NCBI RefSeq assembly: GCF_002916655.1
Contig: NZ_PPSM01000014.1
Coordinates: forward strand, 310,001-374,000
Direction of reading: 5' to 3'
Length of the DNA stretch: 64,000 bases
Origin: Novosphingobium sp. HII-3
GTDB taxonomy: Bacteria; Pseudomonadota; Alphaproteobacteria; Sphingomonadales; Sphingomonadaceae
In this document: piece after piece, positions 1 through 64,000 of the stretch
Layout of the letters: every line of letters begins with the position of its first letter
How positions within the stretch are numbered: the first letter of the stretch is position 1
The notes under the pieces: model-generated
Told to the model about the DNA's origin: nothing
What the model saw: only the letters and a program-made list of their open reading frames with translations
Databases searched by the model: none
Translations under genes and position numbers: made by a program

Positions 1-1
1 G

Positions 2-625
2 AACGCATACTACAACTCGACCTTGAACGAGATCGTGTTCCCTTCGGCGATCCTGCAGCCGCCCTTCTTCAACCTCTCGGCGGATCCGGCGGTGAACTAC
101 GGCGGCATCGGCGCGGTGATCGGGCATGAAATGGGCCATGGCTTTGACGACCAGGGCGCCAAGTCGGACGGCACGGGCAACCTGCGCGACTGGTGGACTC
201 CGGCGGACAAGGCGGCCTTCGAAAAGCTGCAGGATCGCCTGGCCGCCCAGTACGACTCCTTCTGCCCGTTCGATGAGGGCAAGACCTGCGTGAACGGTCG
301 CCTTACCATGGGCGAGAATATCGGTGACGTCGGCGGCCTCAGCCTGGCTTATCGCGCCTACAAGCTTTCGCTCAACGGCAAGGAAGCGCCCGTGATCGAC
401 GGCTTCACCGGCGACCAGCGTTTCTTCATGGGCTGGGCGCAGGTGTGGCGCTCCAAGGTACGCGAGGCGCAGGCTCGTCAGTACCTCGTGACCGACCCGC
501 ACTCGCCGCCGCAGTACCGCATCAACGGCGTCGTTCGCAATTTTGACGAATGGTACAAGGCGTTCAACGTGAAGCCGGGCGACAAGCTGTACCTCCCCCC
601 GAAGGAGCGCGTGCGCATCTGGTAA
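2..625 (+). CDS. M13-family zinc metallopeptidase, C-terminal part (cut by window edge)
   Basis: This is the C-terminal catalytic part of a neprilysin/PepO-type zinc endopeptidase; the reading frame is open from base 2, so the start lies outside the window. The sequence shows HEMGHGFDDQG, which holds the HExxH zinc ligands and catalytic Glu, and further on ENIGDVGGL, the M13 signature supplying the third ligand (Glu) and the Asp that orients the His. The chain ends in KERVRIW, matching the family's short Trp-ending C-terminus. By family knowledge such sphingomonad enzymes are secreted or periplasmic oligopeptidases of about 690 residues, so roughly two thirds is missing here. A hairpin with a short T-rich tail follows the stop and probably ends the transcript. 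Confidence 0.93.
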   Translation, partial: NAYYNSTLNEIVFPSAILQPPFFNLSADPAVNYGGIGAVIGHEMGHGFDDQGAKSDGTGNLRDWWTPADKAAFEKLQDRLAAQYDSFCPFDEGKTCVNGRLTMGENIGDVGGLSLAYRAYKLSLNGKEAPVIDGFTGDQRFFMGWAQVWRSKVREAQARQYLVTDPHSPPQYRINGVVRNFDEWYKAFNVKPGDKLYLPPKERVRIW

Positions 626-666
626 GGGAAAGCATTCTTTCGCCGGCAGGACCGGTGAATGAACAG

Positions 667-703
667 GACGGCGGCGGGCGAATGTCTGCCGCCGTCTTCG
701 TTT
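667..703 (+). terminator. Probable terminator after the M13 peptidase gene
   Basis: A perfect 9-bp stem GACGGCGGC/GCCGCCGTC (667-675 with 688-696) closes a 12-base loop and is followed by TTCGTTT. The stem is strong but the T tract is interrupted. It lies 42 bases after the peptidase stop, before the uppP promoter region. Confidence 0.6.
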
Positions 704-820
704 CCGCTGGTGACAGCGATGCCTGACGGCCCCGGTGCTCTCAGGCCATTCGCGACTTATTGCGATCCAAAGTGCGTCCGGCGTTGACTTGGCCGCTTTG
801 GGCGTCATGACCTGCGGTCC

Positions 821-1633
821 ATGGATCTGACACTAACCGCAATACTCCTCGGCATCGTCGAGGGCCTCACCGAGTTCCTGCCGGTCTCCTCGACCGGGCA
901 CCTCATCCTTGCCACCCGGCTCTTCGGGTATGACGCAAGCCAGTGGTCGACGTTCAACATCGTCATCCAGCTTGGCGCCATCCTTGCCGTCATAGTGCAG
1001 TTCTGGCGCACGTTCTGGGCGGTGGGGCAGGGGCTGCTCAAGTGGCACCCGTCGTCCCTGCGCTTCGTGCGCAACGTCCTCCTCGCCTTCATCCCTTCGG
1101 CCATCCTGGGTCTGCTGCTGAATGACTGGATCGAAGGGCTGCTGGGCGAACCGGGAGTCGTCGCCTGGGCGCTCATCATCGGCGGCATCGCCATTCTCGG
1201 GGTTGAGAAGGTGGCCCGGCAGGGGCCGCTGACGGGCGTGGCCGAACTGCCGGCGCGCCAGTGTCTTGGCGTCGGGCTTGCGCAATGCCTGGCGATGGTT
1301 CCGGGCGTCAGCCGGTCGGGCGCGACGATCATGGGAGCGCTGGCCATGGGCATCGAGCGCCGTACGGCTGCCGAATTCAGCTTCTTCCTCGCCGTTCCGA
1401 CGATGGTGGGGGCGACAACGCTTGAACTTGTGAAGCATCACGAAACCCTGATGGCCGGAGCCGGTCCCGTAGGCTGGACGGAGATCGCCATCGGCTTCGT
1501 CGTCTCGTTCATCGTGGCTCTTGTCGTCATCAAGGCCTTCATGGCCTTCGTCAGCCGCTCCGGCTTCGCACCCTTCGCCTGGTACCGTATCGTTGCGGGC
1601 GCCGTGGCGCTGATCCTTCTCGGCCGGGCCTGA
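821..1633 (+). CDS. uppP: Undecaprenyl-diphosphatase UppP (BacA family)
   Basis: This inner-membrane enzyme removes a phosphate from undecaprenyl diphosphate and so regenerates the lipid carrier for peptidoglycan and polysaccharide synthesis; overproduction gives bacitracin resistance in other bacteria. At 270 residues it is the usual family length. Both signature motifs are present: EGLTEFLPVSSTGHL at residues 14-28, with the catalytic Glu pair and Ser-rich loop, and PGVSRSG at about 161-167. Hydrophobic segments run throughout and the chain ends in a membrane helix. The stop is only 5 bases from the next start (PPK2), so the two are very probably co-transcribed. A TTGACT hexamer lies at 784-789 but I cannot pair it with a good -10. 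Confidence 0.97.
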   Translation: MDLTLTAILLGIVEGLTEFLPVSSTGHLILATRLFGYDASQWSTFNIVIQLGAILAVIVQFWRTFWAVGQGLLKWHPSSLRFVRNVLLAFIPSAILGLLLNDWIEGLLGEPGVVAWALIIGGIAILGVEKVARQGPLTGVAELPARQCLGVGLAQCLAMVPGVSRSGATIMGALAMGIERRTAAEFSFFLAVPTMVGATTLELVKHHETLMAGAGPVGWTEIAIGFVVSFIVALVVIKAFMAFVSRSGFAPFAWYRIVAGAVALILLGRA

Positions 1634-1638
1634 GTACG

Positions 1639-2430
1639 ATGGACGACTCGACCAGGAAGATCGGTCGCAAGGACTACCAGAAGCTGCTCGAGCCGATGGA
1701 GCGGGAGCTTGTCGGCGCCGCCCGGTGGGCGCAGGTCACGGGCGCGCGGATCGTCGTCATTTTCGAGGGCCGCGACACTGCGGGGAAAGGCGGCGCGATC
1801 AAAGCCGTCTCCGGCCAGCTAAACCCGCGCCAGTGCCGCACCGTTGCCCTTGCCGCGCCCAGCGAACGAGAACAGGGGCAGTGGTACTTCCAACGCTACA
1901 TCACGCATCTGCCTACGCGCGGCGAGATCGTGCTGTTCGACCGGTCGTGGTATAACCGTGCGGGAGTGGAGCGGGTCATGGGCTATGCGAGCGAGGCGCA
2001 GGTGGAAGCGTTCTTGCGCGACGCGCCCGTTTTCGAGCACATGCTGATCGCGGATGGCATCCTCCTCTTCAAGTACTGGCTGGCCTGCGATCAGGACAAG
2101 CAGGAAGAGCGTCTGGCTGAAAGGCTGGAAGATCCGTTGAAGCGCTGGAAGCTGTCACCCGTCGATATCGCAGCCCGCGAGAAGTACGCGGAATACACGC
2201 GCGCCCGTGAGGCGATGCTGAAGGCGACTCACACGGCAGAGGCTCCCTGGACGCTCGTAGATTTCAACGATCAGCGCCGTGGAAGACTGACCCTGATTCG
2301 CGATCTGTTGGACCGCCTGCCGGACACGCAATGCAGCCCGCCTGAATACGAGTTCCCGCCTCTGGAAGGAAAGCTGCAGCCTGAAGAATTCGGCTTTATT
2401 CAGCCGATCCCGCCATTCCCGCTCTCCTGA
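1639..2430 (+). CDS. ppk2: Polyphosphate kinase 2 (PPK2 family)
   Basis: PPK2 enzymes move phosphate between polyphosphate and nucleoside di- or monophosphates in the cytoplasm. The 263-residue chain is a single-domain PPK2. It has the Walker A loop EGRDTAGKGG (43-52) and a Walker B/lid region FDRSWYNRAGVERVMGY (100-116), both diagnostic of the family. Residues further on (KYWLACDQDKQEERLAERLEDPLKRWKLS region, given only by position, about 144-172) fit the usual lid. Whether it favours GDP, ADP or AMP cannot be read with confidence. It starts 5 bases after uppP, an arrangement that couples a phosphate-releasing cell-wall step with a phosphate-storage enzyme. A hairpin follows the stop. Confidence 0.93.
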   Translation: MDDSTRKIGRKDYQKLLEPMERELVGAARWAQVTGARIVVIFEGRDTAGKGGAIKAVSGQLNPRQCRTVALAAPSEREQGQWYFQRYITHLPTRGEIVLFDRSWYNRAGVERVMGYASEAQVEAFLRDAPVFEHMLIADGILLFKYWLACDQDKQEERLAERLEDPLKRWKLSPVDIAAREKYAEYTRAREAMLKATHTAEAPWTLVDFNDQRRGRLTLIRDLLDRLPDTQCSPPEYEFPPLEGKLQPEEFGFIQPIPPFPLS

Positions 2431-2445
2431 TTTGCGCTCCCGCAC

Positions 2446-2474
2446 TTGACTTTGCCGCCCTGATCCAGCAAGGG
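2446..2474 (+). promoter_or_regulatory. Candidate sigma-70 promoter of rpmG
   Basis: TTGACT (2446-2451), a 17-base spacer and CAAGGG (2469-2474). The -35 is close to consensus; the -10 is not, but the same TTGAC-N-N17-YAAGGG layout stands upstream of rpsT, the other ribosomal protein gene in the window. Confidence 0.4.
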
Positions 2475-2487
2475 CCGCAACCTTGAA

Positions 2488-2511
2488 AGGGCGGTGCTCC
2501 GGTGCCGCCCT
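2488..2511 (+). terminator. Hairpin between ppk2 and rpmG
   Basis: AGGGCGG (2488-2494) pairs perfectly with CCGCCCT (2505-2511) around a 10-base loop. There is only a weak T-rich tail (CTGTGGTTTG). It lies in what would be the rpmG leader if the candidate promoter at 2446-2474 is real, so it could be an attenuator-like leader structure rather than the ppk2 terminator. Confidence 0.3.
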
Positions 2512-2575
2512 CTGTGGTTTGTCGAAACGCCGGCCTGCCAGGGCGGCTGAAACTTAGAGAGTACAGGAAACCGCC

Positions 2576-2743
2576 ATGGCGAAGCCCGCAACCGTCAAGA
2601 TCCGTCTGGTCTCGACCGCCGACACCGGATTTTTCTACGTCACGAAGAAGAATCCCCGGAACACGACCGAAAAGTTCAGCTTCAAGAAGTACGATCCCGT
2701 CGCGCGCAAGCACGTCGAGTTCAAGGAAGCCAAGATCAAGTAA
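2576..2743 (+). CDS. rpmG: 50S ribosomal protein L33
   Basis: A 55-codon gene encoding the small basic ribosomal protein L33. The translation starts [20 protein letters not shown] and ends EFKEAKIK, the standard alphaproteobacterial L33 pattern, with the [10 protein letters not shown] stretch that identifies the family. It lacks the zinc-binding Cys pairs found in some L33 paralogues, so it is the Cys-free form. An AGGAAA ribosome-binding site precedes the ATG. The gene stands alone between ppk2 and lolA; a TTGACT-led promoter lies about 100 bases upstream. Confidence 0.97.
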
Positions 2744-2785
2744 GGTTCACTGCCGGTTCAACGCGGTGGACCCAACGGGAAAACC

Positions 2786-3442
2786 ATGAACCACACGATG
2801 AAAACCTTTCGATCCTGTGTAGGCGCGGCCGTTTTGGCCGCGCTTTCCGTTCCTGCCGTCCTTGCGCCGGCTCCGGCGCTTGCCGCCGGTGAGGCTGAAG
2901 CAAGGCAGCTCGATCAGGCGGTCGCCGCGCTCCGGAGCATCGATTCGATGAAGGCGAACTTCGTCCAGACCGATCGGTCCGGGCAGACCGTTCGCGGCGA
3001 ATTGACGCTGAAGCGCCCCGGCAAGATCCGTTTCCAGTACGAGAAGAGCGCGAACATGCTCATCGTCGGGGACGGCAAGGCCCTGACGCTCATCGACTAT
3101 GACGTGCGGCAGGTCCAGCGCTGGCCCATCAAGAACAGCCCGCTCGGCGCGCTGCTCGATCCCAGCCGTGACGTGGCGAAGTTCGGTAAAGTGCTGAGCA
3201 CCGGCAATCCCAACGTCATCAGCATCGAAGTGCGCGACCGCTCGCATCCCGAATACGGGATCATCACGCTCATCTTCACGCGCAAGGCCTCGGCCCCGGG
3301 CGGTCTGGAACTGTCGTACTGGGTCGCCCTCGATTCGCAGAACAAGCGGACGACGATCAGCCTCAGCAACCAGCGCTACGGCGTGCCGGTCACGGATGCC
3401 GATTTCCGCTGGGTCGACCCTCGTCCGCGCAACCGTCGATGA
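2786..3442 (+). CDS. lolA: LolA-like outer-membrane lipoprotein carrier protein
   Basis: LolA is the periplasmic chaperone that carries lipoproteins from the LolCDE transporter to the outer membrane. The 218-residue product begins with a clear Sec signal peptide (basic start, hydrophobic run from about residue 12, and Ala-x-Ala cleavage near ALAAGEA at about 30-34). The mature part shows the LolA pattern: an early SIDSMKANFVQTD segment, GELTLKRPGKIRFQYE, and a central LLDPSRDV segment. A second in-frame ATG at 2801 would shorten the signal peptide by five residues and cannot be excluded. It follows rpmG by 42 bases and may share its transcript. Confidence 0.88.
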   Translation: MNHTMKTFRSCVGAAVLAALSVPAVLAPAPALAAGEAEARQLDQAVAALRSIDSMKANFVQTDRSGQTVRGELTLKRPGKIRFQYEKSANMLIVGDGKALTLIDYDVRQVQRWPIKNSPLGALLDPSRDVAKFGKVLSTGNPNVISIEVRDRSHPEYGIITLIFTRKASAPGGLELSYWVALDSQNKRTTISLSNQRYGVPVTDADFRWVDPRPRNRR

Positions 3443-3764
3443 TGCCGCACGGCCGAGCGCAAGCCGTTCGGCCCTCGCGACAGATAGCGACACTTTTCTG
3501 AATCTTGTTCACTTGGCAGCAAGGCGAAGCACCCTACATAGGGAGGGTCAGAACGGCTTGAGGCGGGTTTTCCCCCCTGTTGCCCGCGCCTCCTGAGTGG
3601 TCGGTCTGATACTAGCGTGACGAACGCTTACAGGAACCCTCGAGCCTCTGCCCCCGGCTCGGGGGTTTTCTGCGTTCGGGGTTCGCCGGCTGTCGTTCCG
3701 GTCGGGTCCGGGATAGGCGGCACAGCCTCTGGCAATTCCCTCCACGGGTGCCTAAAGCCGCCTC
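3443..3764. other. Intergenic region lolA-xth with candidate small RNA
   Basis: I find no credible protein gene in these 322 bases. It contains a promoter-like pair TTGGCA-N16-TACATA (about 3512-3539), a hairpin built from GAGGCGGG and CCCGCGCCTC (within about 3558-3595) and a terminator at 3635-3669. Together these could define a short structured transcript of about 125 bases. An alternative reading is that the whole is only the xth leader or a lolA terminator region. Confidence 0.4.
3635..3669 (+). terminator. Rho-independent terminator
   Basis: CCCTCGAGCC (3637-3646) pairs with GGCTCGGGGG (3656-3665), one G-U pair, around a 9-base loop, and TTTT follows directly. It lies 195 bases after lolA and about 100 before xth, so it ends either the lolA transcript or a separate small RNA. 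Confidence 0.75.
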
Positions 3765-4553
3765 ATGAAGATCGCCACCTGGAACATCAATTCCGTTCGC
3801 CTGCGCATTGATCAGGTCGAACGGCTGCTGACCGAACAGGCGCCCGATGTCCTCTGTCTGCAGGAAATCAAGGTTGCCGAGCACCTCTTCCCGCATGCTA
3901 TGTTCGAGCGCCTCGGCTACACTCACCGGGCGGTTCATGGGCAGAAGGGCTATCACGGCGTCGCCACCGTTTCGAAAGTGCCGTTCCGGGACTTCTCGAA
4001 GCACGATTGGCAGGACAACGGTGAGGCGCGGCACATTGGGGTCGAACTCCTCGGCGCTGGCCAAGGGCTCATCGTGGAGAACGTCTACATCCCCGCCGGC
4101 GGGGACGTCGCCGATCGCGAGGTGAACCCCAAGTTTGGCCAGAAGCTCGACTTCCTCGAACGCATGACGCGCTGGGCCGACCGGATTGACCGCCCGACGC
4201 TGATCGTCGGCGACTTCAACATCGCACCGCTGGAATGCGACGTCTACGACCACAAGGCCCTGCTGAAGGTCGTGAGTCACACACCGGTCGAGGTGGAGAC
4301 GCTCAGGCGTTTTCAGGATGCGCACGGATGGGAGGATCTCGGCCGGCGCTTCATCCCGGCGCCGGAGCGGAACTACTCCTGGTGGTCGTACCGCAGCTAT
4401 TGGCGGCAGAAGGACCAGGGCCGACGTCTGGACCACATGTGGGCATCGCCCGAACTGGCCGGGCGGGCGCGCGCGCACCGTTTCGTGGAAGAGACGCGGC
4501 GGTGGGAGCAGCCCAGCGACCATGTGCCGCTGATCACGGAGTTCGAGCTCTGA
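3765..4553 (+). CDS. xth: Exodeoxyribonuclease III (AP endonuclease)
   Basis: This enzyme cleaves DNA 5' to abasic sites and trims 3' ends during base-excision repair. The 262-residue chain has the full endonuclease/exonuclease/phosphatase fold signatures: WNINSVR (6-12), LQEIK with metal-binding Glu34, GDFNIAP (149-155) with catalytic Asp and Asn, and SDHVPL (251-256) with the closing Asp-His pair. The size fits the E. coli XthA class. Its stop codon overlaps the likely start of ribA. mutM, another base-excision enzyme, lies 1.1 kb downstream on the same strand. Confidence 0.97.
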   Translation: MKIATWNINSVRLRIDQVERLLTEQAPDVLCLQEIKVAEHLFPHAMFERLGYTHRAVHGQKGYHGVATVSKVPFRDFSKHDWQDNGEARHIGVELLGAGQGLIVENVYIPAGGDVADREVNPKFGQKLDFLERMTRWADRIDRPTLIVGDFNIAPLECDVYDHKALLKVVSHTPVEVETLRRFQDAHGWEDLGRRFIPAPERNYSWWSYRSYWRQKDQGRRLDHMWASPELAGRARAHRFVEETRRWEQPSDHVPLITEFEL

Positions 4554-5629
4554 GCCAGACCGCTGCCTCCGCCCTGCCGGGGCCGGGACCGCGCCGGGTG
4601 GCACTGGCGCTCGATGCGCTGCGGCACGGGTGGCCGGTGGACGTGGCCGGCTTGCGGCTGCTGCCGGCGGAAACCGCGTTCGCAGAGGGGGTAAGCGCGC
4701 CCTGCATGCTCATATCCGCGGCGCGCGCGGTGACGCTGAGGTTGGCCAACCAGCGCGAGGCTGCGGTTCCCGAAGCGCCCGTCCTGATCCGCGCGGCGGA
4801 GCCGTTCGATCTTGAAGCCGCCCGTGCCGTTGCCGATCCCGCCCTTGACCTCGCGTATCCGATGAAGGGCCCCTTTGTGGCCGAGCCCATTCCTGATCGC
4901 GCCGCGGCGTGCGCAGCGATGGAACTGGCGCGGCTTGCGGGCATCCTCCCGGCCTACCTGCTGGAACCCGCGCCGGAAGGGGAAGCGCAGGCCGTGTCCA
5001 GCGAGGACTTGGCGGAATGGAAGGACACGCGCCACCTGCGAATCGCCTCGCGCGCTCACCTTCCGGTGGAGGCCACCGAGAGCGCCGAGATCGTGGCGTT
5101 CCGGGCGCTCGATGATCTGCGTGAGCATGTGGCTCTGGTGATCGGCTCTCAGGACGGCGAGCGCGCGCCCCTGGTGCGGCTCCATTCCGAGTGCCTGACG
5201 GGAGACATCCTCGGCAGTCTCAAGTGCGATTGCGGGCCGCAGCTGAAAGCCGCCCTGCGCGCGATGGCGAAGGAAGCCGAGAACGGCGGATGGGGCGTGC
5301 TCCTGTATCTTCGTCAGGAAGGCCGCGGAATCGGCCTTGTGAACAAGCTGCGCGCCTATAGCCTGCAGGACCTCGGTTACGACACGGTCGACGCGAACAA
5401 CAGGCTCGGCCTTCCTACGGAGGCGCGCGACTTCCCGGTCGCGGCGCGTATGCTTGAACTTCTCGGCGTTCACGCGATTCGGCTGATGACGAACAATCCG
5501 GCCAAGGTTGCCGCCCTGCAGGAGGTTGGCGTCGAGGTCGTCGAGCGAGTGCCGCACCAGTTGCCGCCTAACCCGCACAACGCCCGCTATCTGGAGACGA
5601 AGCGCGACCGTACCGGGCATTTCCTCTGA
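4550..5629 (+). CDS. ribA: GTP cyclohydrolase II with N-terminal extension
   Basis: RibA converts GTP to 2,5-diamino-6-ribosylamino-4-pyrimidinone 5'-phosphate, the first step of riboflavin synthesis. The C-terminal part carries the zinc site (SECLTGDILGSLKCDCG, Cys at about 216, 227 and 229) and RQEGRGIGL at about 255-263, and ends with the conserved MTNNPAK segment. About 200 residues precede the zinc site, far more than in E. coli RibA; related alphaproteobacterial enzymes have a similar extra domain. The start is uncertain. A CTG at 4550, overlapping the xth stop and 8 bases after GGAG, gives an N-terminus that fits relatives. The first ordinary start that keeps most of the domain is GTG 4598. 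Confidence 0.9.
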   Translation: MSQTAASALPGPGPRRVALALDALRHGWPVDVAGLRLLPAETAFAEGVSAPCMLISAARAVTLRLANQREAAVPEAPVLIRAAEPFDLEAARAVADPALDLAYPMKGPFVAEPIPDRAAACAAMELARLAGILPAYLLEPAPEGEAQAVSSEDLAEWKDTRHLRIASRAHLPVEATESAEIVAFRALDDLREHVALVIGSQDGERAPLVRLHSECLTGDILGSLKCDCGPQLKAALRAMAKEAENGGWGVLLYLRQEGRGIGLVNKLRAYSLQDLGYDTVDANNRLGLPTEARDFPVAARMLELLGVHAIRLMTNNPAKVAALQEVGVEVVERVPHQLPPNPHNARYLETKRDRTGHFL

Positions 5630-5669
5630 CGCTTGGACGTGAGCGCGCCCGTACCTATCTGAGGCCCTC

Positions 5670-6482
5670 ATGCCAGAATTACCCGAAGTCGAAACGACCG
5701 TGCGCGGTCTCGCCCGCTTCCTGGAGGGAGAGCGCATCGCCCGTGTCTCGCTCAACCGGCTGGACTTGCGGCGGCCATTCCCGTCCGACCTCGTCCAGTC
5801 GTTAACCGGGGCTCGCGTCACCACGCTCGGGCGCCGGGCAAAGTACGGCCTCATCCACACCGATCGTGAGCAGACCATGGTCTTTCATCTCGGAATGTCC
5901 GGGCGCTGGAGGATCGAACCCGAAGCGCCCGACAGGCATGACCATCTCGTGCTGGAGACAGGCTCCGGTCATGTTCTGGCCCTCAACGATGCCCGCAGGT
6001 TCGGTTCTGTCGATCTCGTCTCCACCCCGGGGCTTCATGCGTGGGGGCCTTTCGCGGCGCTGGGGCCGGAGCCGCTTGGGGACGCACTAACCGCCGCGCA
6101 CCTGCGCAGCGCCTTTGCGGGGCGGACCGCACCGGTGAAGCAGCTTCTGCTGGATCAGGCCATCGTGGCGGGCCTCGGCAACATCTACGTCTGCGAGGCG
6201 CTGTTCCGCTCCGGCATCCGTCCCGACAAACCGGGCGGCCGCGTGAGCCGGCCGGCGCTCGAGCGGCTCGTGCCGGCGATAAGGGAGGTACTTGCCGAAT
6301 CGATCGCGGCAGGCGGCTCGACCATCAAGGACTACGCCCAGCCAAACGGGGAACTGGGGTACTTCGCGGCTTCGTGGCGGGTCTACGGTCGCGAAGGCGA
6401 TGCCTGTTCCTGCGGAGCGCCTGTCCTGCGGTTCGTGCAGGGTGGGCGGAGCACGTTCTGGTGCCGCAAGTGCCAGAAATGA
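5670..6482 (+). CDS. mutM: Formamidopyrimidine-DNA glycosylase (Fpg)
   Basis: MutM removes 8-oxoguanine and other oxidised purines and cuts the abasic site by beta,delta-elimination. The 270-residue product starts MPELPEVETT, which includes catalytic Pro2 (Schiff-base nucleophile, N-terminal after Met removal) and Glu3. The central helix-two-turn-helix is seen at QAIVAGLGNIYVCEALFRSG, and the C-terminus ends with the four-Cys zinc finger C-x-C-x16-C-x2-C (last residues CRKCQK). The gene is complete and of normal length. It precedes rpsT and dnaA, an order found in many alphaproteobacteria. Confidence 0.97.
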   Translation: MPELPEVETTVRGLARFLEGERIARVSLNRLDLRRPFPSDLVQSLTGARVTTLGRRAKYGLIHTDREQTMVFHLGMSGRWRIEPEAPDRHDHLVLETGSGHVLALNDARRFGSVDLVSTPGLHAWGPFAALGPEPLGDALTAAHLRSAFAGRTAPVKQLLLDQAIVAGLGNIYVCEALFRSGIRPDKPGGRVSRPALERLVPAIREVLAESIAAGGSTIKDYAQPNGELGYFAASWRVYGREGDACSCGAPVLRFVQGGRSTFWCRKCQK

Positions 6483-6506
6483 GCCGTTTGCGCAGGCCCC
6501 CTCGGC

Positions 6507-6535
6507 TTGACGCAATCGTGCTTCAACTGTAAGGG
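6507..6535 (+). promoter_or_regulatory. Candidate promoter of rpsT
   Basis: TTGACG (6507-6512), a 17-base spacer and TAAGGG (6530-6535), about 90 bases before the rpsT start. The layout is the same as that before rpmG. Confidence 0.4.
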
Positions 6536-6626
6536 GCGCGCTTTCCGGCGAGTCCGCTCGCCAGCAGATTCGTTAGGCAATGGGGCCGCCCAGTCACGTG
6601 TTGGCCGCCCAGACAGAGGAAATTCG

Positions 6627-6887
6627 ATGGCCAATACGCCGCAAGCCCGCAAGCGCATCCGTCGCAACGAGCGCCGCGCCGAGATCAATACCAACCGCGT
6701 CAGCCGCATCCGCACCTTCATCAAGAAGGTTGAAAGCGCACTGGCTGGTGGTGACAAGACTGCCGCTGCCGCTGCCCTGAAGGAAGCCCAGCCGGAACTG
6801 GCTCGTGGCGTGGCTCGTGGCGTGCTTCACAAGAACACCGCTTCGCGCAAGCTGTCGCGTCTGACGAAGCGCGTCGCCGCTCTCTGA
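6627..6887 (+). CDS. rpsT: 30S ribosomal protein S20
   Basis: S20 is a primary 16S rRNA-binding protein of the small subunit. The 86-residue, strongly basic product begins [17 protein letters not shown] and ends in [11 protein letters not shown], both typical of S20, and would form the known three-helix bundle. An AGAGGA ribosome-binding site lies 7 bases before this ATG; upstream in-frame codons to 6507 do not resemble S20 and are excluded. A very strong terminator follows, separating it from dnaA. Confidence 0.97.
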
Positions 6888-6942
6888 TCGAGAGGCGATT
6901 CGCATCTGGAGGCAGGTTGCTAGACACCTGTCTCAGGACGTA

Positions 6943-6990
6943 ACGAGAACGGAGCCGGGGTCCTGCGACCCCGGCTCCGTTCTCGTTTTT
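6943..6990 (+). terminator. Strong rho-independent terminator of rpsT
   Basis: A perfect 20-bp stem (6943-6962 with 6967-6986) with a CTGC tetraloop runs straight into a run of five Ts (6986-6990). It is the strongest terminator hairpin in the window and insulates dnaA from rpsT transcription. Confidence 0.95.
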
Positions 6991-7270
6991 GCTGCAGCGC
7001 AATGTGCTCTGCGTTAAACCGCCGAAAAGCTTGTGATTCGGACTGCTGCATCGCGTAAGCATTTGAAAATATGGCTTATTACGCTTTAGCGACGGTTTTT
7101 CGCCACTCCTGCCAAGTCAACCTTCATAATTTTTTTTATTTGAGGAGGGCCGTCTTGCCTGCAGTGCAAAGCGGTTCCTAAAAGGGTTCCCGGCCGTTGC
7201 GGAACTGGCCGGGCAAACAGCGATTCAGAGTAGAACTACGGCCGCGGGCAGGTGTTCGCGGTTGGGAGAG

Positions 7271-7285
7271 TTTTACTCTGTAAAA
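7271..7285. promoter_or_regulatory. Palindrome upstream of dnaA, possible operator
   Basis: TTTTAC-TCT-GTAAAA is a perfect 6-3-6 inverted repeat 58 bases before the dnaA start. The related element CAGAGTA at 7226-7232 is the exact reverse complement of TACTCTG (7274-7280) inside it, so a longer stem with a 41-base loop is also possible. The binding factor is unknown. Confidence 0.35.
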
Positions 7286-7343
7286 ATGGCGCCCGGCTTG
7301 TCGCAGCAGGTGGGGATCACGCGAACTAGGGGGTTCAAAAACG

Positions 7344-8867
7344 ATGTCGAACACGTCTGCAGGACACCCATCCGTGAGTCCCATGGCCGAAGGTATGAAC
7401 TTGAACAGGAAGTCGAAGGCAGTGCGAGTGGCGATGGAAGAGGATCAGGAAGCCGTAAACCTGGCGGCGGACTGGGCTGACATCAGTCAGGGTCTCCGCA
7501 AGGATCTTGGCCAGCAGGCGCATAGCCAGTGGATCAAGCCGATTCAGCCGGGCAACTGGTGCAAGGAAACCGGTACGCTGGACCTCTACCTGCCGACGGA
7601 GTTCTCCGCGAACTGGGTGAACGACCGGTTTGCGGATCGCCTCTCGCTCGCCTGGAAGATCGCGCGTCCCGACGTGCGGCACGTGCGCATCCTTGTCCAC
7701 CCGGGTCGCCGTCAGCTTCCCGAACTGCGCCTTGGCAGCGGCGGTCGCCCGGCGAGCGCCCCGGCCAACGATTCGGCCGCTGGCGTGGCGGATCCGCTTT
7801 CGGTGGCGCTTGCCGGCGAATCGTTCGCCTCGCTGGGGCAGGGCCCGGCCGGCATCGATGCCTCGCAGACCTTCTCGAGCTTCGTGACCGGCGCCTCGAA
7901 CGTGCTGGCGTGCAATGCAGCGCAGCGCATGGCCGCGACGGAGACGCCGCAGTTCTCGCCGTTGTACCTCAAGGCGGCCACCGGGCAGGGCAAGACGCAC
8001 CTTCTTCACGCGATCGGCCATGCCTATCTCGCCGCTCATCCGCATGCGCGGATCTTCTACTGCTCGGCCGAGCGTTTCATGGTCGAGTTCGTGCAGGCCC
8101 TTCGCCAAAACCAGATGATCGAGTTCAAGGCGCGACTGCGCGGCTTCGACCTCCTTCTGGTCGACGACATCCAGTTCATCATCGGCAAGGCTTCCGCGCA
8201 GGAAGAGCTGCTCTACACGATCGACGCCCTCTTGCAGGAAGGCAAGCGACTGGTGTTCGCCGCCGACCGTGCGCCCCAGGCACTCGACGGCGTCGAGCCG
8301 CGCCTGCTCTCGCGCCTGTCGATGGGCCTCGTCGCCGACATCCAGCCGGCTGACATCGAACTGCGCCGTTCGATCCTTGAGAACCGCCTGCAGCGCTTCG
8401 CCTCCATCGAGGTGCCGGCCGATGTGATCGAATTCCTGGCGCGCACGATCAACCGCAATGTTCGCGAACTGGTCGGCGGCCTCAACAAGCTGATCGCCTA
8501 TGCGCAGCTGACCGGTCAGGCCGTGTCGCTCCAGCTCGCCGAAGAGCAGCTGACCGATATCCTGTCCGCGAACCGCCGCCGTATCACGATCGACGAAATC
8601 CAGCGCACCGTCTGCCAGTTCTACCGTATCGATCGTACGGAGATGAGTTCGAAGCGGCGCGCTCGCGCCGTGGTTCGTCCCCGACAGGTCGCGATGTATC
8701 TCGCCAAGGTGCTGACGCCGCGTTCCTACCCCGAGATCGGCCGCAAGTTCGGCGGCCGGGATCACTCCACCGTCATCCACGCCGTCCGCCTCATCGAGGA
8801 ACTGCGTACGCGCGATGCGGATATGGACGGGGACGTCCGTTCGCTCCTGCGCCAGCTGGAGAGCTGA
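7344..8867 (+). CDS. dnaA: Chromosomal replication initiator protein DnaA
   Basis: DnaA binds the replication origin and, with ATP, opens it and loads the helicase. The 507-residue product has an N-terminal helicase-interaction domain (about 30-110), a linker rich in Ala/Gly/Pro, and an AAA+ domain. In that domain the Walker A is ATGQGKTH (about 211-218; most DnaA have GxGLGKTH, so the Gln is a deviation) and the Walker B is LLLVDDIQF (about 270-278). The C-terminal DNA-binding domain carries RPRQVAMYLAK (from about 445) and GGRDHSTVIHA, the DnaA-box recognition signature. A GGGGG stretch precedes the chosen ATG; later in-frame ATGs at 7383 and 7434 are alternatives. Confidence 0.97.
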   Translation: MSNTSAGHPSVSPMAEGMNLNRKSKAVRVAMEEDQEAVNLAADWADISQGLRKDLGQQAHSQWIKPIQPGNWCKETGTLDLYLPTEFSANWVNDRFADRLSLAWKIARPDVRHVRILVHPGRRQLPELRLGSGGRPASAPANDSAAGVADPLSVALAGESFASLGQGPAGIDASQTFSSFVTGASNVLACNAAQRMAATETPQFSPLYLKAATGQGKTHLLHAIGHAYLAAHPHARIFYCSAERFMVEFVQALRQNQMIEFKARLRGFDLLLVDDIQFIIGKASAQEELLYTIDALLQEGKRLVFAADRAPQALDGVEPRLLSRLSMGLVADIQPADIELRRSILENRLQRFASIEVPADVIEFLARTINRNVRELVGGLNKLIAYAQLTGQAVSLQLAEEQLTDILSANRRRITIDEIQRTVCQFYRIDRTEMSSKRRARAVVRPRQVAMYLAKVLTPRSYPEIGRKFGGRDHSTVIHAVRLIEELRTRDADMDGDVRSLLRQLES

Positions 8868-9054
8868 TCGCGTTTTCCCCTGTTCTGCCGGTTGATCGGC
8901 AGGCTTTCCACGAGATTATCAACAGGGGTCGGGCATGCGCTCGGCCCCTGTCTGTCTTCTCGCCTGAGCGGACCTCATGTCGTGGCGCAGGGAGCGCGTG
9001 GCGGCGATGGTTTGCGGCTTCACCGGGCCTCGTCCTTCCTGTAACCGCGGGACG

Positions 9055-9459
9055 ATGAACCCTGCCTCCTTTTCACAAGCCGCGCTTCGCGGTATCCGCG
9101 GTCGCTGCCCCCGCTGTGGTGAGGGGCGGCTGTTCCGCAAGTGGCTGAAGCCGCAGACGCAATGCTCCGCCTGCGCACTGGATCTTCTCCCGCAACGGGC
9201 GGACGACTTCCCTGCCTATATCGCGATGATCGTCACCGGGCATTTCATGGCGCCTCTGATTATCGCGCTGGCTGTCGATTACGAGTTGGGGCCTGTCGCC
9301 ATGCTTGCCATCGCCGTGCCGCTGGCCATCGTCATGATGCTGGGCATGCTGCAGCCCGCCAAGGGCGGGGTGATCGCAACCCAATGGTGGTTCGGGATGC
9401 ACGGCTTTGTTCGCGAGCGCCTCCCGGAAGCGCCTTCACAGGATGAGAGTTCACGATGA
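9055..9459 (+). CDS. DUF983 family membrane protein
   Basis: The 134-residue product carries a short zinc-ribbon-like start (RGRCPRCGEGRLF, then CSACALDL) followed by two hydrophobic helices (about 60-80 and 83-103) and a short C-terminal tail containing QWWFGMHG. This is the layout of the DUF983 family, common next to cytochrome oxidase genes in alphaproteobacteria but of unknown function. I chose ATG 9055 because the conserved region begins there; an upstream ATG at 8977 would add an unlike 26-residue tail. The stop overlaps the next gene's ATG by four bases, so the two are translationally coupled. Confidence 0.85.
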   Translation: MNPASFSQAALRGIRGRCPRCGEGRLFRKWLKPQTQCSACALDLLPQRADDFPAYIAMIVTGHFMAPLIIALAVDYELGPVAMLAIAVPLAIVMMLGMLQPAKGGVIATQWWFGMHGFVRERLPEAPSQDESSR

Positions 9460-10226
9460 CCCTGACTGCCGCCCGCCTTGACCGCTTCGCGCGACACATC
9501 GTCCTTCCCGAAGTGGGCGGCGCCGGCCAGATCGCCTTGAGCCGTGCTCACGTTGTGCTCGTCGGCTGCGGGGGGATCGGGAGCCCAGCGCTGCAGTACC
9601 TCGCCGCAGCCGGTGTCGGCCGGCTTACCCTGGTGGACGACGACGTGATCGAGGCCAGCAATCTCCAGCGCCAGACCATCTTCGCCACCTCGGACCTCGG
9701 GCGATCCAAGGCGGAAGCGGCGGCCGACTGGGTGAGACGCTTCGATGCGGAACTCAAGGTCGAGGCCGTCCGGGCAAGAGTGGATACGGTCAACGCGACG
9801 GACCTTGTCGGCGCTGCCGATCTCGTAATCGACGGCTGTGACAACTTCGCGACGCGGCTCGCCGTGTCCGATGCCTGCGTAGCGACGGGTGTCCCTCTGA
9901 CCACGGCGGCAATCGGCCGCTTCCAGGGACAGGTCGCCAACTTCGCCGGGCATCTGGCGGACCAGCCCTGCTATCGCTGTTTCGTTGGCGACGCCTTCGA
10001 TGCTGCCGATTGCGACACCTGCGCGGCCGATGGAGTGCTGGGCGCCATGGTGGGCATGGTCGGCACTTTCGCAGCCATGCACGCCATGCGCGTGCTGCTG
10101 GAAGGCCATGCCGCGCTGGGCGTGCCGCAGTTCGGTACATTGCACCTTATTGACGGCATGGCGCCTTCGATGCGCAGCCTCAAGATCGCCAAGGATCCCG
10201 CCTGCAAGGGTTGCAAGCTCCGATAG
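9456..10226 (+). CDS. HesA/MoeB/ThiF-family adenylyltransferase (E1-like)
   Basis: Enzymes of this family adenylate the C-terminal glycine of small ubiquitin-like sulfur carriers such as MoaD or ThiS. The 256-residue chain has the nucleotide-binding loop VGCGGIGS (36-43), the metal-site segment DDDVIEASNLQRQ (61-73) and two Cys pairs, CYRC and C-terminal CKGC, that bind structural zinc. A conserved Cys in the CDTCAADGVLG segment is a candidate for the acyl-transfer Cys. No rhodanese domain follows, unlike MoeZ/MOCS3. Sulfur-carrier specificity (molybdopterin or thiamine) cannot be decided from the sequence, so I give no symbol. It overlaps the DUF983 gene by four bases. Confidence 0.9.
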   Translation: MTLTAARLDRFARHIVLPEVGGAGQIALSRAHVVLVGCGGIGSPALQYLAAAGVGRLTLVDDDVIEASNLQRQTIFATSDLGRSKAEAAADWVRRFDAELKVEAVRARVDTVNATDLVGAADLVIDGCDNFATRLAVSDACVATGVPLTTAAIGRFQGQVANFAGHLADQPCYRCFVGDAFDAADCDTCAADGVLGAMVGMVGTFAAMHAMRVLLEGHAALGVPQFGTLHLIDGMAPSMRSLKIAKDPACKGCKLR

Positions 10227-10240
10227 GCGGGCTGGCAGCA

Positions 10241-10951
10241 TCAGCCGCGCGGGGCGGCGAGAACCTCCTCGACCCACTCCGGCACCAGGCGGGTGGCGGG
10301 GCCATGGCGAGCGGCGTCGAACCATGCGGTGCCCTGGCTGGGTTCCAGGTTGAGTTCCAGCGTCCGCGCGCCGAGTTCCCTTGCGTTGCGAACAAAGCCG
10401 GCTGCGGGATAGACCGCGCCCGAGGTGCCGATCGAGACGAACAGGTCCGCCTCGCGCAGCGCGGCGAAGATCTCGTCCATCCGGTAGGGCATCTCGCCGA
10501 ACCACACCACGTCAGGGCGCAGCGCTCTTTCTCCGCAGCGGGGGCAGGGCGGGCGGTCGATCAGCGATCCGGTCCAGCGCGACCGCACGTCGCAGGCGAG
10601 GCACCAGGCGTTGAGATGTTCGCCATGCATGTGCAGCACCCGCTTCGCCCCGGCGCGCTCGTGAAGATCGTCCACGTTCTGCGTGACGATGAGCAACTCG
10701 CCCGGCCATTCGCGGTCGAGCCTCGCCAGCGCGACGTGCGCGGCATTGGGCTCCTTGGTCTGGATGGCCGCACGGCGCATGTCGTAGAAGCGAAATACGA
10801 GATCTGGATCGCGCACGAAGGCTTCAGGCGTGGCGACGTCTTCCACCCGGTGCTGTTCCCACAGGCCGCCGGCGTCACGGAAGGTGTCGATACCGCTTTC
10901 GGCGGAAACGCCGGCTCCGGTGAGGATGACGATGTTGCGGATTGCAGCCAA
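10241..10951 (-). CDS. cobB: NAD-dependent protein deacylase, Sir2/CobB family
   Basis: Sirtuins use NAD to remove acyl groups from lysines of target proteins. The 236-residue chain has the NAD-binding GAGVSAESGIDTFRD (12-26), the TQNVDDLHERAG loop, a catalytic His in HMHGE (near 110) and a four-Cys zinc site (CLAC and CPRC). PDVVWFGEMP and the SIGTSGAVYPA segment complete the family pattern. Residues resembling the class III Tyr-Arg pair that selects succinyl-lysine (FYDMRRAAI) are visible, so desuccinylase as well as deacetylase activity is likely. It converges with the E1-like gene and has 14 bases between stops. Confidence 0.95.
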   Translation of the reverse strand: MAAIRNIVILTGAGVSAESGIDTFRDAGGLWEQHRVEDVATPEAFVRDPDLVFRFYDMRRAAIQTKEPNAAHVALARLDREWPGELLIVTQNVDDLHERAGAKRVLHMHGEHLNAWCLACDVRSRWTGSLIDRPPCPRCGERALRPDVVWFGEMPYRMDEIFAALREADLFVSIGTSGAVYPAAGFVRNARELGARTLELNLEPSQGTAWFDAARHGPATRLVPEWVEEVLAAPRG

Positions 10952-11076
10952 GACTTAGCCTTTCTCCTCAGCCCGAACTTGTTTCAAGGGCCATTGTGCG
11001 CCATTCGCGGCGGTAAGATTGAGGCACGAGCGCTGCTGAAACAAGGGTAGCGTGAGGTGCCGACGGAGAAGTGAAC

Positions 11077-11805
11077 GTGGCACGGATTGGAATCATCGGC
11101 AGTCAGGGGCGCATGGGTCAGGCGATCGCCGCGGCCATCGGCGAGGCGGGCGAGCAGTTCGCGGGCGGCGTCGACAAGGGGGAGGACGTCTCCTCCATCA
11201 CGCGGGCGGCCGACGTGCTGATCGACTTTTCCAGTCCCGCCGCGCTGGAGGGCAACCTCGATGCCGCGATGGCGGCGGGCCTGCCCATCGTCATCGGCAC
11301 CACCGGTCTTGAAGAGCGCCACCACTGGCTGATCGATACCGCGGCTCAGACGATCCCGGTGCTGCAGACCGGCAACACCTCGCTCGGCGTCACCCTGCTG
11401 GCGCATCTGGTGCGCGAGGCGGCCGCGCGGCTTGGCGACGACTGGGACATCGAGATCGTGGAGACGCATCACCGCATGAAGGTGGACGCGCCTTCGGGCA
11501 CCGCACTCCTGCTGGGCGAGGCGGCCGCGAACGGGCGCGAGGTTTCGCTGGCGGATCATGCGGTTCGCGGGCGGGACGGCATCACCGGTCGCCGGGAGGC
11601 GGGCACGATCGGGTTCGCGGCACTGCGGGGCGGCTCGGTGGCAGGCGATCACACCGTTCATTTCCTGGCTGACAACGAGCGGCTCTCGTTCTCGCACCTG
11701 GCGGAGAACCGGGGCATCTTCGCCAAGGGCGCCGTCCGGGCCGCGCAGTGGCTCATGGGAAAGCAGCCCGGCCGCTACACCATGCCCGAGGTCCTTGGCC
11801 TCTAG
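11077..11805 (+). CDS. dapB: 4-hydroxy-tetrahydrodipicolinate reductase
   Basis: DapB makes tetrahydrodipicolinate with NAD(P)H in the lysine and diaminopimelate pathway. The product has the dinucleotide-binding GIIGSQGRMG at its start, GTTGLEE in the middle and the catalytic segment HHRMKVDAPSGTA from about residue 131, with His and Lys at the expected places. I chose GTG 11077 because GGAG lies 8 bases upstream; an adjacent GTG at 11071 has only a 2-base spacing to the same site. The length (242) is slightly short of E. coli DapB (273), as in other alphaproteobacteria. nth begins 10 bases after its stop. dapE, later in the same pathway, lies 2.6 kb away on the other strand. Confidence 0.96.
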   Translation: MARIGIIGSQGRMGQAIAAAIGEAGEQFAGGVDKGEDVSSITRAADVLIDFSSPAALEGNLDAAMAAGLPIVIGTTGLEERHHWLIDTAAQTIPVLQTGNTSLGVTLLAHLVREAAARLGDDWDIEIVETHHRMKVDAPSGTALLLGEAAANGREVSLADHAVRGRDGITGRREAGTIGFAALRGGSVAGDHTVHFLADNERLSFSHLAENRGIFAKGAVRAAQWLMGKQPGRYTMPEVLGL

Positions 11806-11815
11806 GAGCGGGGCG

Positions 11816-12475
11816 TTGAAAAAGGACCAGATCTTCGAGTTCTTTCGCCGTCTTGCCGAAGCCAACCCGGCGCCCGAAACGGAGCTCGAATTCGGCAACA
11901 CCTACCAGTTGCTGGTCGCGGTGACGCTGTCGGCGCAGGCAACGGACGTGGGCGTGAACAAGGCGACGCGTGCGCTGTTCCGCGAAGTGCGCACGCCGGC
12001 CGAGATGGTCGCCCTTGGGGAGGAGGGGCTGAAGGAGCACATCAAGACGATCGGCCTGTTCAACACCAAGGCGAAGAACGTCATCGCGCTCTCGCAAATA
12101 CTGGTCGACCGGTACGGCGGAGAGGTTCCGGCTGACAGGGACGCCATGGTCGAGCTTCCCGGTGTCGGTCGCAAGACGGCAAACGTCGTGATGAACTGCG
12201 CCTTCGGGGCGGAAACCTTCGCGGTCGATACGCATATCTTCCGCGTCGGAAACCGGACCGGGCTGGCGAAGGGCAAGACGCCGCTCGCTGTCGAGAAGCA
12301 GCTCGAGAAGAAGGTGCCGCAGCCGTTCCGGGTGGGCGCCCATCACTGGCTGATCCTGCACGGGCGCTACATCTGCAAGGCCCGGACGCCGGAATGCTGG
12401 CGCTGTCCGGTGGTGGACCTCTGCGGCTTCCGGGACAAGGTCCTGAGCAAGGGCGCGAAGAAGGCTGCAGCCTGA
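11816..12475 (+). CDS. nth: Endonuclease III
   Basis: Nth removes oxidised pyrimidines from DNA and cuts the abasic site. From a TTG start at 11816, with AGGAG 7 bases upstream, the protein is 219 residues and its key positions fall at the E. coli numbers: Lys120 in the helix-hairpin-helix LPGVGRKTANVV, Asp138 in VDTHIFRV and the 4Fe-4S cluster Cys187, 194, 197 and 203 (C-x6-C-x2-C-x5-C). That agreement supports the TTG start. The frame stays open far upstream through dapB but that part is not Nth. It is probably co-transcribed with dapB, with 10 bases between them. Confidence 0.96.
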   Translation: MKKDQIFEFFRRLAEANPAPETELEFGNTYQLLVAVTLSAQATDVGVNKATRALFREVRTPAEMVALGEEGLKEHIKTIGLFNTKAKNVIALSQILVDRYGGEVPADRDAMVELPGVGRKTANVVMNCAFGAETFAVDTHIFRVGNRTGLAKGKTPLAVEKQLEKKVPQPFRVGAHHWLILHGRYICKARTPECWRCPVVDLCGFRDKVLSKGAKKAAA

Positions 12476-12556
12476 GGTCTTCGTCTCCTTGACAAGGCGG
12501 GCGTTCCGGGAGCCAATCGGCCTGCCGGATCGTTCGCGCAGCGAGAGGAGAGAACC

Positions 12557-12952
12557 ATGAAGCAGCCTGCCGCCGTGATGCTGGCACTAAGCGCAGCCGC
12601 CCTTGCCGCCTGTACGCCGGAGGGCCCCCGGGACACGCCTCCTCCTAGCCCGGCCGCGCAGGCCCTCGGACCGGCCGAGGACTGCCTTCCCCTTCACCAG
12701 TTCAGCAACACGCGGATCCGCGATGACCGCACGATTGACTTCATCAGCGGGACCGGGAGCCGGGTCTGGCGGGTGACGCTGCCGAACACCTGCAACGGGC
12801 TGAAGGCGGCCGACACCTTCACCTACGAGACCTCGCTGACGCAGTTGTGCCGTCAGGACATCATCTACCCGCTGCAGCAGTTCGGCGGTTCGTGGCAGCG
12901 CATGGGGGGCTGCGGCATGGGCCCGTTCGTGCCGGTGAAGCTGGAGAAGTAA
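12557..12952 (+). CDS. Small lipoprotein of unknown function
   Basis: The 131-residue product has a lipoprotein signal peptide with the lipobox LAAC and lipidated Cys19, then a Pro-rich linker and a compact domain of about 90 residues. That domain contains CLPLHQFSNTRIRDDRTIDF, four Cys besides Cys19, and ends at VKLEK. It resembles the DUF6491 type of small proteobacterial lipoproteins, but I am not certain of that assignment. The absence of an Asp at +2 suggests outer-membrane sorting. A good AGAGGAGAG ribosome-binding site precedes the ATG, and TTGACA at 12489-12494 may be its -35. Confidence 0.75.
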   Translation: MKQPAAVMLALSAAALAACTPEGPRDTPPPSPAAQALGPAEDCLPLHQFSNTRIRDDRTIDFISGTGSRVWRVTLPNTCNGLKAADTFTYETSLTQLCRQDIIYPLQQFGGSWQRMGGCGMGPFVPVKLEK

Positions 12953-12964
12953 GGCGCCGCTCAC

Positions 12965-12985
12965 GCCCCGGACCAGATCCGGGGC
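12965..12985. terminator. Bidirectional hairpin between convergent genes
   Basis: GCCCCGGA (12965-12972) and TCCGGGGC (12978-12985) form a perfect 8-bp stem with a CCAGA loop exactly between the stops of the lipoprotein and symporter genes. No T tract follows on either strand. Hairpins of this shape recur between genes in many alphaproteobacteria. Confidence 0.5.
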
Positions 12986-12989
12986 GGTC

Positions 12990-14309
12990 TCAGCGTTCGT
13001 ACTGCTCGGGATCGATATTGAGGCCCCGGCGGCCGGCGGCGACCGTGTGTGCGGGCGCATGGGGCACGTCCGCGTCGGGATCCATCAGCGGCTGGAGCAT
13101 GCCTTCGCTGCGGGTAATGACGGCGGTTGCCACCGCGTTGCCCACCACGTTGGTGGCCGAGCGGCCCATGTCGAGGAAAGTGTCGACGCCCAGCAGGAGG
13201 GCGATGCCTTCGACCGGCAGCCCGAACTGAGTGAGGGTGGCGGCGATCACCACGAGGCTCGCGCGGGGAACCCCGGCAATGCCCTTGGAACTCACCATCA
13301 GGGTGAGCAGCATCAGGATCTGCGTCATCACCGGCACGTCGATGCCATAGGCCTGCGCGATGAAGATCGCCGCGAAGCTCATGTAGATCATCGAGCCGTC
13401 GAGATTGAAGCTGTAGCCAAGCGGCAGGATGAAGCCCGAGATGCGACGCGGGACGCCGAACCGGTCAAGCTGCTCGAACAGCTTGGGCAGGCTCGCCTCG
13501 GAGGAGGCGGTCGAGAAGCTGAGGAGCAGCGGTTCGCGGATGTAGCGGAACAGGGTGACGATGCGCTTGCCCAGGAACAGCCCGCCGATGCAGAACAGCA
13601 GCACCCACAGCAGGGTCATCGCGAAGTAGAACTCGCCGACCAGCACGCCGTAAGTGACGATGATCCCCAGACCCCGTGTCGCGATCACGCCGGCCAGGGC
13701 GCCGAAGACCGCGAAGGGCGCAAAGCGCATGACGTAGCCGGTGATTTGCAGCATCAGCTGGGCCAGGGCTTCGGCCCCCTGAACGATAGGCGCGCCCTTC
13801 TCGCCGATGGCAGTCAGGCCCACGCCGACGAAGAGCGAGAAGACGAGGATCTGCAGGATGTGGTTCTCGGCCATTGCCTCGAACGGGCTGGCCGGGAAGA
13901 TCTCGAGGATGAAGTGGCGGAGCGTCAGTTCGGCCGTGTGCAGGTCACCGATGTCGGTCGCCGTCTCCAGGCCGACTCCGATGCCCGGCTTGAACAGGTT
14001 CACGAGGATGAGACCGAGCCCGAGCGAGATCAGGCTGGCGGTGATGAACCAGGCGAGCGCCTTGCCGCCGATGCGCCCCAGCGCGGTGCTGTCTCCCATT
14101 CCGGCGATGCCCGTCACGATCGTCGCAAAGACGAGCGGTGCGAGGATCATCTTGATGAGCTTCAGGAAGACGTCCGGCAGCAGCTTGAAGTAATCCGCCC
14201 ACTGGGCGATGCGCGGATCGCCTTCGGGCAGGAGCGCATGGAAGGCCCAGCCCACAACGATGCCGAGCACCATACCCACCATGATAAAGAGCGTCAGCCG
14301 CCTGCCCAT
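12990..14309 (-). CDS. Dicarboxylate/amino acid:cation symporter (DAACS family)
   Basis: A 439-residue inner-membrane secondary transporter of the GltP/DctA family, which takes up C4-dicarboxylates or glutamate/aspartate with H+ or Na+. Eight or more hydrophobic stretches are visible and the family hallmarks are present: FSTASSEASLP (serine-rich re-entrant loop), GYSFNLDGSMIYM (cation site) and SSKGIAGVPRASLVV. The substrate is not decided by these motifs. The last 50 residues are a polar tail containing an acidic/Pro stretch. The gene stands alone, converging with the lipoprotein and 128 bases upstream of dapE's stop. Confidence 0.93.
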   Translation of the reverse strand: MGRRLTLFIMVGMVLGIVVGWAFHALLPEGDPRIAQWADYFKLLPDVFLKLIKMILAPLVFATIVTGIAGMGDSTALGRIGGKALAWFITASLISLGLGLILVNLFKPGIGVGLETATDIGDLHTAELTLRHFILEIFPASPFEAMAENHILQILVFSLFVGVGLTAIGEKGAPIVQGAEALAQLMLQITGYVMRFAPFAVFGALAGVIATRGLGIIVTYGVLVGEFYFAMTLLWVLLFCIGGLFLGKRIVTLFRYIREPLLLSFSTASSEASLPKLFEQLDRFGVPRRISGFILPLGYSFNLDGSMIYMSFAAIFIAQAYGIDVPVMTQILMLLTLMVSSKGIAGVPRASLVVIAATLTQFGLPVEGIALLLGVDTFLDMGRSATNVVGNAVATAVITRSEGMLQPLMDPDADVPHAPAHTVAAGRRGLNIDPEQYER

Positions 14310-14437
14310 TCACACCTCGTAATGAAATTGCCGCGGAACCTAACATCGTGACGCAGGTGGTCAACGACGCCGGACGCGTTTTGCCGGCCCGATCCGCACC
14401 GGGCCGCGATGAACTGCCGTTTTCTGCCGGTCCGATC

Positions 14438-15598
14438 TCAGCCGCCGGCGAGCGCAGCCAGTGTCACGCGGCGGTAGATGCGCGCAAGAGCGTCCAGATC
14501 GGCGATCGCCACGGCTTCGTCGCGCTTGTGCATCGTGGCGTTGCACAGGCCGAACTCGATGACCGGCGACACGTCCTTGAGGAAGCGGGCATCCGACGTG
14601 CCGCCGCTGGTCGACAATTCCGGGTCCACGCCCGTCTCTGCGCGGATCGCCTCCGCCAGCATGGCCGAGAACGCGCCAGGCTGGGTGAGGAAGGCTTCGC
14701 CCGAAACAATGGGACGAGCGCTGCCGCCATGCTTCTGCGCGATGTCCGTCACGCGCCGGGAAAGGCTATCCCCCGTGTGCAGATCGTTGAAGCGAATCGA
14801 GATCCGGGCGCTGGCCCTGGCGGGAATGACGTTGGTGGCGGGATTGCCGCAGGAAACGTCGGTCACTTCCAGGTTGCTGGCCTGGAACCAGTCGGTTCCC
14901 TCGTCGAGGACGAGCGCGTCGAGTTCGGCCAGCATCGCCACAAGTCGCGTGATCGGGTTGTCCGCGAGGTGGGGGTAAGCGACGTGACCCTGCACGCCGT
15001 CGACCTCCAGCCAGATGTTGACCGAGCCGCGGCGGCCGACCTTCATCATGTCGCCCAGCCGGTTCACCGAGGTCGGCTCCCCGACGAGGCAGAGGTCGGG
15101 GATGTCGCCTTTCTGCTTCATCAGGTCGATCAGCGCGAGGGTGCCGTGAAGGGCCGGTCCTTCCTCGTCGCCGGTGATGACGAAGCTGACGGTGCCCGCT
15201 TCGGCCGGAATTTGCGCCACGGCGGCGACCATGGCGGCGATCGAGCCTTTCATGTCGACCGCGCCGCGACCGTAAAGCAGCGCGTTCTCGCCCACGCCGC
15301 GGCGTTCGGGCTGGAAGGGGGCGCTGGTCCACCCTTCGCCCGGCGGTACCACGTCGAGGTGACCGGCGAAGGCGAAGTGGCGTGAGCCCGCCGGACCACG
15401 GCGGATGGCGAAAAGGTTCTCCACCGGCCCGTCCGGCGCTTCGCCCGCAAGGAAGCGCGTCACCTCGAAGCCGAGAGGTGCGAGCTGGCCTTCCAGGCAA
15501 TCGAACACCGGGCCTGTCGCGGGGGTGACGCTGGGACAGGCCATCAGCGCTTCGGCAAGGTCGACGACACTGGGCGCGGTAGGAGTGGTCTGGGACAT
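14438..15598 (-). CDS. dapE: Succinyl-diaminopimelate desuccinylase
   Basis: DapE hydrolyses N-succinyl-LL-diaminopimelate, giving LL-diaminopimelate for lysine and peptidoglycan. The 386-residue M20 metallohydrolase has [14 protein letters not shown] with the first zinc His, [10 protein letters not shown] with the bridging Asp, and ITGDEEGPA with the catalytic Glu pair, then [11 protein letters not shown] and the C-terminal [10 protein letters not shown] with the last zinc His. The start ATG at 15598 gives [10 protein letters not shown]; the frame stays open upstream across msrB's promoter but is unlike the family. msrB is divergent, 133 bases away. Confidence 0.96.
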
Positions 15599-15731
15599 AA
15601 GGCAGGCGCCATCGCAGAAAAGGCGGTTCAACACCATAGCGTCGACCGATCGGGCGATCGATCCGGGGCGGGCGGTCTGGTATCGACGCTCCTGTCTTCC
15701 CATATTGGGACCTCGAAGGAGAGTTTCCCCG

Positions 15732-16130
15732 ATGACCGACAAGATCCATCTCACGGATGCCGAGTGGCGCGAACGCCTTTCGCCCGAACAGTACCACGTC
15801 CTGCGCCAGGCGGGGACGGAGCGGGCCTTCACCGGCAAGTACGACAAGAACAAGCAGGAAGGCCTCTACACCTGCGCCGGATGCGGCGCGCCGCTCTTCG
15901 AATCCGACGCCAAGTACAGCTCCGGCTGCGGCTGGCCCAGCTACACCGCGCCGGTGGCGGATGCGGCGGTCGAGGAGCACCGCGACACCTCGCACGGCAT
16001 GATCCGCACCGAAGTGACCTGCGCGAGGTGCGAAGGGCACCTGGGCCATGTCTTCCCCGACGGTCCGGGGCCGACCGGCCTGCGCTACTGCATCAACAGC
16101 GCCTCGCTGGACTTCCAGCCGAAGGAGTGA
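15732..16130 (+). CDS. msrB: Peptide-methionine (R)-S-oxide reductase
   Basis: MsrB repairs the R-epimer of methionine sulfoxide in proteins. The 132-residue chain has the two zinc Cys pairs C48/C51 (CAGC) and C97/C100 (CARC), the GCGWPSY signature and the catalytic Cys120 in RYCINSAS. There is no obvious resolving Cys, so reduction may rely directly on thioredoxin or another donor. GGAGAG lies close upstream of the ATG. The protein has no signal peptide and is a stand-alone cytoplasmic form, not fused to MsrA. Confidence 0.97.
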
Positions 16131-16231
16131 TCGCCGCGAACCCGGGGGCATTCACTCCGGGTTACAAATCGGCGTGCAAAGTGTAGGAGCAACCCGACAC
16201 TTCCGTCCTCATTGGGGTTTGCATTCTACCA

Positions 16232-18430
16232 ATGGCCAACAATTCCGGCCGCAGCCGCGCGCCCCGCGGCTCATCGTCCAAGACCCCCAGCAAGCCCCTC
16301 TGGCGCCGCGTGGTACGCGGCGTCATCGTCTGGGGCGGCTCGCTGGCGCTGTTGGGCGCCATCTTCCTGGCAACGGCCGTATTCTTCACGATGCGCGAGT
16401 TGCCGGACTACGGCGCGCTGAAGAGCAGCCAGAACGGCCAGATGATCGTGGTCCGCGCGCGCGACGGACGTGAACTCGTCTCGCTGGGGCCAAGCTACGG
16501 CAAGTGGCTGCCTTACGACGAAATCCCCGTCATCATGCGCGATGCGATCGTCTCGGTCGAGGATCGGCGCTTCCGCAGCCATCCGGGCATCGACCCCGTT
16601 GGCCTCGCCCGCGCCGTCTACGTGTCCTTCTCAACGGACAGCCGCGCCAAGGCAACCTCCACGCTGACGCAGCAGCTGGCGCGCAACATCTTCCTCACCA
16701 ACACGCGGTCGTGGACCCGCAAGGCGCGCGAGATGGTGCTGGCCCTGGCGCTGGAGCGCAAGTTCACCAAGGACCAGATCCTCGAACTGTACCTCAACAA
16801 GGTCTATTTCGGCGGCGGCGCCTACGGCATCGACGCCGCGAGCCGCAAGTTCTTCGGCCACCCCGCGACTGAGCTTTCGACGGCGGAGTCCGCCATCATC
16901 GCGGGTCTCGTGAAGGCGCCTTCCAACTATTCGCCCACGGCGGACATCGACGCCGCCAAGGGGCGTGGCCGTGTCGTGCTCAAGCTGATGGCCCGCGAAG
17001 GCGTGATCAGCAGCAGCGAGGCCGAATCGATCGACTTCTCCGATGTCGCGATCGTGCGCGAGAAGGGCCAGAACTCGGTCCGCTACTTCACGGACTGGGC
17101 GCTGCCGCAGCTCGACCTGCTGCTGCCCGAGAACAACGAGCCGATCGAGGTCTGGACGACGCTGGACCCTGCCATGCAGGACGCGGCGACCAAGGCCGTT
17201 GCCCGCAACGTGCCCGGCGGCGCTCAGGGCGCGCTCGTCAGCCTTGACCGCGACGGCGCGGTCCTGGCGATGGTGGGCGGCACCGATTACGTGAACTCGA
17301 ACTACAACCGCGCCACCAGCGCGCTGCGCCAGCCCGGATCCGCGTGGAAGCTGTTCGTCTACCTCGCCGCGCTGGAAGCCGGGTACACGCCCGAGGATCG
17401 CGTCGTTGACGAGCCGGTGACGATCCAGGGCTGGAGCCCGCAGAACGACGGCCGCAACTTTGCAGGCGCGATCGACGTGCGCACCGCCTTCGCTTATTCC
17501 AAGAACACGGTTGCGGCGCAGCTGGGCAACGAAGTGGGCTTCGGCACCGTGGCCAGCATGGCGCGCCGCTTCGGCATCACGACCGCTATCAACACCAAAC
17601 CCGCCATGGTGCTGGGCACGTCGGAAGTGCGTGTGATCGACATGACCCGCGCTTTCGCCGCCGTTTCGGCCGGCGGCACGTCGGTCGAGCCCTATGGCAT
17701 CGTGAAGGTGACCACCACCGCCGGAGAGCTGCTTTATGAACACAAGTCCGTGCGCGGGCAGGTGCTCGTGCCGCACTACGTCGCTGCCGGCATCACTGAC
17801 CTGCTGCAGACGGCCGTCGCCACCGGCACCGGCCGCGCCGCGCAGATCGGCCGCCCGGTCGCGGGCAAGACCGGCACCACCAGCTCCAACAAGGACGGCT
17901 GGTTCCTGGGCTTCTCCAGCGGGGTGACCACCGGGGTGTGGATGGGCCGCGACGACGCCAAGCGGGTCGGCGGCCTCTCGGGCGGTCATGCCCCGGCCCG
18001 CGCCTTCGCGGATTTCATGAAGGTCGCGGTCGCCAAGCGCCCCGTCGAACAGTTCGACACCCAGCTCAAGCTTCCCGAATGGCAGTTGGAGCCGGATGAC
18101 GAGGCGATGCAGGGCAGTCCCGAGGATTACTACTACACCGACGAGAACGGCAATCTGGTCCGTCCCGACGGCGGCGGCCCCGATCAGGTCCCCTTCGGTG
18201 ACGAGTTCGGGCCTGACGGGCCGGTACCGCCGGACTACGGGCCCCAAGGCCCACCGCCCGCTGCCGGCAGCGAGCTGCTGGACCGTGCGACCGGTCGGGG
18301 AAGCGAGGATACGGGATTGCGTCCGGGGCAGGGCGCGGGCCCCTATCCGCCGGGACGACCGCCGCAGCCGCGCATAGTGCCGGTCCCGCGGCCCACGCCG
18401 ACGCCCACACGCATTCCGGTCATACCATAA
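16232..18430 (+). CDS. mrcA: Penicillin-binding protein 1A, bifunctional transglycosylase/transpeptidase
   Basis: This class A PBP polymerises glycan strands and cross-links peptides in the periplasm. The 732-residue product has a basic cytoplasmic start, one membrane anchor (about 31-53), a GT51 domain with catalytic Glu109 in VEDRRFRSHPG and a second motif TLTQQLARN, and a transpeptidase domain. In the latter the SxxK nucleophile is Ser370/Lys373 (GSAWK), the second motif is SKN (423-425) and KTGTT starts at 546. About 130 C-terminal residues are a low-complexity Pro/Gly/acidic tail. It is somewhat shorter than E. coli PBP1A (850) and lacks its inserted OB-like domain, closer to PBP1C/2-sized relatives in sphingomonads. 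Confidence 0.94.
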   Translation: MANNSGRSRAPRGSSSKTPSKPLWRRVVRGVIVWGGSLALLGAIFLATAVFFTMRELPDYGALKSSQNGQMIVVRARDGRELVSLGPSYGKWLPYDEIPVIMRDAIVSVEDRRFRSHPGIDPVGLARAVYVSFSTDSRAKATSTLTQQLARNIFLTNTRSWTRKAREMVLALALERKFTKDQILELYLNKVYFGGGAYGIDAASRKFFGHPATELSTAESAIIAGLVKAPSNYSPTADIDAAKGRGRVVLKLMAREGVISSSEAESIDFSDVAIVREKGQNSVRYFTDWALPQLDLLLPENNEPIEVWTTLDPAMQDAATKAVARNVPGGAQGALVSLDRDGAVLAMVGGTDYVNSNYNRATSALRQPGSAWKLFVYLAALEAGYTPEDRVVDEPVTIQGWSPQNDGRNFAGAIDVRTAFAYSKNTVAAQLGNEVGFGTVASMARRFGITTAINTKPAMVLGTSEVRVIDMTRAFAAVSAGGTSVEPYGIVKVTTTAGELLYEHKSVRGQVLVPHYVAAGITDLLQTAVATGTGRAAQIGRPVAGKTGTTSSNKDGWFLGFSSGVTTGVWMGRDDAKRVGGLSGGHAPARAFADFMKVAVAKRPVEQFDTQLKLPEWQLEPDDEAMQGSPEDYYYTDENGNLVRPDGGGPDQVPFGDEFGPDGPVPPDYGPQGPPPAAGSELLDRATGRGSEDTGLRPGQGAGPYPPGRPPQPRIVPVPRPTPTPTRIPVIP

Positions 18431-18845
18431 CGCCCCCGTCCCAGGGAGGGAGGAGGGCGCAGTTTATCGCCCGCTGGCGAGTGCGGGGTAACGCCGGAAG
18501 GAGGACCGCGCAGGACCGGAGAACATCGGGTCGGCGTCGGGGCGTCCCTGCTGGAACGCGAGGAGGGAGACCTTCGCGTGCGAACGACCGGGGAGAGTCA
18601 GCACAGCCCGGTTCGGCCCTGGAACGGAGCGGCCCGGACCGGCGGCGCGGGCTCGCAGGACGCGAGTGCCGGTCCTCCCCGTGGGAAGCCGCCGCCTCGC
18701 AGGCGACGCGCCGATTGCACGGGGTTTGGTGGGAGAAGACGGCAAGGCGCCTTTCCTGTGAACCGCTCCGGGAGGACGCTGTGGGCGTGGACCACGGCTT
18801 GTACGCTCGCGTGCTGCCCACGACGCCGACCCGAAACACCGTCTC

Positions 18846-18861
18846 ACCTGCGGCCGCAGGT
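18846..18861. repeat. 16-bp perfect palindrome
   Basis: ACCTGCGGCCGCAGGT reads the same on both strands. It lies just downstream of the leftward promoter-like element at 18878-18906, so it would be near the 5' end of any transcript made from it. Confidence 0.6.
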
Positions 18862-18877
18862 AAGAAGGATGGCAGCA

Positions 18878-18906
18878 TGACTAACCTAAATGGTTATAAC
18901 TGTCAA
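18878..18906 (-). promoter_or_regulatory. Promoter-like element facing leftward
   Basis: On the minus strand, TTGACA (18906-18901), exactly 17 bases, then TAGTCA (18883-18878). The -35 is perfect; the -10 is weak. The surrounding 30 bases are AT-rich within a very GC-rich region. There is no recognised gene downstream. Confidence 0.35.
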
Positions 18907-18941
18907 GCTGGAGGGTTCGGGCGGCGAGCGCGCGAAACGAA

Positions 18942-18971
18942 GACGCCCGCCGGATTGCTCCGGCGGGCGTC
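18942..18971 (-). terminator. Terminator of the hflK-hflC-degP block
   Basis: A perfect 13-bp stem GACGCCCGCCGGA/TCCGGCGGGCGTC with a four-base loop lies 23 bases past the degP stop. On the minus strand it is followed by TTCGTTTCG, a partial T tract. Confidence 0.7.
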
Positions 18972-18993
18972 GTCACACGCGGCTTTCTGCGTA

Positions 18994-20526
18994 TCAGCGA
19001 AGGCGCAGGGGAACGAAAGTCGCCTGCTGCCCGCGCGGCTGCACACGGACGAGGAGAGCCGTGCGCCCCTCGGCCTTGGCGGCACCGATGGCGGCCGCCA
19101 GTTCGGCCTGCGTCGTCACGGGGCGGCCGCCCGCCTGAAGGATGATGAAGCCGCGCTGCAGGCCCTTCTGGCCCGCATCGGAGTTCGGATCCACCGCCAC
19201 GATGACCACGCCCCTGGTGCCCTCCGCCGCGCCGAGCTGGCGGGCGATCTGCGGCGTCAGTGGGGTGACGGTGAGGCCAAGCGACTTCTCGACGACGCCG
19301 TTCTCCTGCTGCTGCGGCGGATTGTTGAAGGCATCGCCGTCCTGCTCCGGGTTGGTGTCGAATGAGGGCGACAGGTCCTCTTCGCTCGGGCGCTTCGCCA
19401 CCGTGGCCGACAGGGTCTGGCGCTTGCCGTTGCGGATCACCTCGACCGGGATGCGGGCGCCCGGCGCGATGTTGGCGACGATGTAGGACAGCGTCTGGTC
19501 GCGGGTCACTTCCTTGTTGTCGACCTTCACCACCACGTCGCCGGCCTTCAGGCCCGCGCGCGCGGCCGGACCGTCCGGCTCGACCAGCTGGATGAACTCG
19601 CCCTTGTTGTGCTCGATCCCCAGCGAATCGGCGATGTCCTCAGTCACCGGCTGGATGCGCACACCCAGATAGCCGCGCTCGATCGCCTCGCCCCTGATGA
19701 GCTTCTGGACCAGCGGTGCCGCAGTCTCCGCCGGGATGGCGAAGCCGATGCCCACGCTGCCGCCGGTAGGCGAGAAGATGGCGTTGTTGATGCCGATGAC
19801 CTGGCCGTTCATGTCGAACATCGGACCGCCCGAGTTGCCCCGGTTGATCGCGGCGTCCGTCTGGAGATAGCGGTCGTAGGCGCCGCCGCTCTGCGTGCTG
19901 CGGTAGACCGACGAGATGATACCCGATGTCACCGTGCCGCCAAGGCCGAAGGGATTGCCGATGGCGATCACCCAGTCGCCGACACGCGCCTTGCGGCTGT
20001 CACCGAACTTCACGAAGGGCAGGCTCTTGCCCGCATCGATCTTGAGCACGGCAAGGTCCGAAGCCGCATCCTTGCCGACCAGCTTGGCGGGGTATTCGGT
20101 GCCGTCGGGCATGGTGACGGTGATCGATTCCACCTGTCCCTTGCCTTCGGCCGTGATGACGTGGTTGTTCGTGACCACGTAGCCGTCCGCCGAGACGATG
20201 AAGCCCGAACCCAGCGACTGGGCTTCGCGGGTCTGCGGGGTGCCGCCGCCGCGACCGCCGAACAGGCCCTCAAACGGCGTACCCGCGAAGGGATTGGCGC
20301 CGCCCTGGACCTGCACCTTCTGCCGCGTCGAGATGTTCACGACGGCCGGCTGAAGCTGCGCGGTGAGATCGGCGAAGCTCGCCGGGGCGCCGGCGCGCGG
20401 CACCATCCGCGAAATTTCGCTGCCCTCGTTCTGGGCCACCTGCGCCCCGGCTGGGTAGCCTGTGACGAGCGATGCGGTCGCTCCTCCGATGAGGAGCGCT
20501 GTGGTCAGTCCATAAGCGTATCGCAC
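18994..20526 (-). CDS. degP: Do-family periplasmic serine protease (DegP/MucD-like)
   Basis: DegP-type proteins degrade and hold misfolded periplasmic proteins. The product has an N-terminal hydrophobic signal, the chymotrypsin-like triad His122 (VTNNHVI), Asp157 (ASDLAVLKID) and Ser232 (GNSGGP), and two PDZ domains (about 260-350 and 410-500) with carboxylate-binding segments GYLGVRI and the C-terminal TRGVVIV. I place the start at GTG 20526 (VRYAYG), because an AAAGGA site precedes it and related sphingomonad proteins begin MRYAYG; ATGs at 20553 and 20565 are alternatives giving up to 523 residues. It follows hflC by about 150 bases on the same strand; the quality-control functions fit together. 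Confidence 0.94.
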   Translation of the reverse strand: MRYAYGLTTALLIGGATASLVTGYPAGAQVAQNEGSEISRMVPRAGAPASFADLTAQLQPAVVNISTRQKVQVQGGANPFAGTPFEGLFGGRGGGTPQTREAQSLGSGFIVSADGYVVTNNHVITAEGKGQVESITVTMPDGTEYPAKLVGKDAASDLAVLKIDAGKSLPFVKFGDSRKARVGDWVIAIGNPFGLGGTVTSGIISSVYRSTQSGGAYDRYLQTDAAINRGNSGGPMFDMNGQVIGINNAIFSPTGGSVGIGFAIPAETAAPLVQKLIRGEAIERGYLGVRIQPVTEDIADSLGIEHNKGEFIQLVEPDGPAARAGLKAGDVVVKVDNKEVTRDQTLSYIVANIAPGARIPVEVIRNGKRQTLSATVAKRPSEEDLSPSFDTNPEQDGDAFNNPPQQQENGVVEKSLGLTVTPLTPQIARQLGAAEGTRGVVIVAVDPNSDAGQKGLQRGFIILQAGGRPVTTQAELAAAIGAAKAEGRTALLVRVQPRGQQATFVPLRLR

Positions 20527-20679
20527 GGGCTTCACGTCCTTTGATTCCTCCATCTCGGCGGTCATTCGACCGGCTTTGCCCTGATATCCGGTCCGATTGA
20601 CGACCGGGGAGCTTAACCGGGTTTGAATGGTGCCGGAAATCCACGTACTCGGGGTTGCCGCAGGAACGGCCGAAACCGC

Positions 20680-21519
20680 TCAGGGCTCCCTGAAATGATT
20701 CAGATAGGCGTTGTCAGGCGAGAGCAGGATCGTCTTGCCGCCCGCCTGGTCCTTGGCGAACGACACCGAGTAGCTCTGCATCGCGCGGTAGAAGTCGTAG
20801 AACTGCGCGTCCTTTCCGAAGCTGGCGGCGTAGATGCCCGCGGCCTGGGCTTCGGCCTCGGCGCGGATGATCTGGGCGTCGCGCTGGCCCTGGGCGGCGA
20901 TCGTCTTGGCCTCTTCCTGTCGGCCCGCTTCCATGCGGACGAAGGCGGCCGCGAGGGCACCTTCGGGAAGATCCGCGCGCTTGATGCGTACGTCCACGAC
21001 CTGCGCGCCATATTCGCGCGCCTCGGCGTCGAGCAGCTTGCGGATGTTCTCCATCGCCTGTCCGCGTTCGGCGGTGAGGAGCGACTGGAACGTGCGCTTG
21101 CCCAGTTCCTGCCGCACGACGGAGGAAAGGATCGGCTCAAGCTGCTGCGTCACGCGCTCGCTCGTACCGGCGCTGCGCACCATGCGCACCGGATCGACGA
21201 TGCGGTAGCGGGCGTAGGCGTCCACGTTCAGGCGCTGCTGGTCGGTGGAGAGCACCTGCTGCTGCTGCATGTCGACCGAGAGCAGCCGCTTGTCGATGCG
21301 GATGACCTGCTCGACCAGCGGGATGCGGAAGTGAACGCCCGCGCCCGTCTGGCCGAATGCGGCGTTGGCGATGAACGGGTTGTAGACGCGGACCGGACGA
21401 CCGGTCTGCACGATCACGGCCTGCTCGTCCTCGGGTACGACGATCGTGCTGAGCATGGCGGCAACGACCGCGATGCCGCCCACGATCCATGCGGTCTTGT
21501 GGCGCTGGAAAAGGCTCAT
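20680..21519 (-). CDS. hflC: HflC, regulator of FtsH protease (SPFH domain)
   Basis: HflC forms with HflK a large membrane complex that surrounds FtsH and modulates proteolysis of membrane proteins. The 279-residue chain has one N-terminal membrane helix (about 9-27), then an SPFH/band-7 domain starting VVPEDEQAVIVQTGRP, and a coiled-coil rich in Ala/Glu/Arg (about 180-245). The start ATG at 21519 overlaps the hflK stop by four bases (ATGA), so the two are coupled. It ends in NHFREP, a short tail typical of the family. Confidence 0.96.
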   Translation of the reverse strand: MSLFQRHKTAWIVGGIAVVAAMLSTIVVPEDEQAVIVQTGRPVRVYNPFIANAAFGQTGAGVHFRIPLVEQVIRIDKRLLSVDMQQQQVLSTDQQRLNVDAYARYRIVDPVRMVRSAGTSERVTQQLEPILSSVVRQELGKRTFQSLLTAERGQAMENIRKLLDAEAREYGAQVVDVRIKRADLPEGALAAAFVRMEAGRQEEAKTIAAQGQRDAQIIRAEAEAQAAGIYAASFGKDAQFYDFYRAMQSYSVSFAKDQAGGKTILLSPDNAYLNHFREP

Positions 21520-22667
21520 CACTGGCCTCCCGCATCAGTCGGCGCGCTGACCGCGGGATCGGGCACGGGAACCGCGCGGCGCTTCATCTCGGGCAGGGGC
21601 AGGACAGTGGTCGCGCCCTTTTCGGCGACGACCGTGTCGTTGTCGCGCAGGACGCGCTCCATCGTCTCGTAGTACATGCGGCGCTTGGTCACCTCTGGGG
21701 CGAGCTTGTATTCTTCATAGACCTTGTCGAAGGCGCTGGCGTCGCCCTGTGCGCGGGCGATCACCTGCTGGGCCCAGGCACGGGCTTCCGAACGGTCGCG
21801 CTCGGCTTCCTGCTGGGCGACGTTGACGTTGTCGAACGCGGCCTTGGTCTTGGATGGCGGGTCGGCCTTCTTGATCTCGACGCCCTGGATTGAAATGCCC
21901 GACTGGTAGAAGTCGAGGATGCGCTGCATGCGTTCGCGCACGTCCTGCTCGACCTGTGCGCGGCCGGCACCCGAAAGCGCCTGGCCCAGCGTGACCTGCG
22001 CGATCGAGGCGCGCATCGCGGCTTCGGCCACTTCGCGCACCGTTTCGCGCGGATCGGCAAGGCGGAAGGTGTAGTTCTTCAGGTCCTTTACGTTCCAGCG
22101 CACGAGATAGCTGAGATCGACCAGGCTCTTGTCGCTGGTGAGCATGAGCTTTTCGTTCTCGTTGTCGGGGATCATGTCCACCGTGAACGAGCGCACGTCG
22201 ACGACGCGAACCTGCTGGATCGGCCAGGGCAGGGTGAGGCTGACGCCCGAATCGATCGTGTGCGAATACTGGCCGAGCGTGGTGACGACGCCCTGCTCCT
22301 TGGGGCCGAGCATGTGCAGGCTCGACATACCGATCAGCACCACCGCCGCAGCACCGATGGCGAGCGGCAGCCAGGACTTGCCGTCCGGACGGCGCGGAAG
22401 GTTGGGGAAACCGCCGGAGGGACCACGCGGGCCGCCGCCGCCGCCGGGGCGACGCTGCTCACGGCTGCGGAAGATGTCCTCTATGCTGGCCGAGCGGCGG
22501 GGCGGAGTGCCGTCGCCGCTGGGGAGCCAAGGGTTGCGGGGGCCCTTGCGCTCCGGCGCTTCGCCCTTCGGCTCTTCCGCCGGACCACCTGCGGGCGTGG
22601 CATCGCCTCCGGCCCCGTCATCACCGCCGTCATTGCCGCCGCCCCAGGGGCTGTTACGACCTGCCAT
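21519..22667 (-). CDS. hflK: HflK, regulator of FtsH protease (SPFH domain)
   Basis: Partner of HflC. The 382-residue form from ATG 22667 starts MAGRNSPWGGGNDGG and has a long Gly/Pro/Asp-rich cytoplasmic segment of about 110 residues, the membrane helix LAIGAAAVVLIGMSSLHML, then the SPFH domain (EQGVVTTLGQYSHTIDSG, DLSYLVRWNVKD) and a coiled-coil helix rich in Glu/Arg. AGGGA lies 8 bases upstream of this ATG. An in-frame ATG at 22733 would add 22 residues and remains possible; still longer readings run into the divergent mrp gene and are unlikely. Confidence 0.94.
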   Translation of the reverse strand: MAGRNSPWGGGNDGGDDGAGGDATPAGGPAEEPKGEAPERKGPRNPWLPSGDGTPPRRSASIEDIFRSREQRRPGGGGGPRGPSGGFPNLPRRPDGKSWLPLAIGAAAVVLIGMSSLHMLGPKEQGVVTTLGQYSHTIDSGVSLTLPWPIQQVRVVDVRSFTVDMIPDNENEKLMLTSDKSLVDLSYLVRWNVKDLKNYTFRLADPRETVREVAEAAMRASIAQVTLGQALSGAGRAQVEQDVRERMQRILDFYQSGISIQGVEIKKADPPSKTKAAFDNVNVAQQEAERDRSEARAWAQQVIARAQGDASAFDKVYEEYKLAPEVTKRRMYYETMERVLRDNDTVVAEKGATTVLPLPEMKRRAVPVPDPAVSAPTDAGGQ

Positions 22668-22890
22668 AGCGGAAATCCCTGATCCGTCCCCCGGCACGCC
22701 GCCGGGCGTGTCTGCACCACCGATAGCTTTCATGGGGCTATCTATAGGAACCCCTCGGCCAAATAACAGTGCCTCTCTTGCCCTTTTTGCCCTGCTACTC
22801 CACCTGAGCGGCATCGGCCGGGGCACCGGCAGCGAAAGGCGGTGCGCCGGAAACAGACCGACGCGCCCCGGCAATCTGGCGGAGACAAGT

Positions 22891-23895
22891 GTGAGTGGCG
22901 TTGCGCAAGGGGGCAGGGACGACAGCGAGATCAAGGCGTTGTTGCCGGAAGATGCGGCCGTCCGCCTGCAATCGCTGCAGCTGGCACAAGGCCGCGCAAC
23001 GCTTGTTCTCGATGCAGGCGGCCTTGATGCCGCCGCGCGCGCCCAGCTTGAGCGTACGGTCCGCCTGGCCCTTGCCGGGGCGGTCGAAGAGGTGCGGATC
23101 GCGATGACGGCGGACAAGGCCGCTGCTGCCGCTCCGGTGCCCACGGGGCCGCGCATCCTTGCGGTCGGGTCGGGCAAGGGCGGCGTCGGCAAGTCCACCC
23201 TCTCGGCAAACCTGGCGGTGGCGCTGGCCCGCATGGGACGGCGCGTCGGGCTGGTGGACGCGGACATCTATGGACCCTCGCAGGCACGCCTCCTCGGCAC
23301 CGAGGGGCAACGTGCCACGGCTCATGACGGGAAGCTTGTGCCAGTCGAAAGCGCCTGGGGCGTGCCCGCACTCTCGATGGCGCACCTCTCGGCCGCGGGG
23401 CAGGCGATTGCGTGGCGCGGCCCGAAGATCTCCGGCGCTCTCCTGCAGCTCGTCGACGCGCACTGGGATGGCGCCGAGGTGCTCGTGATCGACCTGCCGC
23501 CCGGCACCGGCGACGTGCAGCTCACCATGCTGCAGCGCTGCAAGCCCGCAGGCGCGGTGATCGTCTCGACACCACAGGACCTCGCCCTGATCGACGCCGC
23601 CCGCGCGGTGGAGCTGTTCGCCAAGGGCGGGGTGCCGGTGCTTGGCGTGGTGGAGAACATGGCGGGTTACGCCTGTCCTCATTGCGGGGAGACAAGCGAT
23701 CCCTTCGGCTGCGGCGGCGCGGAGAGCGCGGCGGCGGACATGGGCGTCCCCTTCCTTGGCCGCATACCGCTCGACATCGCCATCCGCCGCGAAGGAGACG
23801 CCGGCACCCCAACCGCAGCCGGCATCGGCCCCCAGGCCGACGCCTTCGCCGCACTGGCCCGGCAGGTGGCCGCCTGGCTGGACGAGACCGCCTGA
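22891..23895 (+). CDS. apbC: Mrp/ApbC-family iron-sulfur cluster carrier ATPase
   Basis: ApbC-type proteins hold a bridging 4Fe-4S cluster and hand it to apo-enzymes. The 334-residue product begins with a short DUF59-like segment (about 8-75). It then has the deviant Walker A GSGKGGVGKST (93-103), VDADIYGPSQ, the VIDLPPGTGDVQLT segment and the cluster-binding Cys pair C262/C265 (ACPHCG). I chose GTG 22891 since GGAG lies 6 bases upstream and the frame before it is unlike the family. The stop overlaps the next ATG by one base (TGATG), so it is coupled to the molybdenum enzyme gene that follows. Confidence 0.95.
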   Translation: MSGVAQGGRDDSEIKALLPEDAAVRLQSLQLAQGRATLVLDAGGLDAAARAQLERTVRLALAGAVEEVRIAMTADKAAAAAPVPTGPRILAVGSGKGGVGKSTLSANLAVALARMGRRVGLVDADIYGPSQARLLGTEGQRATAHDGKLVPVESAWGVPALSMAHLSAAGQAIAWRGPKISGALLQLVDAHWDGAEVLVIDLPPGTGDVQLTMLQRCKPAGAVIVSTPQDLALIDAARAVELFAKGGVPVLGVVENMAGYACPHCGETSDPFGCGGAESAAADMGVPFLGRIPLDIAIRREGDAGTPTAAGIGPQADAFAALARQVAAWLDETA

Positions 23896-26174
23896 TGGCG
23901 TTCAGCCGGCGCGGCGTGCTTGTGGGGGCGCTCGCGGGCGGCGGGCTTGCGCTCGGCTACGTGCTGCGTCCGCGCAGTTACCCGCCGCCGCTGCCGGCGC
24001 GGAACGGAGAATTCGCGTTCGACGCGTGGATCCGGATCGGCACGGACGGTGTCGTCACCGTCTCAGTGCCGCAGGTGGAGATGGGGCAGGGCGTCACGAC
24101 GCTCATCCCGCAGATCGTCGCGCATGAACTGGGCGCGGACTGGCGGCAGGTCGCTGTCGAACCCGCTCCGGTCAGCGGCCACTACGCGAACCTCGCGCTG
24201 GCCGCGAAATGGGCACCGCTGTGGATGCCGCTGCCTGCCCTCGCACCGGTTGTTGCGGCAACGCCTGCCAGCCTCGTCACCCGCCGCTGGGCGGAAGGAG
24301 AGGCCTTCACCGTCACCGCCGACGGCACTGAGATCGCCGCTTACGAAGGCGCCGCCCGCGCCGCCGCCGCCTGCGCGCGGGCGATGCTGGCACAGGCCGC
24401 CGCTGCCCGCTGGGACGTCGCCTGGGAAGAGTGCGAGGTGACGGGCGGTTTCGTCCGGCACGAAGGGAAGCGGCTGCCGTTCGGTCCGCTTGTCGAGGAA
24501 GCGGCGGCGCTTTCCCCGCCGTCGACCCCGCCGCTGCGCGCCGAGCCGATGGCCGAGCGGCCGGGGGAGTTCCCTCCCGGTGCGGCCCTTGCCTACCCTC
24601 GGCTGGACTTGCCCTCCAAGGTGGACGGATCGTTCGTCTTCGCCGCCGATGTGCGCCTGCCGGGCATGGTCTACGCCGCGATCAGGCATGGCCCGATCGG
24701 GCGCAAGACGTTCGTCTCCGATGCCGACGAGGCGGCGGTGAAGGGCATGCCCGGCTTCCTGCGCATCGTCCGCAGCGAGGAAGGCGAGGCTGCGTGGATC
24801 GCCGCCGTGGCGACCGACGGCTGGACGGCGGAACAGGCGCTTACCCGCATGGAGCCCGGCTTCAAGGTGGCGGGAGGCGTGGAAACGGACGCGGTCGAAG
24901 CGGCGATGAACGAGGCCCTGCACAAGGCCGACGCGCATCGCATCCACTCCGCGGGCGATCTCTCGCTGGTGAAGGGCGGGCTGCCCGTGCAACTGGGCTA
25001 CGAAGTGGCGCCCGCGCTTCACGTCACCATCGAGACGACAGCCGCAACCGCGTGGTTCCGCGGCGGGCGGCTGGAACTCTGGATCGGCACGCAGGCGCCG
25101 GAAGCCACCCGGCAGGCGGTGGCGCGCGCCCTCGGCCTGAACGTGCGCGACATCGTGCTTTATCCCGTGGGGATCGGCGGCAGCTTCGACCGGCGGCTGG
25201 AGTTCGGCCACGCCGTCGAGGCGGCGCGGATCGCCAGGGCCGTGGATCGCCCGGTCCAGCTCACCTGGTCCCGCCGTGAGGAGTTTCGCGCCGGGCTTCC
25301 CCGCGCGCCCGTGATCGCGGTCATGGCGGCACGGCCCGACACGGAGGGCGGCGTCGCCGGCTGGCGCGCCCGCATCACCGTGCCCGCGACGGCGCGCGAG
25401 TTCGGCCGCCGCTTCTTTCACCACGACGCGCCGTTCGACGCTATCGAGGCCGCTGCGAATGAGGCCGATCCGATGGCGTTGGAAGGCGCGGTCCCGCCTT
25501 ATGCCATTCCCAATCTCGCCATCGATCATGTGCCGGTCCGCATCGGGCTGCCAACGGCCCGGATGCGCGGCAACGCGCATGGCTGGACGGCGTTCTTCAA
25601 CGAAAGCTTCGTGGACGAACTGGCGCACAAGGCGGGCCGCGAACCCCTGTCCTACCGCATGGCGATGCTGGGCGGCGATCCGCGTCTGGCCGGGTGCCTG
25701 CAGCGGGTGGCGGCGCTTTCGCAGTGGGGCGGGGGCGGCGATGCCAGCGGGCAGGGGATCGCCTGCCACCGCATCGGCGAAGGCCGCATCGCCGTTGTTG
25801 TCAGCGCCCGGCGCGATGCGGAAGGCGTCCGCGTGGAGCGGGTCAGCGCGGTTGCCGACTTGGGCCGCATCGTCAATCTCGACATCGCCCGCCAGCAGAT
25901 CGAAGGCGGGCTGGTGTTCGGCCTAGGCCTCGCGCTCGGCTGCTCAGTGCGCTATGCGGGCGGGCGCCCCGATGCCGAGCGGCTGGTGAGCATGGGCCTG
26001 CCGACTCTTGCCGATTGCCCGGCCATGGACGTCGAGTTCATCGAGAGTCGCGAGGATCCCGCCGATCCGGGCGAGCTTGGTGTCGCGGCGATCGCGCCTG
26101 CACTGGCCAATGCCCTTTTCTCCGCGACCGGGCTTCGCCTGCGCCGCCTTCCCTTCTTTGCCGAGGACGTCTGA
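23895..26174 (+). CDS. Molybdopterin-binding oxidoreductase large subunit (isoquinoline 1-oxidoreductase beta-like)
   Basis: This 759-residue protein belongs to the xanthine dehydrogenase/aldehyde oxidase superfamily, in which the large subunit binds the molybdenum cofactor and hydroxylates the substrate. It starts with a Tat-like signal (FSRRGVLVGALAGGG), so it is probably exported folded. VEMGQGVTT, GGSFDRRLEFGHAVE and the C-terminal GELGVAAIAPALANALF, with the probable catalytic Glu727, match the IorB type; the usual GGFGRR is GGSFDRR here. The [2Fe-2S] small subunit and cytochrome subunits that normally accompany it are not adjacent. It sits between an Fe-S carrier and hemH, with a 1-base overlap on one side and none on the other. 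Confidence 0.87.
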   Translation: MAFSRRGVLVGALAGGGLALGYVLRPRSYPPPLPARNGEFAFDAWIRIGTDGVVTVSVPQVEMGQGVTTLIPQIVAHELGADWRQVAVEPAPVSGHYANLALAAKWAPLWMPLPALAPVVAATPASLVTRRWAEGEAFTVTADGTEIAAYEGAARAAAACARAMLAQAAAARWDVAWEECEVTGGFVRHEGKRLPFGPLVEEAAALSPPSTPPLRAEPMAERPGEFPPGAALAYPRLDLPSKVDGSFVFAADVRLPGMVYAAIRHGPIGRKTFVSDADEAAVKGMPGFLRIVRSEEGEAAWIAAVATDGWTAEQALTRMEPGFKVAGGVETDAVEAAMNEALHKADAHRIHSAGDLSLVKGGLPVQLGYEVAPALHVTIETTAATAWFRGGRLELWIGTQAPEATRQAVARALGLNVRDIVLYPVGIGGSFDRRLEFGHAVEAARIARAVDRPVQLTWSRREEFRAGLPRAPVIAVMAARPDTEGGVAGWRARITVPATAREFGRRFFHHDAPFDAIEAAANEADPMALEGAVPPYAIPNLAIDHVPVRIGLPTARMRGNAHGWTAFFNESFVDELAHKAGREPLSYRMAMLGGDPRLAGCLQRVAALSQWGGGGDASGQGIACHRIGEGRIAVVVSARRDAEGVRVERVSAVADLGRIVNLDIARQQIEGGLVFGLGLALGCSVRYAGGRPDAERLVSMGLPTLADCPAMDVEFIESREDPADPGELGVAAIAPALANALFSATGLRLRRLPFFAEDV

Positions 26175-27197
26175 ATGCCCCCACGTCATCCTGAAGTCGC
26201 CCACGGGCAGGTCGGTGTCCTGCTGGTCAACCTGGGAACGCCCGACGCGCCCACGCCCGATGCGGTGCGCCGCTACCTTGCGGAGTTCCTGTCCGATCCG
26301 CGCGTGGTGGAGATCCCGGCCATCGCCTGGAAACCGATCCTGCACGGCATCATCCTGCGCACGCGTCCGGCGAAGTCCGCCCACGCCTATCAGCAGGTCT
26401 GGACCCGGGACGGTTCGCCTCTGGCCGCGATAACGGCAGGCCAGGCGCGCGCGCTGCAAGAGCGGCTGGGGGACGCTGCGCGGGTCGACTGGGCGATGCG
26501 CTACGGCAATCCCTCCATCGCCTCGCGGCTGCAGGCGCTGAAGGACGCCGGGTGCGACCGCATCCTGGTGGCGCCGCTCTATCCGCAGTATTCCGGCGCG
26601 ACCACGGCGTCGGTCGTGGACAAGCTGGGGCAGGCGCTGGGTACGATGCGCTGGCAGCCCGCCGTGCGCACCCTGCCGCCCTACCACGATGACGAGGCCT
26701 ACATCTCCGCGCTGGAAGCCGATGTGACGGCGCAGATCGGCGCGCTGGATTTCGAGCCGGAAATGCTGCTGCTGTCGTACCACGGCATGCCTGAGCGGAC
26801 GCTGCACCTTGGCGATCCCTACCACTGCCACTGCCGCAGGACTTCCAGCCTGCTGGCTGAACGGCTGGCGCAGCGCCTGCCGGGCCTGCGTGTGGAAACC
26901 AGTTTCCAGTCCCGCTTCGGCCGCGCCAAGTGGCTGGAGCCTGCCACCGAAACGGTGCTCGACGCGGAAGCGAAGGCGGGCACACGCCGCATCGCCATCG
27001 CCGCACCCGGCTTTTCCGCCGATTGCGTGGAGACGCTGGAGGAACTGGCGATCCGTGGGCGCGAAGTCTTCGAGGAGGCGGGCGGGGAGCGTCTGGCCGT
27101 GCTCGCCTGTCTCAACGACCGGGCGCCGGGCATGGCCATGCTGGAAACGCTGGTACGGCGCGAACTGTCGGGCTGGAGCGGGATTGCAGCAATTTAA
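26175..27197 (+). CDS. hemH: Ferrochelatase
   Basis: HemH inserts ferrous iron into protoporphyrin IX, the last step of protoheme synthesis. The 340-residue chain has VLLVNLGTPDAPTPDAVRRY at its start, LSYHGMPERTLHLGDPY with the catalytic His, and the C-terminal PGFSADCVETLEEL with a conserved Glu. It is of normal length and soluble. Its ATG follows the preceding stop without any gap, so translation is coupled to the molybdopterin oxidoreductase gene. Confidence 0.97.
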   Translation: MPPRHPEVAHGQVGVLLVNLGTPDAPTPDAVRRYLAEFLSDPRVVEIPAIAWKPILHGIILRTRPAKSAHAYQQVWTRDGSPLAAITAGQARALQERLGDAARVDWAMRYGNPSIASRLQALKDAGCDRILVAPLYPQYSGATTASVVDKLGQALGTMRWQPAVRTLPPYHDDEAYISALEADVTAQIGALDFEPEMLLLSYHGMPERTLHLGDPYHCHCRRTSSLLAERLAQRLPGLRVETSFQSRFGRAKWLEPATETVLDAEAKAGTRRIAIAAPGFSADCVETLEELAIRGREVFEEAGGERLAVLACLNDRAPGMAMLETLVRRELSGWSGIAAI

Positions 27198-27270
27198 CAG
27201 CCGTCCACCTTGACCTGGGGGGCGTTTGTTCCGATTCCGTTCCTGTTGTCGGGGAGGGAGCAAGGACCGG

Positions 27271-28236
27271 ATGCGCGCGGAAACAGAGCAGGCGGACTTC
27301 GTCTACGGCGGGTCAGCGCCCGCAAACGGCGGCGGCGCCGGGGTGGCGCTGTCAATCTATGCGGATCGTCCCCACCTTCGCGCCGTAATGCGGGAGGATG
27401 CCGGCGCGGCGGGCCTCAACGTGCTGGCCGCCAGCCCGCTGTCCGACCTTGTCGAGGCTGGGGAAAGCGGATCGACCGGCCTTGGCGATGTCGTTCTCAT
27501 CGACTGCCCGCAGGCCGACGCGGCAACGCTTGCCGTGCTCGCCCGGCTGGACATGCGCGCGGCGCGCGGCGGGGCGCGCCTCATCGTCTCGACGCAGGTT
27601 GATGCGCTGGAGGACGTGTTCGCCTGCATGGACCAGTCCGCTCCCGTCCTGCTGGTCGACCCCGACCGGGCGGAGCGTGTCCTCGCCCTTGGACAGGTGC
27701 TGGCCGGTTTCCCTTCCGGCCGTCTGCGCGAACTCTCCGACGATGACCGGCTGATGCTGCTGCGCCTGACCGAACAGGTTGGCCAGATCGCCGGCCGGAT
27801 GGACCGGCTGGATCCGCGCAGCGCCACGCCTGTGCCGCCTGCGGCATCGCCGCCTTCTGTGCAGCCGGCGTCTGGGGGCCAGCCCCAGATCCCCGATGCG
27901 CGGCTGGTGCGGCGGATCATCCGCCAGCGGCAGCTGCGCGCACGGTTCTTCGATGGCGATCTGTTCGCCGATCCCGCCTGGGACATGCTGCTGGATCTTG
28001 CCGCCTCGCGAATCGAAGGCAAGCGCGTCTCGGTCACCTCCCTGTGCATCGCGTCGGGCGTCCCCGCCACGACGGCGCTGCGCTGGATCGGCCAGATGGT
28101 CGAAGCAGGAATCTTCGTGCGGATCAGCGACGGCACGGACCGGCGCCGCGCCTTCATCGACCTCAGCGACACGGCGGTGCAGGGGATGGCGCGCTATTTC
28201 GCGGAGATCGCCCTCACCGCGCCGGCTCCGATCTAG
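27271..28236 (+). CDS. Uncharacterised protein with C-terminal winged helix
   Basis: I do not recognise a named family. The 321-residue product has an alpha/beta N-terminal half (about 25-155) containing VVLIDCPQADAATLAVLARL and VLLVDPDRAERVLAL, which reads like a Rossmann or receiver-like fold without an obvious phospho-acceptor context. A Pro-rich linker follows (about 185-205), then a C-terminal domain whose SVTSLCIASGVPATTALRWI (about 252-271) and DRRRAFIDLS fit a MarR-like winged helix. It is therefore probably a DNA-binding regulator. The ATG is chosen for the GGGAGG/AAGGA region just upstream. Neighbours are hemH and two flavoproteins, all on the same strand. Confidence 0.75.
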   Translation: MRAETEQADFVYGGSAPANGGGAGVALSIYADRPHLRAVMREDAGAAGLNVLAASPLSDLVEAGESGSTGLGDVVLIDCPQADAATLAVLARLDMRAARGGARLIVSTQVDALEDVFACMDQSAPVLLVDPDRAERVLALGQVLAGFPSGRLRELSDDDRLMLLRLTEQVGQIAGRMDRLDPRSATPVPPAASPPSVQPASGGQPQIPDARLVRRIIRQRQLRARFFDGDLFADPAWDMLLDLAASRIEGKRVSVTSLCIASGVPATTALRWIGQMVEAGIFVRISDGTDRRRAFIDLSDTAVQGMARYFAEIALTAPAPI

Positions 28237-28290
28237 GGCGCCTCAACGCGGCGATGGCGCTTCGATCGCCAAGCGTATAAAGGCGCGCGG

Positions 28291-29916
28291 ATGCTCCGCC
28301 TCACTGACATTGCCCTGCCGCTCGACCATACGCCTGCCGACCTCGACGCCGCCGTGGTGCAGCGCCTTGCCATTACCCCATCGGACCTTGAGCGCGTCAG
28401 TGTGTTCCGGCGCGGCAACGATGCCCGCCGCAAGAACGCGATCAAGCTGGTCTACGCGCTCGATGTTCTGGTGAAGAACGAAGCCGAGGTGCTGGCCCGC
28501 TTCGCCGACGACGCGCATGTGAAGCCGACGCCGGATATCGCGTACAGGTTCCCCACGCGCGCGCCGGAAGGCTGGGCCGGGCCACGGCCCGTCGTCATCG
28601 GCGCAGGCCCCTGCGGTCTGCTGGCGGCCCTCATCCTGGCGCAGATGGGTCTGAAGCCGATCATCATCGAACGCGGCAAGGCGGTGCGCGAACGCACGAA
28701 GGATACCTGGGGTCTGTGGCGGCGCTCGGAGCTCAATCCGGAAAGCAACGTCCAGTACGGCGAGGGCGGCGCGGGCACGTTCTCGGACGGCAAGCTCTAC
28801 AGCCGCATCAAGGATCCGCGCCACCTCGGCCGCAAGGTGCTGACCGAGTTCGTCAAGGCCGGTGCGCCGGAGGACATCCTCACCGAAGCGCACCCGCACA
28901 TCGGTACCTTCCGCCTCGTCACCATGGTCATGTCCATGCGCGAGACGATCGAACAGCTTGGCGGCGAATACCGCTTCGGCACGCGGGTGGAGGATTTCGA
29001 GATCGCCGAAGAGAACGGAGAGCGCCGCCTCAAGGGCCTGCACCTCTCCACGGGGGAGTTCCTGGAGGCCAGCCACGTCATTATGGCCGTGGGCCATTCC
29101 GCGCGCGACACCTTCGAGGTGCTGTACAAGCGCGGGGTCCACATCGAGGCCAAGCCTTTCGCCATCGGCGTGCGCATCGAACACCCGCAAAGCTGGGTCG
29201 ACAAGGCGCGTTACGGCGAATGCGCAGGCAACCCGATCCTCGGCGCCGCCGCCTACGCGCTGTCGCACAAGGCGAAGAACGGGCGCACCGTCTATTCCTT
29301 CTGCATGTGCCCGGGCGGCCGGGTCGTGGCGGCCACCAGCGAAGAAGGCCGCGTCGTCACCAACGGCATGAGCCAGTATTCGCGCGCCGAGTTCAACGCC
29401 AACTCCGGTCTTGTCGTCGACATCGACCCGGAGCGCGATTTCCCGGGGCACCCGCTGGCCGGCATCGCGCTTCAGCGCCGGCTCGAGGAACTGGCGTTCG
29501 TGGCCGGGGGCTCGAACTACAAGGCCCCGGCGCAGAAGGTCTCTGATTTCCTGGCGGGGCGCCCCTCGATCGAGCTGGGGGAAGTGACACCCAGCTATCA
29601 GCCCGGCGTCCACCTGACGGATCTTCAGGAGTGCCTGCCCGACTTCGTCGTCGAGGCCATCCGCGAGGCGCTGCCGGTGTTCGGGAGACAAGTGCCGCGC
29701 TACGACCACCCGGACGTGGTCATGACCGGCGTGGAAACGCGTACGTCCTCGCCGGTGCGGATCGGCCGGGGCAAGGACCTGCAGAGCCTTAACACGCGCG
29801 GTCTTTACCCGGCGGGTGAGGGGGCGGGGTACGCGGGCGGCATCCTGTCCGCCGCCGTCGACGGCATCCGCGTGGCCGAAGCGCTCGCCCTGGAGCTGGT
29901 TCCCGCGGCGTCATGA
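28291..29916 (+). CDS. FAD-dependent oxidoreductase (COG2509-type)
   Basis: A 541-residue flavoprotein. After about 95 residues of an N-terminal domain it has the FAD-binding GAGPCGLLAALIL (from about 103), IIIERGKAV, and the distinctive NVQYGEGGAGTFSDGKL segment, followed by AVGHSARDTFEVL and the C-terminal PAGEGAGYAGGI that closes the FAD site. These mark the family of uncharacterised FAD-dependent dehydrogenases. No substrate is known. There is no signal peptide or membrane segment. Its stop overlaps the next gene's start by four bases. Confidence 0.88.
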   Translation: MLRLTDIALPLDHTPADLDAAVVQRLAITPSDLERVSVFRRGNDARRKNAIKLVYALDVLVKNEAEVLARFADDAHVKPTPDIAYRFPTRAPEGWAGPRPVVIGAGPCGLLAALILAQMGLKPIIIERGKAVRERTKDTWGLWRRSELNPESNVQYGEGGAGTFSDGKLYSRIKDPRHLGRKVLTEFVKAGAPEDILTEAHPHIGTFRLVTMVMSMRETIEQLGGEYRFGTRVEDFEIAEENGERRLKGLHLSTGEFLEASHVIMAVGHSARDTFEVLYKRGVHIEAKPFAIGVRIEHPQSWVDKARYGECAGNPILGAAAYALSHKAKNGRTVYSFCMCPGGRVVAATSEEGRVVTNGMSQYSRAEFNANSGLVVDIDPERDFPGHPLAGIALQRRLEELAFVAGGSNYKAPAQKVSDFLAGRPSIELGEVTPSYQPGVHLTDLQECLPDFVVEAIREALPVFGRQVPRYDHPDVVMTGVETRTSSPVRIGRGKDLQSLNTRGLYPAGEGAGYAGGILSAAVDGIRVAEALALELVPAAS

Positions 29917-31100
29917 GCGAAACCTACGACGCCATCGTACTGGGGGCAGGGGCTGCCGGGCTGTTCTGCGCCGCTACGGCCGGACAGCGCGGCCGCCGCG
30001 TGCTGCTCATCGACCACGCGCCCGAACCGGGACGCAAGATCGTGATTTCGGGGGGCGGCCGGTGCAACTTCACGAACCTGCACACCGCGCCCGATCGCTA
30101 CCTGTCGAACAACCCGCACTTCGCGAAGTCCGCACTCAGCCGCTACACCCCCGCCGATTTCCTCGCCCTGGTGGAAAGCCACGGCATCGCCTGGCACGAG
30201 AAGACGCTGGGCCAGCTGTTCTGCGACGGATCGGCCAGGCAGATCGTCGCCATGCTGCTGGACGAATGCGCAAGGGGCGCCGTCGTCCTGCGGTGCGGGG
30301 TCGAACTCGGTGACGTCACGCAGACCGATGGCCTGTACCGCGTGCCTCATGGCGGGCAGGTGGCCAGTGCGCCTGCACTGGTGATCGCGACCGGTGGGCC
30401 GTCGATCCCGAAGATGGGCGCCAGCGGTTTCGCCTACGATCTCGCGCGCCGCTTCGGATTGAAGGTGGTGCAGCCGCGTCCGGCGCTCGTGCCGCTGACG
30501 CTTCCCGCCGATGAGGCGCTGTTCCGCGAACTCTCCGGCGTATCGACCGAGATCGTCGCGCGCTGCGGGGAAGGAAAGAAGTCCCCCGCATTCCGGGAGG
30601 CGGCGCTGTTCACGCACCGGGGCCTGTCCGGTCCCGCCATCCTTCAGATCTCGAGCTACTGGAAGCGCGGCGACACCGTCACGGCCCAGTTCCTGCCGGA
30701 TCGCCTCGACGGCTGGCTGCGCGCCCTCAAGCGCGAGCGCCCGCGCCTCTCCTTCCGCAAGGCTCTTGGCGATGGCCTTCCCGAACGGCTGGCGGAAGCG
30801 CTGTGCGGGCGGCTGGGCCTGGAAGGGGAGCTCGGCGCACTTACCGACAAGGCTCTGGCTGCGGCGGAAGCCCGGCTGATGCGCTGGCCTTTCGTGCCGG
30901 ACGGGTCGGAAGGGTTCGCCAAGGCGGAGGTGACCGTCGGCGGCATCGACACGGCCGAGCTGTCCTCGCGCACGATGGAGGCGAAGCGCGCGCCGGGCCT
31001 CTATGCCATCGGCGAGGGGGTCGACGTCACCGGCTGGCTTGGTGGCTACAACTTCCAGTGGGCCTGGGCGAGCGCGCGCGCCGCTGGGCTGGCGCTCTAG
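29913..31100 (+). CDS. HI0933/BaiN-family flavoprotein
   Basis: The 395-residue product has a Rossmann start GAGAAGLFCAATAG (11-24), the family marker PGRKIVISGGGRCNFTN, and the C-terminal VTVGGIDTAELSSRTMEA with GEGVDVTGWLGGYNFQWAW, which are characteristic of the HI0933 family of NAD(P)/FAD enzymes. One relative (BaiN) reduces bile-acid intermediates, but most members are uncharacterised, so no function is assigned. It overlaps the previous flavoprotein gene by four bases. Its TAG stop is embedded in CTAG, which also supplies the stop of the convergent LacI-type gene. Confidence 0.9.
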   Translation: MSETYDAIVLGAGAAGLFCAATAGQRGRRVLLIDHAPEPGRKIVISGGGRCNFTNLHTAPDRYLSNNPHFAKSALSRYTPADFLALVESHGIAWHEKTLGQLFCDGSARQIVAMLLDECARGAVVLRCGVELGDVTQTDGLYRVPHGGQVASAPALVIATGGPSIPKMGASGFAYDLARRFGLKVVQPRPALVPLTLPADEALFRELSGVSTEIVARCGEGKKSPAFREAALFTHRGLSGPAILQISSYWKRGDTVTAQFLPDRLDGWLRALKRERPRLSFRKALGDGLPERLAEALCGRLGLEGELGALTDKALAAAEARLMRWPFVPDGSEGFAKAEVTVGGIDTAELSSRTMEAKRAPGLYAIGEGVDVTGWLGGYNFQWAWASARAAGLAL

Positions 31101-32158
31101 CCGGTCGGGCGCGTCGTTTCGCGCACCACGAGGGTTGGGGGCATCACCCGGCTCTGGCGCACGTCGCCGTCGATCAGGGCCTTGAGCTTGGCGACCATGA
31201 CCCTGGCACCCTCGGCGATTTCCTGCCGCACGGTCGTCAGCGGGGGAGATGTCAGGCCGGCCATGGGAAGATCGTCGAAGCCGACGAGCTGGATGTCGCC
31301 GGGCACCTTGCGGCCCGCTTCGTGCAGGACATGCAGCGTGGCCATCGCGATGACGTCCGACGCGGCGACGATCCCGTCGTAATCCGCGCCCGAGGCGATC
31401 AGCGCCGCGCCGATCTGGCTGCGCATCCGCTCATCGGCAAGGTCGGCCGGAATATGGTCGATCGTCAGCCCCGCCGCCTGGGCTGCGGCGCGGGCGCCTT
31501 TCAGCCGCGTGGCGATCTCGACGCCCGCGGTATCGCCCACGAACGCCAGCCGCCGCGCCCCGCAGGCGATCAGATGCTCCGCCCCGAGCCGTCCGCCCAG
31601 TTCGCTGTCCGTGCCCACGGTGATGTGGCGCTGGCCCTTGGCCCGGTTGCCCCAGACGACGAGGGGGCGATACCGCGCGGCGACCTGCTCGATGATCGCG
31701 GACTGGTCGGACTGGCCGATGAGCAGCACGCCGTCGACCATGCCTGATCCGGTGATCCGTTCAAGCCAGTCGGGTGTGCCATCGGGTATCGCGCGGCTGA
31801 GCATGATGTCGTAGCCGCTGCCGGTCAGTTCGTCCGCCAGATGGCCGAGAATCGCCATGAAGAACGGATCGGAGATCGGCTGGCCTGTCGCGGGGCCGAG
31901 CGGGATGACGACACCGATGACGCCTGTCCGCCCCGAGCGCAGCTTGCTGGCTATCTGGTTCGGGCGAAAGCCGTATTGCCGCGCCAGGACCTGTATCCGC
32001 TCACGTGTTTCGATGTTGACGAGCGACTTGCCCGCGAGGGCGCGGGACACCGTTCCTGCGGAAACCCCCGCCACGCGCGCCAGATCGGCGAGCGTGCGCA
32101 CCTCCACGGCCGTTTCCGGAGTGTCCGTGCCGTTCGGGCCTCCTCTGCTCTTGTCCAT
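31097..32158 (-). CDS. LacI-family transcriptional regulator
   Basis: A 353-residue repressor with the LacI helix-turn-helix (TLADLARVAGVSAGTVSRALAGK, given as residues about 22-44), a hinge helix RPNQIASKLRSG and a periplasmic-binding-protein-like sensor domain (from about 78). It is divergent from a ROK fructokinase, with 199 bases between them holding a perfect 12-bp palindrome, which suggests control of that kinase or of itself. The effector is unknown; phosphorylated sugars or sugar acids of the Entner-Doudoroff pathway are common ligands in related bacteria. Confidence 0.93.
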   Translation of the reverse strand: MDKSRGGPNGTDTPETAVEVRTLADLARVAGVSAGTVSRALAGKSLVNIETRERIQVLARQYGFRPNQIASKLRSGRTGVIGVVIPLGPATGQPISDPFFMAILGHLADELTGSGYDIMLSRAIPDGTPDWLERITGSGMVDGVLLIGQSDQSAIIEQVAARYRPLVVWGNRAKGQRHITVGTDSELGGRLGAEHLIACGARRLAFVGDTAGVEIATRLKGARAAAQAAGLTIDHIPADLADERMRSQIGAALIASGADYDGIVAASDVIAMATLHVLHEAGRKVPGDIQLVGFDDLPMAGLTSPPLTTVRQEIAEGARVMVAKLKALIDGDVRQSRVMPPTLVVRETTRPTG

Positions 32159-32221
32159 CGCTGCCCCCTATGTTGTCAGATACCTTAGCATTCGTGGCCG
32201 CCGCCCGGAAGTAACTAGTTC

Positions 32222-32233
32222 AGGCAATTGCCT
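32222..32233. promoter_or_regulatory. Perfect 12-bp palindrome, candidate LacI-family operator
   Basis: AGGCAATTGCCT lies in the divergent region between the LacI-type regulator and the ROK kinase, 64 bases before the former's start and 125 before the latter. LacI-family operators are palindromes of this size, usually centred on CG; AT-centred ones are rarer. Confidence 0.4.
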
Positions 32234-32357
32234 TTTGGGCGGCGTACGGGAAAAATGCGGTGAGCCGGCACTTGGCGCGGGCGGGGCTTGCGGAACCATC
32301 GCGGCGTTCCTGCGCTTGCGTCTGGAGAGCACGAGCGCCGCCAGGCAAGGACGGGTA

Positions 32358-33287
32358 ATGACCATGCACAAGCTTGCGGGCATCGAACTTGGCGGAACGA
32401 AGACCGTCGTCGTCCTTGGCGCCCAGGGCCGTATCGACGAACGGGTCGAGTTTTCCACCACCGAACCGGCCGAGACGCTGGACCGCGCAATCGCCGTGAT
32501 TGAGGGCTGGCGGGACGACAAGCCGGTGGATGCCGTGGGCATCGCCAGCTTCGGCCCGATCCGGGTGGACCGCAACGCGGCCGACTACGGTTCGATGCTC
32601 GATACGCCCAAGCCCGGCTGGAGCGGAGCGGAAGTGGTGGCGCCGGTGCTGGAGGCGCTGGAGCGCCCCGTCGCGCTGGATACCGACGTGAACGGAGCCG
32701 CGCTGGCGGAGCACCGCCACGGCGCGGGGCAGGGGTGCGAGAGCATGGTCTACATCACCATAGGCACCGGAATCGGCGGCGGCGTCCTCATCAACGGCGC
32801 GCCCGCCCATGGCCTGCTCCATCCCGAGATCGGCCACGTGCGCCTGCGCCGGGCCGCTGCTGACGGCTTCGAGGGCGCCTGCGCGTTCCATGGTGACTGC
32901 ATCGAGGGTCTGTTGAGCGGCCCCGCCCTGGCTGCGCGGTTCGGCACTCACCCCTCCCGCATCGATCCCGACAATCCCGTGTGGGAGCCGGTGGCGCAGG
33001 ACCTCGCGGAATTGCTCGCGATGCTGGTCCTGACAGTGTCGCCGCAACGCATCGTCGTGGGAGGTGGGGTTTCCGGTCGGCAGCGTCATCTCCTGCCGAT
33101 GGCGATCGACCGGGTGCCCGCGCTGCTGGGCGGCTACTTGCGCGACTGCACGCGCCACAAGCTCGCGGGGATGATCGTACCGCCAACGCTGGGCGACGAT
33201 GCCGGGCCGATGGGGGCGCTGCTGCTGGCGGCCAAGGCTTTCGACGCGCATCCCATCCCGACCCCGGCGAGCCACTTGCCTGTTTGA
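32358..33287 (+). CDS. ROK-family sugar kinase, fructokinase type
   Basis: ROK kinases phosphorylate free hexoses with ATP in the cytoplasm. The 309-residue product has the ATP-binding ELGGTKTVV near its start, a catalytic-region TDVNGAALAEHRHG, TIGTGIGGGVL, and the ROK zinc motif HPEIGH followed by CAFHGDCIEG (Cys175, His178, Cys181). The CxFHGDCxEG version is typical of fructokinases, so fructose is the likely substrate. GGACGGG precedes the ATG; a second ATG at 32364 is possible. The divergent LacI-type gene is its likely regulator. Confidence 0.92.
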   Translation: MTMHKLAGIELGGTKTVVVLGAQGRIDERVEFSTTEPAETLDRAIAVIEGWRDDKPVDAVGIASFGPIRVDRNAADYGSMLDTPKPGWSGAEVVAPVLEALERPVALDTDVNGAALAEHRHGAGQGCESMVYITIGTGIGGGVLINGAPAHGLLHPEIGHVRLRRAAADGFEGACAFHGDCIEGLLSGPALAARFGTHPSRIDPDNPVWEPVAQDLAELLAMLVLTVSPQRIVVGGGVSGRQRHLLPMAIDRVPALLGGYLRDCTRHKLAGMIVPPTLGDDAGPMGALLLAAKAFDAHPIPTPASHLPV

Positions 33288-33471
33288 TGATCGTTCCATC
33301 CTCGTGAACGAATGTTGCGCGCCTCTGAAATCGTGTTACACCTTCATCGATGCCAAGAGCCTCGCCCGGAGCGGGGCAGGCGGGCAGTACGAGCCGAAAT
33401 GGCCCAGAATGCCGCAGCCCTGACGGTGAGGAAGCAGGCGCGGCAACGCAGTGAGGATCGCGGAGAAAGTT

Positions 33472-36400
33472 ATGAGCGCACGTCAGGTGACCGTCCCCCC
33501 GAAAGCTTCCAAAAAGCACCGGGCCTCCTCTTCCAACGGGCTGGAGAACGCACTTGCCGACGAAGTGCGCGGCGCGCTCCTGCCAGGCGACTCGCCCGAG
33601 GGTGGCTGGATGGACGAAGCGGTGCGCTTCCTGCTCGCCACCGCCGCAACAAGGGAGCCGGGGCGTCCGGCGCTTGACCTCACCTCCGTAAGCGAGGAGC
33701 GCCGCATCCTGCGCATCGCTCTCGTCAACGACGACATGCCGTTCCTCGTCGACTCGGCGGCGGCGGCCCTTGCCGAAGCCGGGCTGGTGATCGACCGGTT
33801 GGTCCATCCGGTCGTTGCCGTGCAGCGCGACGGGGCGGGCAAGCTGACCGGCATCGTGTCCGATCCTGCCGAGGCGACCGGCCGAGAGTCGATGATCTAC
33901 ATCGAGACGCCGCGCGGCGATGCGCGCCAGCGGCGCCACTTGCTCCGCTCTCTCGAGAGCACCTTCGACGATGTGCGCACGGCGGTGGCTGACTGGCCGC
34001 AGATGGTCGATGCGCTCCGTGCGGATGCGGAGAAGCTGGAGGGTAAGGCCATCGACGATGCGGAGGGCGCCGCCCTGCTGCGCTGGTTCGCGGACGGTAT
34101 GCTGACCCAGCTCGGCCATGTGACGCGCAGCCGCGATGGCAGCCGCACCGAGCGCCTCGGCCTCTGCCGCCGCTGGGAGGAGGACGTCCTGTCGGACGCC
34201 AGCTACGCCCGCGCCTTCGCGGCCTTCGACGAAGCGCTGGCCGCCGGCTCGGTCAGCGCGCCTCTGGTGGTCAAGGCCAACCGTACGTCCACCGTCCATC
34301 GGCGGGTGCCGCTGGACCTGTTCCTCGTGCCGCTGATGGAGGAGGGCAAGGTGACCGCGCTTTCGGTCCACGCCGGTATCTGGACGAGCGCTGCGCTGGC
34401 GACCGCGCCGGACCGCGTGCCGCGCCTTCGCCGTCAGCTTGCCGCGCTGGCCGAGCGGATGGACCTCGATCCCAAGGGCCACACGGGCAAGGCGCTGGCC
34501 CATGCCCTCACCAGCCTGCCGCACGATCTGGTGCTCGGCCTCGGCGAAGCCGACGTGGAGCGACTGGCGATGACCATGACCGCTCTGGTCGACCGCCCGC
34601 GCCCGCGCCTCCTGCTCGCCCATACGCCGCTGCTGCGTCATCTCTTTGCCTTCGTGTGGCTTCCGCGCGACGTGCTTTCCACGCAGATCCAGCAGCGCAT
34701 CCGCACTATGATCGAACGCGCGGCCGATGCGCCGACGCTGGACTGGAGCCTGCAGGTGGAGGCGGGCAACCTCGCCATGCTGCGCTACACGCTCGACGTG
34801 CGGCAGGGCATCCGCGAGCCTTCCGAGGCCGATCTGGACCGTGAGCTGCAGATCATGCTGCGCGGCTGGACCGAAGCGGTGGAGGCCGCGCTCGCCGCCA
34901 CCATGGAGGCCGGGCGTGCGGCAGCCGTCGCGGGGCGCTACGCCGAAGCCTTTCCGATGGGCTACCGCACGGAGTCGGGTCCGGGTGAGGCGGCGATCGA
35001 CATCGCCTATCTGCGCCGCATCGCCGTAGGTGAAGGCGGAGCGGCCGAAGGCGGCGTCCAGCCCGCTCACCGGGACGTACGCTTCCACACCCGGGAAGAC
35101 GACCCGGAAAGCCGCGTGCGCCTCAAGATCTACCAGTCCGAAGGCGGCCTGCCGCTGTCCGATGCGGTGCCGGCGCTCGAGAACTTCGGGTTTCGTGTCC
35201 TCGCCGAGATCCCGACCGCGCTGGAGCACGGCAGGCTCGGCACGATCCACGACTTCGTTCTCGAAGCGGCCGACGGCCGCGCGCCCGAGGATGTGCTCAA
35301 CCGCGCGCCGATGGTGGAAGAAGCCTTGCGCGGCGTCCTGAACGGCGCGGGCGAAAACGACGCGTTCAACCGCCTCGTACCGGGCCTTGGACTGGAGCGC
35401 GGGGAGGCGAACTGGCTGCGTGCGTGGTATCGCTATCTGCGCCAGGCCGGGACGCACTTCGGTATTCCCACCGTAGTCGACGCCCTGCAAGGCGCACCCG
35501 GCGTGACCACCGCGATCATCGCCCTGTTCCGTGCCATCCACGATCCCGCCTTCGGGGGAGACCGTGCCAAGGCCCGTGCCGAGGCCGAGGAAGCGATCCG
35601 CACCGGCCTCGCGAACGTCAGCGCGATCAATGACGACCGCCTGCTGCGTGCCTTCCGCGACATCGTGCTCGCCATGCTGCGCACCAACGCCTTCGCGCCT
35701 GCCGGAGAGACGGCGCTGGCGTTCAAGTTCGATTCCGCGCTTGTGCCGGGGCTGCCCAAGCCGCTGCCCTGGCGCGAGATCTTCGTCTATTCGCGCCGGG
35801 TGGAAGGCATTCACCTGCGTTCCGGCCCGGTTGCGCGCGGCGGCCTGCGCTGGTCGGATCGTCGTGATGACTTCCGCACGGAAATCCTGGGCCTGATGAA
35901 GGCGCAGCGCGTGAAGAATGCCGTCATCGTACCGACCGGGGCAAAGGGCGGCTTCTATCCCAAGCAGCTTCCCGATCCGAGCCGCGACCGCGCCGCCTGG
36001 GCCGCCGAGGGGCAGGCGAGCTACGAAATCTTCATCGAGACGCTGCTGTCGATCACGGACAATATCGTCGACGATCGCGTGGTCCATCCCGCAGGCGTGA
36101 CGGTGCTTGACGGTGAAGACCCCTACTTCGTGGTCGCCGCCGACAAAGGGACGGCCAAGTTCTCCGACGTCGCCAACGGTATCGCCGAGCGCCGGGACTT
36201 CTGGCTGGACGACGCCTTCGCGAGCGGAGGCTCGAACGGCTACGACCACAAGGCGATGGGCATCACCGCGCGCGGCGCCTGGCTGTCCGTGCAGCGTCAC
36301 TTCCTGGAAATGGGCGTCGACATCCAGACCCAGCCGGTCCGCGTGGCGGGCTGCGGCGACATGTCGGGCGACGTGTTCGGCAACGGCATGCTGCTGTCGA

Positions 36401-38229
36401 AGTCGCTCAAGCTGGTTGCGGCTTTCGACCACCGTCACATCTTCCTCGACCCCGATCCTGACCCGGCAAAGAGCTGGGCAGAGCGCAAGCGGCTGTTCGA
36501 GCTGCCGGTGTCGAGCTGGAACGATTACGACACGGCCCTGATCTCCAAGGGCGGCGGCGTCTTCCCGCGTAGCCTCAAGTCCATTCCGCTGAGCGAGGAG
36601 ATCCGCGCGGTGCTGGGCATCAGCGCGAGCGAGATCGATCCGGACTCGCTCATCACGGCCATCCTTTCCGCGCCGGTGGACCTGCTCTGGTTCGGCGGCA
36701 TCGGTACGTACGTGAAGGCATCCAGCGAAAACAACGTGCAAGTGGGCGATCCGACGAACGATGCCTTGCGCGTGAGCGGCAACGAGGTTCGCGCCCGCGT
36801 CATCGGCGAAGGCGCGAACCTTGGCGTCACCCAGGCCGGCCGCATCGAGTTCGCCTCGCGCGGCGGGCGCATCAATGCGGACTTCATCGACAACTCGGCG
36901 GGCGTCGACTGCTCGGACAACGAGGTCAACATCAAGATCGCCCTTGCCGCTGCAAAGCGCGCGGGCAAGCTGTCCGAGAAGAAGCGCGTAGAGCTCCTGC
37001 ACGCGATGACCGATGAAGTGGCGGCCCTCGTGCTTGAGGACAACCGCCTGCAAGCGCTCGCGCTGTCCATCGCCGAACGCGGCGGGGTGCAGGCGATGCC
37101 TTCGCACATGCGCCTGATCGAAACGATGGAGGAAAGCGGCTATCTCGACCGTCGCACCGAAGGGTTGGCCGAGAACGAGGTGCTGCTCCGCCGGGCGCAG
37201 GACGGTCGCGGCCTCACCCGGCCGGAGCTGGCGGTCCTGCTCTCCAGCGGCAAGTTGCAGCTGCAGGCGGCCATCGAAGACAGCACGCTGCCTAACGATC
37301 CCGGTCTCACCGACCTGCTGCTTTCCGCCTTTCCCAAGCCGATGCAGGAGAAGTACGGCCGTTTCATCGAGGAACACCGCCTGGCGCGAGAGATCATCGC
37401 GACCAAGCTGGCCAACCGCATCGTCAACCGCCTCGGCATCGTCACCCCGTTCGAGCTGGCCGAGGAAGAGGGCGCTCCGCTTGCCCAGGTGGCGGCAGCC
37501 TTCGCCCTGGCGGACAGGCTGCTCGGGCTCACCGCGCTGTGGGAGAAGGTGGAAACCGCGCCCATGGCGGAACCCGCTCGCATCGCGCTGTTCGACACGG
37601 TTGCCGTGGCGGTCCGGGGCCACATGGCGGACCTGCTGCGTGCCGGTGCCGGGCAACTCGCGCCCTCGGAGCTGGCTGCGCGTCTGGACAAGGGCGTCAC
37701 GACGCTGTCCACCGATACGCATGAACTGCTGGGCGAGCGCACGGCCGCGCACTCGCGCAGGCTGCACGCGGGGCTGGTGGAACTCGGCGCGCCGAATGAT
37801 GTGGCCGACGAGGTGACGCACCTGTTCGACCTTGACGGGGCCGTGGGCATCGCCTCGCTTTCGGCGGAAGTGGGCATACCGCCGCGCCGCCTCGTCGCGG
37901 CCTTCACGCGCGTAGGTGCGGGGCTGGGCCTCGACTGGGCGCAGGCGACGGCGGCAATGATGAGCCCGTCGGACCCCTGGGAGCGCCTGCTGGTGGCAGG
38001 GCTGGCGCGCGACTTCCAGCAGATGCGGCTCGACTTCCTGCGGGGCCTTGCGCGCACCAAGCTGGGCAAGAGCGACCCGCTTGCGGCGACCGAGGAGTGG
38101 GGCCGCCAGCACAAGGGCGCCATCGACGCCTTCCGTGGAGTGGTTCACCGCGCCGAGAATACGGTCACGATCTCGGCCGCCATGCTGGCGCAGATCGCCA
38201 GCCAGGCGCGCAACCTCCTGGCGCGGTAA
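33472..38229 (+). CDS. gdhB: NAD-specific glutamate dehydrogenase, large (about 180 kDa) type
   Basis: This enzyme oxidises glutamate to 2-oxoglutarate and ammonia, mainly in amino-acid catabolism. The 1585-residue chain is the size of the 180-kDa class. N-terminal ACT-like regulatory segments are seen (NDDMPFLVDSAAAALAEAGL, about 90-110). The catalytic region includes SGPVARGGLRWSDRRDDFRTE (about 784-803), NAVIVPTGAKGGF with the catalytic Lys, and the dinucleotide-binding CGDMSGDVFGNG. ATG 33472 has GGAGA upstream; an in-frame GTG at 33451 is an alternative. The next transcript is the convergent Lrp-type gene, with a hairpin between. The neighbouring Phe/Tyr and Arg degradation operons both feed glutamate to it. 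Confidence 0.96.
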   Translation: MSARQVTVPPKASKKHRASSSNGLENALADEVRGALLPGDSPEGGWMDEAVRFLLATAATREPGRPALDLTSVSEERRILRIALVNDDMPFLVDSAAAALAEAGLVIDRLVHPVVAVQRDGAGKLTGIVSDPAEATGRESMIYIETPRGDARQRRHLLRSLESTFDDVRTAVADWPQMVDALRADAEKLEGKAIDDAEGAALLRWFADGMLTQLGHVTRSRDGSRTERLGLCRRWEEDVLSDASYARAFAAFDEALAAGSVSAPLVVKANRTSTVHRRVPLDLFLVPLMEEGKVTALSVHAGIWTSAALATAPDRVPRLRRQLAALAERMDLDPKGHTGKALAHALTSLPHDLVLGLGEADVERLAMTMTALVDRPRPRLLLAHTPLLRHLFAFVWLPRDVLSTQIQQRIRTMIERAADAPTLDWSLQVEAGNLAMLRYTLDVRQGIREPSEADLDRELQIMLRGWTEAVEAALAATMEAGRAAAVAGRYAEAFPMGYRTESGPGEAAIDIAYLRRIAVGEGGAAEGGVQPAHRDVRFHTREDDPESRVRLKIYQSEGGLPLSDAVPALENFGFRVLAEIPTALEHGRLGTIHDFVLEAADGRAPEDVLNRAPMVEEALRGVLNGAGENDAFNRLVPGLGLERGEANWLRAWYRYLRQAGTHFGIPTVVDALQGAPGVTTAIIALFRAIHDPAFGGDRAKARAEAEEAIRTGLANVSAINDDRLLRAFRDIVLAMLRTNAFAPAGETALAFKFDSALVPGLPKPLPWREIFVYSRRVEGIHLRSGPVARGGLRWSDRRDDFRTEILGLMKAQRVKNAVIVPTGAKGGFYPKQLPDPSRDRAAWAAEGQASYEIFIETLLSITDNIVDDRVVHPAGVTVLDGEDPYFVVAADKGTAKFSDVANGIAERRDFWLDDAFASGGSNGYDHKAMGITARGAWLSVQRHFLEMGVDIQTQPVRVAGCGDMSGDVFGNGMLLSKSLKLVAAFDHRHIFLDPDPDPAKSWAERKRLFELPVSSWNDYDTALISKGGGVFPRSLKSIPLSEEIRAVLGISASEIDPDSLITAILSAPVDLLWFGGIGTYVKASSENNVQVGDPTNDALRVSGNEVRARVIGEGANLGVTQAGRIEFASRGGRINADFIDNSAGVDCSDNEVNIKIALAAAKRAGKLSEKKRVELLHAMTDEVAALVLEDNRLQALALSIAERGGVQAMPSHMRLIETMEESGYLDRRTEGLAENEVLLRRAQDGRGLTRPELAVLLSSGKLQLQAAIEDSTLPNDPGLTDLLLSAFPKPMQEKYGRFIEEHRLAREIIATKLANRIVNRLGIVTPFELAEEEGAPLAQVAAAFALADRLLGLTALWEKVETAPMAEPARIALFDTVAVAVRGHMADLLRAGAGQLAPSELAARLDKGVTTLSTDTHELLGERTAAHSRRLHAGLVELGAPNDVADEVTHLFDLDGAVGIASLSAEVGIPPRRLVAAFTRVGAGLGLDWAQATAAMMSPSDPWERLLVAGLARDFQQMRLDFLRGLARTKLGKSDPLAATEEWGRQHKGAIDAFRGVVHRAENTVTISAAMLAQIASQARNLLAR

Positions 38230-38240
38230 GGTCGGGGGCA

Positions 38241-38269
38241 GGCGGCTTCCTGCGCCGGCAGGAGCCGCC
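38241..38269. terminator. Bidirectional hairpin between gdhB and lrp-type gene
   Basis: GGCGGCTTCCTGC (38241-38253) pairs with GCAGGAGCCGCC (38258-38269) with one bulged base and a four-base loop. It fills the gap between the two convergent stop codons. No T tract. Confidence 0.55.
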
Positions 38270-38271
38270 GG

Positions 38272-38733
38272 TCACGCCACCGGAAGGGAGCGCTTCTCCT
38301 TGATCGTCTCCAGGACGATGATCGATTTCACGTCGCGCACGCCCGGAATGCGCAGGAGCGTACGCAATGTGATCTGCGACAGATGCTCCACGTTCCGCGC
38401 CATCACCCGCACCAGATAGTCCATGTCCCCCGTCACCGCGTGACAGGCGATCACGTGTGGGTTCTCGGCAATGGCCTTCTCGAAGCGCGCGATGTTCTCA
38501 TCCACGTGAGCGACGAGGTTGATGAGGACATAGGCTTCCAGTTCGAAACCCAGCAGGCGCGCGTCGAGGACAGGGGCATATCCGCGGATCACCCCCTCAT
38601 CCTCAAGCCGCTTTATGCGCCGGCTTACCGGGGTGGCGGAAAGCGCCACACGCTCCGCCACCTGCGCCACCGGCATCCGCGCATCATCCTGAAGAGCGGC
38701 GATGATCCCGCGATCGAATTCGTCCAGCTGCAT
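38272..38733 (-). CDS. Lrp/AsnC-family transcriptional regulator
   Basis: A 153-residue regulator with the N-terminal helix-turn-helix (DFDRGIIAALQDDARMP, then VAERVALSATPVSRRIKRLEDEG at about 20-42) and a C-terminal RAM ligand-binding domain (about 65-145) ending with the VKSIIVLETIKE segment. Proteins of this family sense amino acids. It is divergent from phhA with 107 bases between starts, so it is the probable regulator of the phenylalanine/tyrosine block, in place of the PhhR activator of pseudomonads. A GTGGA-T-TCCAC palindrome lies in the shared region. Confidence 0.95.
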   Translation of the reverse strand: MQLDEFDRGIIAALQDDARMPVAQVAERVALSATPVSRRIKRLEDEGVIRGYAPVLDARLLGFELEAYVLINLVAHVDENIARFEKAIAENPHVIACHAVTGDMDYLVRVMARNVEHLSQITLRTLLRIPGVRDVKSIIVLETIKEKRSLPVA

Positions 38734-38761
38734 GTATCACCCCCATCCGACCTAACTTATG

Positions 38762-38772
38762 GTGGATTCCAC
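38762..38772. promoter_or_regulatory. Inverted repeat, candidate Lrp-type operator
   Basis: GTGGA-T-TCCAC lies between the divergent lrp-type gene and phhA, 29 bases from the former and 69 from the latter. It is a perfect 5-1-5 palindrome in a short AT-richer stretch. Confidence 0.35.
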
Positions 38773-38840
38773 TAATAGCACCGGCTGGGTGCGCTTCAAT
38801 CCGCACGGAACTCGCGCCTGAGGTGTGGTACTCTTTTCGC

Positions 38841-39695
38841 ATGAAGAAGCCCTGCACGCTCACAACCAGCAGCGGCCTTCGAGGAGAGTACGAAGGCGCC
38901 GCCGACGATTACACCGTCGGGCAGGACTGGCATGCCTACACGCCCGAGATGCACGACCGCTGGCGGCGTCTCTTCGCGCGGCAATCCGAGCTTGTACGGA
39001 CGCACGCCTGCGCCTCCTTCGGTGAAGGGCTGGCCCGCCTCGATTGCAGCGCGGGCATCCCGCGCTTCGAGGACGCCAACGTCGTGCTCGAAGCGGCGAC
39101 CGGATGGAGCCTCGTTCCCGTGCCGGGCTTCATCCCGGACGCCACGTTCTTCGATCATCTGGCACACCGGCGCTTTCCGGTGACGCGGTGGCTGCGCGAG
39201 GAGCATGAGCTCGATTACCTCGTCGAGCCGGACCTTTTCCATGACTTCTTCGGCCACGTGCCGATGCTGCTGGACCCGGCCATAGCCGATTTCCTGGAGC
39301 TGTACGGAAAGGCCGGCGCGCGTGCGCTGGAGATGAATGCGCTCGACATGCTGGCGCGTATCTACTGGTACACCATCGAATTCGGCCTTGTGCGCGAGGA
39401 TGGCGGACTGCGGGTGTTCGGGGCGGGCATCATGTCCTCCTCGGGCGAAACACGCTACGCGATCGAGGACTGCGAGGTGCTGCGCCTGCCCTTCGATCCG
39501 GTCCGCGTCATGCGAACCGGCTACATGATCGACAGCTTTCAGAAGACGTACTTCGTCCTCGACAGTCTGCCTCAGCTCATCGAATCGCTCGTGAGCCTCG
39601 ATTTCGGCCCCATTTACGAAACCTGGCGGGATGAACCGCCAATCCCCGCCGGTGAACGGCTGGCGGGGGAAACACCTCTCGGAGCACCTGCATGA
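38841..39695 (+). CDS. phhA: Phenylalanine 4-monooxygenase
   Basis: PhhA hydroxylates phenylalanine to tyrosine with tetrahydropterin and O2, using a mononuclear iron. The 284-residue product has the iron ligands His134 and His139 ([13 protein letters not shown]) and Glu180 ([10 protein letters not shown]), the [20 protein letters not shown] segment and the C-terminal DSLPQLIE. It is the size of other bacterial PAHs and lacks the regulatory ACT domain of animals. ATG 38841 is the first ATG of the conserved region; a GTG at 38823 would add six residues. The stop overlaps hpd by four bases. Confidence 0.96.
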
Positions 39696-40792
39696 CCGAC
39701 CTGTTCGACAATCCCATCGGGCTCGACGGCTTTGAATTCGTCGAGTTCTCGGCGCCGGAAAAAGGCGTGCTGGAACCCGTGTTCGAGGCCATGGGCTTCA
39801 CCCGCATCGCGCGGCACCGTTCGAAGGATGTCGAGCTCTGGCGGCAGGGCGCGATCAACTTCATCACCAATTACGAGCCGCACAGCCCGGCGTGGTTCTT
39901 CAGCCGTGAGCATGGCCCTTCGGCCTGCGGCATGGGCTTCCGGGTGCGCGATGCGCGCGCCGCATACGCGCAGCTTCTCGCCCGTTCGGCCGAGCCGGTC
40001 TCCGTCGCCACGGGCCCGATGGAACTGCACCTTCCCGGCATTCGCGGCATCGGCAACTCGATCATCTACCTGATCGACCGCTACGAGAAGGACGGCAACG
40101 GCGCTCTGTCGATCTACGACATCGACTTCGAGTACCTGCCCGGCGTCGATCGTCATCCCAAGGGTGCCGGATTCACGGACATCGACCACCTGACGCACAA
40201 CGTCTACGGCGGGCGCATGGCCTATTGGGCGGACTACTACGAGAAGCTCTTCAACTTCCGCGAGATCCGCTACTTCGACATCAAGGGCGAATACACCGGC
40301 CTCACCAGCCGCGCGCTCACCGCCCCCGACGGCAGGATCCGCATCCCGCTCAACGAAGAGGCCGAGGGCGGCAAGGGCCAGATCGACGAGTTCCTCCGGG
40401 CCTTCAACGGCGAGGGAATCCAGCACATCGCCCTCATCTGCGACGATCTCATCGGCGCATGGGACAAGCTCAAGGCGCTCGGCGTGCCGTTCATGACCGC
40501 GCCCCCGGAAACGTATTACGAAATGCTGGAGGAACGCCTTCCCGGGCACGGCCAGCCGACCGAAGCGCTCAAGAGCCGGGGCATCCTGCTCGACGGGACC
40601 ACGGACGGCGGACAGCCGCGCCTGCTGCTGCAGATCTTCGCCGAGGCGCGGGTCGGCCCGGTGTTCTTCGAATTCATCGAGCGCCGCGGCGACGACGGCT
40701 TCGGGAACGGGAACTTCAAGGCGCTGTTCGAAAGCATGGAGCGCGACCAGATCCGTCGCGGCGTGCTGAAGGTGGATGAGCCGGCCGAATAA
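39692..40792 (+). CDS. hpd: 4-hydroxyphenylpyruvate dioxygenase
   Basis: Hpd converts 4-hydroxyphenylpyruvate to homogentisate. The 366-residue chain has two VOC-type halves, and the catalytic half bears the iron ligands His166 (IDHLTHNV), His245 (GIQHIAL) and Glu327 ([11 protein letters not shown]). The segment [17 protein letters not shown] and the C-terminal [14 protein letters not shown] are also family hallmarks. It is coupled to phhA by an ATGA overlap, so phenylalanine, tyrosine and 4-hydroxyphenylpyruvate steps are made together. The aminotransferase between them is not encoded here. Confidence 0.97.
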
Positions 40793-40870
40793 GGCCGCTC
40801 GCCGAAACGAGGTTTGGGAGAGCCGGGCGGGTCCACGCAGATCCGCCCGCAACTTCCCGGGAGAGAGACG

Positions 40871-41428
40871 ATGACGCAAGGCAAGGCCCCCACACTCGGC
40901 GGCATCCATCACGTGGCGTACCGCTGCCGCGACGCCAAGCAGACGGTGGATTTTTACCGCGACGTCATGGGCATGGATTTCATGCTGGCGATCGCAGAGG
41001 ACACGGTGCCTTCCACGGGGGCGCCCGACCCCTACATGCACGTCTTCCTCGACTGCGGAGGCGGCAACGTGCTTGCCTTCTTCGAACTGCCGAACGCGCC
41101 CGAGATGGGACGGGATGAGGCAACCCCGGCCTGGGTGCAGCACATCGCCTTCAAGGTGGACAGCGAAGCCGACCTGCTTGCCGCCAAGACGAGGGCCGAG
41201 GCCGCCGGGCTGGATGTCATCGGCCCGACGCATCACGGCGTCTTCAAGTCGATCTACTTCTTCGATCCGAACGGGCACCGCCTTGAACTCGCCTGGCAGT
41301 TCGGCACGGCGGATCAGATGGAAAGCCTGCGCGCGGTTGCGGACGACATGCTCGACGAATGGGCGCGCACCCGCAAGGCGCCGCGTCATGCGGCCTGGCT
41401 GCACGAGAAGATCGCGGCGGAAAGCTGA
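40871..41428 (+). CDS. Small VOC-superfamily metalloprotein (glyoxalase/extradiol dioxygenase type)
   Basis: The 185-residue product is a single vicinal-oxygen-chelate module pair. It starts GGIHHVAYRCRDAKQTVDFYRD and has His13 or His14, His91 (VQHIAFKV) and Glu139 (HRLELAW), the spacing used by type I extradiol dioxygenases and glyoxalases to bind a metal. A C-terminal helical tail (about 150-185) is added. GAGAGAG precedes the ATG. It lies between hpd and maiA on the same strand, where other bacteria often have homogentisate dioxygenase, and so probably acts in the same pathway; its reaction is not known. Confidence 0.85.
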   Translation: MTQGKAPTLGGIHHVAYRCRDAKQTVDFYRDVMGMDFMLAIAEDTVPSTGAPDPYMHVFLDCGGGNVLAFFELPNAPEMGRDEATPAWVQHIAFKVDSEADLLAAKTRAEAAGLDVIGPTHHGVFKSIYFFDPNGHRLELAWQFGTADQMESLRAVADDMLDEWARTRKAPRHAAWLHEKIAAES

Positions 41429-41433
41429 CCGCG

Positions 41434-42090
41434 ATGGCTACGCCCCTTCGCCTTCACGGCTACTGGCGAAGCTCCACCACGTACCGGCTGCGCATCGCGC
41501 TCAAACTCAAGGGGCTGAATTACGAGCTTGTCCCCGTGAACCTGCTCGCTGCCGAGCAGCGGAGCGAGAGCTACCGGACGCTCAACCCCTTCGCGGGCGT
41601 CCCTGTGCTGGAAGCGGACGGCCATGCGCGGGCACAGTCGATGGCCGTTCTCGAATGGTTGGACGAGCGCTACCCGCAGCGACCCTTGCTGCCCTCGGAC
41701 ATCGAGGCGCGGTTCGTCGCCCGTGAACTCGGCATGGCCATCGCGACCGAACTCCACGCGCCGCTGAACCTGCCGGTGCTCCAATACCTCAGGCATGACC
41801 TCGGGCATTCGCAGGCGGAGGTGGACCGCTGGTATCATCGCTGGCTCGAAAAGACGCTGCAGGGCGTGGAGGCGCGGCTGAGGCAACGCGACACCGGCGA
41901 GTTCCTGTTCGAGGCTCCCGGCTACTTCGAATGCGTCCTGCTGCCCCAGCTCTACAACGCGCGGCGCTTCGCCTTCGATCTTGGCGACTACCCCCGGATC
42001 ACGCGGATCGAGGCCGCGTGCCGTGACCTGCCCGAATTCCTCGCCGCGCATCCGGACCACCAGCCCGAAGCCGCCGCGCCTTCGTCCTGA
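41434..42090 (+). CDS. maiA: Maleylacetoacetate isomerase (zeta-class GST)
   Basis: MaiA isomerises maleylacetoacetate to fumarylacetoacetate with glutathione. The 218-residue chain has the GST thioredoxin-like start with the zeta-class serine motif YWRSSTTYRLRIAL (Ser13/Ser14), the cis-Pro region FAGVPVLEADG, and the C-terminal LPQLYNARRFAFDL, all typical. It begins 5 bases after the VOC gene's stop and ends the block; fumarylacetoacetate hydrolase is not present. The next gene converges from the other strand with only 13 bases between. Confidence 0.93.
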   Translation: MATPLRLHGYWRSSTTYRLRIALKLKGLNYELVPVNLLAAEQRSESYRTLNPFAGVPVLEADGHARAQSMAVLEWLDERYPQRPLLPSDIEARFVARELGMAIATELHAPLNLPVLQYLRHDLGHSQAEVDRWYHRWLEKTLQGVEARLRQRDTGEFLFEAPGYFECVLLPQLYNARRFAFDLGDYPRITRIEAACRDLPEFLAAHPDHQPEAAAPSS

Positions 42091-42103
42091 TCCGGGGGAA
42101 AAG

Positions 42104-42814
42104 TCAGCTTGCCGTGTCGGCGAGCAGAAGATCGCGCAGGGCGGAAAGGCTGGGCAGGACCGTCGCCCCCGCCAGTGTCATCTCCTCCGTCGCGGGCAGA
42201 AGGTCGGGCACCATGACCGTTGCGATGCCCGCTGCGATTGCGGAGCGCACGCCGGCATAGCTGTCCTCCACCGCCACGCAGTCCGCCGGCGCCATGCCGA
42301 GACGCTCGGCCGCGAGCAGATAAGGCTCCGGGTGCGGCTTGGGATGCGTCACGTCGCTGCGCGTGACGATCACGTCGAAGTAGTCCAGCAGCCCTGCCTT
42401 CTTCAGCCGCCGCTGCGCCAGAGTCCCCATCGTCGATGTGTTCAGCGCCAGCGGCACTCCGGCCTCGCGGAAATGGTCGAGGATCATGAGGGCGCCGGGG
42501 CGCAGCGGAATGCCTGCATCCACCGCCGCTTCGAACAGCACGCCCGCCTCGGTATAGAAGCGCGCGAGGGGGAACTCCGGACCGAGGCGTTCGGCCAGCA
42601 TCCTCTCGTTCGCATCGCGGTTGATGCCCACCATCGCGGAGAGAACGTCTTCCGAAAGCGGCCAGCCGATCTGTTCGGCCGTTTTCGCATAGATGCGGTG
42701 CTGGGTGGCTTCAGTGTCGATCAGCGTGCCGTCCATGTCGAAGATGACAGCGCGGATCGGATCGGGAAGTCGGGGGCGGGTAGAAATTTCCATGTCTTCG
42801 ATATGTGGCGCCAT
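42104..42814 (-). CDS. HAD-superfamily hydrolase (beta-phosphoglucomutase-like)
   Basis: A 236-residue subfamily IA haloacid-dehalogenase-type phosphatase. It has the nucleophile motif IFDMDGTLIDTE, the motif II threonine/serine in LALNTSTMG, motif III Lys in VTRSDVTHPKPHPEPYLLA, and motif IV in VAVEDSYAGVRSAIAAG. The alpha-helical cap lies at about 35-95. Sugar phosphates are the commonest substrates. Start is ATG 42814, with ATG 42793 as an alternative. It is the last leftward gene after astB, 47 bases from it, and may share the AST operon transcript. Confidence 0.92.
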   Translation of the reverse strand: MAPHIEDMEISTRPRLPDPIRAVIFDMDGTLIDTEATQHRIYAKTAEQIGWPLSEDVLSAMVGINRDANERMLAERLGPEFPLARFYTEAGVLFEAAVDAGIPLRPGALMILDHFREAGVPLALNTSTMGTLAQRRLKKAGLLDYFDVIVTRSDVTHPKPHPEPYLLAAERLGMAPADCVAVEDSYAGVRSAIAAGIATVMVPDLLPATEEMTLAGATVLPSLSALRDLLLADTAS

Positions 42815-42861
42815 GTCTCAAGAACCAATGCAAATGCGCGAAGAGCGCGTGCGAAAAGCGC

Positions 42862-44124
42862 TCAGAAGGCGGGACGGTCCAGTTCGTCTAACCCAAGTTC
42901 GGCGCAGAGTGCGGCCCGCGCGGCCAGGCAGTCTGCCCAAAGCGCCGGGCTGCCGATGTCTTCCACCGCAATCTGCTCCGGCCAGAGGCGGGCCACCAGC
43001 GCCTCAATGCGGTCGAGCCTGTCCGGCGTGGCGAGGAAGCGGGGATCTATGGTCCCCGGGTCGGCTACCACCCGCAGGCGCAGGCAGGCCGGGCCGCCGC
43101 CGTTCGCCATGCTTTCGCGCAGATCGTGGACGAAGAGGTGGCGGATGGGGCCGTTGCCCGCCACGTGGGCCTCAAGCCAGCTCCAGACAGCGGGCGTCTC
43201 CTGCGCCTCGCCGGGGAGCACCAGCGCGGCCTCTCCGGATGGCAGCGTCACCAGCTGCGCGTTGAACAGGTAGGAGCGGATCGCGTCCGCGAGGCTGACC
43301 GCGCGGGCCGGGACCTCGACGATCTCGATCTCCGGCAGCTTGTCGCGCAGGCTGCCGTACAGGGCGTCACGCTCGGCAAATGCGAGTTCATGGGTGAACA
43401 GCACCCGTTCGTTGGCGACGGCCACGACATCGTTGTGAAAGGCGCCGGCGGCGATGGCTTCGTCCGACTGGCGAGCGAAGACCGTGCGTTCGGGGGCAAG
43501 GCCGTGCCGGCGGGCGACGGCCTCGCTCGCCTCGCGGTGCTGGCGCGCGGGGAAGGGACCGCCTGCGACGCCGTAGACGAAAACCTCGACGCCGGGCGCA
43601 TCGTGATGCGCGCACAGGCGCATGTGATTGGCCGCGCCCTCGTCCCCGAACGGTGGGGGCACGGGTTCATGAACTGCAAAGTGCCGCTCGTCGGCGAAGG
43701 CGAGGCGAAGCTGCGCCAGCGTCTCTCGCCACTCATGGCTGCGGTGCGGCATCGTCACAAGGTTGGCGACCGTCAGGTGGCACCGCCCGTCTGCGGTATC
43801 CGGGGCGGGAGAGACGGTGGCCGCGTTCGCCGCCCACATGGAGGACGCGGAGAAAGCGTTGGCCCGCAGGCCGGGGGCGGCATCCTCCATGGTGGTGCCG
43901 AGCCGGCGCAACCAACCCGCGTCCGGGCGGCGCTGCGGCAGGAAGAAACCCTGCACCAGACCGCGTTCCAGGTTCGCGCGCATCTTGGCGATGCCCTGCA
44001 GGGCGGCGGCGCGCGGGGCCGACACCTTGCCAAAGTTGCGCGTGGACGCGAGGTTGCCGAGGCTCAGCCCCGCGTAGTTGTGACTGGGGCCGACGATGCC
44101 GTCGAAATTGATCTCGGTGCGCAT
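42862..44124 (-). CDS. astB: N-succinylarginine dihydrolase
   Basis: AstB hydrolyses N2-succinylarginine to succinylornithine, releasing two ammonia and CO2. The 420-residue product shows the family start NFDGIVGPSHNYAGLSLGN, the SMWAANAATVSPAPDTADG segment, FHNDVVAVANERV with the His/Asp pair, and the catalytic Cys in GGPACLRLRV. It is a little shorter than E. coli AstB (447). It follows astA by 8 bases in the leftward operon. Confidence 0.96.
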   Translation of the reverse strand: MRTEINFDGIVGPSHNYAGLSLGNLASTRNFGKVSAPRAAALQGIAKMRANLERGLVQGFFLPQRRPDAGWLRRLGTTMEDAAPGLRANAFSASSMWAANAATVSPAPDTADGRCHLTVANLVTMPHRSHEWRETLAQLRLAFADERHFAVHEPVPPPFGDEGAANHMRLCAHHDAPGVEVFVYGVAGGPFPARQHREASEAVARRHGLAPERTVFARQSDEAIAAGAFHNDVVAVANERVLFTHELAFAERDALYGSLRDKLPEIEIVEVPARAVSLADAIRSYLFNAQLVTLPSGEAALVLPGEAQETPAVWSWLEAHVAGNGPIRHLFVHDLRESMANGGGPACLRLRVVADPGTIDPRFLATPDRLDRIEALVARLWPEQIAVEDIGSPALWADCLAARAALCAELGLDELDRPAF

Positions 44125-44132
44125 GGGATCCC

Positions 44133-45143
44133 TCAGGCCGGAGCGTAAGTGATGCTGTCGCCGGTGCTTACGCCCAGCAGCGTGGCGGCGGCCTCGTCCA
44201 GCGTGCCGTCCGCACCGACACAGCCGAGGCAGGCGCGGAAGTCGGCCAGCCGGCCCGAGGCGATCAGGTGCGTGGGCTCACTCTCCGGGGCGGGCAGCAG
44301 GCGGGTGACCTCTTGCGTGCGCGCCTCCTGCACCGTGCGGATCTGGTCCGTCCGCGCGATCATGGTCGGGCCACCGTCGAAGATGTCGATGTAGTTCTGG
44401 AAGGCGAACCCCTCGCTCTCCAGCATGCGCATCGCCGGGCGGCCGGAGTAGTGCGGCTGGCCCATGACCTGCCGCGCGGCCTCGGAAAGCAGGGCGGTAT
44501 AGATCGGGTGCTTGGGCATGAGATCGGCGATGAACTGGTTGCCGTGCCGCCCGTTGAACTCGTCCGCATCGCGGAAACTCATGTCGAAGAAGCGCCCGGC
44601 AAGCCCGTCCCAGAACGGCGAGTTGCCGGCATCGTCGATCGCGCCGCGCAGTTCGGCCAGGGTGGTGTCGGCAAACCGCGCGCGATGCATGGCGATGAAC
44701 AGGTAGCGGCTGCGCGCAAGCAGCTTGCCGACGCCCGCTGAACGCTCGGTGGCGTCGAGGTACAGCCCGCCCACTTCGCTGGCACCGTCAAGATCGGTGG
44801 AGAGCGTCAGCATCTCCGCTCGGAAGGTGCGGTCAAGCTCCTTGGAATGCTGGGTGATGCGGCCGATGCGGTAGGAATAGAACGGCAGCTCCGTGCCGAC
44901 CTGCGAGAACGCCTGACAGGTGCCGCGCACCTTTCCGGCCCGTGTGTCCTCGAGGATGAACACGAACAGGTCGTTGCCGATCTCGCCGTCGTCGCGCGCG
45001 AAGCTGCGGGCGGCGCGTTCCAGCTTGCCCTTCAGCGTGGGCCGGTCCGGCGGCAGGTTGGTGAAGCCGCCGCCCGTGCCCTTGGCCATGCGGTAGAGCG
45101 CCTCGATGTCACCCTCGCGGGCGGTGCGCAGAAGAAAGGTCAA
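44133..45143 (-). CDS. astA: Arginine N-succinyltransferase
   Basis: AstA makes N2-succinylarginine from arginine and succinyl-CoA, the first step of the AST pathway. The 336-residue chain begins FLLRTAREGDIEALYRMA and has GLYLDATERSAGVGKLLARSRYLF (given as about 127-150) and the GRPAMRMLESEGFAFQNYIDIFDGGP region (about 230-255), which are AstA signatures; the fold is GNAT-like. A single copy is present rather than the paired alpha/beta genes of Pseudomonas. The start overlaps the M20 hydrolase stop by four bases. Confidence 0.96.
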   Translation of the reverse strand: MTFLLRTAREGDIEALYRMAKGTGGGFTNLPPDRPTLKGKLERAARSFARDDGEIGNDLFVFILEDTRAGKVRGTCQAFSQVGTELPFYSYRIGRITQHSKELDRTFRAEMLTLSTDLDGASEVGGLYLDATERSAGVGKLLARSRYLFIAMHRARFADTTLAELRGAIDDAGNSPFWDGLAGRFFDMSFRDADEFNGRHGNQFIADLMPKHPIYTALLSEAARQVMGQPHYSGRPAMRMLESEGFAFQNYIDIFDGGPTMIARTDQIRTVQEARTQEVTRLLPAPESEPTHLIASGRLADFRACLGCVGADGTLDEAAATLLGVSTGDSITYAPA

Positions 45144-46357
45144 GCGTGTACTCCGTTCCGGTCGAGGCGGTGCAGGACGAGGGCCGTGAGGCGGGCGCGC
45201 GCATCAAGCGAACTGGCGATCATGAACTCCTGCGGCGAATGAATCGCGCCGCCCAGCGCCCCCATCGTGTCCAGCACAGGGACCCCGCAGGCGGCGATGT
45301 TGTTGCCGTCGCACACGCCGCCGGTATCCTGCCAGCGCATCGGTTCGTCGCCCAGCTGGCCTAGGTCTGCGGCAGCCTTGCCGACGAGGGTGAACAGGGC
45401 CTCTGTCTGCGGCGTGATCGGCTTGGGCGGTCGCGAGATCTGGCCGTGAAGGTGGATCTGCACATCGTGCGTGACGCTTGCGTGCGCCACGGCTTCATCG
45501 ACAAGAGCGCGGGCGATTTCGGCCAGTTCGGGAGAACGCGGGCGAAGGTTGAAGTGCAGGATCGCGAGGTCAGGCACCGTGTTGTTCGGCGCGCCGCCCT
45601 CGATACGGGCCGGATTGATGGTGAGGCCCTCCCGTATCCCAGCAGCGAGCCGCAGGGCCAGCTCGCTCGCCGCGAGGATGGCGTTGCGGCCGTCCTGCGG
45701 GTTGCGCCCGGCATGCGCGGAGCGGCCGGTGATGACGGCGGCGTAATTGCCGGAACCGGGCCGCGCCCGGGCCATGGAGCCGTCCGGCAGCCCCGGCTCG
45801 TAAGTGAGCGCCGCCAGCTTGCCTTGTGCGCGCTGCGCGATCAACGCGGCGGAGGACAGCGAGCCTGTCTCCTCGTCGCTGTTGATGAGCACGTCGTAGC
45901 CGAGCGAGGGAGCTGTCTGCTCGTAGGCAACAAGCCCTGCCAGCATCAGTGAAAGACCACCTTTCATGTCCGCCGTCCCGGGGCCGTTCAGCCGGTCTGC
46001 GTCGATCCAGCTGCAGGTCTGGAACGGGTGCTCGCGTGCATAGACCGTATCCATGTGCCCGGTGAGGAGGACACGCCGCTCCGCCTCCGGACGGACTGAC
46101 AGGAGAAGATGGCGGCCGTGGCCCACCTCGCGAAGTTTGCCTTCCGCGTCGACCTTTTCGACAGGCGCGGGATCCACGAACCGGATGTCTCCGGGCAAGG
46201 CCGCGAAAGCTTCGGCGAGGCGATCGGCCATGGCGGCAAGCCCGGCCAGGTTGCCAGTGCCGCTGTTGATCGCAGCCCAGTCGAGTGTGCGATCGAGGAT
46301 CGCTTCGCGCTCGATCGGCGCGAGCAGGTCCAGCTCCTCGACGGAGAGCGCGCTCAC
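45140..46357 (-). CDS. M20-family metallohydrolase (carboxypeptidase G2-like) in the AST operon
   Basis: The 405-residue product is a zinc-dependent M20 peptidase/amidase with LTGHMDTVYAREHPFQT (first His), GPGTADMKGGL (bridging Asp), INSDEETGSLSS (catalytic Glu pair), a dimerisation domain (about 190-310) containing GRSAHAGRNPQDG, and the C-terminal GAIHSPQEF with the last His. It lies between astD and astA, overlapping both by four bases. The usual AST pathway ends with succinylglutamate desuccinylase AstE, an M14-type enzyme that is missing here, so this M20 enzyme probably removes succinate from succinylglutamate. That assignment is an inference. Confidence 0.9.
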   Translation of the reverse strand: MSALSVEELDLLAPIEREAILDRTLDWAAINSGTGNLAGLAAMADRLAEAFAALPGDIRFVDPAPVEKVDAEGKLREVGHGRHLLLSVRPEAERRVLLTGHMDTVYAREHPFQTCSWIDADRLNGPGTADMKGGLSLMLAGLVAYEQTAPSLGYDVLINSDEETGSLSSAALIAQRAQGKLAALTYEPGLPDGSMARARPGSGNYAAVITGRSAHAGRNPQDGRNAILAASELALRLAAGIREGLTINPARIEGGAPNNTVPDLAILHFNLRPRSPELAEIARALVDEAVAHASVTHDVQIHLHGQISRPPKPITPQTEALFTLVGKAAADLGQLGDEPMRWQDTGGVCDGNNIAACGVPVLDTMGALGGAIHSPQEFMIASSLDARARLTALVLHRLDRNGVHA

Positions 46358-47778
46358 GGCTTCAGTCTGCCGCCGAGGGCGCCGGCGTTACCGGAGGCAT
46401 CGGGTGCCTCGAAGCTGGCGACCGGGTACGCGCAGTAATCGGCGGCGTAGTAGGCGCTGGGACGGTGGTTGCCGCTCTCCCCCAGACCTCCGAACGGCAT
46501 GGACCCGGCGGCGCCGGTAGTCGGCCGGTTGCGGTTGACGACGCCCGCCCGGCATTCGACGAGGAAGCGCTCCCACAGCGCATCGTCGCCGCTGATAAGC
46601 CCGGCGGAAAGGCCGAAGCGGGTGTTGTTCGCCGCCTCCATGGCGGCGGCGAAATCGGGCACGCGGCTGACCTGGAGGATGGGCGCGAAGATTTCCTCAT
46701 CGGGCACGAACACGCCGGTCACGTCGAGCATTCCGGGAGTGACGAACGCGGCGGAACGGCCCTCGATCCCGGTGAAGGGGCGGATCACGCGGGCGCCGCG
46801 TCCGGCGAGATCGTCGAAGCAGGCCCGGGCGTTGGCTGCCGCGCCTTCGTGGATCAGGGGACCGATCCAGGGCTCGGGCGTCTCGTTCCACGCGCCTATG
46901 ACGAGCCGGTCGGCAAGGGCGGCGACAGCCTGCACCAGCGCCTCGCCGAACGCGGTGTCGGGCACGATGAGGCGCCGCGCACAGGAACAGCGCTGGCCGG
47001 TGGTGATGAAGGCCGACTGCACGACAACCGAGGCGGCCTCCTCCACGTCGGCGGCGTCCCAGGCGACGAGCGGGTTGTTGCCGCCGAGTTCAAGCGCGAG
47101 GATGACGTCGGGCCGATCCGCGAAGACGCGGCGGAAGTGCGCGCCCGCAGCTGCCGAGCCGGTGAACAGCAGGCCATCGATGTGCCCGCCGATCAGTGCC
47201 TCTCCGGTAGCCCGGGCGCCCTGTATGCACTGGAAGACGTGGGGATGATCGACCAGCGCTTCGGCCCAGCAGTCGGCCATGGCGGCGCCCGTGGCCGGTG
47301 TCATTTCCGAAGGCTTGAACACCACCGTGTTGCCTGCCAGCAGGGCGGGGACGATGTGGCCGTTGGGCAGGTGGCCGGGGAAGTTGAACGGGCCGAGCAC
47401 GGCCATCACGCCATGCGGCCGGTGGCGCAGCACCGCCTGGCCGAACGGCATGTCGCTGCGCTGTTCGCCGGCGCGCTCCGCCTGGGCCTTGATCGAGAGG
47501 CCCACCTTGCCGATCATGGACGCGACTTCGCCGCGCGCTTCCCAGAGCGGCTTGCCAGTCTCGCGCGCAATCGTCTGTGCAAGGGCGTCCTTGCGCTCCT
47601 CCAGCGTGGCGCGGTAGCGTTCGACCACTTCCACCCGCGCCGCGATGGGCAAGGCGCCCCACGCGGCAAAGGCCCGGCGGGCGCGCAGGAGGGCGGCCGC
47701 CACCGCGTTCGCGTCAGCGATCTCGCCCTCCCAGACCAGCGAACCGTCTGCGGGATCGAACGACTGGAGCGTGCTCAT
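46354..47778 (-). CDS. astD: N-succinylglutamate 5-semialdehyde dehydrogenase
   Basis: AstD oxidises succinylglutamate semialdehyde with NAD to succinylglutamate. The 474-residue aldehyde dehydrogenase has LGPFNFPGHLPNGHI, the NAD-site GSAAAGAHF, the catalytic Glu in LALELGGNNP and the catalytic Cys in TTGQRCSCARRL. The length and the FNFPGHLPNGHIVPAL segment match AstD better than other ALDHs. It overlaps its neighbours on both sides by four bases within the operon. AstC, the aminotransferase that makes its substrate, is not in this window. Confidence 0.95.
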   Translation of the reverse strand: MSTLQSFDPADGSLVWEGEIADANAVAAALLRARRAFAAWGALPIAARVEVVERYRATLEERKDALAQTIARETGKPLWEARGEVASMIGKVGLSIKAQAERAGEQRSDMPFGQAVLRHRPHGVMAVLGPFNFPGHLPNGHIVPALLAGNTVVFKPSEMTPATGAAMADCWAEALVDHPHVFQCIQGARATGEALIGGHIDGLLFTGSAAAGAHFRRVFADRPDVILALELGGNNPLVAWDAADVEEAASVVVQSAFITTGQRCSCARRLIVPDTAFGEALVQAVAALADRLVIGAWNETPEPWIGPLIHEGAAANARACFDDLAGRGARVIRPFTGIEGRSAAFVTPGMLDVTGVFVPDEEIFAPILQVSRVPDFAAAMEAANNTRFGLSAGLISGDDALWERFLVECRAGVVNRNRPTTGAAGSMPFGGLGESGNHRPSAYYAADYCAYPVASFEAPDASGNAGALGGRLKP

Positions 47779-48809
47779 GCCTTGGCCCTCGTGACTGCAA
47801 AGATACCCGTCGCATTGCCGCTGTCGAACGTGAGATCGAGCAGGCCGGTGTCGGGATCGACATCGCGGGAGATGAATTCGTAGAACGAGCCCGGCACGTC
47901 GCGGACGGTCTCGCCGCCATCGGGCAGGCGGAACCGGCGCGCCACTTTATCGGCAAGGACGGCCGTCTGGCGCACCCGGCCGTTGCGGGAGACCTCGACA
48001 GTCGGCTTCAACGGGTAGCCGTCCGCCTTCAGCGCCTCGGCATGGGCGTCCACGTCCGGCACGCGCGTGGTCGCGTGGTTGAAGGCGTTGCCCTCGGTGG
48101 CGATCCATCCGCCTTCGCGGCTATGTTCCAGGAGTCGTTCGTAATCGGCGAGCGCAGGCACCGGATGCTGCCGATCGAACGCGCGCATGGCACCGCGCAG
48201 GATCGTTTCCGCATCGTCCAGCGAACAGTCGCCGTCGCGACCGATGGCGTCGATCGCAGCCCATTCCGCTTCCCCCAGGGGATCGGCGGACTGTCCGAAG
48301 ATCGCTTCGGCCGCGGTCTGCGCGGGGGCGGCCAGCTGGTCGACGTGCAGTTCCGAGACGAAGAACTGTGGGATGGAGGCGGGCAGATCGGCGTGTACGT
48401 AGGCCCGACCCGTCATCGTAAGCGCGGGCAGGGGGTAAAGCCCGCGCACTTCGTAGCCCAGCGGTTCGAGGAAGCGCCCGAAGGCGCCGTGTCCGGGCGG
48501 CAGGCCCCCCGTGCTGCCGTCTATCGTGCGCAAGGCGCCGTGATCGAAGACGATCGGCTCGCCCGCCGCCCGCATTCGGCCGACATAGCGCGCCGCAGTC
48601 GGCACTCGCTGCAGCAGGTCGAGGAACAGCGCTGCGTTAAGGGCCATCGCCACCTGCGCCCGGCTTACCCGGCCCGGTCCCGCGCCGGGTATCGCAGAAT
48701 CAATGGCAAGGGCGCGCACGGCCCAGGCCGCCTGCTCCGGCCCGGCCAGGCAAGCGGTGAGGCGTTCGATCGTGGCGCGGGTGTCGTCGTCGCGCGGTGC
48801 AGGAGCCAT
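47775..48809 (-). CDS. HglS/DUF1338-type 2-oxoacid dioxygenase/decarboxylase
   Basis: The 344-residue product belongs to the DUF1338 family, whose member HglS of Pseudomonas putida converts 2-oxoadipate to D-2-hydroxyglutarate with Fe(II) and O2. The metal triad and substrate Arg are all present: His90-x3-Arg94 (FDHGALRT), His245 (FNHATTRV) and Glu311 (SFYEFISR). The spacings between them (155 and 66) are close to those I recall for HglS (His70, Arg74, His226, Glu294). It is the first gene of the leftward AST operon and overlaps astD by four bases. Its role in arginine degradation is not established; a 2-oxoacid of that pathway is a reasonable guess. Confidence 0.87.
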   Translation of the reverse strand: MAPAPRDDDTRATIERLTACLAGPEQAAWAVRALAIDSAIPGAGPGRVSRAQVAMALNAALFLDLLQRVPTAARYVGRMRAAGEPIVFDHGALRTIDGSTGGLPPGHGAFGRFLEPLGYEVRGLYPLPALTMTGRAYVHADLPASIPQFFVSELHVDQLAAPAQTAAEAIFGQSADPLGEAEWAAIDAIGRDGDCSLDDAETILRGAMRAFDRQHPVPALADYERLLEHSREGGWIATEGNAFNHATTRVPDVDAHAEALKADGYPLKPTVEVSRNGRVRQTAVLADKVARRFRLPDGGETVRDVPGSFYEFISRDVDPDTGLLDLTFDSGNATGIFAVTRAKA

Positions 48810-49080
48810 GTGTCCCCTCTCTGTTCATTTATTGCTGTGAAGGGCAACATAGGAAACGGATCGGACGTTGTCCAATGCGATGGAACCGCCGCGACTCCCT
48901 GCTGTTTCAGTCAAAGGCCGTGGGCTGGAAGCACGCGCGGCAAAGGGCGTTCTCAGGGGAGCCGGCCTCCACAGAACCGTTCTGGGTAACATCCTGCCCT
49001 TTTTTACGCACTTGCGGGAAACCGAATCGGCACCGGGGAATTGTCCGTGCAACAGTTCATCCCTCGTTCACGGTGTTCGA

Positions 49081-51417
49081 ATGGCTAACTTGCCGCTTTC
49101 TCAGGATTTCGAATTCGGCCGCGAGGTGGCGGAGGTCCACTCGATCTTCGAGGCGACCGGCGCAACGCCCAAGCGTGGCATGCGCCTCGCGCTCATTGGA
49201 AACTTCGCTCCGCGCAAGTGCGGCATAGCGACGTTCACGACCGACATCTTCGAGAAGCTCGGGGCCTACCACCCCGAGATTACGGTCGATGTCCACGCGC
49301 TTGACGATCCGCGCCGGCCCCTGAGCTACGAGGGCGTCGCGAGCACCATCGTCTGTGACGATCCCGAAGCTTATTCCCGCGCCGCGCGCCGCATCAACGA
49401 GGCTGGTGTCGATGCGGTCTGGCTCCAGCATGAGTACGGCATCTTCGGCGGCCCCGATGGCGAGATGGTCACCCACTTCGTGGACCGCCTCGCCGCGCCG
49501 CTGGTGCTGACCCTGCATACTGTCCTGAGCGAGCCGTCGGAGCGGCAGCGCGCGATCATGCGGCACCTCATCACCCGCGCCTCGCGGATCATGGTGATGT
49601 CCAGCCGCGCCCGCGACCTGCTGATCTCGCATTACGAGGCGGGCCCAGGCCTCATCGAAGTGATCGAGCATGGCGCTCCCGATCGTCCTTTCGGCCGGCA
49701 GGACGAGTTCAAGGCGCGCTTCGGGCTGGAAGGGCGCAAGGTTCTCATGAGCTTTGGCCTGATCGGTCCAGGCAAGGGCCTGGAGCACGCGATCCGGGCA
49801 CTTCCGAAGATCGTCGCCCGCCACCCGGAGGTGCTTTATCGCATTGTCGGCGCCACTCACCCGAACCTGGTGGCTGCGGAAGGTGAAGCCTACCGCGAAA
49901 GCCTCGAAGCGCTGGCGCGCGAGCTTGGCGTCGCGGATCATGTCGGCTGGGAGAACCGGTTCCTCCAGACGGACGAACTGCTGGACCAGCTGGAAGCATC
50001 CGACATCTATCTCACGCCCTATCCGGGCCTGCAGCAGGCGACTTCGGGTACGTTGAGCTATGCCGTTGCCCTGGGCAAGGCGGTGATTTCCACCCCTTAC
50101 GTCCATGCGCGCGAACTGCTGGCCGGCGACGCCGGCCTTCTGATCGAGCCGAACTCCAGCGACACGATCGCGCAGGCTGTCATTACCCTGCTCGATGATC
50201 CGGAAGCTATGACGGCGATGCAGCGCCGCGCCTATGCGCGGGGCCGCGAAACGATCTGGCCGCGGTTCGCCAGCGCGTCGGCCCAGCTGGTGACCAAGGC
50301 CGTGGCACCTGAACCGGTCGTGCCGCCGGTGACGGCAATCCCCGGGCTGTCCGCCGTTCTGGCGATGAGCGATGCCACGGGCATGCTCCAGCATTCCGTG
50401 GGCGTCGTGCCGGATCGCCGCCACGGCTACTGCCTGGACGACAACGCGCGTGCGCTCATGCTGATGAACGTGGCCGAGGGCATCTCGGTTGGCGAGAGGA
50501 TGAAGTGGAGCCTGGCCTACGCCGCTTTCATCCAGTCCGCGTGGAATCCGGACCTGAAGCGCTTCCGCAACTTCATGCGTTTCGACCGCAGCTGGTGCGA
50601 GGACGAGGGGTCGGAAGATTCGAACGGCCGCGCGGTCTGGGCTCTCGGGCAAACGATCGAGCTGTCCCGCGACCCCGGCCTCGCGGATTGGGCGCAGGGC
50701 CTGTACGACGATGTCATTCAGGCTGTCGGTGCCCTCGGTTCCCCCCGCGCCACCGCCTTCGCCATGCTGGGCGCCTGCGCGGTGTTGCGCCGCGACCCGG
50801 CCCATGCCGCATCGCGCGCGCTGGTTGAACGCGGCGGCGACTTCCTGATGCGCCTTCTGGGTGAAGGGCGCCGTCCCGACTGGGCCTGGTTCGAGGCCGT
50901 GCTCGGCTACGACAACCCGCGCCTGTCCCAGGCGCTGATCGAAGCGGGCATCGCCATGGAGCAGGAGCACTGGATCGGTGCAGGACTTGAAACCCTGCAG
51001 TGGATCTGTGCGCAGCAGGTTTCGGCACGGGGCCAGTTCCGCCCGATCGGATCGGAAAGCTTCCACAAGGCGCACAGCTACCTGCCGTTCGACCAGCAGC
51101 CGCTTGAGGCGCAGGCGGCGGTGGAGGCAGCCCGCACCGCCTGGCGCGCGACTAGCGGCGCCTTCTGGCGCAAGCATGCGATGATCGCCTGGCGCTGGTT
51201 CTTCGGCGGCAACGATCGCGGGGTCGTGCTCGCCGACCTCGCCACGGGCCGCTGCCGCGACGGCGTGACCCCGCGTGGCGCCAACACGAATTGTGGCGCG
51301 GAATCGATCCTGGCCTTCCAGTTGTCGCATTATGCGCTCATGGAACTGGTCACGTCATCGACGCCCCGCCCAGGGGAAGGAGGACTGTTTGAACCGGCCC
51401 GAAAACGCCTGGTCTGA
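49081..51417 (+). CDS. Two-domain glycosyltransferase (GT4 plus C-terminal alpha/alpha-toroid domain)
   Basis: The 778-residue product joins two parts. Residues about 30-410 are a GT-B, family-4 glycosyltransferase: NFAPRKCGIATFT, AVWLQHEYGIFGGPDGE, SFGLIGPGKGLEHAIRAL, the donor-site DIYLTPYPGLQQATSGTLSYAVALG, each typical. Residues about 430-770 contain HGYCLDDNARALML, FMRFDRSWCEDEGSEDSNGRA and FRPIGSESFHKAHSYLPFDQQPLE (about 665-690), a pattern of a helical (alpha/alpha)6 toroid such as is found in glycoside hydrolases and epimerases. Acceptor and donor are unknown; by its coupling to a GH130 gene, a mannose donor is plausible. The start ATG has a weak ribosome-binding site; upstream in-frame codons to 48868 are less likely. 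Confidence 0.86.
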   Translation: MANLPLSQDFEFGREVAEVHSIFEATGATPKRGMRLALIGNFAPRKCGIATFTTDIFEKLGAYHPEITVDVHALDDPRRPLSYEGVASTIVCDDPEAYSRAARRINEAGVDAVWLQHEYGIFGGPDGEMVTHFVDRLAAPLVLTLHTVLSEPSERQRAIMRHLITRASRIMVMSSRARDLLISHYEAGPGLIEVIEHGAPDRPFGRQDEFKARFGLEGRKVLMSFGLIGPGKGLEHAIRALPKIVARHPEVLYRIVGATHPNLVAAEGEAYRESLEALARELGVADHVGWENRFLQTDELLDQLEASDIYLTPYPGLQQATSGTLSYAVALGKAVISTPYVHARELLAGDAGLLIEPNSSDTIAQAVITLLDDPEAMTAMQRRAYARGRETIWPRFASASAQLVTKAVAPEPVVPPVTAIPGLSAVLAMSDATGMLQHSVGVVPDRRHGYCLDDNARALMLMNVAEGISVGERMKWSLAYAAFIQSAWNPDLKRFRNFMRFDRSWCEDEGSEDSNGRAVWALGQTIELSRDPGLADWAQGLYDDVIQAVGALGSPRATAFAMLGACAVLRRDPAHAASRALVERGGDFLMRLLGEGRRPDWAWFEAVLGYDNPRLSQALIEAGIAMEQEHWIGAGLETLQWICAQQVSARGQFRPIGSESFHKAHSYLPFDQQPLEAQAAVEAARTAWRATSGAFWRKHAMIAWRWFFGGNDRGVVLADLATGRCRDGVTPRGANTNCGAESILAFQLSHYALMELVTSSTPRPGEGGLFEPARKRLV

Positions 51418-52699
51418 ACCGCTACGCATATTCGACACGCGCCTGCACGCTGACCCCTCACGAGTGGTCATCCGCCCGTTCCACCTGGGCTGGCAGGCAA
51501 AGAACGCCCGTGACGGTCGCGCCATGCGGCTGGTCCTGGACGTGGCGGCGCTCAGTGAGGAGCGTGCGCGGCTCGAGTATGCGCGTGTCCTTGCCGACTT
51601 CAAGGAGAGACACTGGCAGACGGAGTGCATCTTTGCCGAACGCTTCAAGGAAGTGGCGGCAAATCTCGCGCTCGATCCGGCAGACTACTCGGAGACGAAG
51701 CAGCGGCTGATCGGTTCGTACTTCTGCCACGAATACACGTTCGCGGCGGCGGCACTGATGAATCCCTCGATCGTCCCTTCGCCGGACCAGTCCGGTCTGC
51801 AGGACGATTGCGTGCGCTTCATCATGTCGCTGCGGGCAGTGGGCGAGGGGCACATCAGTTCCATCGCTTTTCGCGAAGGTATCGCGGAGTGCGACGGCGA
51901 TTTCCGCCTCTGGCCCCAAGCCGCCTTCGCGACGTCGGTCGAGTTGGACGAGGAGGAACTGGTCGACGCCGATTGCTGCGTATCGGTGCATCGCCATGCG
52001 GACTCCAGTCTATCGAACACCGTCATCTTCCCCATTACCGAGCAGCAGCGCGGCGGACTGGAAGACCTGCGGCTGGTGCGCTTCGACCATGGCGGGGGCG
52101 ATTACGAGTGGGTCGGCACGTACACCGCCTATTCCGGCAGTTCGATCCGTTCCGAACTCCTGCGCACGCGGGATTTCCGCCGCTTCGATCTGGAGCCGAT
52201 CCTCGGCAAGGCGGGACGCAACAAGGGCATGGCCCTGTTTCCGGAGAAGATCGACGGGCGCTACACCATGGTCGGGCGGCAGGACGGCAAGAACCTGTTC
52301 CTCCTGCGTTCGGACCAGCTCAACGTCTGGGATGACGACGGCATCCTGCTGATGGAGCCGAAATTTCCCTGGGAGTTCATCCAGATCGGCAACTGCGGCA
52401 GCCCGATCCTGATCGACGAGGGCTGGCTCCTGTTCACGCACGGCGTGGGGGCGATGCGCAAGTATTCGCTAGGATGCGCCCTGCTGGACCGGGACGACCC
52501 GAGCAAGGTCCTGGCCCGCACCACCGAACCTGTGCTCACGGCTGAGAATGCCGACAGGTCCGGCTATGTGCCCAACGTGATCTATACGTGCGGCGCGCTG
52601 AAGGTGGGTGAGCGGCTGCTGATCCCCTATGGCATTTCCGATAGCACCGTGGGCTTTGCAACCTGCGAGATCGACGGCCTGCTGGGCCTGATGGAGTGA
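51389..52699 (+). CDS. GH130-family glycosidase/phosphorylase
   Basis: GH130 enzymes cleave beta-mannosides, mostly by phosphorolysis, giving mannose 1-phosphate. The 436-residue product has the five-bladed propeller pattern: YEWVGTYTAYSG, NKGMALFPEKIDGRYTMVGRQDG, and GNCGSPILIDEGWLLFTHGVGAMRKYSLGCALLD (about 365-398), where a catalytic Asp and phosphate-binding Arg and His are expected. TTG 51389, with AAGGAGG five bases upstream, is the start; it lies 29 bases inside the glycosyltransferase gene, so translation is coupled. Hydrolysis and phosphorolysis cannot be told apart safely. Confidence 0.87.
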   Translation: MNRPENAWSEPLRIFDTRLHADPSRVVIRPFHLGWQAKNARDGRAMRLVLDVAALSEERARLEYARVLADFKERHWQTECIFAERFKEVAANLALDPADYSETKQRLIGSYFCHEYTFAAAALMNPSIVPSPDQSGLQDDCVRFIMSLRAVGEGHISSIAFREGIAECDGDFRLWPQAAFATSVELDEEELVDADCCVSVHRHADSSLSNTVIFPITEQQRGGLEDLRLVRFDHGGGDYEWVGTYTAYSGSSIRSELLRTRDFRRFDLEPILGKAGRNKGMALFPEKIDGRYTMVGRQDGKNLFLLRSDQLNVWDDDGILLMEPKFPWEFIQIGNCGSPILIDEGWLLFTHGVGAMRKYSLGCALLDRDDPSKVLARTTEPVLTAENADRSGYVPNVIYTCGALKVGERLLIPYGISDSTVGFATCEIDGLLGLME

Positions 52700-52704
52700 T
52701 CCCG

Positions 52705-53757
52705 ATGCTGGAGCGGCTTGGCCTGGACCTGCCCCTGATACAGGCCCCGATGGCAGGCACGAGCACGCCGCTTCTGGCGGCCGAAGTCTCCAACGCGGGA
52801 GCGCTCGGTTCAATCGCCCTGGGGGCAGGCAACGCGGCCGATGCCCGTGTAGCCATCGACGAACTGCGGGCCCGTACCACGCGGCCCTTCAACCTCAACC
52901 TCTTCGTCCATCAGGCTCCGGTGGCGGATCCGGAACGGGAGGCGGGCTGGCTGGACTGGCTGCGCTCCCTCTTCGTGGAATTCGGGGTCGAGCCGCCCGC
53001 CGCCCTGCAGTCGCCGTACGCGAGTCTGGCCGAAGATGCCGAACTGCTGGCTCTCGTCGTCGAGGCGGCGCCCGCCGTGGCCAGCTTCCATTTCGGCCTG
53101 CCGGACGCGGAGGCTGTGTCCGCCCTGCACGAACGCGGCGTGCTCCTCCTCGCCACCGCCACCAACCTTGCCGAGGCACGGGCGATCGAGGCGGCGGGGC
53201 TGGACGGAATCATCGCGCAGGGTATCGAGGCGGGCGGCCACCGTGGCATGTTCGATCCCGCGGCAACAGACCCGCAGCTTGGCACCGTGGCGCTGACGCG
53301 GCTGCTTGTCCGTGAAACCGGGCTTCCCGTCATCGCGGCGGGCGGGATCATGGACGGTGCGGGCATCGCGGCGGCACTGGACCTGGGCGCGGCTGCCGCA
53401 CAACTCGGCACCGCCTTCGTCGCCTGTCCGGAATCGGCTGCCGACGAATCGTACCGCGCGGCCCTGATGGGGCCGGGCGCTTACGAGACGACACTGACGC
53501 AGCTTGTCTCCGGCCGACCCGCCCGGGCGCTGGCAAACCGCTTCACCGCGCTTTCCGCGCGGGTGGGGGAGCGGCGGCCACCGGACTATCCCATCGCCTA
53601 CGATGCGGGCAAGGCGCTCAACGCCGCCGCCAAGGCGAAAGGCGAGCATGGTTTCGGCGCGCACTGGGCCGGACAGGGTGCGCCGCTGGCCCGCGCCATG
53701 CCCGCCGCCCAGCTTGTGGCGACCCTCAGCGCCGAACTGCACGCCGCCCGCCGCTGA
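52705..53757 (+). CDS. Nitronate monooxygenase (2-nitropropane dioxygenase family)
   Basis: These FMN enzymes oxidise nitronates such as propionate-3-nitronate, a plant and fungal toxin. The 350-residue TIM-barrel protein has LIQAPMAGTSTPLLAAEVSNAG at its start, NLNLFVHQAP, the catalytic-His region FHFGLP, QGIEAGGHRG with FMN-binding Gly/His, and VIAAGGIMDG and LGAAAAQLGTAFV for phosphate binding. ATG 52705 follows a TGGAG site; a GTG at 52696 is possible. It follows the GH130 gene by 5 bases, probably in one transcript, though no metabolic link is evident. Confidence 0.92.
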   Translation: MLERLGLDLPLIQAPMAGTSTPLLAAEVSNAGALGSIALGAGNAADARVAIDELRARTTRPFNLNLFVHQAPVADPEREAGWLDWLRSLFVEFGVEPPAALQSPYASLAEDAELLALVVEAAPAVASFHFGLPDAEAVSALHERGVLLLATATNLAEARAIEAAGLDGIIAQGIEAGGHRGMFDPAATDPQLGTVALTRLLVRETGLPVIAAGGIMDGAGIAAALDLGAAAAQLGTAFVACPESAADESYRAALMGPGAYETTLTQLVSGRPARALANRFTALSARVGERRPPDYPIAYDAGKALNAAAKAKGEHGFGAHWAGQGAPLARAMPAAQLVATLSAELHAARR

Positions 53758-53796
53758 CGGGCCAAAGCTCCCGCCGCGACAGGCTGCGCCGCCAAC

Positions 53797-56604
53797 TCAG
53801 CCGTGAGCGCCGAACTCGTTCGCCAGCGCCGTGGTGATCCGCAGGGACAGCGCATAGGACCGCGCTATGGGATCGATGAAGTCCTTGTGGATCTGTGCGT
53901 ACCCCGTCGCGCTTGAATCCGGGTAGTCGCTCGGCGCGTCCACCGCGAAATCGTTGATCGATGGGAAATGCACCGGAAAGGCGCGGCGCAGTTGCGCCAG
54001 CCCGTCCTCCACCCGCAGGGTGAAGAACATCTCCAGCACGTCCTCCCGGCTGATGTCGTTGGCGCGGCTGAACTGTGGCACCATGACCGCGCGCAGGAAC
54101 ATGTGCTGGAACAGCGCAATCCGCAGCGCCTGCAACACGCCGAGCGACCGGCGCGTGTGCTCCCGGTCCTTCAGGGGTGCTTCGTCCGGGATGAGTTCGA
54201 GCAGCCGGTGCAGCTTCAAGGCATCGACGCGAAGCCTTGAGGCGAGGCGGCGGTAGACCCCGGTCCGGTCGTCCTTGGTGAGGTATTCGGCCAGCTTGAG
54301 GCAGGCGTCGGCGATGGTCTCCTCCCCACCGCGATAGGGGCGGCTGGCCCAGTATGCCGAATTGAACAGCTCGCCATAGGCCGAGACAGTCTTGATCGAG
54401 GCGAGGGCGTTGGCGGCGCGGGCAAGGCGCACGATCTGCCGCCCGCGCGCGCTTTCCCGCAGCAGCGCCGCGATTTCCTCGCGGTTGCCGTCCGCCGCCG
54501 TGCCGATGCCGGCAATGACGTTCACGGGGTAGCCAAGCTGCTGGAGGATGGCGTTGTGCGGAATGGCGCGGATCTGCCTCAGGCTCATCGTGCGGTCGGA
54601 CGCGAGATCCGACTGGCGCCGCGATTTGCGGCTGCCGGTGTCGTTGAGCAGGCCCAGCCCGAACGCGGTTATTGCGCGGCTGTAAGTCGCGCTTTCAAGA
54701 TGCTGGTGCTGGACCGCGCGGATGGCGCGGTAGAAATCGAGGCTGAGATCGGTGCGGCGGTAGAACAGGTCCGTGGGTGCATCGACATCCGCTTCCCACA
54801 GCGGGCGTTCGGCCATGCGGGTGAGCGTTGCCAGCGCAAGTTCGTCCGAGCCGAACCAAAGGTAGCCGTCGCCACCCTGGAAGCTGACTTCCGGCTCCAG
54901 CCGGATGCCTGCGCGCAGGAAGCGCCGGCGAGCCCATGGCGACATCTGCCAGTGGAACCGGTCGTCGATGCTGGAGGGATGGCAGCCGCGCCCCATCGAT
55001 TCGCCGCCGGTGTTGAAGATCAGCGCGGCCACGTCCGACAGGCCGTTGGCGGCCATGGCTTCGGAGAGGCGGCCCTGCAGACGCTCGATCGCGAGCGCGG
55101 CGGGCACCTGGCCGACGAACCGGCCGGCGTCGGAAAAGCCGGTCTGGATCGAGACGCGGCCTCGCTTGCGCGCATAGTCACGATAGGCCGGCTCAGCCAG
55201 CACGGCGTCGAGGAAGCGGCCGCCGTGTTCCAGCGCGCTTTCCGTTTCGAACAGCGGCGACACATCGACCTTGTCGTCGATCCCGAACATGCGGGCGAAG
55301 TAGAGCGCGGCGAGCACCGTCGTCGGTTCTTCGCATTCGGCCACGAGCATCCGTATCGGCGCATCGCCGTCGATATGGCCAAGGATCTGGGCCATCGCGA
55401 GGAACTGGCGCACGGCGGTCGAATTCTCGATCGCGAGCGCGGCGAAGTTGGAGCGGAGCGGCTTCACTTCGGCAAGCAGTTCACGCATCCGCACCAGCGC
55501 CGCTTGGCTGGCAAGGCTGAGCTTGCCGTCCGGATCGATGCGGCGGCGGATCGCGTTCTGAAGCTGGGAGGCGTTCACGCGGAAGTGAATCCAGCCCATG
55601 CCAAGACCATCAGCCCGCATCGCGGCGGCGGTGACGAGGAGGGCGCGGGCCTGCGCCTGATCGGCGTGGCGGGCCTCTTCCTCAAGCCGGGCGATGATGG
55701 GTTCGAGACTGACGATCTTGTCCGCGTGATCGGCGGTCAGGCCGTTCGCGGCGGCGGACAGCGCGTCGGGATCGGTGAGATCCTGGCTGAAGGCACTTGC
55801 CAGCTCGGCCGTGTGGGCGTGGGCACGCTCAAGCTGCTGCGCGATGTCGGGCGCGGCCTTGTCCAGCGCCATGGCATAGCCTTCGAGGCGCTGGGCCTTC
55901 TCTTCCAGCCGGTAGCGGATCGAGGTGGACCACGAGATGTCCGTGCGCCCGTCCATGTCGTAGCCGACCCAATGCGCGAACCGCACAGGCATCGGGCTGA
56001 GGCCCTTCCAGCGCTTCGGCCAGCGCGCGGCGGCCTTGTCGAACAGGCGGGCGTTCATCCGGTCACGCGCCTTCTGGCCTCGTGCGAGGGCGGCCATGGC
56101 GGCGGCGTGCTCGTAGTCGAGGGTGATCGTGTCACGCCCGGAAGAGGCCGCGCAGACCGAGGCGTCACTGAAGTCCCCGCTGGAGGCAGAGACCGCCACC
56201 GCCTCGCTCTGTGCGGCGCTCAGCAGGAAGGTGGGGTGCGCGGTAAAGACGACATGCGCCGCCGGGCGCTGCCATCGGGCAGCGAAGGCGTTGAAATCGT
56301 CGTCGTCTCCGGCCTCGTCCGCCAGTTGGTCCAGCGCCCTGTCGTTTTCCCCAAGAGGCAGGGTGCCGAGAATCCGATCAAGCCGGGCGGCCCGGGCGCG
56401 CAGCCCCTCGCACTCCATCTCGGCGACAAGCGCTTCAATGTCGTCAAGGGCCATGCTGCCGTCTTCCAGCAACCGCGACAGTTCCAGGCCAAGCTGGAAC
56501 ACCGGGTTGAACAGCGGGCTGGTCGCGGTGAGCTTGTGCAGTTCCTGCAGGCGCGCCGTCAGCTGGTCCACCGTGCGCAGCGCCGGCTGCCCCCCGGCGC
56601 CCAT
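53797..56604 (-). CDS. Divergent phosphoenolpyruvate carboxylase-like protein
   Basis: The 935-residue product has the length and overall pattern of PEP carboxylase, which makes oxaloacetate from PEP and bicarbonate. Recognisable segments are FTAHPTFLLS (His123, E. coli His138), GYDMDGRTDIS, VSPLFETESALEHGG, GFSDAGRFVGQ, FNTGGESMGRGCHP and GGDGYLWFG. Key residues differ: the canonical SDSAKDAG Lys546 is Arg495, and in FHGRGGxxGRGG the catalytic His579 and Arg581 are Asn531 and Gly533, whereas Arg587 remains (Arg539). The C-terminal NTG is absent (ends FGAHG). It starts in a TGATG overlap with eda, last in the ED operon. It may have a different or lost activity. Confidence 0.8.
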   Translation of the reverse strand: MGAGGQPALRTVDQLTARLQELHKLTATSPLFNPVFQLGLELSRLLEDGSMALDDIEALVAEMECEGLRARAARLDRILGTLPLGENDRALDQLADEAGDDDDFNAFAARWQRPAAHVVFTAHPTFLLSAAQSEAVAVSASSGDFSDASVCAASSGRDTITLDYEHAAAMAALARGQKARDRMNARLFDKAAARWPKRWKGLSPMPVRFAHWVGYDMDGRTDISWSTSIRYRLEEKAQRLEGYAMALDKAAPDIAQQLERAHAHTAELASAFSQDLTDPDALSAAANGLTADHADKIVSLEPIIARLEEEARHADQAQARALLVTAAAMRADGLGMGWIHFRVNASQLQNAIRRRIDPDGKLSLASQAALVRMRELLAEVKPLRSNFAALAIENSTAVRQFLAMAQILGHIDGDAPIRMLVAECEEPTTVLAALYFARMFGIDDKVDVSPLFETESALEHGGRFLDAVLAEPAYRDYARKRGRVSIQTGFSDAGRFVGQVPAALAIERLQGRLSEAMAANGLSDVAALIFNTGGESMGRGCHPSSIDDRFHWQMSPWARRRFLRAGIRLEPEVSFQGGDGYLWFGSDELALATLTRMAERPLWEADVDAPTDLFYRRTDLSLDFYRAIRAVQHQHLESATYSRAITAFGLGLLNDTGSRKSRRQSDLASDRTMSLRQIRAIPHNAILQQLGYPVNVIAGIGTAADGNREEIAALLRESARGRQIVRLARAANALASIKTVSAYGELFNSAYWASRPYRGGEETIADACLKLAEYLTKDDRTGVYRRLASRLRVDALKLHRLLELIPDEAPLKDREHTRRSLGVLQALRIALFQHMFLRAVMVPQFSRANDISREDVLEMFFTLRVEDGLAQLRRAFPVHFPSINDFAVDAPSDYPDSSATGYAQIHKDFIDPIARSYALSLRITTALANEFGAHG

Positions 56605-57230
56605 CAGCGCGCCAGCCCCGCAGCAGCGCGAGCGGCGGCCTCGATCTGCGCCACGTCCGGCTTGCCCTTGGGAACCATCCAGCTTCCGCCGACGCAGATT
56701 ACGGCATCGAGCGCCAGCCATTCCGGCGCGTTCTGCGGCGTGACGCCACCCGTCGGGCAGAATTTCGCGGCGGCGAGGGGAGCGGAAATGGCCTTGAGCG
56801 CCGACGGGCCTCCCGCCGCCATGGCGGGGAAGAACTTCAGCCGGTCGAACCCGCATTCGAGCGCGAACATGATGTCGCTGGCGTTAGCGGTGCCCGGCAG
56901 GAAAGGGATCTTGGACTTGTAGGCGGCTTCGGCGAGGTTCGGCGTCAGCCCGGGGGAGACGATGAACTCGGCTCCGGCGTCGACCGAGCGCTTGAGGTCG
57001 TCCGGCGTGAGAACCGTGCCGGCGCCGACGACGGCGCCCGGTACCTGCTTCATTACCCGTATGGCCTCAAGCGCGCAGTCTGTGCGCAGCGTCACTTCCA
57101 GCGCGGGCAGCCCCCCGGCGACAAGCGCTTCGGCGATCGGCCGTGCATGCTCGATGTCCTCGATCACCAGCACCGGGATGACCGGGGCGAGGCGCATGAC
57201 CTTTTCGACGGCTTCGGATTGCGTGGTCAT
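56604..57230 (-). CDS. eda: 2-dehydro-3-deoxy-phosphogluconate (KDPG) aldolase
   Basis: Eda splits KDPG to pyruvate and glyceraldehyde 3-phosphate. The 208-residue chain has the active-site Glu in [25 protein letters not shown], the PGLTPN segment and the Schiff-base Lys in [14 protein letters not shown], as well as the phosphate-binding [12 protein letters not shown]. The start overlaps the glk stop by one base (TAATG), and its stop overlaps the PEPC-like start. Confidence 0.97.
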
Positions 57231-58207
57231 TACTGAAGATGCTCCCTGGCGAAGGCGGCCGCAGCGCCGAAGAGGCCCGGCTGCGGATGAGTGATGAGCT
57301 TGACGGGCATCCTGGCCATCAGGCCGGCGAAGCGACCCTTGGCGCGGAAACGCTCGGCGAAACCGGACGAGCAGATCGTCTCGCGGATGCGGTAGCCAAG
57401 CCCGCCGGCGATGACGACGCCGCTGGCGCCATGGGCGAGGGCGTAGTCGCCCGCCGCCGCGCCGAGAGCGAGGCAGAAACGGTCCACCGCCGCGGCGGCA
57501 AGGCTGTCCTCGCCCGACATGCCGGCGGTCCAGATCTCGACGTCGGTCTTCTCGTAGATTGCCTTGTGCTCCATGGCGGCGAGCGTTGCGTAGATGTCGA
57601 CGATGGCCGGGCCGGAGACCACGCGCTCCACCGATACGCGGTTGTGGCGCTTTCTCAGCCGGGCGAGGATGGCATCCTCGATGACATCGAGTGGCGCGTA
57701 GTCGATGTGCCCGCCCTCGGTCGCCTGGACGTGATAGCCGCCCCGACCGTCGCGGTAGAGATGCGCCACTCCAAGGCCCGTGCCGGGGCCAAGCACGCTC
57801 AGTGTACCGGTTGGGGGCAGCGCGCCTTCGGGGCCGGTGAGGTGGAGGAAGTCGCCCTCATCCGCCGTGGCAACGGCGTGGCCGACCGCCTCGAAGTCGT
57901 TGACGACGGTTTGACGCCTGGGGCCGAGCATCTCCTGGATCCGTGCCGGGCGCAGGATCCAGGGGTTGTTGGTGAAGCGGATCACTTCATCGCCGACCGG
58001 GCCGGCAACCGACATGGCGACCGCCTCAGGAAGGGTGCCCCCCTGCAGATCCCGGAAGGCCTGCCACGCCAGCTGGAAACTGCCATGGTCCTTGGTGTGC
58101 AGCGTCGCAGGCTCGGCCAGCGTGATCTGCCCATCGTTGGCAATGGTTGCGATGGCGAAGCGTGCGTGCGTGCCGCCGATATCGACGGTGACGATCTCAG
58201 TGCTCAC
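57230..58207 (-). CDS. glk: Glucokinase
   Basis: Glk phosphorylates glucose with ATP, feeding zwf. The 325-residue product is of the proteobacterial glucokinase type, not [18 protein letters not shown] at the start, [14 protein letters not shown] with a catalytic Asp, [17 protein letters not shown], and [16 protein letters not shown] in the middle. [14 protein letters not shown] near the end is the adenine-site loop. It is coupled to edd by a four-base overlap and to eda by a one-base overlap. Confidence 0.96.
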
Positions 58208-60018
58208 AGGCCGGCGACCTCCAGCATGGAGGACCCGCCGTGCTCGGCGCTGGAGGCGTTGAGGCGGAACATGGCGAAGAGCTCGCGCCCGGTGCCGAAC
58301 GCGGGAGGCGGCGGCGGTGCGGGGTCGCGCGTGGACAGGTCGGCGGTGGTGGAAAGGGTGCCGTCCTCGGCCGAGAGACGGACGATGTCGCCGTCGCGCA
58401 GGTAGGCGAGCGGGCCGTTGGCGAGCGCCTCCGGCGTTACGTGGATGGCGGCGGGGACCTTGCCGGACGCGCCCGACATGCGCCCGTCCGTGACGAGCGC
58501 GACCTTGTGGCCCCGGTCCTGCAGCACGCCCAGCGGCGGCGTCAGCTTGTGCAGTTCGGGCATCCCGTTGGCGCGCGGGCCCTGGAAGCGGACGACCACC
58601 ACGACGTCGCGATCAAGCTCGCCCGCCTTGAAAGCCTTGGCGACGCCTTCCTGATCGTTGAACACGCGGCAGGGCGCTTCTATGGTCCAGCGTTCCTTGT
58701 CGACCGCGCTGGTCTTGAAGGTGCTGCGGCCGAGATTGCCCTGAACCAGGCGCATGCCGCCGTCCGGCAGGAACGGGGCGGAAACCGGGCGTAGCATCGT
58801 GTCGTCACCGCTTACGGCCGGGGCCGGCGTCCACGCGAGTTCGCCGTCGACCAGCACGGGTTCGTCGGCGTAGGCGCTCATGCCGCCTTCTGCCACGGTC
58901 AGGATGTCGGCATGGGCCAGGCCCGCGCCAAGCAGTTCGCGCACGACCCAGGCTATGCCGCCCGCCGCGTGGAAGTGGTTCACGTCACCCGCGCCATTCG
59001 GATAGGCGCGAGTGATGAGCGGCACCACGGCAGACAGCTCGTCGAAATCCTCCCAGGTGATCTGGATACCGCCTGCCCGCGCCATCGCGGGCAGGTGGAT
59101 GGCATGATTCGTGGAGCCGCCGGTGGCAAGAAGGCCGGCGATGGCGTTCACGATCGCCTTTTCGTCCACCACCCTCGCCATCGGGCGGTAGTCCTCACCC
59201 TTGCGGGTGATCGCGGCGAGCCGCTGCGTGGCGGCGCGGGTGAGCGCGGTGCGCAGCGGCGTGTTGGGCGGGACGAAGGCGGCGTTGGGTATGTGCAGGC
59301 CCATCATCTCCATCATCATCTGGTTGGAGTTGGCAGTGCCATAGAAGGTGCAGGTTCCGGGCGAGTGATAGCTCGCGCTTTCGCTTGCCAGCAGTTCCTC
59401 GCGGCCGACCTTGCCTTCCGCGTAGAGCTGGCGGACCTTCTGCTTTTCCTTGTTGGAGATGCCGGTCGGCATCGGACCGCCCGGAACGAAGATCGCCGGT
59501 AAATGGCCGAAGCGCAGCGCACCGATGACGAGGCCGGGCACGATCTTGTCACAGATGCCGAGCAGCGCCATGCCGTCGAACATCGCGTGGCTGAGCGCGA
59601 CGGAGGTGGACAGCGCGATGACGTCGCGGCTGAACAGCGACAGTTCCATCCCGTCGAAGCCCTGCGTGACGCCGTCACACATGGCCGGGACGCCGCCAGC
59701 CACCTGTGCGGTCGCGCCGACTTCCCGGGCGAAGAGCTTCATCTGTTCAGGGTAGCGGCCGTAAGGCTGATGCGCGCTCAACATGTCGTTGTAGGCGGTG
59801 ACGATGCCGATGTTCACCGCGCGGGTGCCGGCGATCGTCGCCTTGTCCTCGCCAGCGGCGGCGAAGCCATGGGCAAGATTGGAGCAGGAAAGAAAGCTGC
59901 GATCGGAGTGCCGGTCGGTCTCGCGGGCGATCATGTCAAGATAGCGCGAGCGGCTGTCCCTGGATCGTTCGATGATGCGGTCGGTGACGCGCGCGACCAC
60001 CGGGTGGAGGTTGGTCAT
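58204..60018 (-). CDS. edd: Phosphogluconate dehydratase
   Basis: Edd removes water from 6-phosphogluconate to give KDPG, the key step of the Entner-Doudoroff pathway, with a 4Fe-4S cluster. The 604-residue chain has the cluster and substrate regions [35 protein letters not shown], and [22 protein letters not shown], with the three Cys expected, then [13 protein letters not shown] and the C-terminal [18 protein letters not shown]. The gene heads the edd-glk-eda-PEPC-like unit. An ACCGGT-centred element lies 60 bases upstream, in the 136-base gap after zwf. Confidence 0.97.
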
Positions 60019-60080
60019 GGTCTGCTCCTGATCATTCGCGACATCCGGCTTTGCTCCCGTCCCGCCTCTGCAGGGGGATG

Positions 60081-60092
60081 GTAACCGGTGTC
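60081..60092. promoter_or_regulatory. ACCGGT-centred element upstream of edd
   Basis: GTAACCGGTGTC lies between zwf and edd, 63 bases before the edd start. The central ACCGGT is a palindrome with the central CG typical of LacI-family operators; the outer bases match imperfectly. A LacI-type gene exists 28 kb away in this window, but no link is shown. Confidence 0.3.
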
Positions 60093-60154
60093 AATCGCTA
60101 TATTGTGCCCTATGCGGGCTTGGCACATGCAAAACTGGACATGGGCACGAGCGG

Positions 60155-61597
60155 TCACTCGTGCCAGGTCACTCCATCGCGTTCGGCAAGGGCAATCGCA
60201 GCCGACGGACCCCAGCTTCCCGCAGTGTAAGTTCTGGGCTCCTGCTGGTGTTCCTCCCAGCCGGCACGAATTGCATCGATCCATTCCCACTGCGCTTCCA
60301 CTTCGTCCCGGCGGACGAAGAGGGTCTGGTCGCCCTCGATCAGGTCGAGCAGCAGCCGTTCGTAGGCGATGCGGCGCTGGCGATCGGCGAAGGCGTCAGG
60401 CGTGAGGATGGCGAGCGGCGTGGAGCGCAGGCCGTAGCCGTTGCGGTCCAGCCCGGGCACCTTTGTCATTAGCGAAAGGGTGATGTTCTCTTCCGGCTGG
60501 ATCCCGATGACGAGCCGGTTTGGCACGGTCTTGGCGCCGCGCCCGTTGAAGATCGAGTGCGGAACCTTCCGAAACTGAACGACGATCTCCGTGGAGCGCT
60601 TGGGCAGGCGCTTGCCGGTGCGCATGTAGAACGGCACGCCCTGCCAGCGCCAGTTGTCGATGAAGGCCTTGATGGCGACGAATGTTTCCGTGCTGGAATC
60701 CTTGCCCAGTTCCTCGTCGTAGCCGGGCACGGCCTGCCCCGTGATCGCGCCCGCGCGGTACTGGCCCGTCACGGTTTCTTCCGGGCGGACCTTGCGCAGC
60801 GAGTGAAGGACCTTGACCTTCTCGTTGCGGATGCTGGTCGCATTGTACGAGACGGGCGGCTCCATGGCGACAAGCGCGAGGAGCTGCAGCATGTGGTTCT
60901 GGACCATGTCGCGCAGGGCGCCGCTGTCATCGTAGTAGGCGACGCGCGATTCCAGGCCCACCGTTTCGGAAACGGTGATCTGCACATGATCGATGTGCGC
61001 GGCGTTCCACAGCGGTTCGAACATGAGGTTAGCGAAGCGCAGCGCCAGGAGGTTCTGGACCGTTTCCTTGCCGAGGTAATGGTCGATGCGGAAGATCCGC
61101 TCCTCAGGGAAGGCGTGGGCGACGGCGTCGTTGATGACCTTGCTGGAGGCAAGGTCCACGCCGAGCGGTTTTTCCAGCCCGATGCGGACTTTTTCCCCGG
61201 TCAGCCCGCTTTTTTCGAGGCCCTGGATGGTGGGCTCGAACAGGCTGGGCGCGGTGGAGAGGAAGATCGACAATCCCTCCCGGGGCGTGCCGACCTTCTG
61301 TGCGAGAGCCTTGAAGCTGTCGGCGTCGTTCGCGTCGAGCGGCTGGTACGTCAACCGGTTCAGGAACTGAGCCATGCTGCCGCGCCGGCTGGCGGGCAGG
61401 AACTGCTCAAGCGCTTCACGCGCGAAGTTGCGGAAGCCCTGATCGTCGAAATCGGAACGGGCTGTGCCGATAATCTCGACGTCCTGGCCCAGGAGCCCTT
61501 CGGCGTCCAGGGCACAGAGCGAGGGGAGGAGCATTCTGCGCGAAAGATCGCCGGTTGCGCCAAAAAGGAGCAGGCGATCGGAAGTGAATTGCGTCAC
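60155..61597 (-). CDS. zwf: Glucose-6-phosphate 1-dehydrogenase
   Basis: Zwf oxidises glucose 6-phosphate to 6-phosphogluconolactone, opening both the Entner-Doudoroff and pentose phosphate routes. The 480-residue product has the coenzyme-binding LFGATGDLSRRMLLPSL, the substrate and catalytic RIDHYLGKETVQNLLALRF with His and Lys, and the IRNEKVKVLHSLR segment. A phosphogluconolactonase gene is not next to it, unlike many zwf-pgl-edd clusters. It is 136 bases upstream of edd on the same strand, and may be its own transcription unit or the operon's first gene. Confidence 0.97.
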   Translation of the reverse strand: MTQFTSDRLLLFGATGDLSRRMLLPSLCALDAEGLLGQDVEIIGTARSDFDDQGFRNFAREALEQFLPASRRGSMAQFLNRLTYQPLDANDADSFKALAQKVGTPREGLSIFLSTAPSLFEPTIQGLEKSGLTGEKVRIGLEKPLGVDLASSKVINDAVAHAFPEERIFRIDHYLGKETVQNLLALRFANLMFEPLWNAAHIDHVQITVSETVGLESRVAYYDDSGALRDMVQNHMLQLLALVAMEPPVSYNATSIRNEKVKVLHSLRKVRPEETVTGQYRAGAITGQAVPGYDEELGKDSSTETFVAIKAFIDNWRWQGVPFYMRTGKRLPKRSTEIVVQFRKVPHSIFNGRGAKTVPNRLVIGIQPEENITLSLMTKVPGLDRNGYGLRSTPLAILTPDAFADRQRRIAYERLLLDLIEGDQTLFVRRDEVEAQWEWIDAIRAGWEEHQQEPRTYTAGSWGPSAAIALAERDGVTWHE

Positions 61598-61898
61598 GGT
61601 TGCCTTTCCATCGGTCGGCTGCGCTCCTCCTCACAGCCGTGATGCATATACCCAGAGGTTCGGTGGTATTCGTCCACTAGTGCACGCGACCCACGCTGTT
61701 TTCACATAACAAACCCCCGGCGCCAAGGCTAGGTTGCTTGGATGCGGATGCAATGATTTTGCCGCCGCCGTGCCGCCAGACGTGGCTGCCGAGCGTCTTT
61801 TCGCTCCGCGTGAATACGAATGTTGCAACACCAGTGTCGCTGAAGCATGTCACGCGACGCGCAGCCACCACGGCAACGCCCAGAGCGAGAGAGAACCG
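61598..61898. other. Divergent zwf/histidine-kinase intergenic region
   Basis: I see no gene in these 301 bases. A TATATG hexamer about 60 bases before zwf on its strand could be a -10, without a clear -35. CTGTTTTCACATAACA at about 61697-61712 has CTGT plus CATAACA, faintly like half of a PhoB box, but it does not make the CTGTCAT direct repeat. No terminator is needed between divergent genes and none is seen. Confidence 0.4.
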
Positions 61899-62885
61899 AT
61901 GAACAGCGAGGGCGTGCACCTCCTCGAACACCTGCAGACCCCGGCGATGATGATCGCGCGTGGGCAGGTGCGCTTCGCCAACGCGGCGGCGCAGTCTCTG
62001 CTGGGCGCGCATATCGTGGGGCAGGACGTGCGGATCGCCATACGCGAACCGCGCGCCGTGGCCACGATCCTGAGCCAGGAGGGCGGTCGCGCACAGGTGA
62101 AGGGGCTCTCCACCGGCGGGTCGATGTGGGAGGTCGACTGCAAGATCATCGGCCCCAACGAACGTCTCGTGAGCCTCTACGATCTGTCCGAGCGCATCAG
62201 CGTGGCCAAGTCCCACGCCGATTTCGTCGCCAATGCCAGCCATGAGCTGCGTACGCCGCTCGCCAGCGTGATCGGCTATTGCGAGACGCTGATGAACCCC
62301 AAGGCCGGCAATGACGAGGCGCTGCGCAACCGCTTCCTCGGCACGATCCGCCACGAGGCGCAGCGGATGCAGTCGCTGATCTCCGATCTCATGTCGCTGT
62401 CGCGGATCGAGGCGGTCAAGCATGAGGTGCCGTCCGACACCGTCGATATGGTCGCCCTGGCGCACGAGGTTGCCGGCGAATTCCGCGACGGCGCGAAAGT
62501 GGCGGTGCGGGAGAACTGCCGGGAGGCGCTGGTGGCGGGGGACCGGGGGCAGCTGTCCCAGGTGCTGCGCAACCTCATCGACAATTCCCGCAAGTACGCG
62601 CGGCCGGACGGCCCGGTCGAAGTCGCGGTCGAAGCCGCGAGCACCGGCTGGGTGCTCGTCACCGTGCGGGACGAGGGCGAGGGCATCCCGCCCGAACACC
62701 TCCCGCGCGTGACGGAGCGGTTCTATCGGGCGGACACCAGCCGCAGCCGCGCCGTCGGCGGTACGGGGCTGGGTCTGTCCATCGTCAAGCACATCGTCGA
62801 ACGCCATCGCGGGCGCTTCGACCTGGAAAGCCGGCCGGGCCGGGGCACTACCGCCTCGCTGATGCTGCCCCTGCGCAAGGACTGA
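61899..62885 (+). CDS. PhoR-like sensor histidine kinase, soluble
   Basis: The 328-residue product has a short PAS-like sensor part (about 5-95) and a full kinase core: phospho-acceptor His115 in ANASHELRTPLASV, the N box VLRNLIDNSRKYA, the G1/F boxes VRDEGEGIPPEHLPRVTERFYR and the G2 box GGTGLGLSIVKHIV. Order and sequence match PhoR of alphaproteobacteria, which phosphorylates PhoB under phosphate limitation. No membrane helix is present, even in the open frame upstream, so the sensor would be cytoplasmic. GAGAGA precedes the ATG. Its response regulator is not in the window; the convergent neighbour is a phosphate-type porin. Confidence 0.88.
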   Translation: MNSEGVHLLEHLQTPAMMIARGQVRFANAAAQSLLGAHIVGQDVRIAIREPRAVATILSQEGGRAQVKGLSTGGSMWEVDCKIIGPNERLVSLYDLSERISVAKSHADFVANASHELRTPLASVIGYCETLMNPKAGNDEALRNRFLGTIRHEAQRMQSLISDLMSLSRIEAVKHEVPSDTVDMVALAHEVAGEFRDGAKVAVRENCREALVAGDRGQLSQVLRNLIDNSRKYARPDGPVEVAVEAASTGWVLVTVRDEGEGIPPEHLPRVTERFYRADTSRSRAVGGTGLGLSIVKHIVERHRGRFDLESRPGRGTTASLMLPLRKD

Positions 62886-62904
62886 TCCGCCCCCGCAGCC
62901 CGTA

Positions 62905-63999
62905 TCAGAAGTCCAGTTCGAAGCGGGTGCCGATCACGTTCGCGTCATAGCTGCGATCGCCTGAAGGCAGCGCACGTGCGCCGGTATACTGCAGCAGGGC
63001 ATAGTTCAGGTTGAAGCGCAGGTACTGGATCGGCGACCAGATGAGCGCCACGATGTAGCCGTTCTGCGTGCCACCGCGAATGTCCCGGTCGTTCAGGTCC
63101 AGCCAGTCGTAGCGCAGGTTGACCTGGATCGCGCCGGGGCCGCCCTCGTCCAGCGGCCGGGCGGGGTCGTTGCCGGCGAAGATGCCGCCCTTGTATCCGC
63201 GGGTATCGCCCTTGGTGAGGAAGTAGCCGACTTCGGCATAGGCACCCTGGAAGGATACGGAGGGCAGGCCGACGCGGCTGGCGGTGAGGTTGTAGAATTC
63301 CGCGGCTCCGTGCCAGCGGCCTGCGATGGCGGCGAGTTCCGCGCCGTACATCGTCTCGCGGCTGACATTCATCTCGGGCGTCCCGATCAGGCGGGTGTTG
63401 GTGGAGTGGGCGTAGGGCCGCTGGCGGTAGCGGGTGGTCGCATCGGCGAGGCGACCAAGCCGCCGCCAATGCGCCGACCCGCCCACGTGGACCTGGATGT
63501 CGCCGATCTTCGGCGCGTAGACGAGGCGTCCGTCGATCGAGTAGCTGTTGTTCTCGTCGCCGCCTTCCGGGCCGTCGCTGCTGTTGGCGAGAGCGCCGAT
63601 GTCGTCAGCAAAGACGCCCAGCTGCGCCAGCCACGCACCCTTGCCGTACTGCGCGCCGATGCCGAGCCGGCGCTCGAAGTTGAAGGCGTCGGTGAAGGCC
63701 GCGCGCTCCATGACGCTGCCGGTGGTGTCCCCGGTGAGTTCGTCGAGCGACCAGAAGGCATTCTGGTTGCCCAGCTGGACCTGCCAGGGTCCGTCCTTGA
63801 AGGTCACGAAGGTGTCGACCAGATCGACGGCGTTGTCCGACAGTTCCAGTTCCAGCTTGTAGGAGAACTGGCTGGAAAGCTTGCCTTCGCCGCCCAGGCG
63901 GATGCGGCGCATCTCAGTACTGAAGCCAAGGCCCTGATCGTCAAGGCTGTCCGGCGTGGAGACATAATTGGCGTCGGCCTGGATGCGTCCCTTGACCTT
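62905..63999 (-). CDS. Phosphate-selective porin (OprO/OprP family), C-terminal part
   Basis: The frame runs off the right edge, so the start and signal peptide are missing; 364 residues are visible. The partial chain has alternating hydrophobic beta-strand patterns, KGRIQADANYV, GFSTEMRRIRLGGEGKL, VFVTFKDGPWQVQLGNQNAF-like strands (residues about 55-75 of the visible part, WQVQLGNQNAFWSLDELTG) and ends FELDF, an aromatic C-terminal outer-membrane signature. These match the OprO/OprP family of trimeric phosphate or polyphosphate porins. Expression under phosphate limitation is probable given the neighbouring PhoR-like kinase. It ends 19 bases past the convergent kinase stop. Confidence 0.88.
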   Translation of the reverse strand, partial: KVKGRIQADANYVSTPDSLDDQGLGFSTEMRRIRLGGEGKLSSQFSYKLELELSDNAVDLVDTFVTFKDGPWQVQLGNQNAFWSLDELTGDTTGSVMERAAFTDAFNFERRLGIGAQYGKGAWLAQLGVFADDIGALANSSDGPEGGDENNSYSIDGRLVYAPKIGDIQVHVGGSAHWRRLGRLADATTRYRQRPYAHSTNTRLIGTPEMNVSRETMYGAELAAIAGRWHGAAEFYNLTASRVGLPSVSFQGAYAEVGYFLTKGDTRGYKGGIFAGNDPARPLDEGGPGAIQVNLRYDWLDLNDRDIRGGTQNGYIVALIWSPIQYLRFNLNYALLQYTGARALPSGDRSYDANVIGTRFELDF

Positions 64000-64000
64000 G

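Follow-up and report, generated by a model that had tools for sequence, protein, structure and literature searches.

In Thermoanaerobacter, Teth514_1786-1789 encode a GT4 glycosyltransferase, a mannose-1-phosphate guanylyltransferase, and two GH130 phosphorylases, for which the available portion of the original report proposes a role in GDP-mannose salvage (PMC4264767). For the mycobacterial methylmannose polysaccharide, the GT4 enzyme ManT and the (alpha/alpha)6 endomannosidase MmpH are encoded in one cluster, and the accessible text describes the system as self-recycling (PMC9883506). In Leishmania, a beta-1,2-mannan reserve, mannogen, is turned over by GH130-like enzymes assigned to GT108, and the same source, as far as available, lists Uhgb_MS as a GH130 enzyme that puts beta-1,2-mannose onto alpha-1,2-mannoside (PMC8950772). 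Cyclic beta-1,2-glucan synthase, according to the excerpted account, combines a GT84 part with a GH189-type barrel (PMC12102758).

The locus described here lies in the window, that is, the whole stretch of 64,000 nucleotides that was analyzed, and consists of GTtor (P0001), which encodes a GT4-like half fused to a barrel, and a long-type GH130 gene (P0002). We propose, at about even confidence, that the pair forms a cytoplasmic module that makes, trims, and recycles a mannose-based oligo- or polysaccharide, with beta-1,2-mannose probably included. Computation shows the folds of the barrel and GH130, the joint conservation of the two genes, and, in relatives, their genetic tie to the making of GDP-mannose; we infer the roles of the enzymes.

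Results

Table 1. Features of the GTtor-GH130 pair, in window coordinates
Feature	Position	Strand	Basis
GTtor (P0001), GT4-barrel fusion gene, 778 aa	49081..51417	+	ORF, translation
GT4-like half, residues about 35-404	49183..50292	+	PF13439, PF00534, PF13692 above gathering score; aligns with MshA-type and PimA structures
Q319-x7-Y327, replacing the GT4 EX7E motif	50035..50061	+	Alignment to 3c4q
(alpha/alpha)6-barrel half, residues about 418-758	50332..51354	+	AlphaFold2 model; 7TEM match
Asp453-Asp454, N-terminal end of second helix, candidate catalytic pair	50437..50442	+	Each in 82/83 sequences
Shine-Dalgarno AAGGAGG of GH130 gene, within GTtor gene	51377..51383	+	Sequence; 5 nt before TTG; similar in close orthologues
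Long-type GH130 gene (P0002), 436 aa, TTG start	51389..52699	+	PF04041
Mainly helical N-terminal extension of GH130, residues about 1-121	51389..51751	+	AlphaFold2, parts low confidence
Asp226 in GLED, GH130-invariant Asp	52064..52066	+	Invariant in 22-row and 48-row alignments; equivalence by alignment
Lys279 in NK	52223..52225	+	Invariant; aligned with NK Lys of beta-1,2 enzymes 7fip, 9fj8, 5b0p, 9eqq

The two genes overlap by 29 bases (51389-51417), and orthologues of GTtor, such as those at L003 and L023, begin at the same residue, in support of its start. By itself AAGGAGG occurs in the window at chance level (5 found vs 5.83 expected), and AAGGAGG-N5-TTG occurs once against 0.08 expected. 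A Shine-Dalgarno-like string precedes the aligned GH130 start at 15 of 20 loci, these being the window and the 19 of 49 named loci at which the GH130 match starts at residue 1 or 2; L066, which belongs to this set, has no start codon at the aligned position. Counted per locus from the stop of the GTtor ORF, the fusion gene extends to or past the place where the GH130 alignment begins at 42 of the 49 named loci and falls short of it at six, with no fusion ORF called at L048, so that coupled translation from GTtor to GH130 is plausible. Scanning the window against Rfam and for tRNA genes returned nothing relevant to the pair.

The pair is conserved well beyond the window. When GH130 was used to fetch loci, GTtor lay directly upstream of it on the same strand at 49 of the 50 named ones; when the barrel profile was used on a 398-genome phylum sample, 16 of the 18 genomes retrieved, the window's own not being counted among them, had GH130 within 600 nt of the barrel. 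The 50th named locus, L070, is on a 5.2 kb contig that carries no GTtor. In a set of 61 related genomes, P0001 has a strong match (at least 302 bits) in 27, exactly those in which P0002 is matched, and a further 13 match P0001 at no more than 45 bits, as generic GT4. All 27 plasmid records bearing the barrel also have a GH130 match; a long-type GH130 also occurs without the barrel on 13 of 39 plasmids. Relatives were found in Sphingomonadales, Rhizobiaceae, Devosia, and Fusobacteriota, with a variant form in Deinococcus. In three related genomes (L077, L085, L086) a GTtor copy has no GH130 in the fetched flanks, and two more P0001 matches cover the GT4 half only (G003:C28, G007:C13); at L106 (G331), a weak match, tblastn found no homologue of P0001 or P0002. 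A sequence-only reading had described a 778-residue fusion with a GH130 gene starting 29 bases inside it behind AAGGAGG, and had raised the question whether the pair is conserved together in relatives; the coordinates, overlap, and site are as it gave them, and the locus and genome counts above bear out the conservation.

The C-terminal half of GTtor (residues 405-778) was modeled by AlphaFold2 with a pLDDT of 85.0 and a pTM of 0.87, and 12 of its 13 helices of at least four residues can be read as six hairpins. The best structural matches of this model are (alpha/alpha)6 enzymes, in agreement with the toroid-like fold foreseen from the sequence. The nearest solved relative by both sequence and fold is YPO2471 (7TEM; Z 35.2, rmsd 3.0, 334 residues aligned). 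A sequence-profile search of the PDB gave it (E 1e-14) as the sole relative at E<=0.001. Strictly conserved Asp and Glu residues, which the same reading had suggested looking for, are present in the barrel alignments as candidates, and their positions near helix starts in the model suggest that they would lie at one rim of the barrel. Asp727 and Glu741 have aligned counterparts in 7TEM, and so does the Asp-Asp pair, the latter in a domain alignment that scores a weak 9.9 bits; 7TEM retains neither Glu605 nor Glu676. The reaction is not fixed by these matches, because alpha-mannanases, 2-epimerases, and glucosaminidases share the fold at tied Z. Assignment to AGE epimerases or GH76 by fold alone was thus rejected, Z values of 24-27 being tied over many (alpha/alpha)6 families: GH76 6u4z scores 26.9, tied with the epimerases, and an AGE-type 2-epimerase 26.8, and neither the GH76 model nor PF07221 matched P0001 at E<=0.1. 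GH76 enzymes have a catalytic Asp-Asp, to which Asp453-Asp454 may be equivalent. AGE-type 2-epimerases employ catalytic His residues, and only His438 among the barrel histidines attains 95% conservation. Catalysis by Asp453/454 and a Glu base in the manner of MmpH, GH15, or GH125 is only a lead.

P0002 matches PF04041 over residues 210-435 (97.9 bits vs a gathering score of 26), and its AlphaFold2 model (pLDDT 75.9), compared as a whole fold, matches the five-bladed beta-propeller of GH130. The helices of the N-terminal extension fall between residues 44 and 111, and the main strands begin at 122. The best 16 rows for the model are GH130 mannoside phosphorylases, with Z 29.9-32.8 over 281-293 residues; beta-1,2 enzymes score 31.0-32.8, with beta-1,4 enzymes close behind at 29.9-30.7, and GH130 hydrolases 27.5-28.2. 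The top Foldseek match is Teth514_1788. The Asp equivalent to Asp226 is the proposed catalytic acid in GH130 (PMC4599007). Lys279 may correspond by alignment to BT3780 Lys199, the lysine whose contact with O2 of the +1 mannose goes with beta-1,2 specificity in GH130, and its position is occupied by Asn in TM1225, listed as beta-1,4. GH130 phosphorylases are told from mannosidases by three basic phosphate-binding residues as against a Glu pair, and Lys279, Arg297, and His351, all invariant in the P0002 alignments, are candidates for the three. Together these residues tentatively point to the beta-1,2-mannoside phosphorylases; against the beta-1,2-mannobiose phosphorylase model NF052550, P0002 scores 147.9 bits, below the cut-off of 450.

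The neighborhood of the pair in relatives ties it to GDP-mannose. At the 49 named loci the pair is followed by a homologue of mannose-1-phosphate guanylyltransferase (manC) in 19, of mannose-6-phosphate isomerase (manA) in 26, and of either in 27, these homologues scoring below NCBIfam cut-offs; 22 loci have neither. In Devosia, Sinorhizobium, and two Sphingomonas plasmids, one of these genes lies upstream of the pair. Neither manA nor manC stands beside the pair at the window's own locus or in its closest relatives, and a manC homologue (321 bits, under the curated cut-off) is found elsewhere in the same genome. In some relatives the module lies among stress genes (Hsp20/DnaK/GrpE, Usp), and also near PPDK, a setting that suggests a carbohydrate made for stress or as a reserve. 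An EcfG-like promoter motif, counted post hoc, occurs in 6 of the 58 upstream clusters (in 5 when each is represented by its first member) vs 9 of 682 control upstreams; ahead of the window pair there is only a relaxed match at 48882 (TGTT instead of CGTT), and among eight close relatives the motif is absent in seven and L029 has one at a different distance.

These stress-island settings and the enrichment of the motif would also suit a low-mass mannoside, such as a compatible solute or glycoside, that the GT half makes and the barrel or GH130 degrades when stress ends, and the pair-bearing plasmid regions that were displayed have no annotated glycan polymerase, flippase, or glycan export gene. 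We nevertheless consider a small molecule unlikely, as a barrel and a phosphorylase fit the trimming of chains better than they fit a disaccharide, and the set of a GT4, two GH130 genes, and GTtor that occurs among relatives recalls the two Thermoanaerobacter phosphorylases, which the available text describes as differing in chain-length preference (PMC4264767). Salvage of beta-mannan from outside the cell, with a catabolic GH130 and the fusion as an accessory, would agree with the catabolic nature of many characterized GH130 phosphorylases in the part of the source at hand (PMC8950772), with the AGE-family epimerase gene after GH130 on two Rhizobium plasmids, and with the GH115 and GH43 genes near the pair at L105. 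It is quite improbable, however, given that the constant neighbor of GH130 is a glycosyltransferase-like partner, that the commonest extra neighbors are manC and manA, and that the annotated window genes (42862-60018 and 61734-62885) include no mannan transporter or mannanase.

GT4 Pfam models cover residues 91-387 of P0001 (PF13439 at 31.1 bits vs a gathering score of 28.5, PF00534 at 65 vs 26.4), and past residue 387 Pfam gave no match at E<=0.1. An EX7E motif and an Arg/Lys pair for the donor phosphate are typical of GT4 enzymes, although they do not formally define the family. In the alignment to 3c4q, the donor-phosphate Arg is Leu227 in P0001 and Lys232 is retained; over 83 sequences, Q319 is kept in 82, Y327 in 80, L227 in 81, and K232 in 82. 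The GT half is accordingly read as a non-canonical GT4, and with EX7E read as Q-x7-Y and the phosphate-binding Arg as Leu, transfer from GDP-mannose is not assured. That only the barrel and GH130 work as enzymes, with the half serving them as a non-catalytic scaffold or sensor, would agree with these losses and with the retention of EX7E in the extra GT4 adjoining the pair in Ilyobacter, Deinococcus, and L141, but it is decidedly doubtful, since His146, Lys232, Gln319, Tyr327, and many further residues are nearly invariant across the 83 sequences, unlike a decayed site, and a second GT4 of EX7E type was found among the searched alphaproteobacterial loci at L131 and L134 only. The window's own genome has a homologue of this canonical GT4 (58% identity, C88:90943-91959) with a GH13 alpha-amylase-family gene next to it, an arrangement also seen in L163 and L167. 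Because of that neighbor it may serve another pathway, and it was dropped as proof that mannose is involved in this genome.

Discussion

We favor a module in which the GT half would add mannosyl residues to a glycan, from GDP-mannose or, given the altered donor site, another activated mannose, and the fused barrel, as a mannoside hydrolase or transglycosylase, would trim or redistribute the chains. GH130 would release terminal beta-1,2-mannose as alpha-mannose-1-phosphate by reversible phosphorolysis, and a guanylyltransferase would return this to GDP-mannose. By eye there is no obvious signal peptide, and we therefore infer a probable cytoplasmic location. Retaining GT4 chemistry produces alpha bonds, whereas GH130 cleaves beta bonds, so that making and recycling one glycan requires an extra assumption; the likeliest product would be an alpha-mannosyl core laid down by the GT half with beta-1,2 units handled by GH130. 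The synthesis and recycling of a mannose glycan anticipated by the sequence-only reading thus gains from the manA and manC neighbors in relatives and is strained by this mismatch of linkages. Its count of three catalytic modules is uncertain, EX7E and the phosphate-binding Arg being absent from the GT4 half; the barrel has strictly conserved acids.

If the proposal is true, bacteria of several phyla devote a pathway, carried in part on plasmids, to a mannose glycan inside the cell; storage or stress carbohydrates of this class are known from Leishmania. GH130 would gain an anabolic partner, an uncharacterized (alpha/alpha)6 family would be defined, and the GT4-like enzymes would include one whose donor site has been rewritten. 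A bolder version, which we regard as a long shot, is a mannogen-like store run largely on mannose-1-phosphate, in which the GT half, having Q-x7-Y and Leu where nucleotide sugars are normally contacted, uses a sugar phosphate or other non-standard donor, the barrel and YPO2471 represent a new glycoside-active (alpha/alpha)6 family acting on the same mannan, and GH130 both fills and drains the store, as a mannan counterpart of cyclic beta-1,2-glucan synthase.

Comparison with known systems

Among the open-access matches listed, judged by titles and abstract openings, none describes a GT4-barrel fusion with GH130. Searches on GH130 with rhizobium or stress, on 'glycosidase PH1107-related' with glycosyltransferase, on YPO2471, and on Uhgb_MS returned nothing on the pair, and no function was found for YPO2471. 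The view that no pathway had been described therefore stands for the fusion and has to be narrowed for its surroundings, as the accessible text on Thermoanaerobacter already reports a cluster of GT4, GH130, and guanylyltransferase genes (PMC4264767); the GTtor-GH130 pair itself is widely conserved yet unstudied. That cluster resembles the window's relatives in grouping a GT4 and a guanylyltransferase with beta-1,2-mannoside phosphorylases, but its GT4 is described, in the portion available, without a barrel (PMC4264767). Its solved GH130 enzymes have about 300 residues and not the long extension of P0002, it also includes two hypothetical proteins, and the window's own locus has no guanylyltransferase. 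With the GH130 beta-1,2-mannoside phosphorylases (Teth514_1788/1789, Lin0857, Uhgb_MS), P0002 shares the propeller fold, the invariant Asp, the NK lysine, and the best Z scores, and it differs from them in an identity of no more than 31% in structure alignments, in the helical N-terminal extension, and in missing the NF052550 cut-off. GH130 is the closer family for P0002, with Z reaching 32.8 as against about 21 for GT108.

In the methylmannose polysaccharide system, as in GTtor, a GT4 mannosyltransferase works with an (alpha/alpha)6 mannan hydrolase, but the available account gives ManT and MmpH as separate genes, with methyltransferases, in a four-gene cluster without GH130 (PMC9883506). The GTtor barrel matches MmpH at Z 23.1 and 13% identity, far under 7TEM, whose protein YPO2471 is unfused and named a putative exported protein. 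Cyclic beta-1,2-glucan synthase follows the same logic as the pair, with a glycosyltransferase, an (alpha/alpha)6 transglycosylase, and a phosphorylase, its GH94 part, acting on a beta-1,2 glycan; it differs in using glucose, in being a single polypeptide, and in drawing on other families for all three roles.

Conservation and organization of the gene pair

It is clear from our results that the gene for the GT4-barrel fusion (GTtor) and the adjoining long-type GH130 gene form a real, conserved pair that is tied to mannose by gene context. The two frames, their lengths, the 29-base overlap and the AAGGAGG site described from the sequence alone are all borne out, and the pair is kept in relatives: GTtor lies directly upstream of GH130 on the same strand in 49 of the 50 named loci fetched by GH130 (L021-L069; GTtor is fragmented in L045 and truncated by a contig end in L048), and for the remaining locus, from a KSB1 bacterium (L070, 41% identity), no GTtor was found on its 5.2 kb contig. 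In the reverse direction, a barrel profile gave 19 matches, own genome included, in a phylum sample of 398 genomes, and GH130 lay within 600 nt of the barrel in 16 of the 18 others, on the same strand in 15 and the opposite strand in L129; of the two exceptions, L142 ends at a contig edge and L144 has no GH130 on its 8.4 kb contig. The profile matched 8 of 337 genomes in a class sample, the pair being present in 6 of the 7 others, and tblastn gave no homologue in L106 of this sample; G072 belongs to the phylum sample as well as the class sample. In a set of 61 related genomes, the fusion protein (P0001) was matched at E<=0.001 in 40, comprising 27 strong matches (302 bits or more) and 13 to generic GT4 only, and the GH130 protein (P0002) was found in exactly those 27 (Fisher p 6e-18, though the genomes are related).

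Other arrangements also occur. GH130 precedes GTtor in L081, L101, L102, L120, L141, and L143; the two are on opposite strands and 8.5 kb apart in L073; in a further three genomes no GH130 was present in the flanks fetched around the GTtor copy (L077, L085, L086); and G059 has weak GH130 matches, the one adjoining GTtor being of the short type. The GT4 half and the barrel are two genes in G021 and on a Croceicoccus marinus plasmid, with GH130 and a mannose-6-phosphate isomerase in the region; such split genes (L071/L072, L125/L156) represent the fusion dissected by nature. The barrel is carried on 27 plasmid records. On 13 of 39 plasmids, a long-type GH130 occurs although the record has no GTtor, and the regions of such genes in L150 (NC_020542.1), L151, and L152 hold copper, TerD or CheB genes.

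In 42 of the 49 named loci, the GTtor stop reaches or passes the point where the GH130 alignment begins, the exceptions being L029, L045, L060, L062, L063, L065, and L048, which lacks a called GTtor open reading frame. Where GTtor is followed directly by GH130 on annotated plasmid records, 6 of 8 loci show an overlap (L122, L123, L124, L147, L148, L149) and two a gap (L126 and L127). Because this overlap and an SD-like string 5' of the aligned GH130 start (15 of 20 loci checked) recur across relatives, coupled translation is plausible from the sequences.

Features of the window and of related loci
Feature	Location	Strand	Remarks
GTtor (P0001)	window 49081-51417	+	778 aa
GH130 (P0002)	window 51389-52699	+	436 aa, TTG start
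1019-aa protein	window 53797-56856	-	only a weak PEP carboxylase match to part of the protein (residues 359-628, 53.1 bits)
Arginine succinyltransferase (AST) genes	window 42862-48809	-	in one run with M20-type hydrolase and 2-oxoadipate dioxygenase/decarboxylase-like genes
Relaxed EcfG-like match	window 48882		only match upstream of GTtor
CheB-CheR-PAS-histidine kinase hybrids	L104:11222-15577; L082:2896-7554		very large, directly adjoining the pair
Canonical-type GT4, own genome (L161)	G000:C88:90943-91959		58% homologue of the L141 operon GT4
GT4 half only, related genomes	G003:C28:31332-32501; G007:C13:91715-92845		60-62% identity

The two halves of the fusion

Past residue 387 of P0001, Pfam gives no match at E<=0.1. 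The C-terminal half, predicted from the sequence to be a toroid, was modeled with AlphaFold2 from an alignment of 47 sequences (window and named loci), and the model (pLDDT 85.0, pTM 0.87) agrees with that prediction, being helical almost throughout with 7TEM (YPO2471) as its top Foldseek match (E 1.3e-11), followed by (alpha/alpha)6 enzymes. VIA-align likewise placed 7TEM first (Z 35.2, rmsd 3.0, 334 aligned; runner-up a GH76 at 26.9), and a profile of 20 diverse sequences also reached it at the sequence level, as the sole match at E<=0.001 (E 1e-14). After 7TEM, fold scores are tied among GH76 alpha-mannanases, 2-epimerases, and exo-glucosaminidases. The search for catalytic Asp/Glu proposed earlier gave six conserved acids, Asp453, Asp454, Glu605, Glu676, Asp727, and Glu741, each of which 81 or 82 of the 83 sequences retain, those of Ilyobacter and Deinococcus included; Asp513, Asp611, Asp671, and Asp712 are substituted in one or both of these genera. 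The alignment with 7TEM retains Asp727 and Glu741, and also Asp453-454, though the domain alignment covering the latter pair is weak (9.9 bits). The barrel thus appears to be catalytic and not a binding module. In the available portion of PMC9883506, MmpH is an (alpha/alpha)6 endomannosidase whose activity depends on Asp47, Asp50, and Glu262 (Glu256 in one legend); the barrel aligns with it at Z 23.1 by VIA-align, and we infer that Asp453/454 may parallel the MmpH acids.

The N-terminal half is assigned to GT4 by Pfam and can be aligned with GT4 structures, including PimA. GT4 enzymes typically carry the EX7E glutamates and an Arg/Lys pair for the donor phosphate. Aligned to 3c4q, an MshA structure, the first glutamate corresponds to Gln319, the second to Tyr327, and the arginine to Leu227, while Lys232 is kept; across 83 sequences these are conserved in 82, 80, 81, and 82, respectively. 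Judged from these alignments, the donor site is conserved yet altered (Q-x7-Y and Leu for EX7E and Arg), and because of this alteration the half may use a donor other than GDP-mannose. The separate second GT4 of the Ilyobacter, Deinococcus, and L141 operons retains EX7E. The canonical-type GT4 elsewhere in the own genome is paired with a GH13 gene, likewise in L163 and L167.

The GH130 partner and the genomic setting

PF04041 covers residues 210-435 of P0002, and the model (pLDDT 75.9) has a mainly helical extension of ~110 residues followed by beta structure. Its closest solved folds are beta-1,2-mannoside enzymes, with Teth514_1788 the top Foldseek match. By VIA-align, Lin0857 (Z 32.8), Uhgb_MS (32.2), and Teth514_1788 and 1789 (31.7) are in a near tie with the remaining phosphorylases (29.9-30.7), ahead of hydrolases (27.5-28.2) and Leishmania GT108 (~21). 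The alignments place Lys279 where beta-1,2 enzymes have their NK lysine and TM1225 has Asn. The accessible text of PMC4599007 names a lysine as the beta-1,2 determinant and states that hydrolases have lost phosphate-binding basic residues; we infer that Lys279 is this lysine.

Genes resembling mannose-1-phosphate guanylyltransferase (manC) and mannose-6-phosphate isomerase (manA) lie 3' of the pair in many Novosphingobium, Croceicoccus, and relatives; in L036, both score under the curated cut-off (manC, 332.6 bits to TIGR01479, cut-off 372.95; the class I manA, 67.4 bits to TIGR00218, cut-off 116.2). By tblastn, manC was detected in 19, manA in 26, and at least one in 27 of 49 named loci. Annotated genes upstream of the pair include a mannose-6-phosphate isomerase in Devosia and Sinorhizobium and a guanylyltransferase/isomerase in Sphingomonas koreensis and S. 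sanxanigenens, and an AGE-family epimerase (PF07221 in the first) is next to the pair on two Rhizobium plasmids. Neither manA nor manC adjoins the pair in the window locus or its closest relatives.

Stress genes surround the pair in some relatives: on two Sphingomonas plasmids, it is found among Hsp20, DnaK, and GrpE genes, with Usp in one, and Usp and PPDK are near it in L082; in other relatives, it lies outside such surroundings. An EcfG-like promoter motif of the general stress response (GGAAC-N16,17-CGTT) was, post hoc, commoner 5' of GTtor (6 of 58 clusters, or 5 of 58 by first member) than in control upstreams (9 of 682), and no strict match was present upstream of GTtor in the window. 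The adjoining CheB-CheR-PAS-histidine kinase hybrids are possible regulators.

A possible cycle and its relation to known systems

GT4 enzymes are retaining and form alpha bonds from GDP-mannose. ManT is so described (a retaining GT4) in the available portion of PMC9883506, while GH130 enzymes act on beta-mannosides with inversion to give alpha-Man-1-P, according to the accessible part of PMC4264767. Because of this mismatch between alpha and beta bonds, the cycle of synthesis and recycling first proposed for the pair is insufficient in its simple form and requires one added assumption. The economical one would be an alpha-mannosyl core or primer bearing beta-1,2 units handled by GH130, with the barrel performing chain trimming or transfer. 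A product tabulated for Uhgb_MS in the available portion of PMC8950772 is a beta-1,2-mannosylated alpha-1,2-mannotriose.

No description of a GT4-barrel fusion beside GH130 was found among the open-access papers listed, as judged by titles and abstract openings. The order GT4, short GH130, long GH130, GTtor is common to Ilyobacter (Fusobacteriota) and L141, which comes from a proteobacterium of a different class, and Deinococcus has the order GTtor, GT4, short GH130; such an arrangement is possibly the ancestral form. A similar Thermoanaerobacter cluster comprises GT4, guanylyltransferase, and two GH130 phosphorylases; for it, the accessible part of PMC4264767 proposes a role in GDP-mannose salvage and reports no internal beta-1,2-oligomannan source identified at publication. 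The pair extends an already published GT4-GH130 theme.
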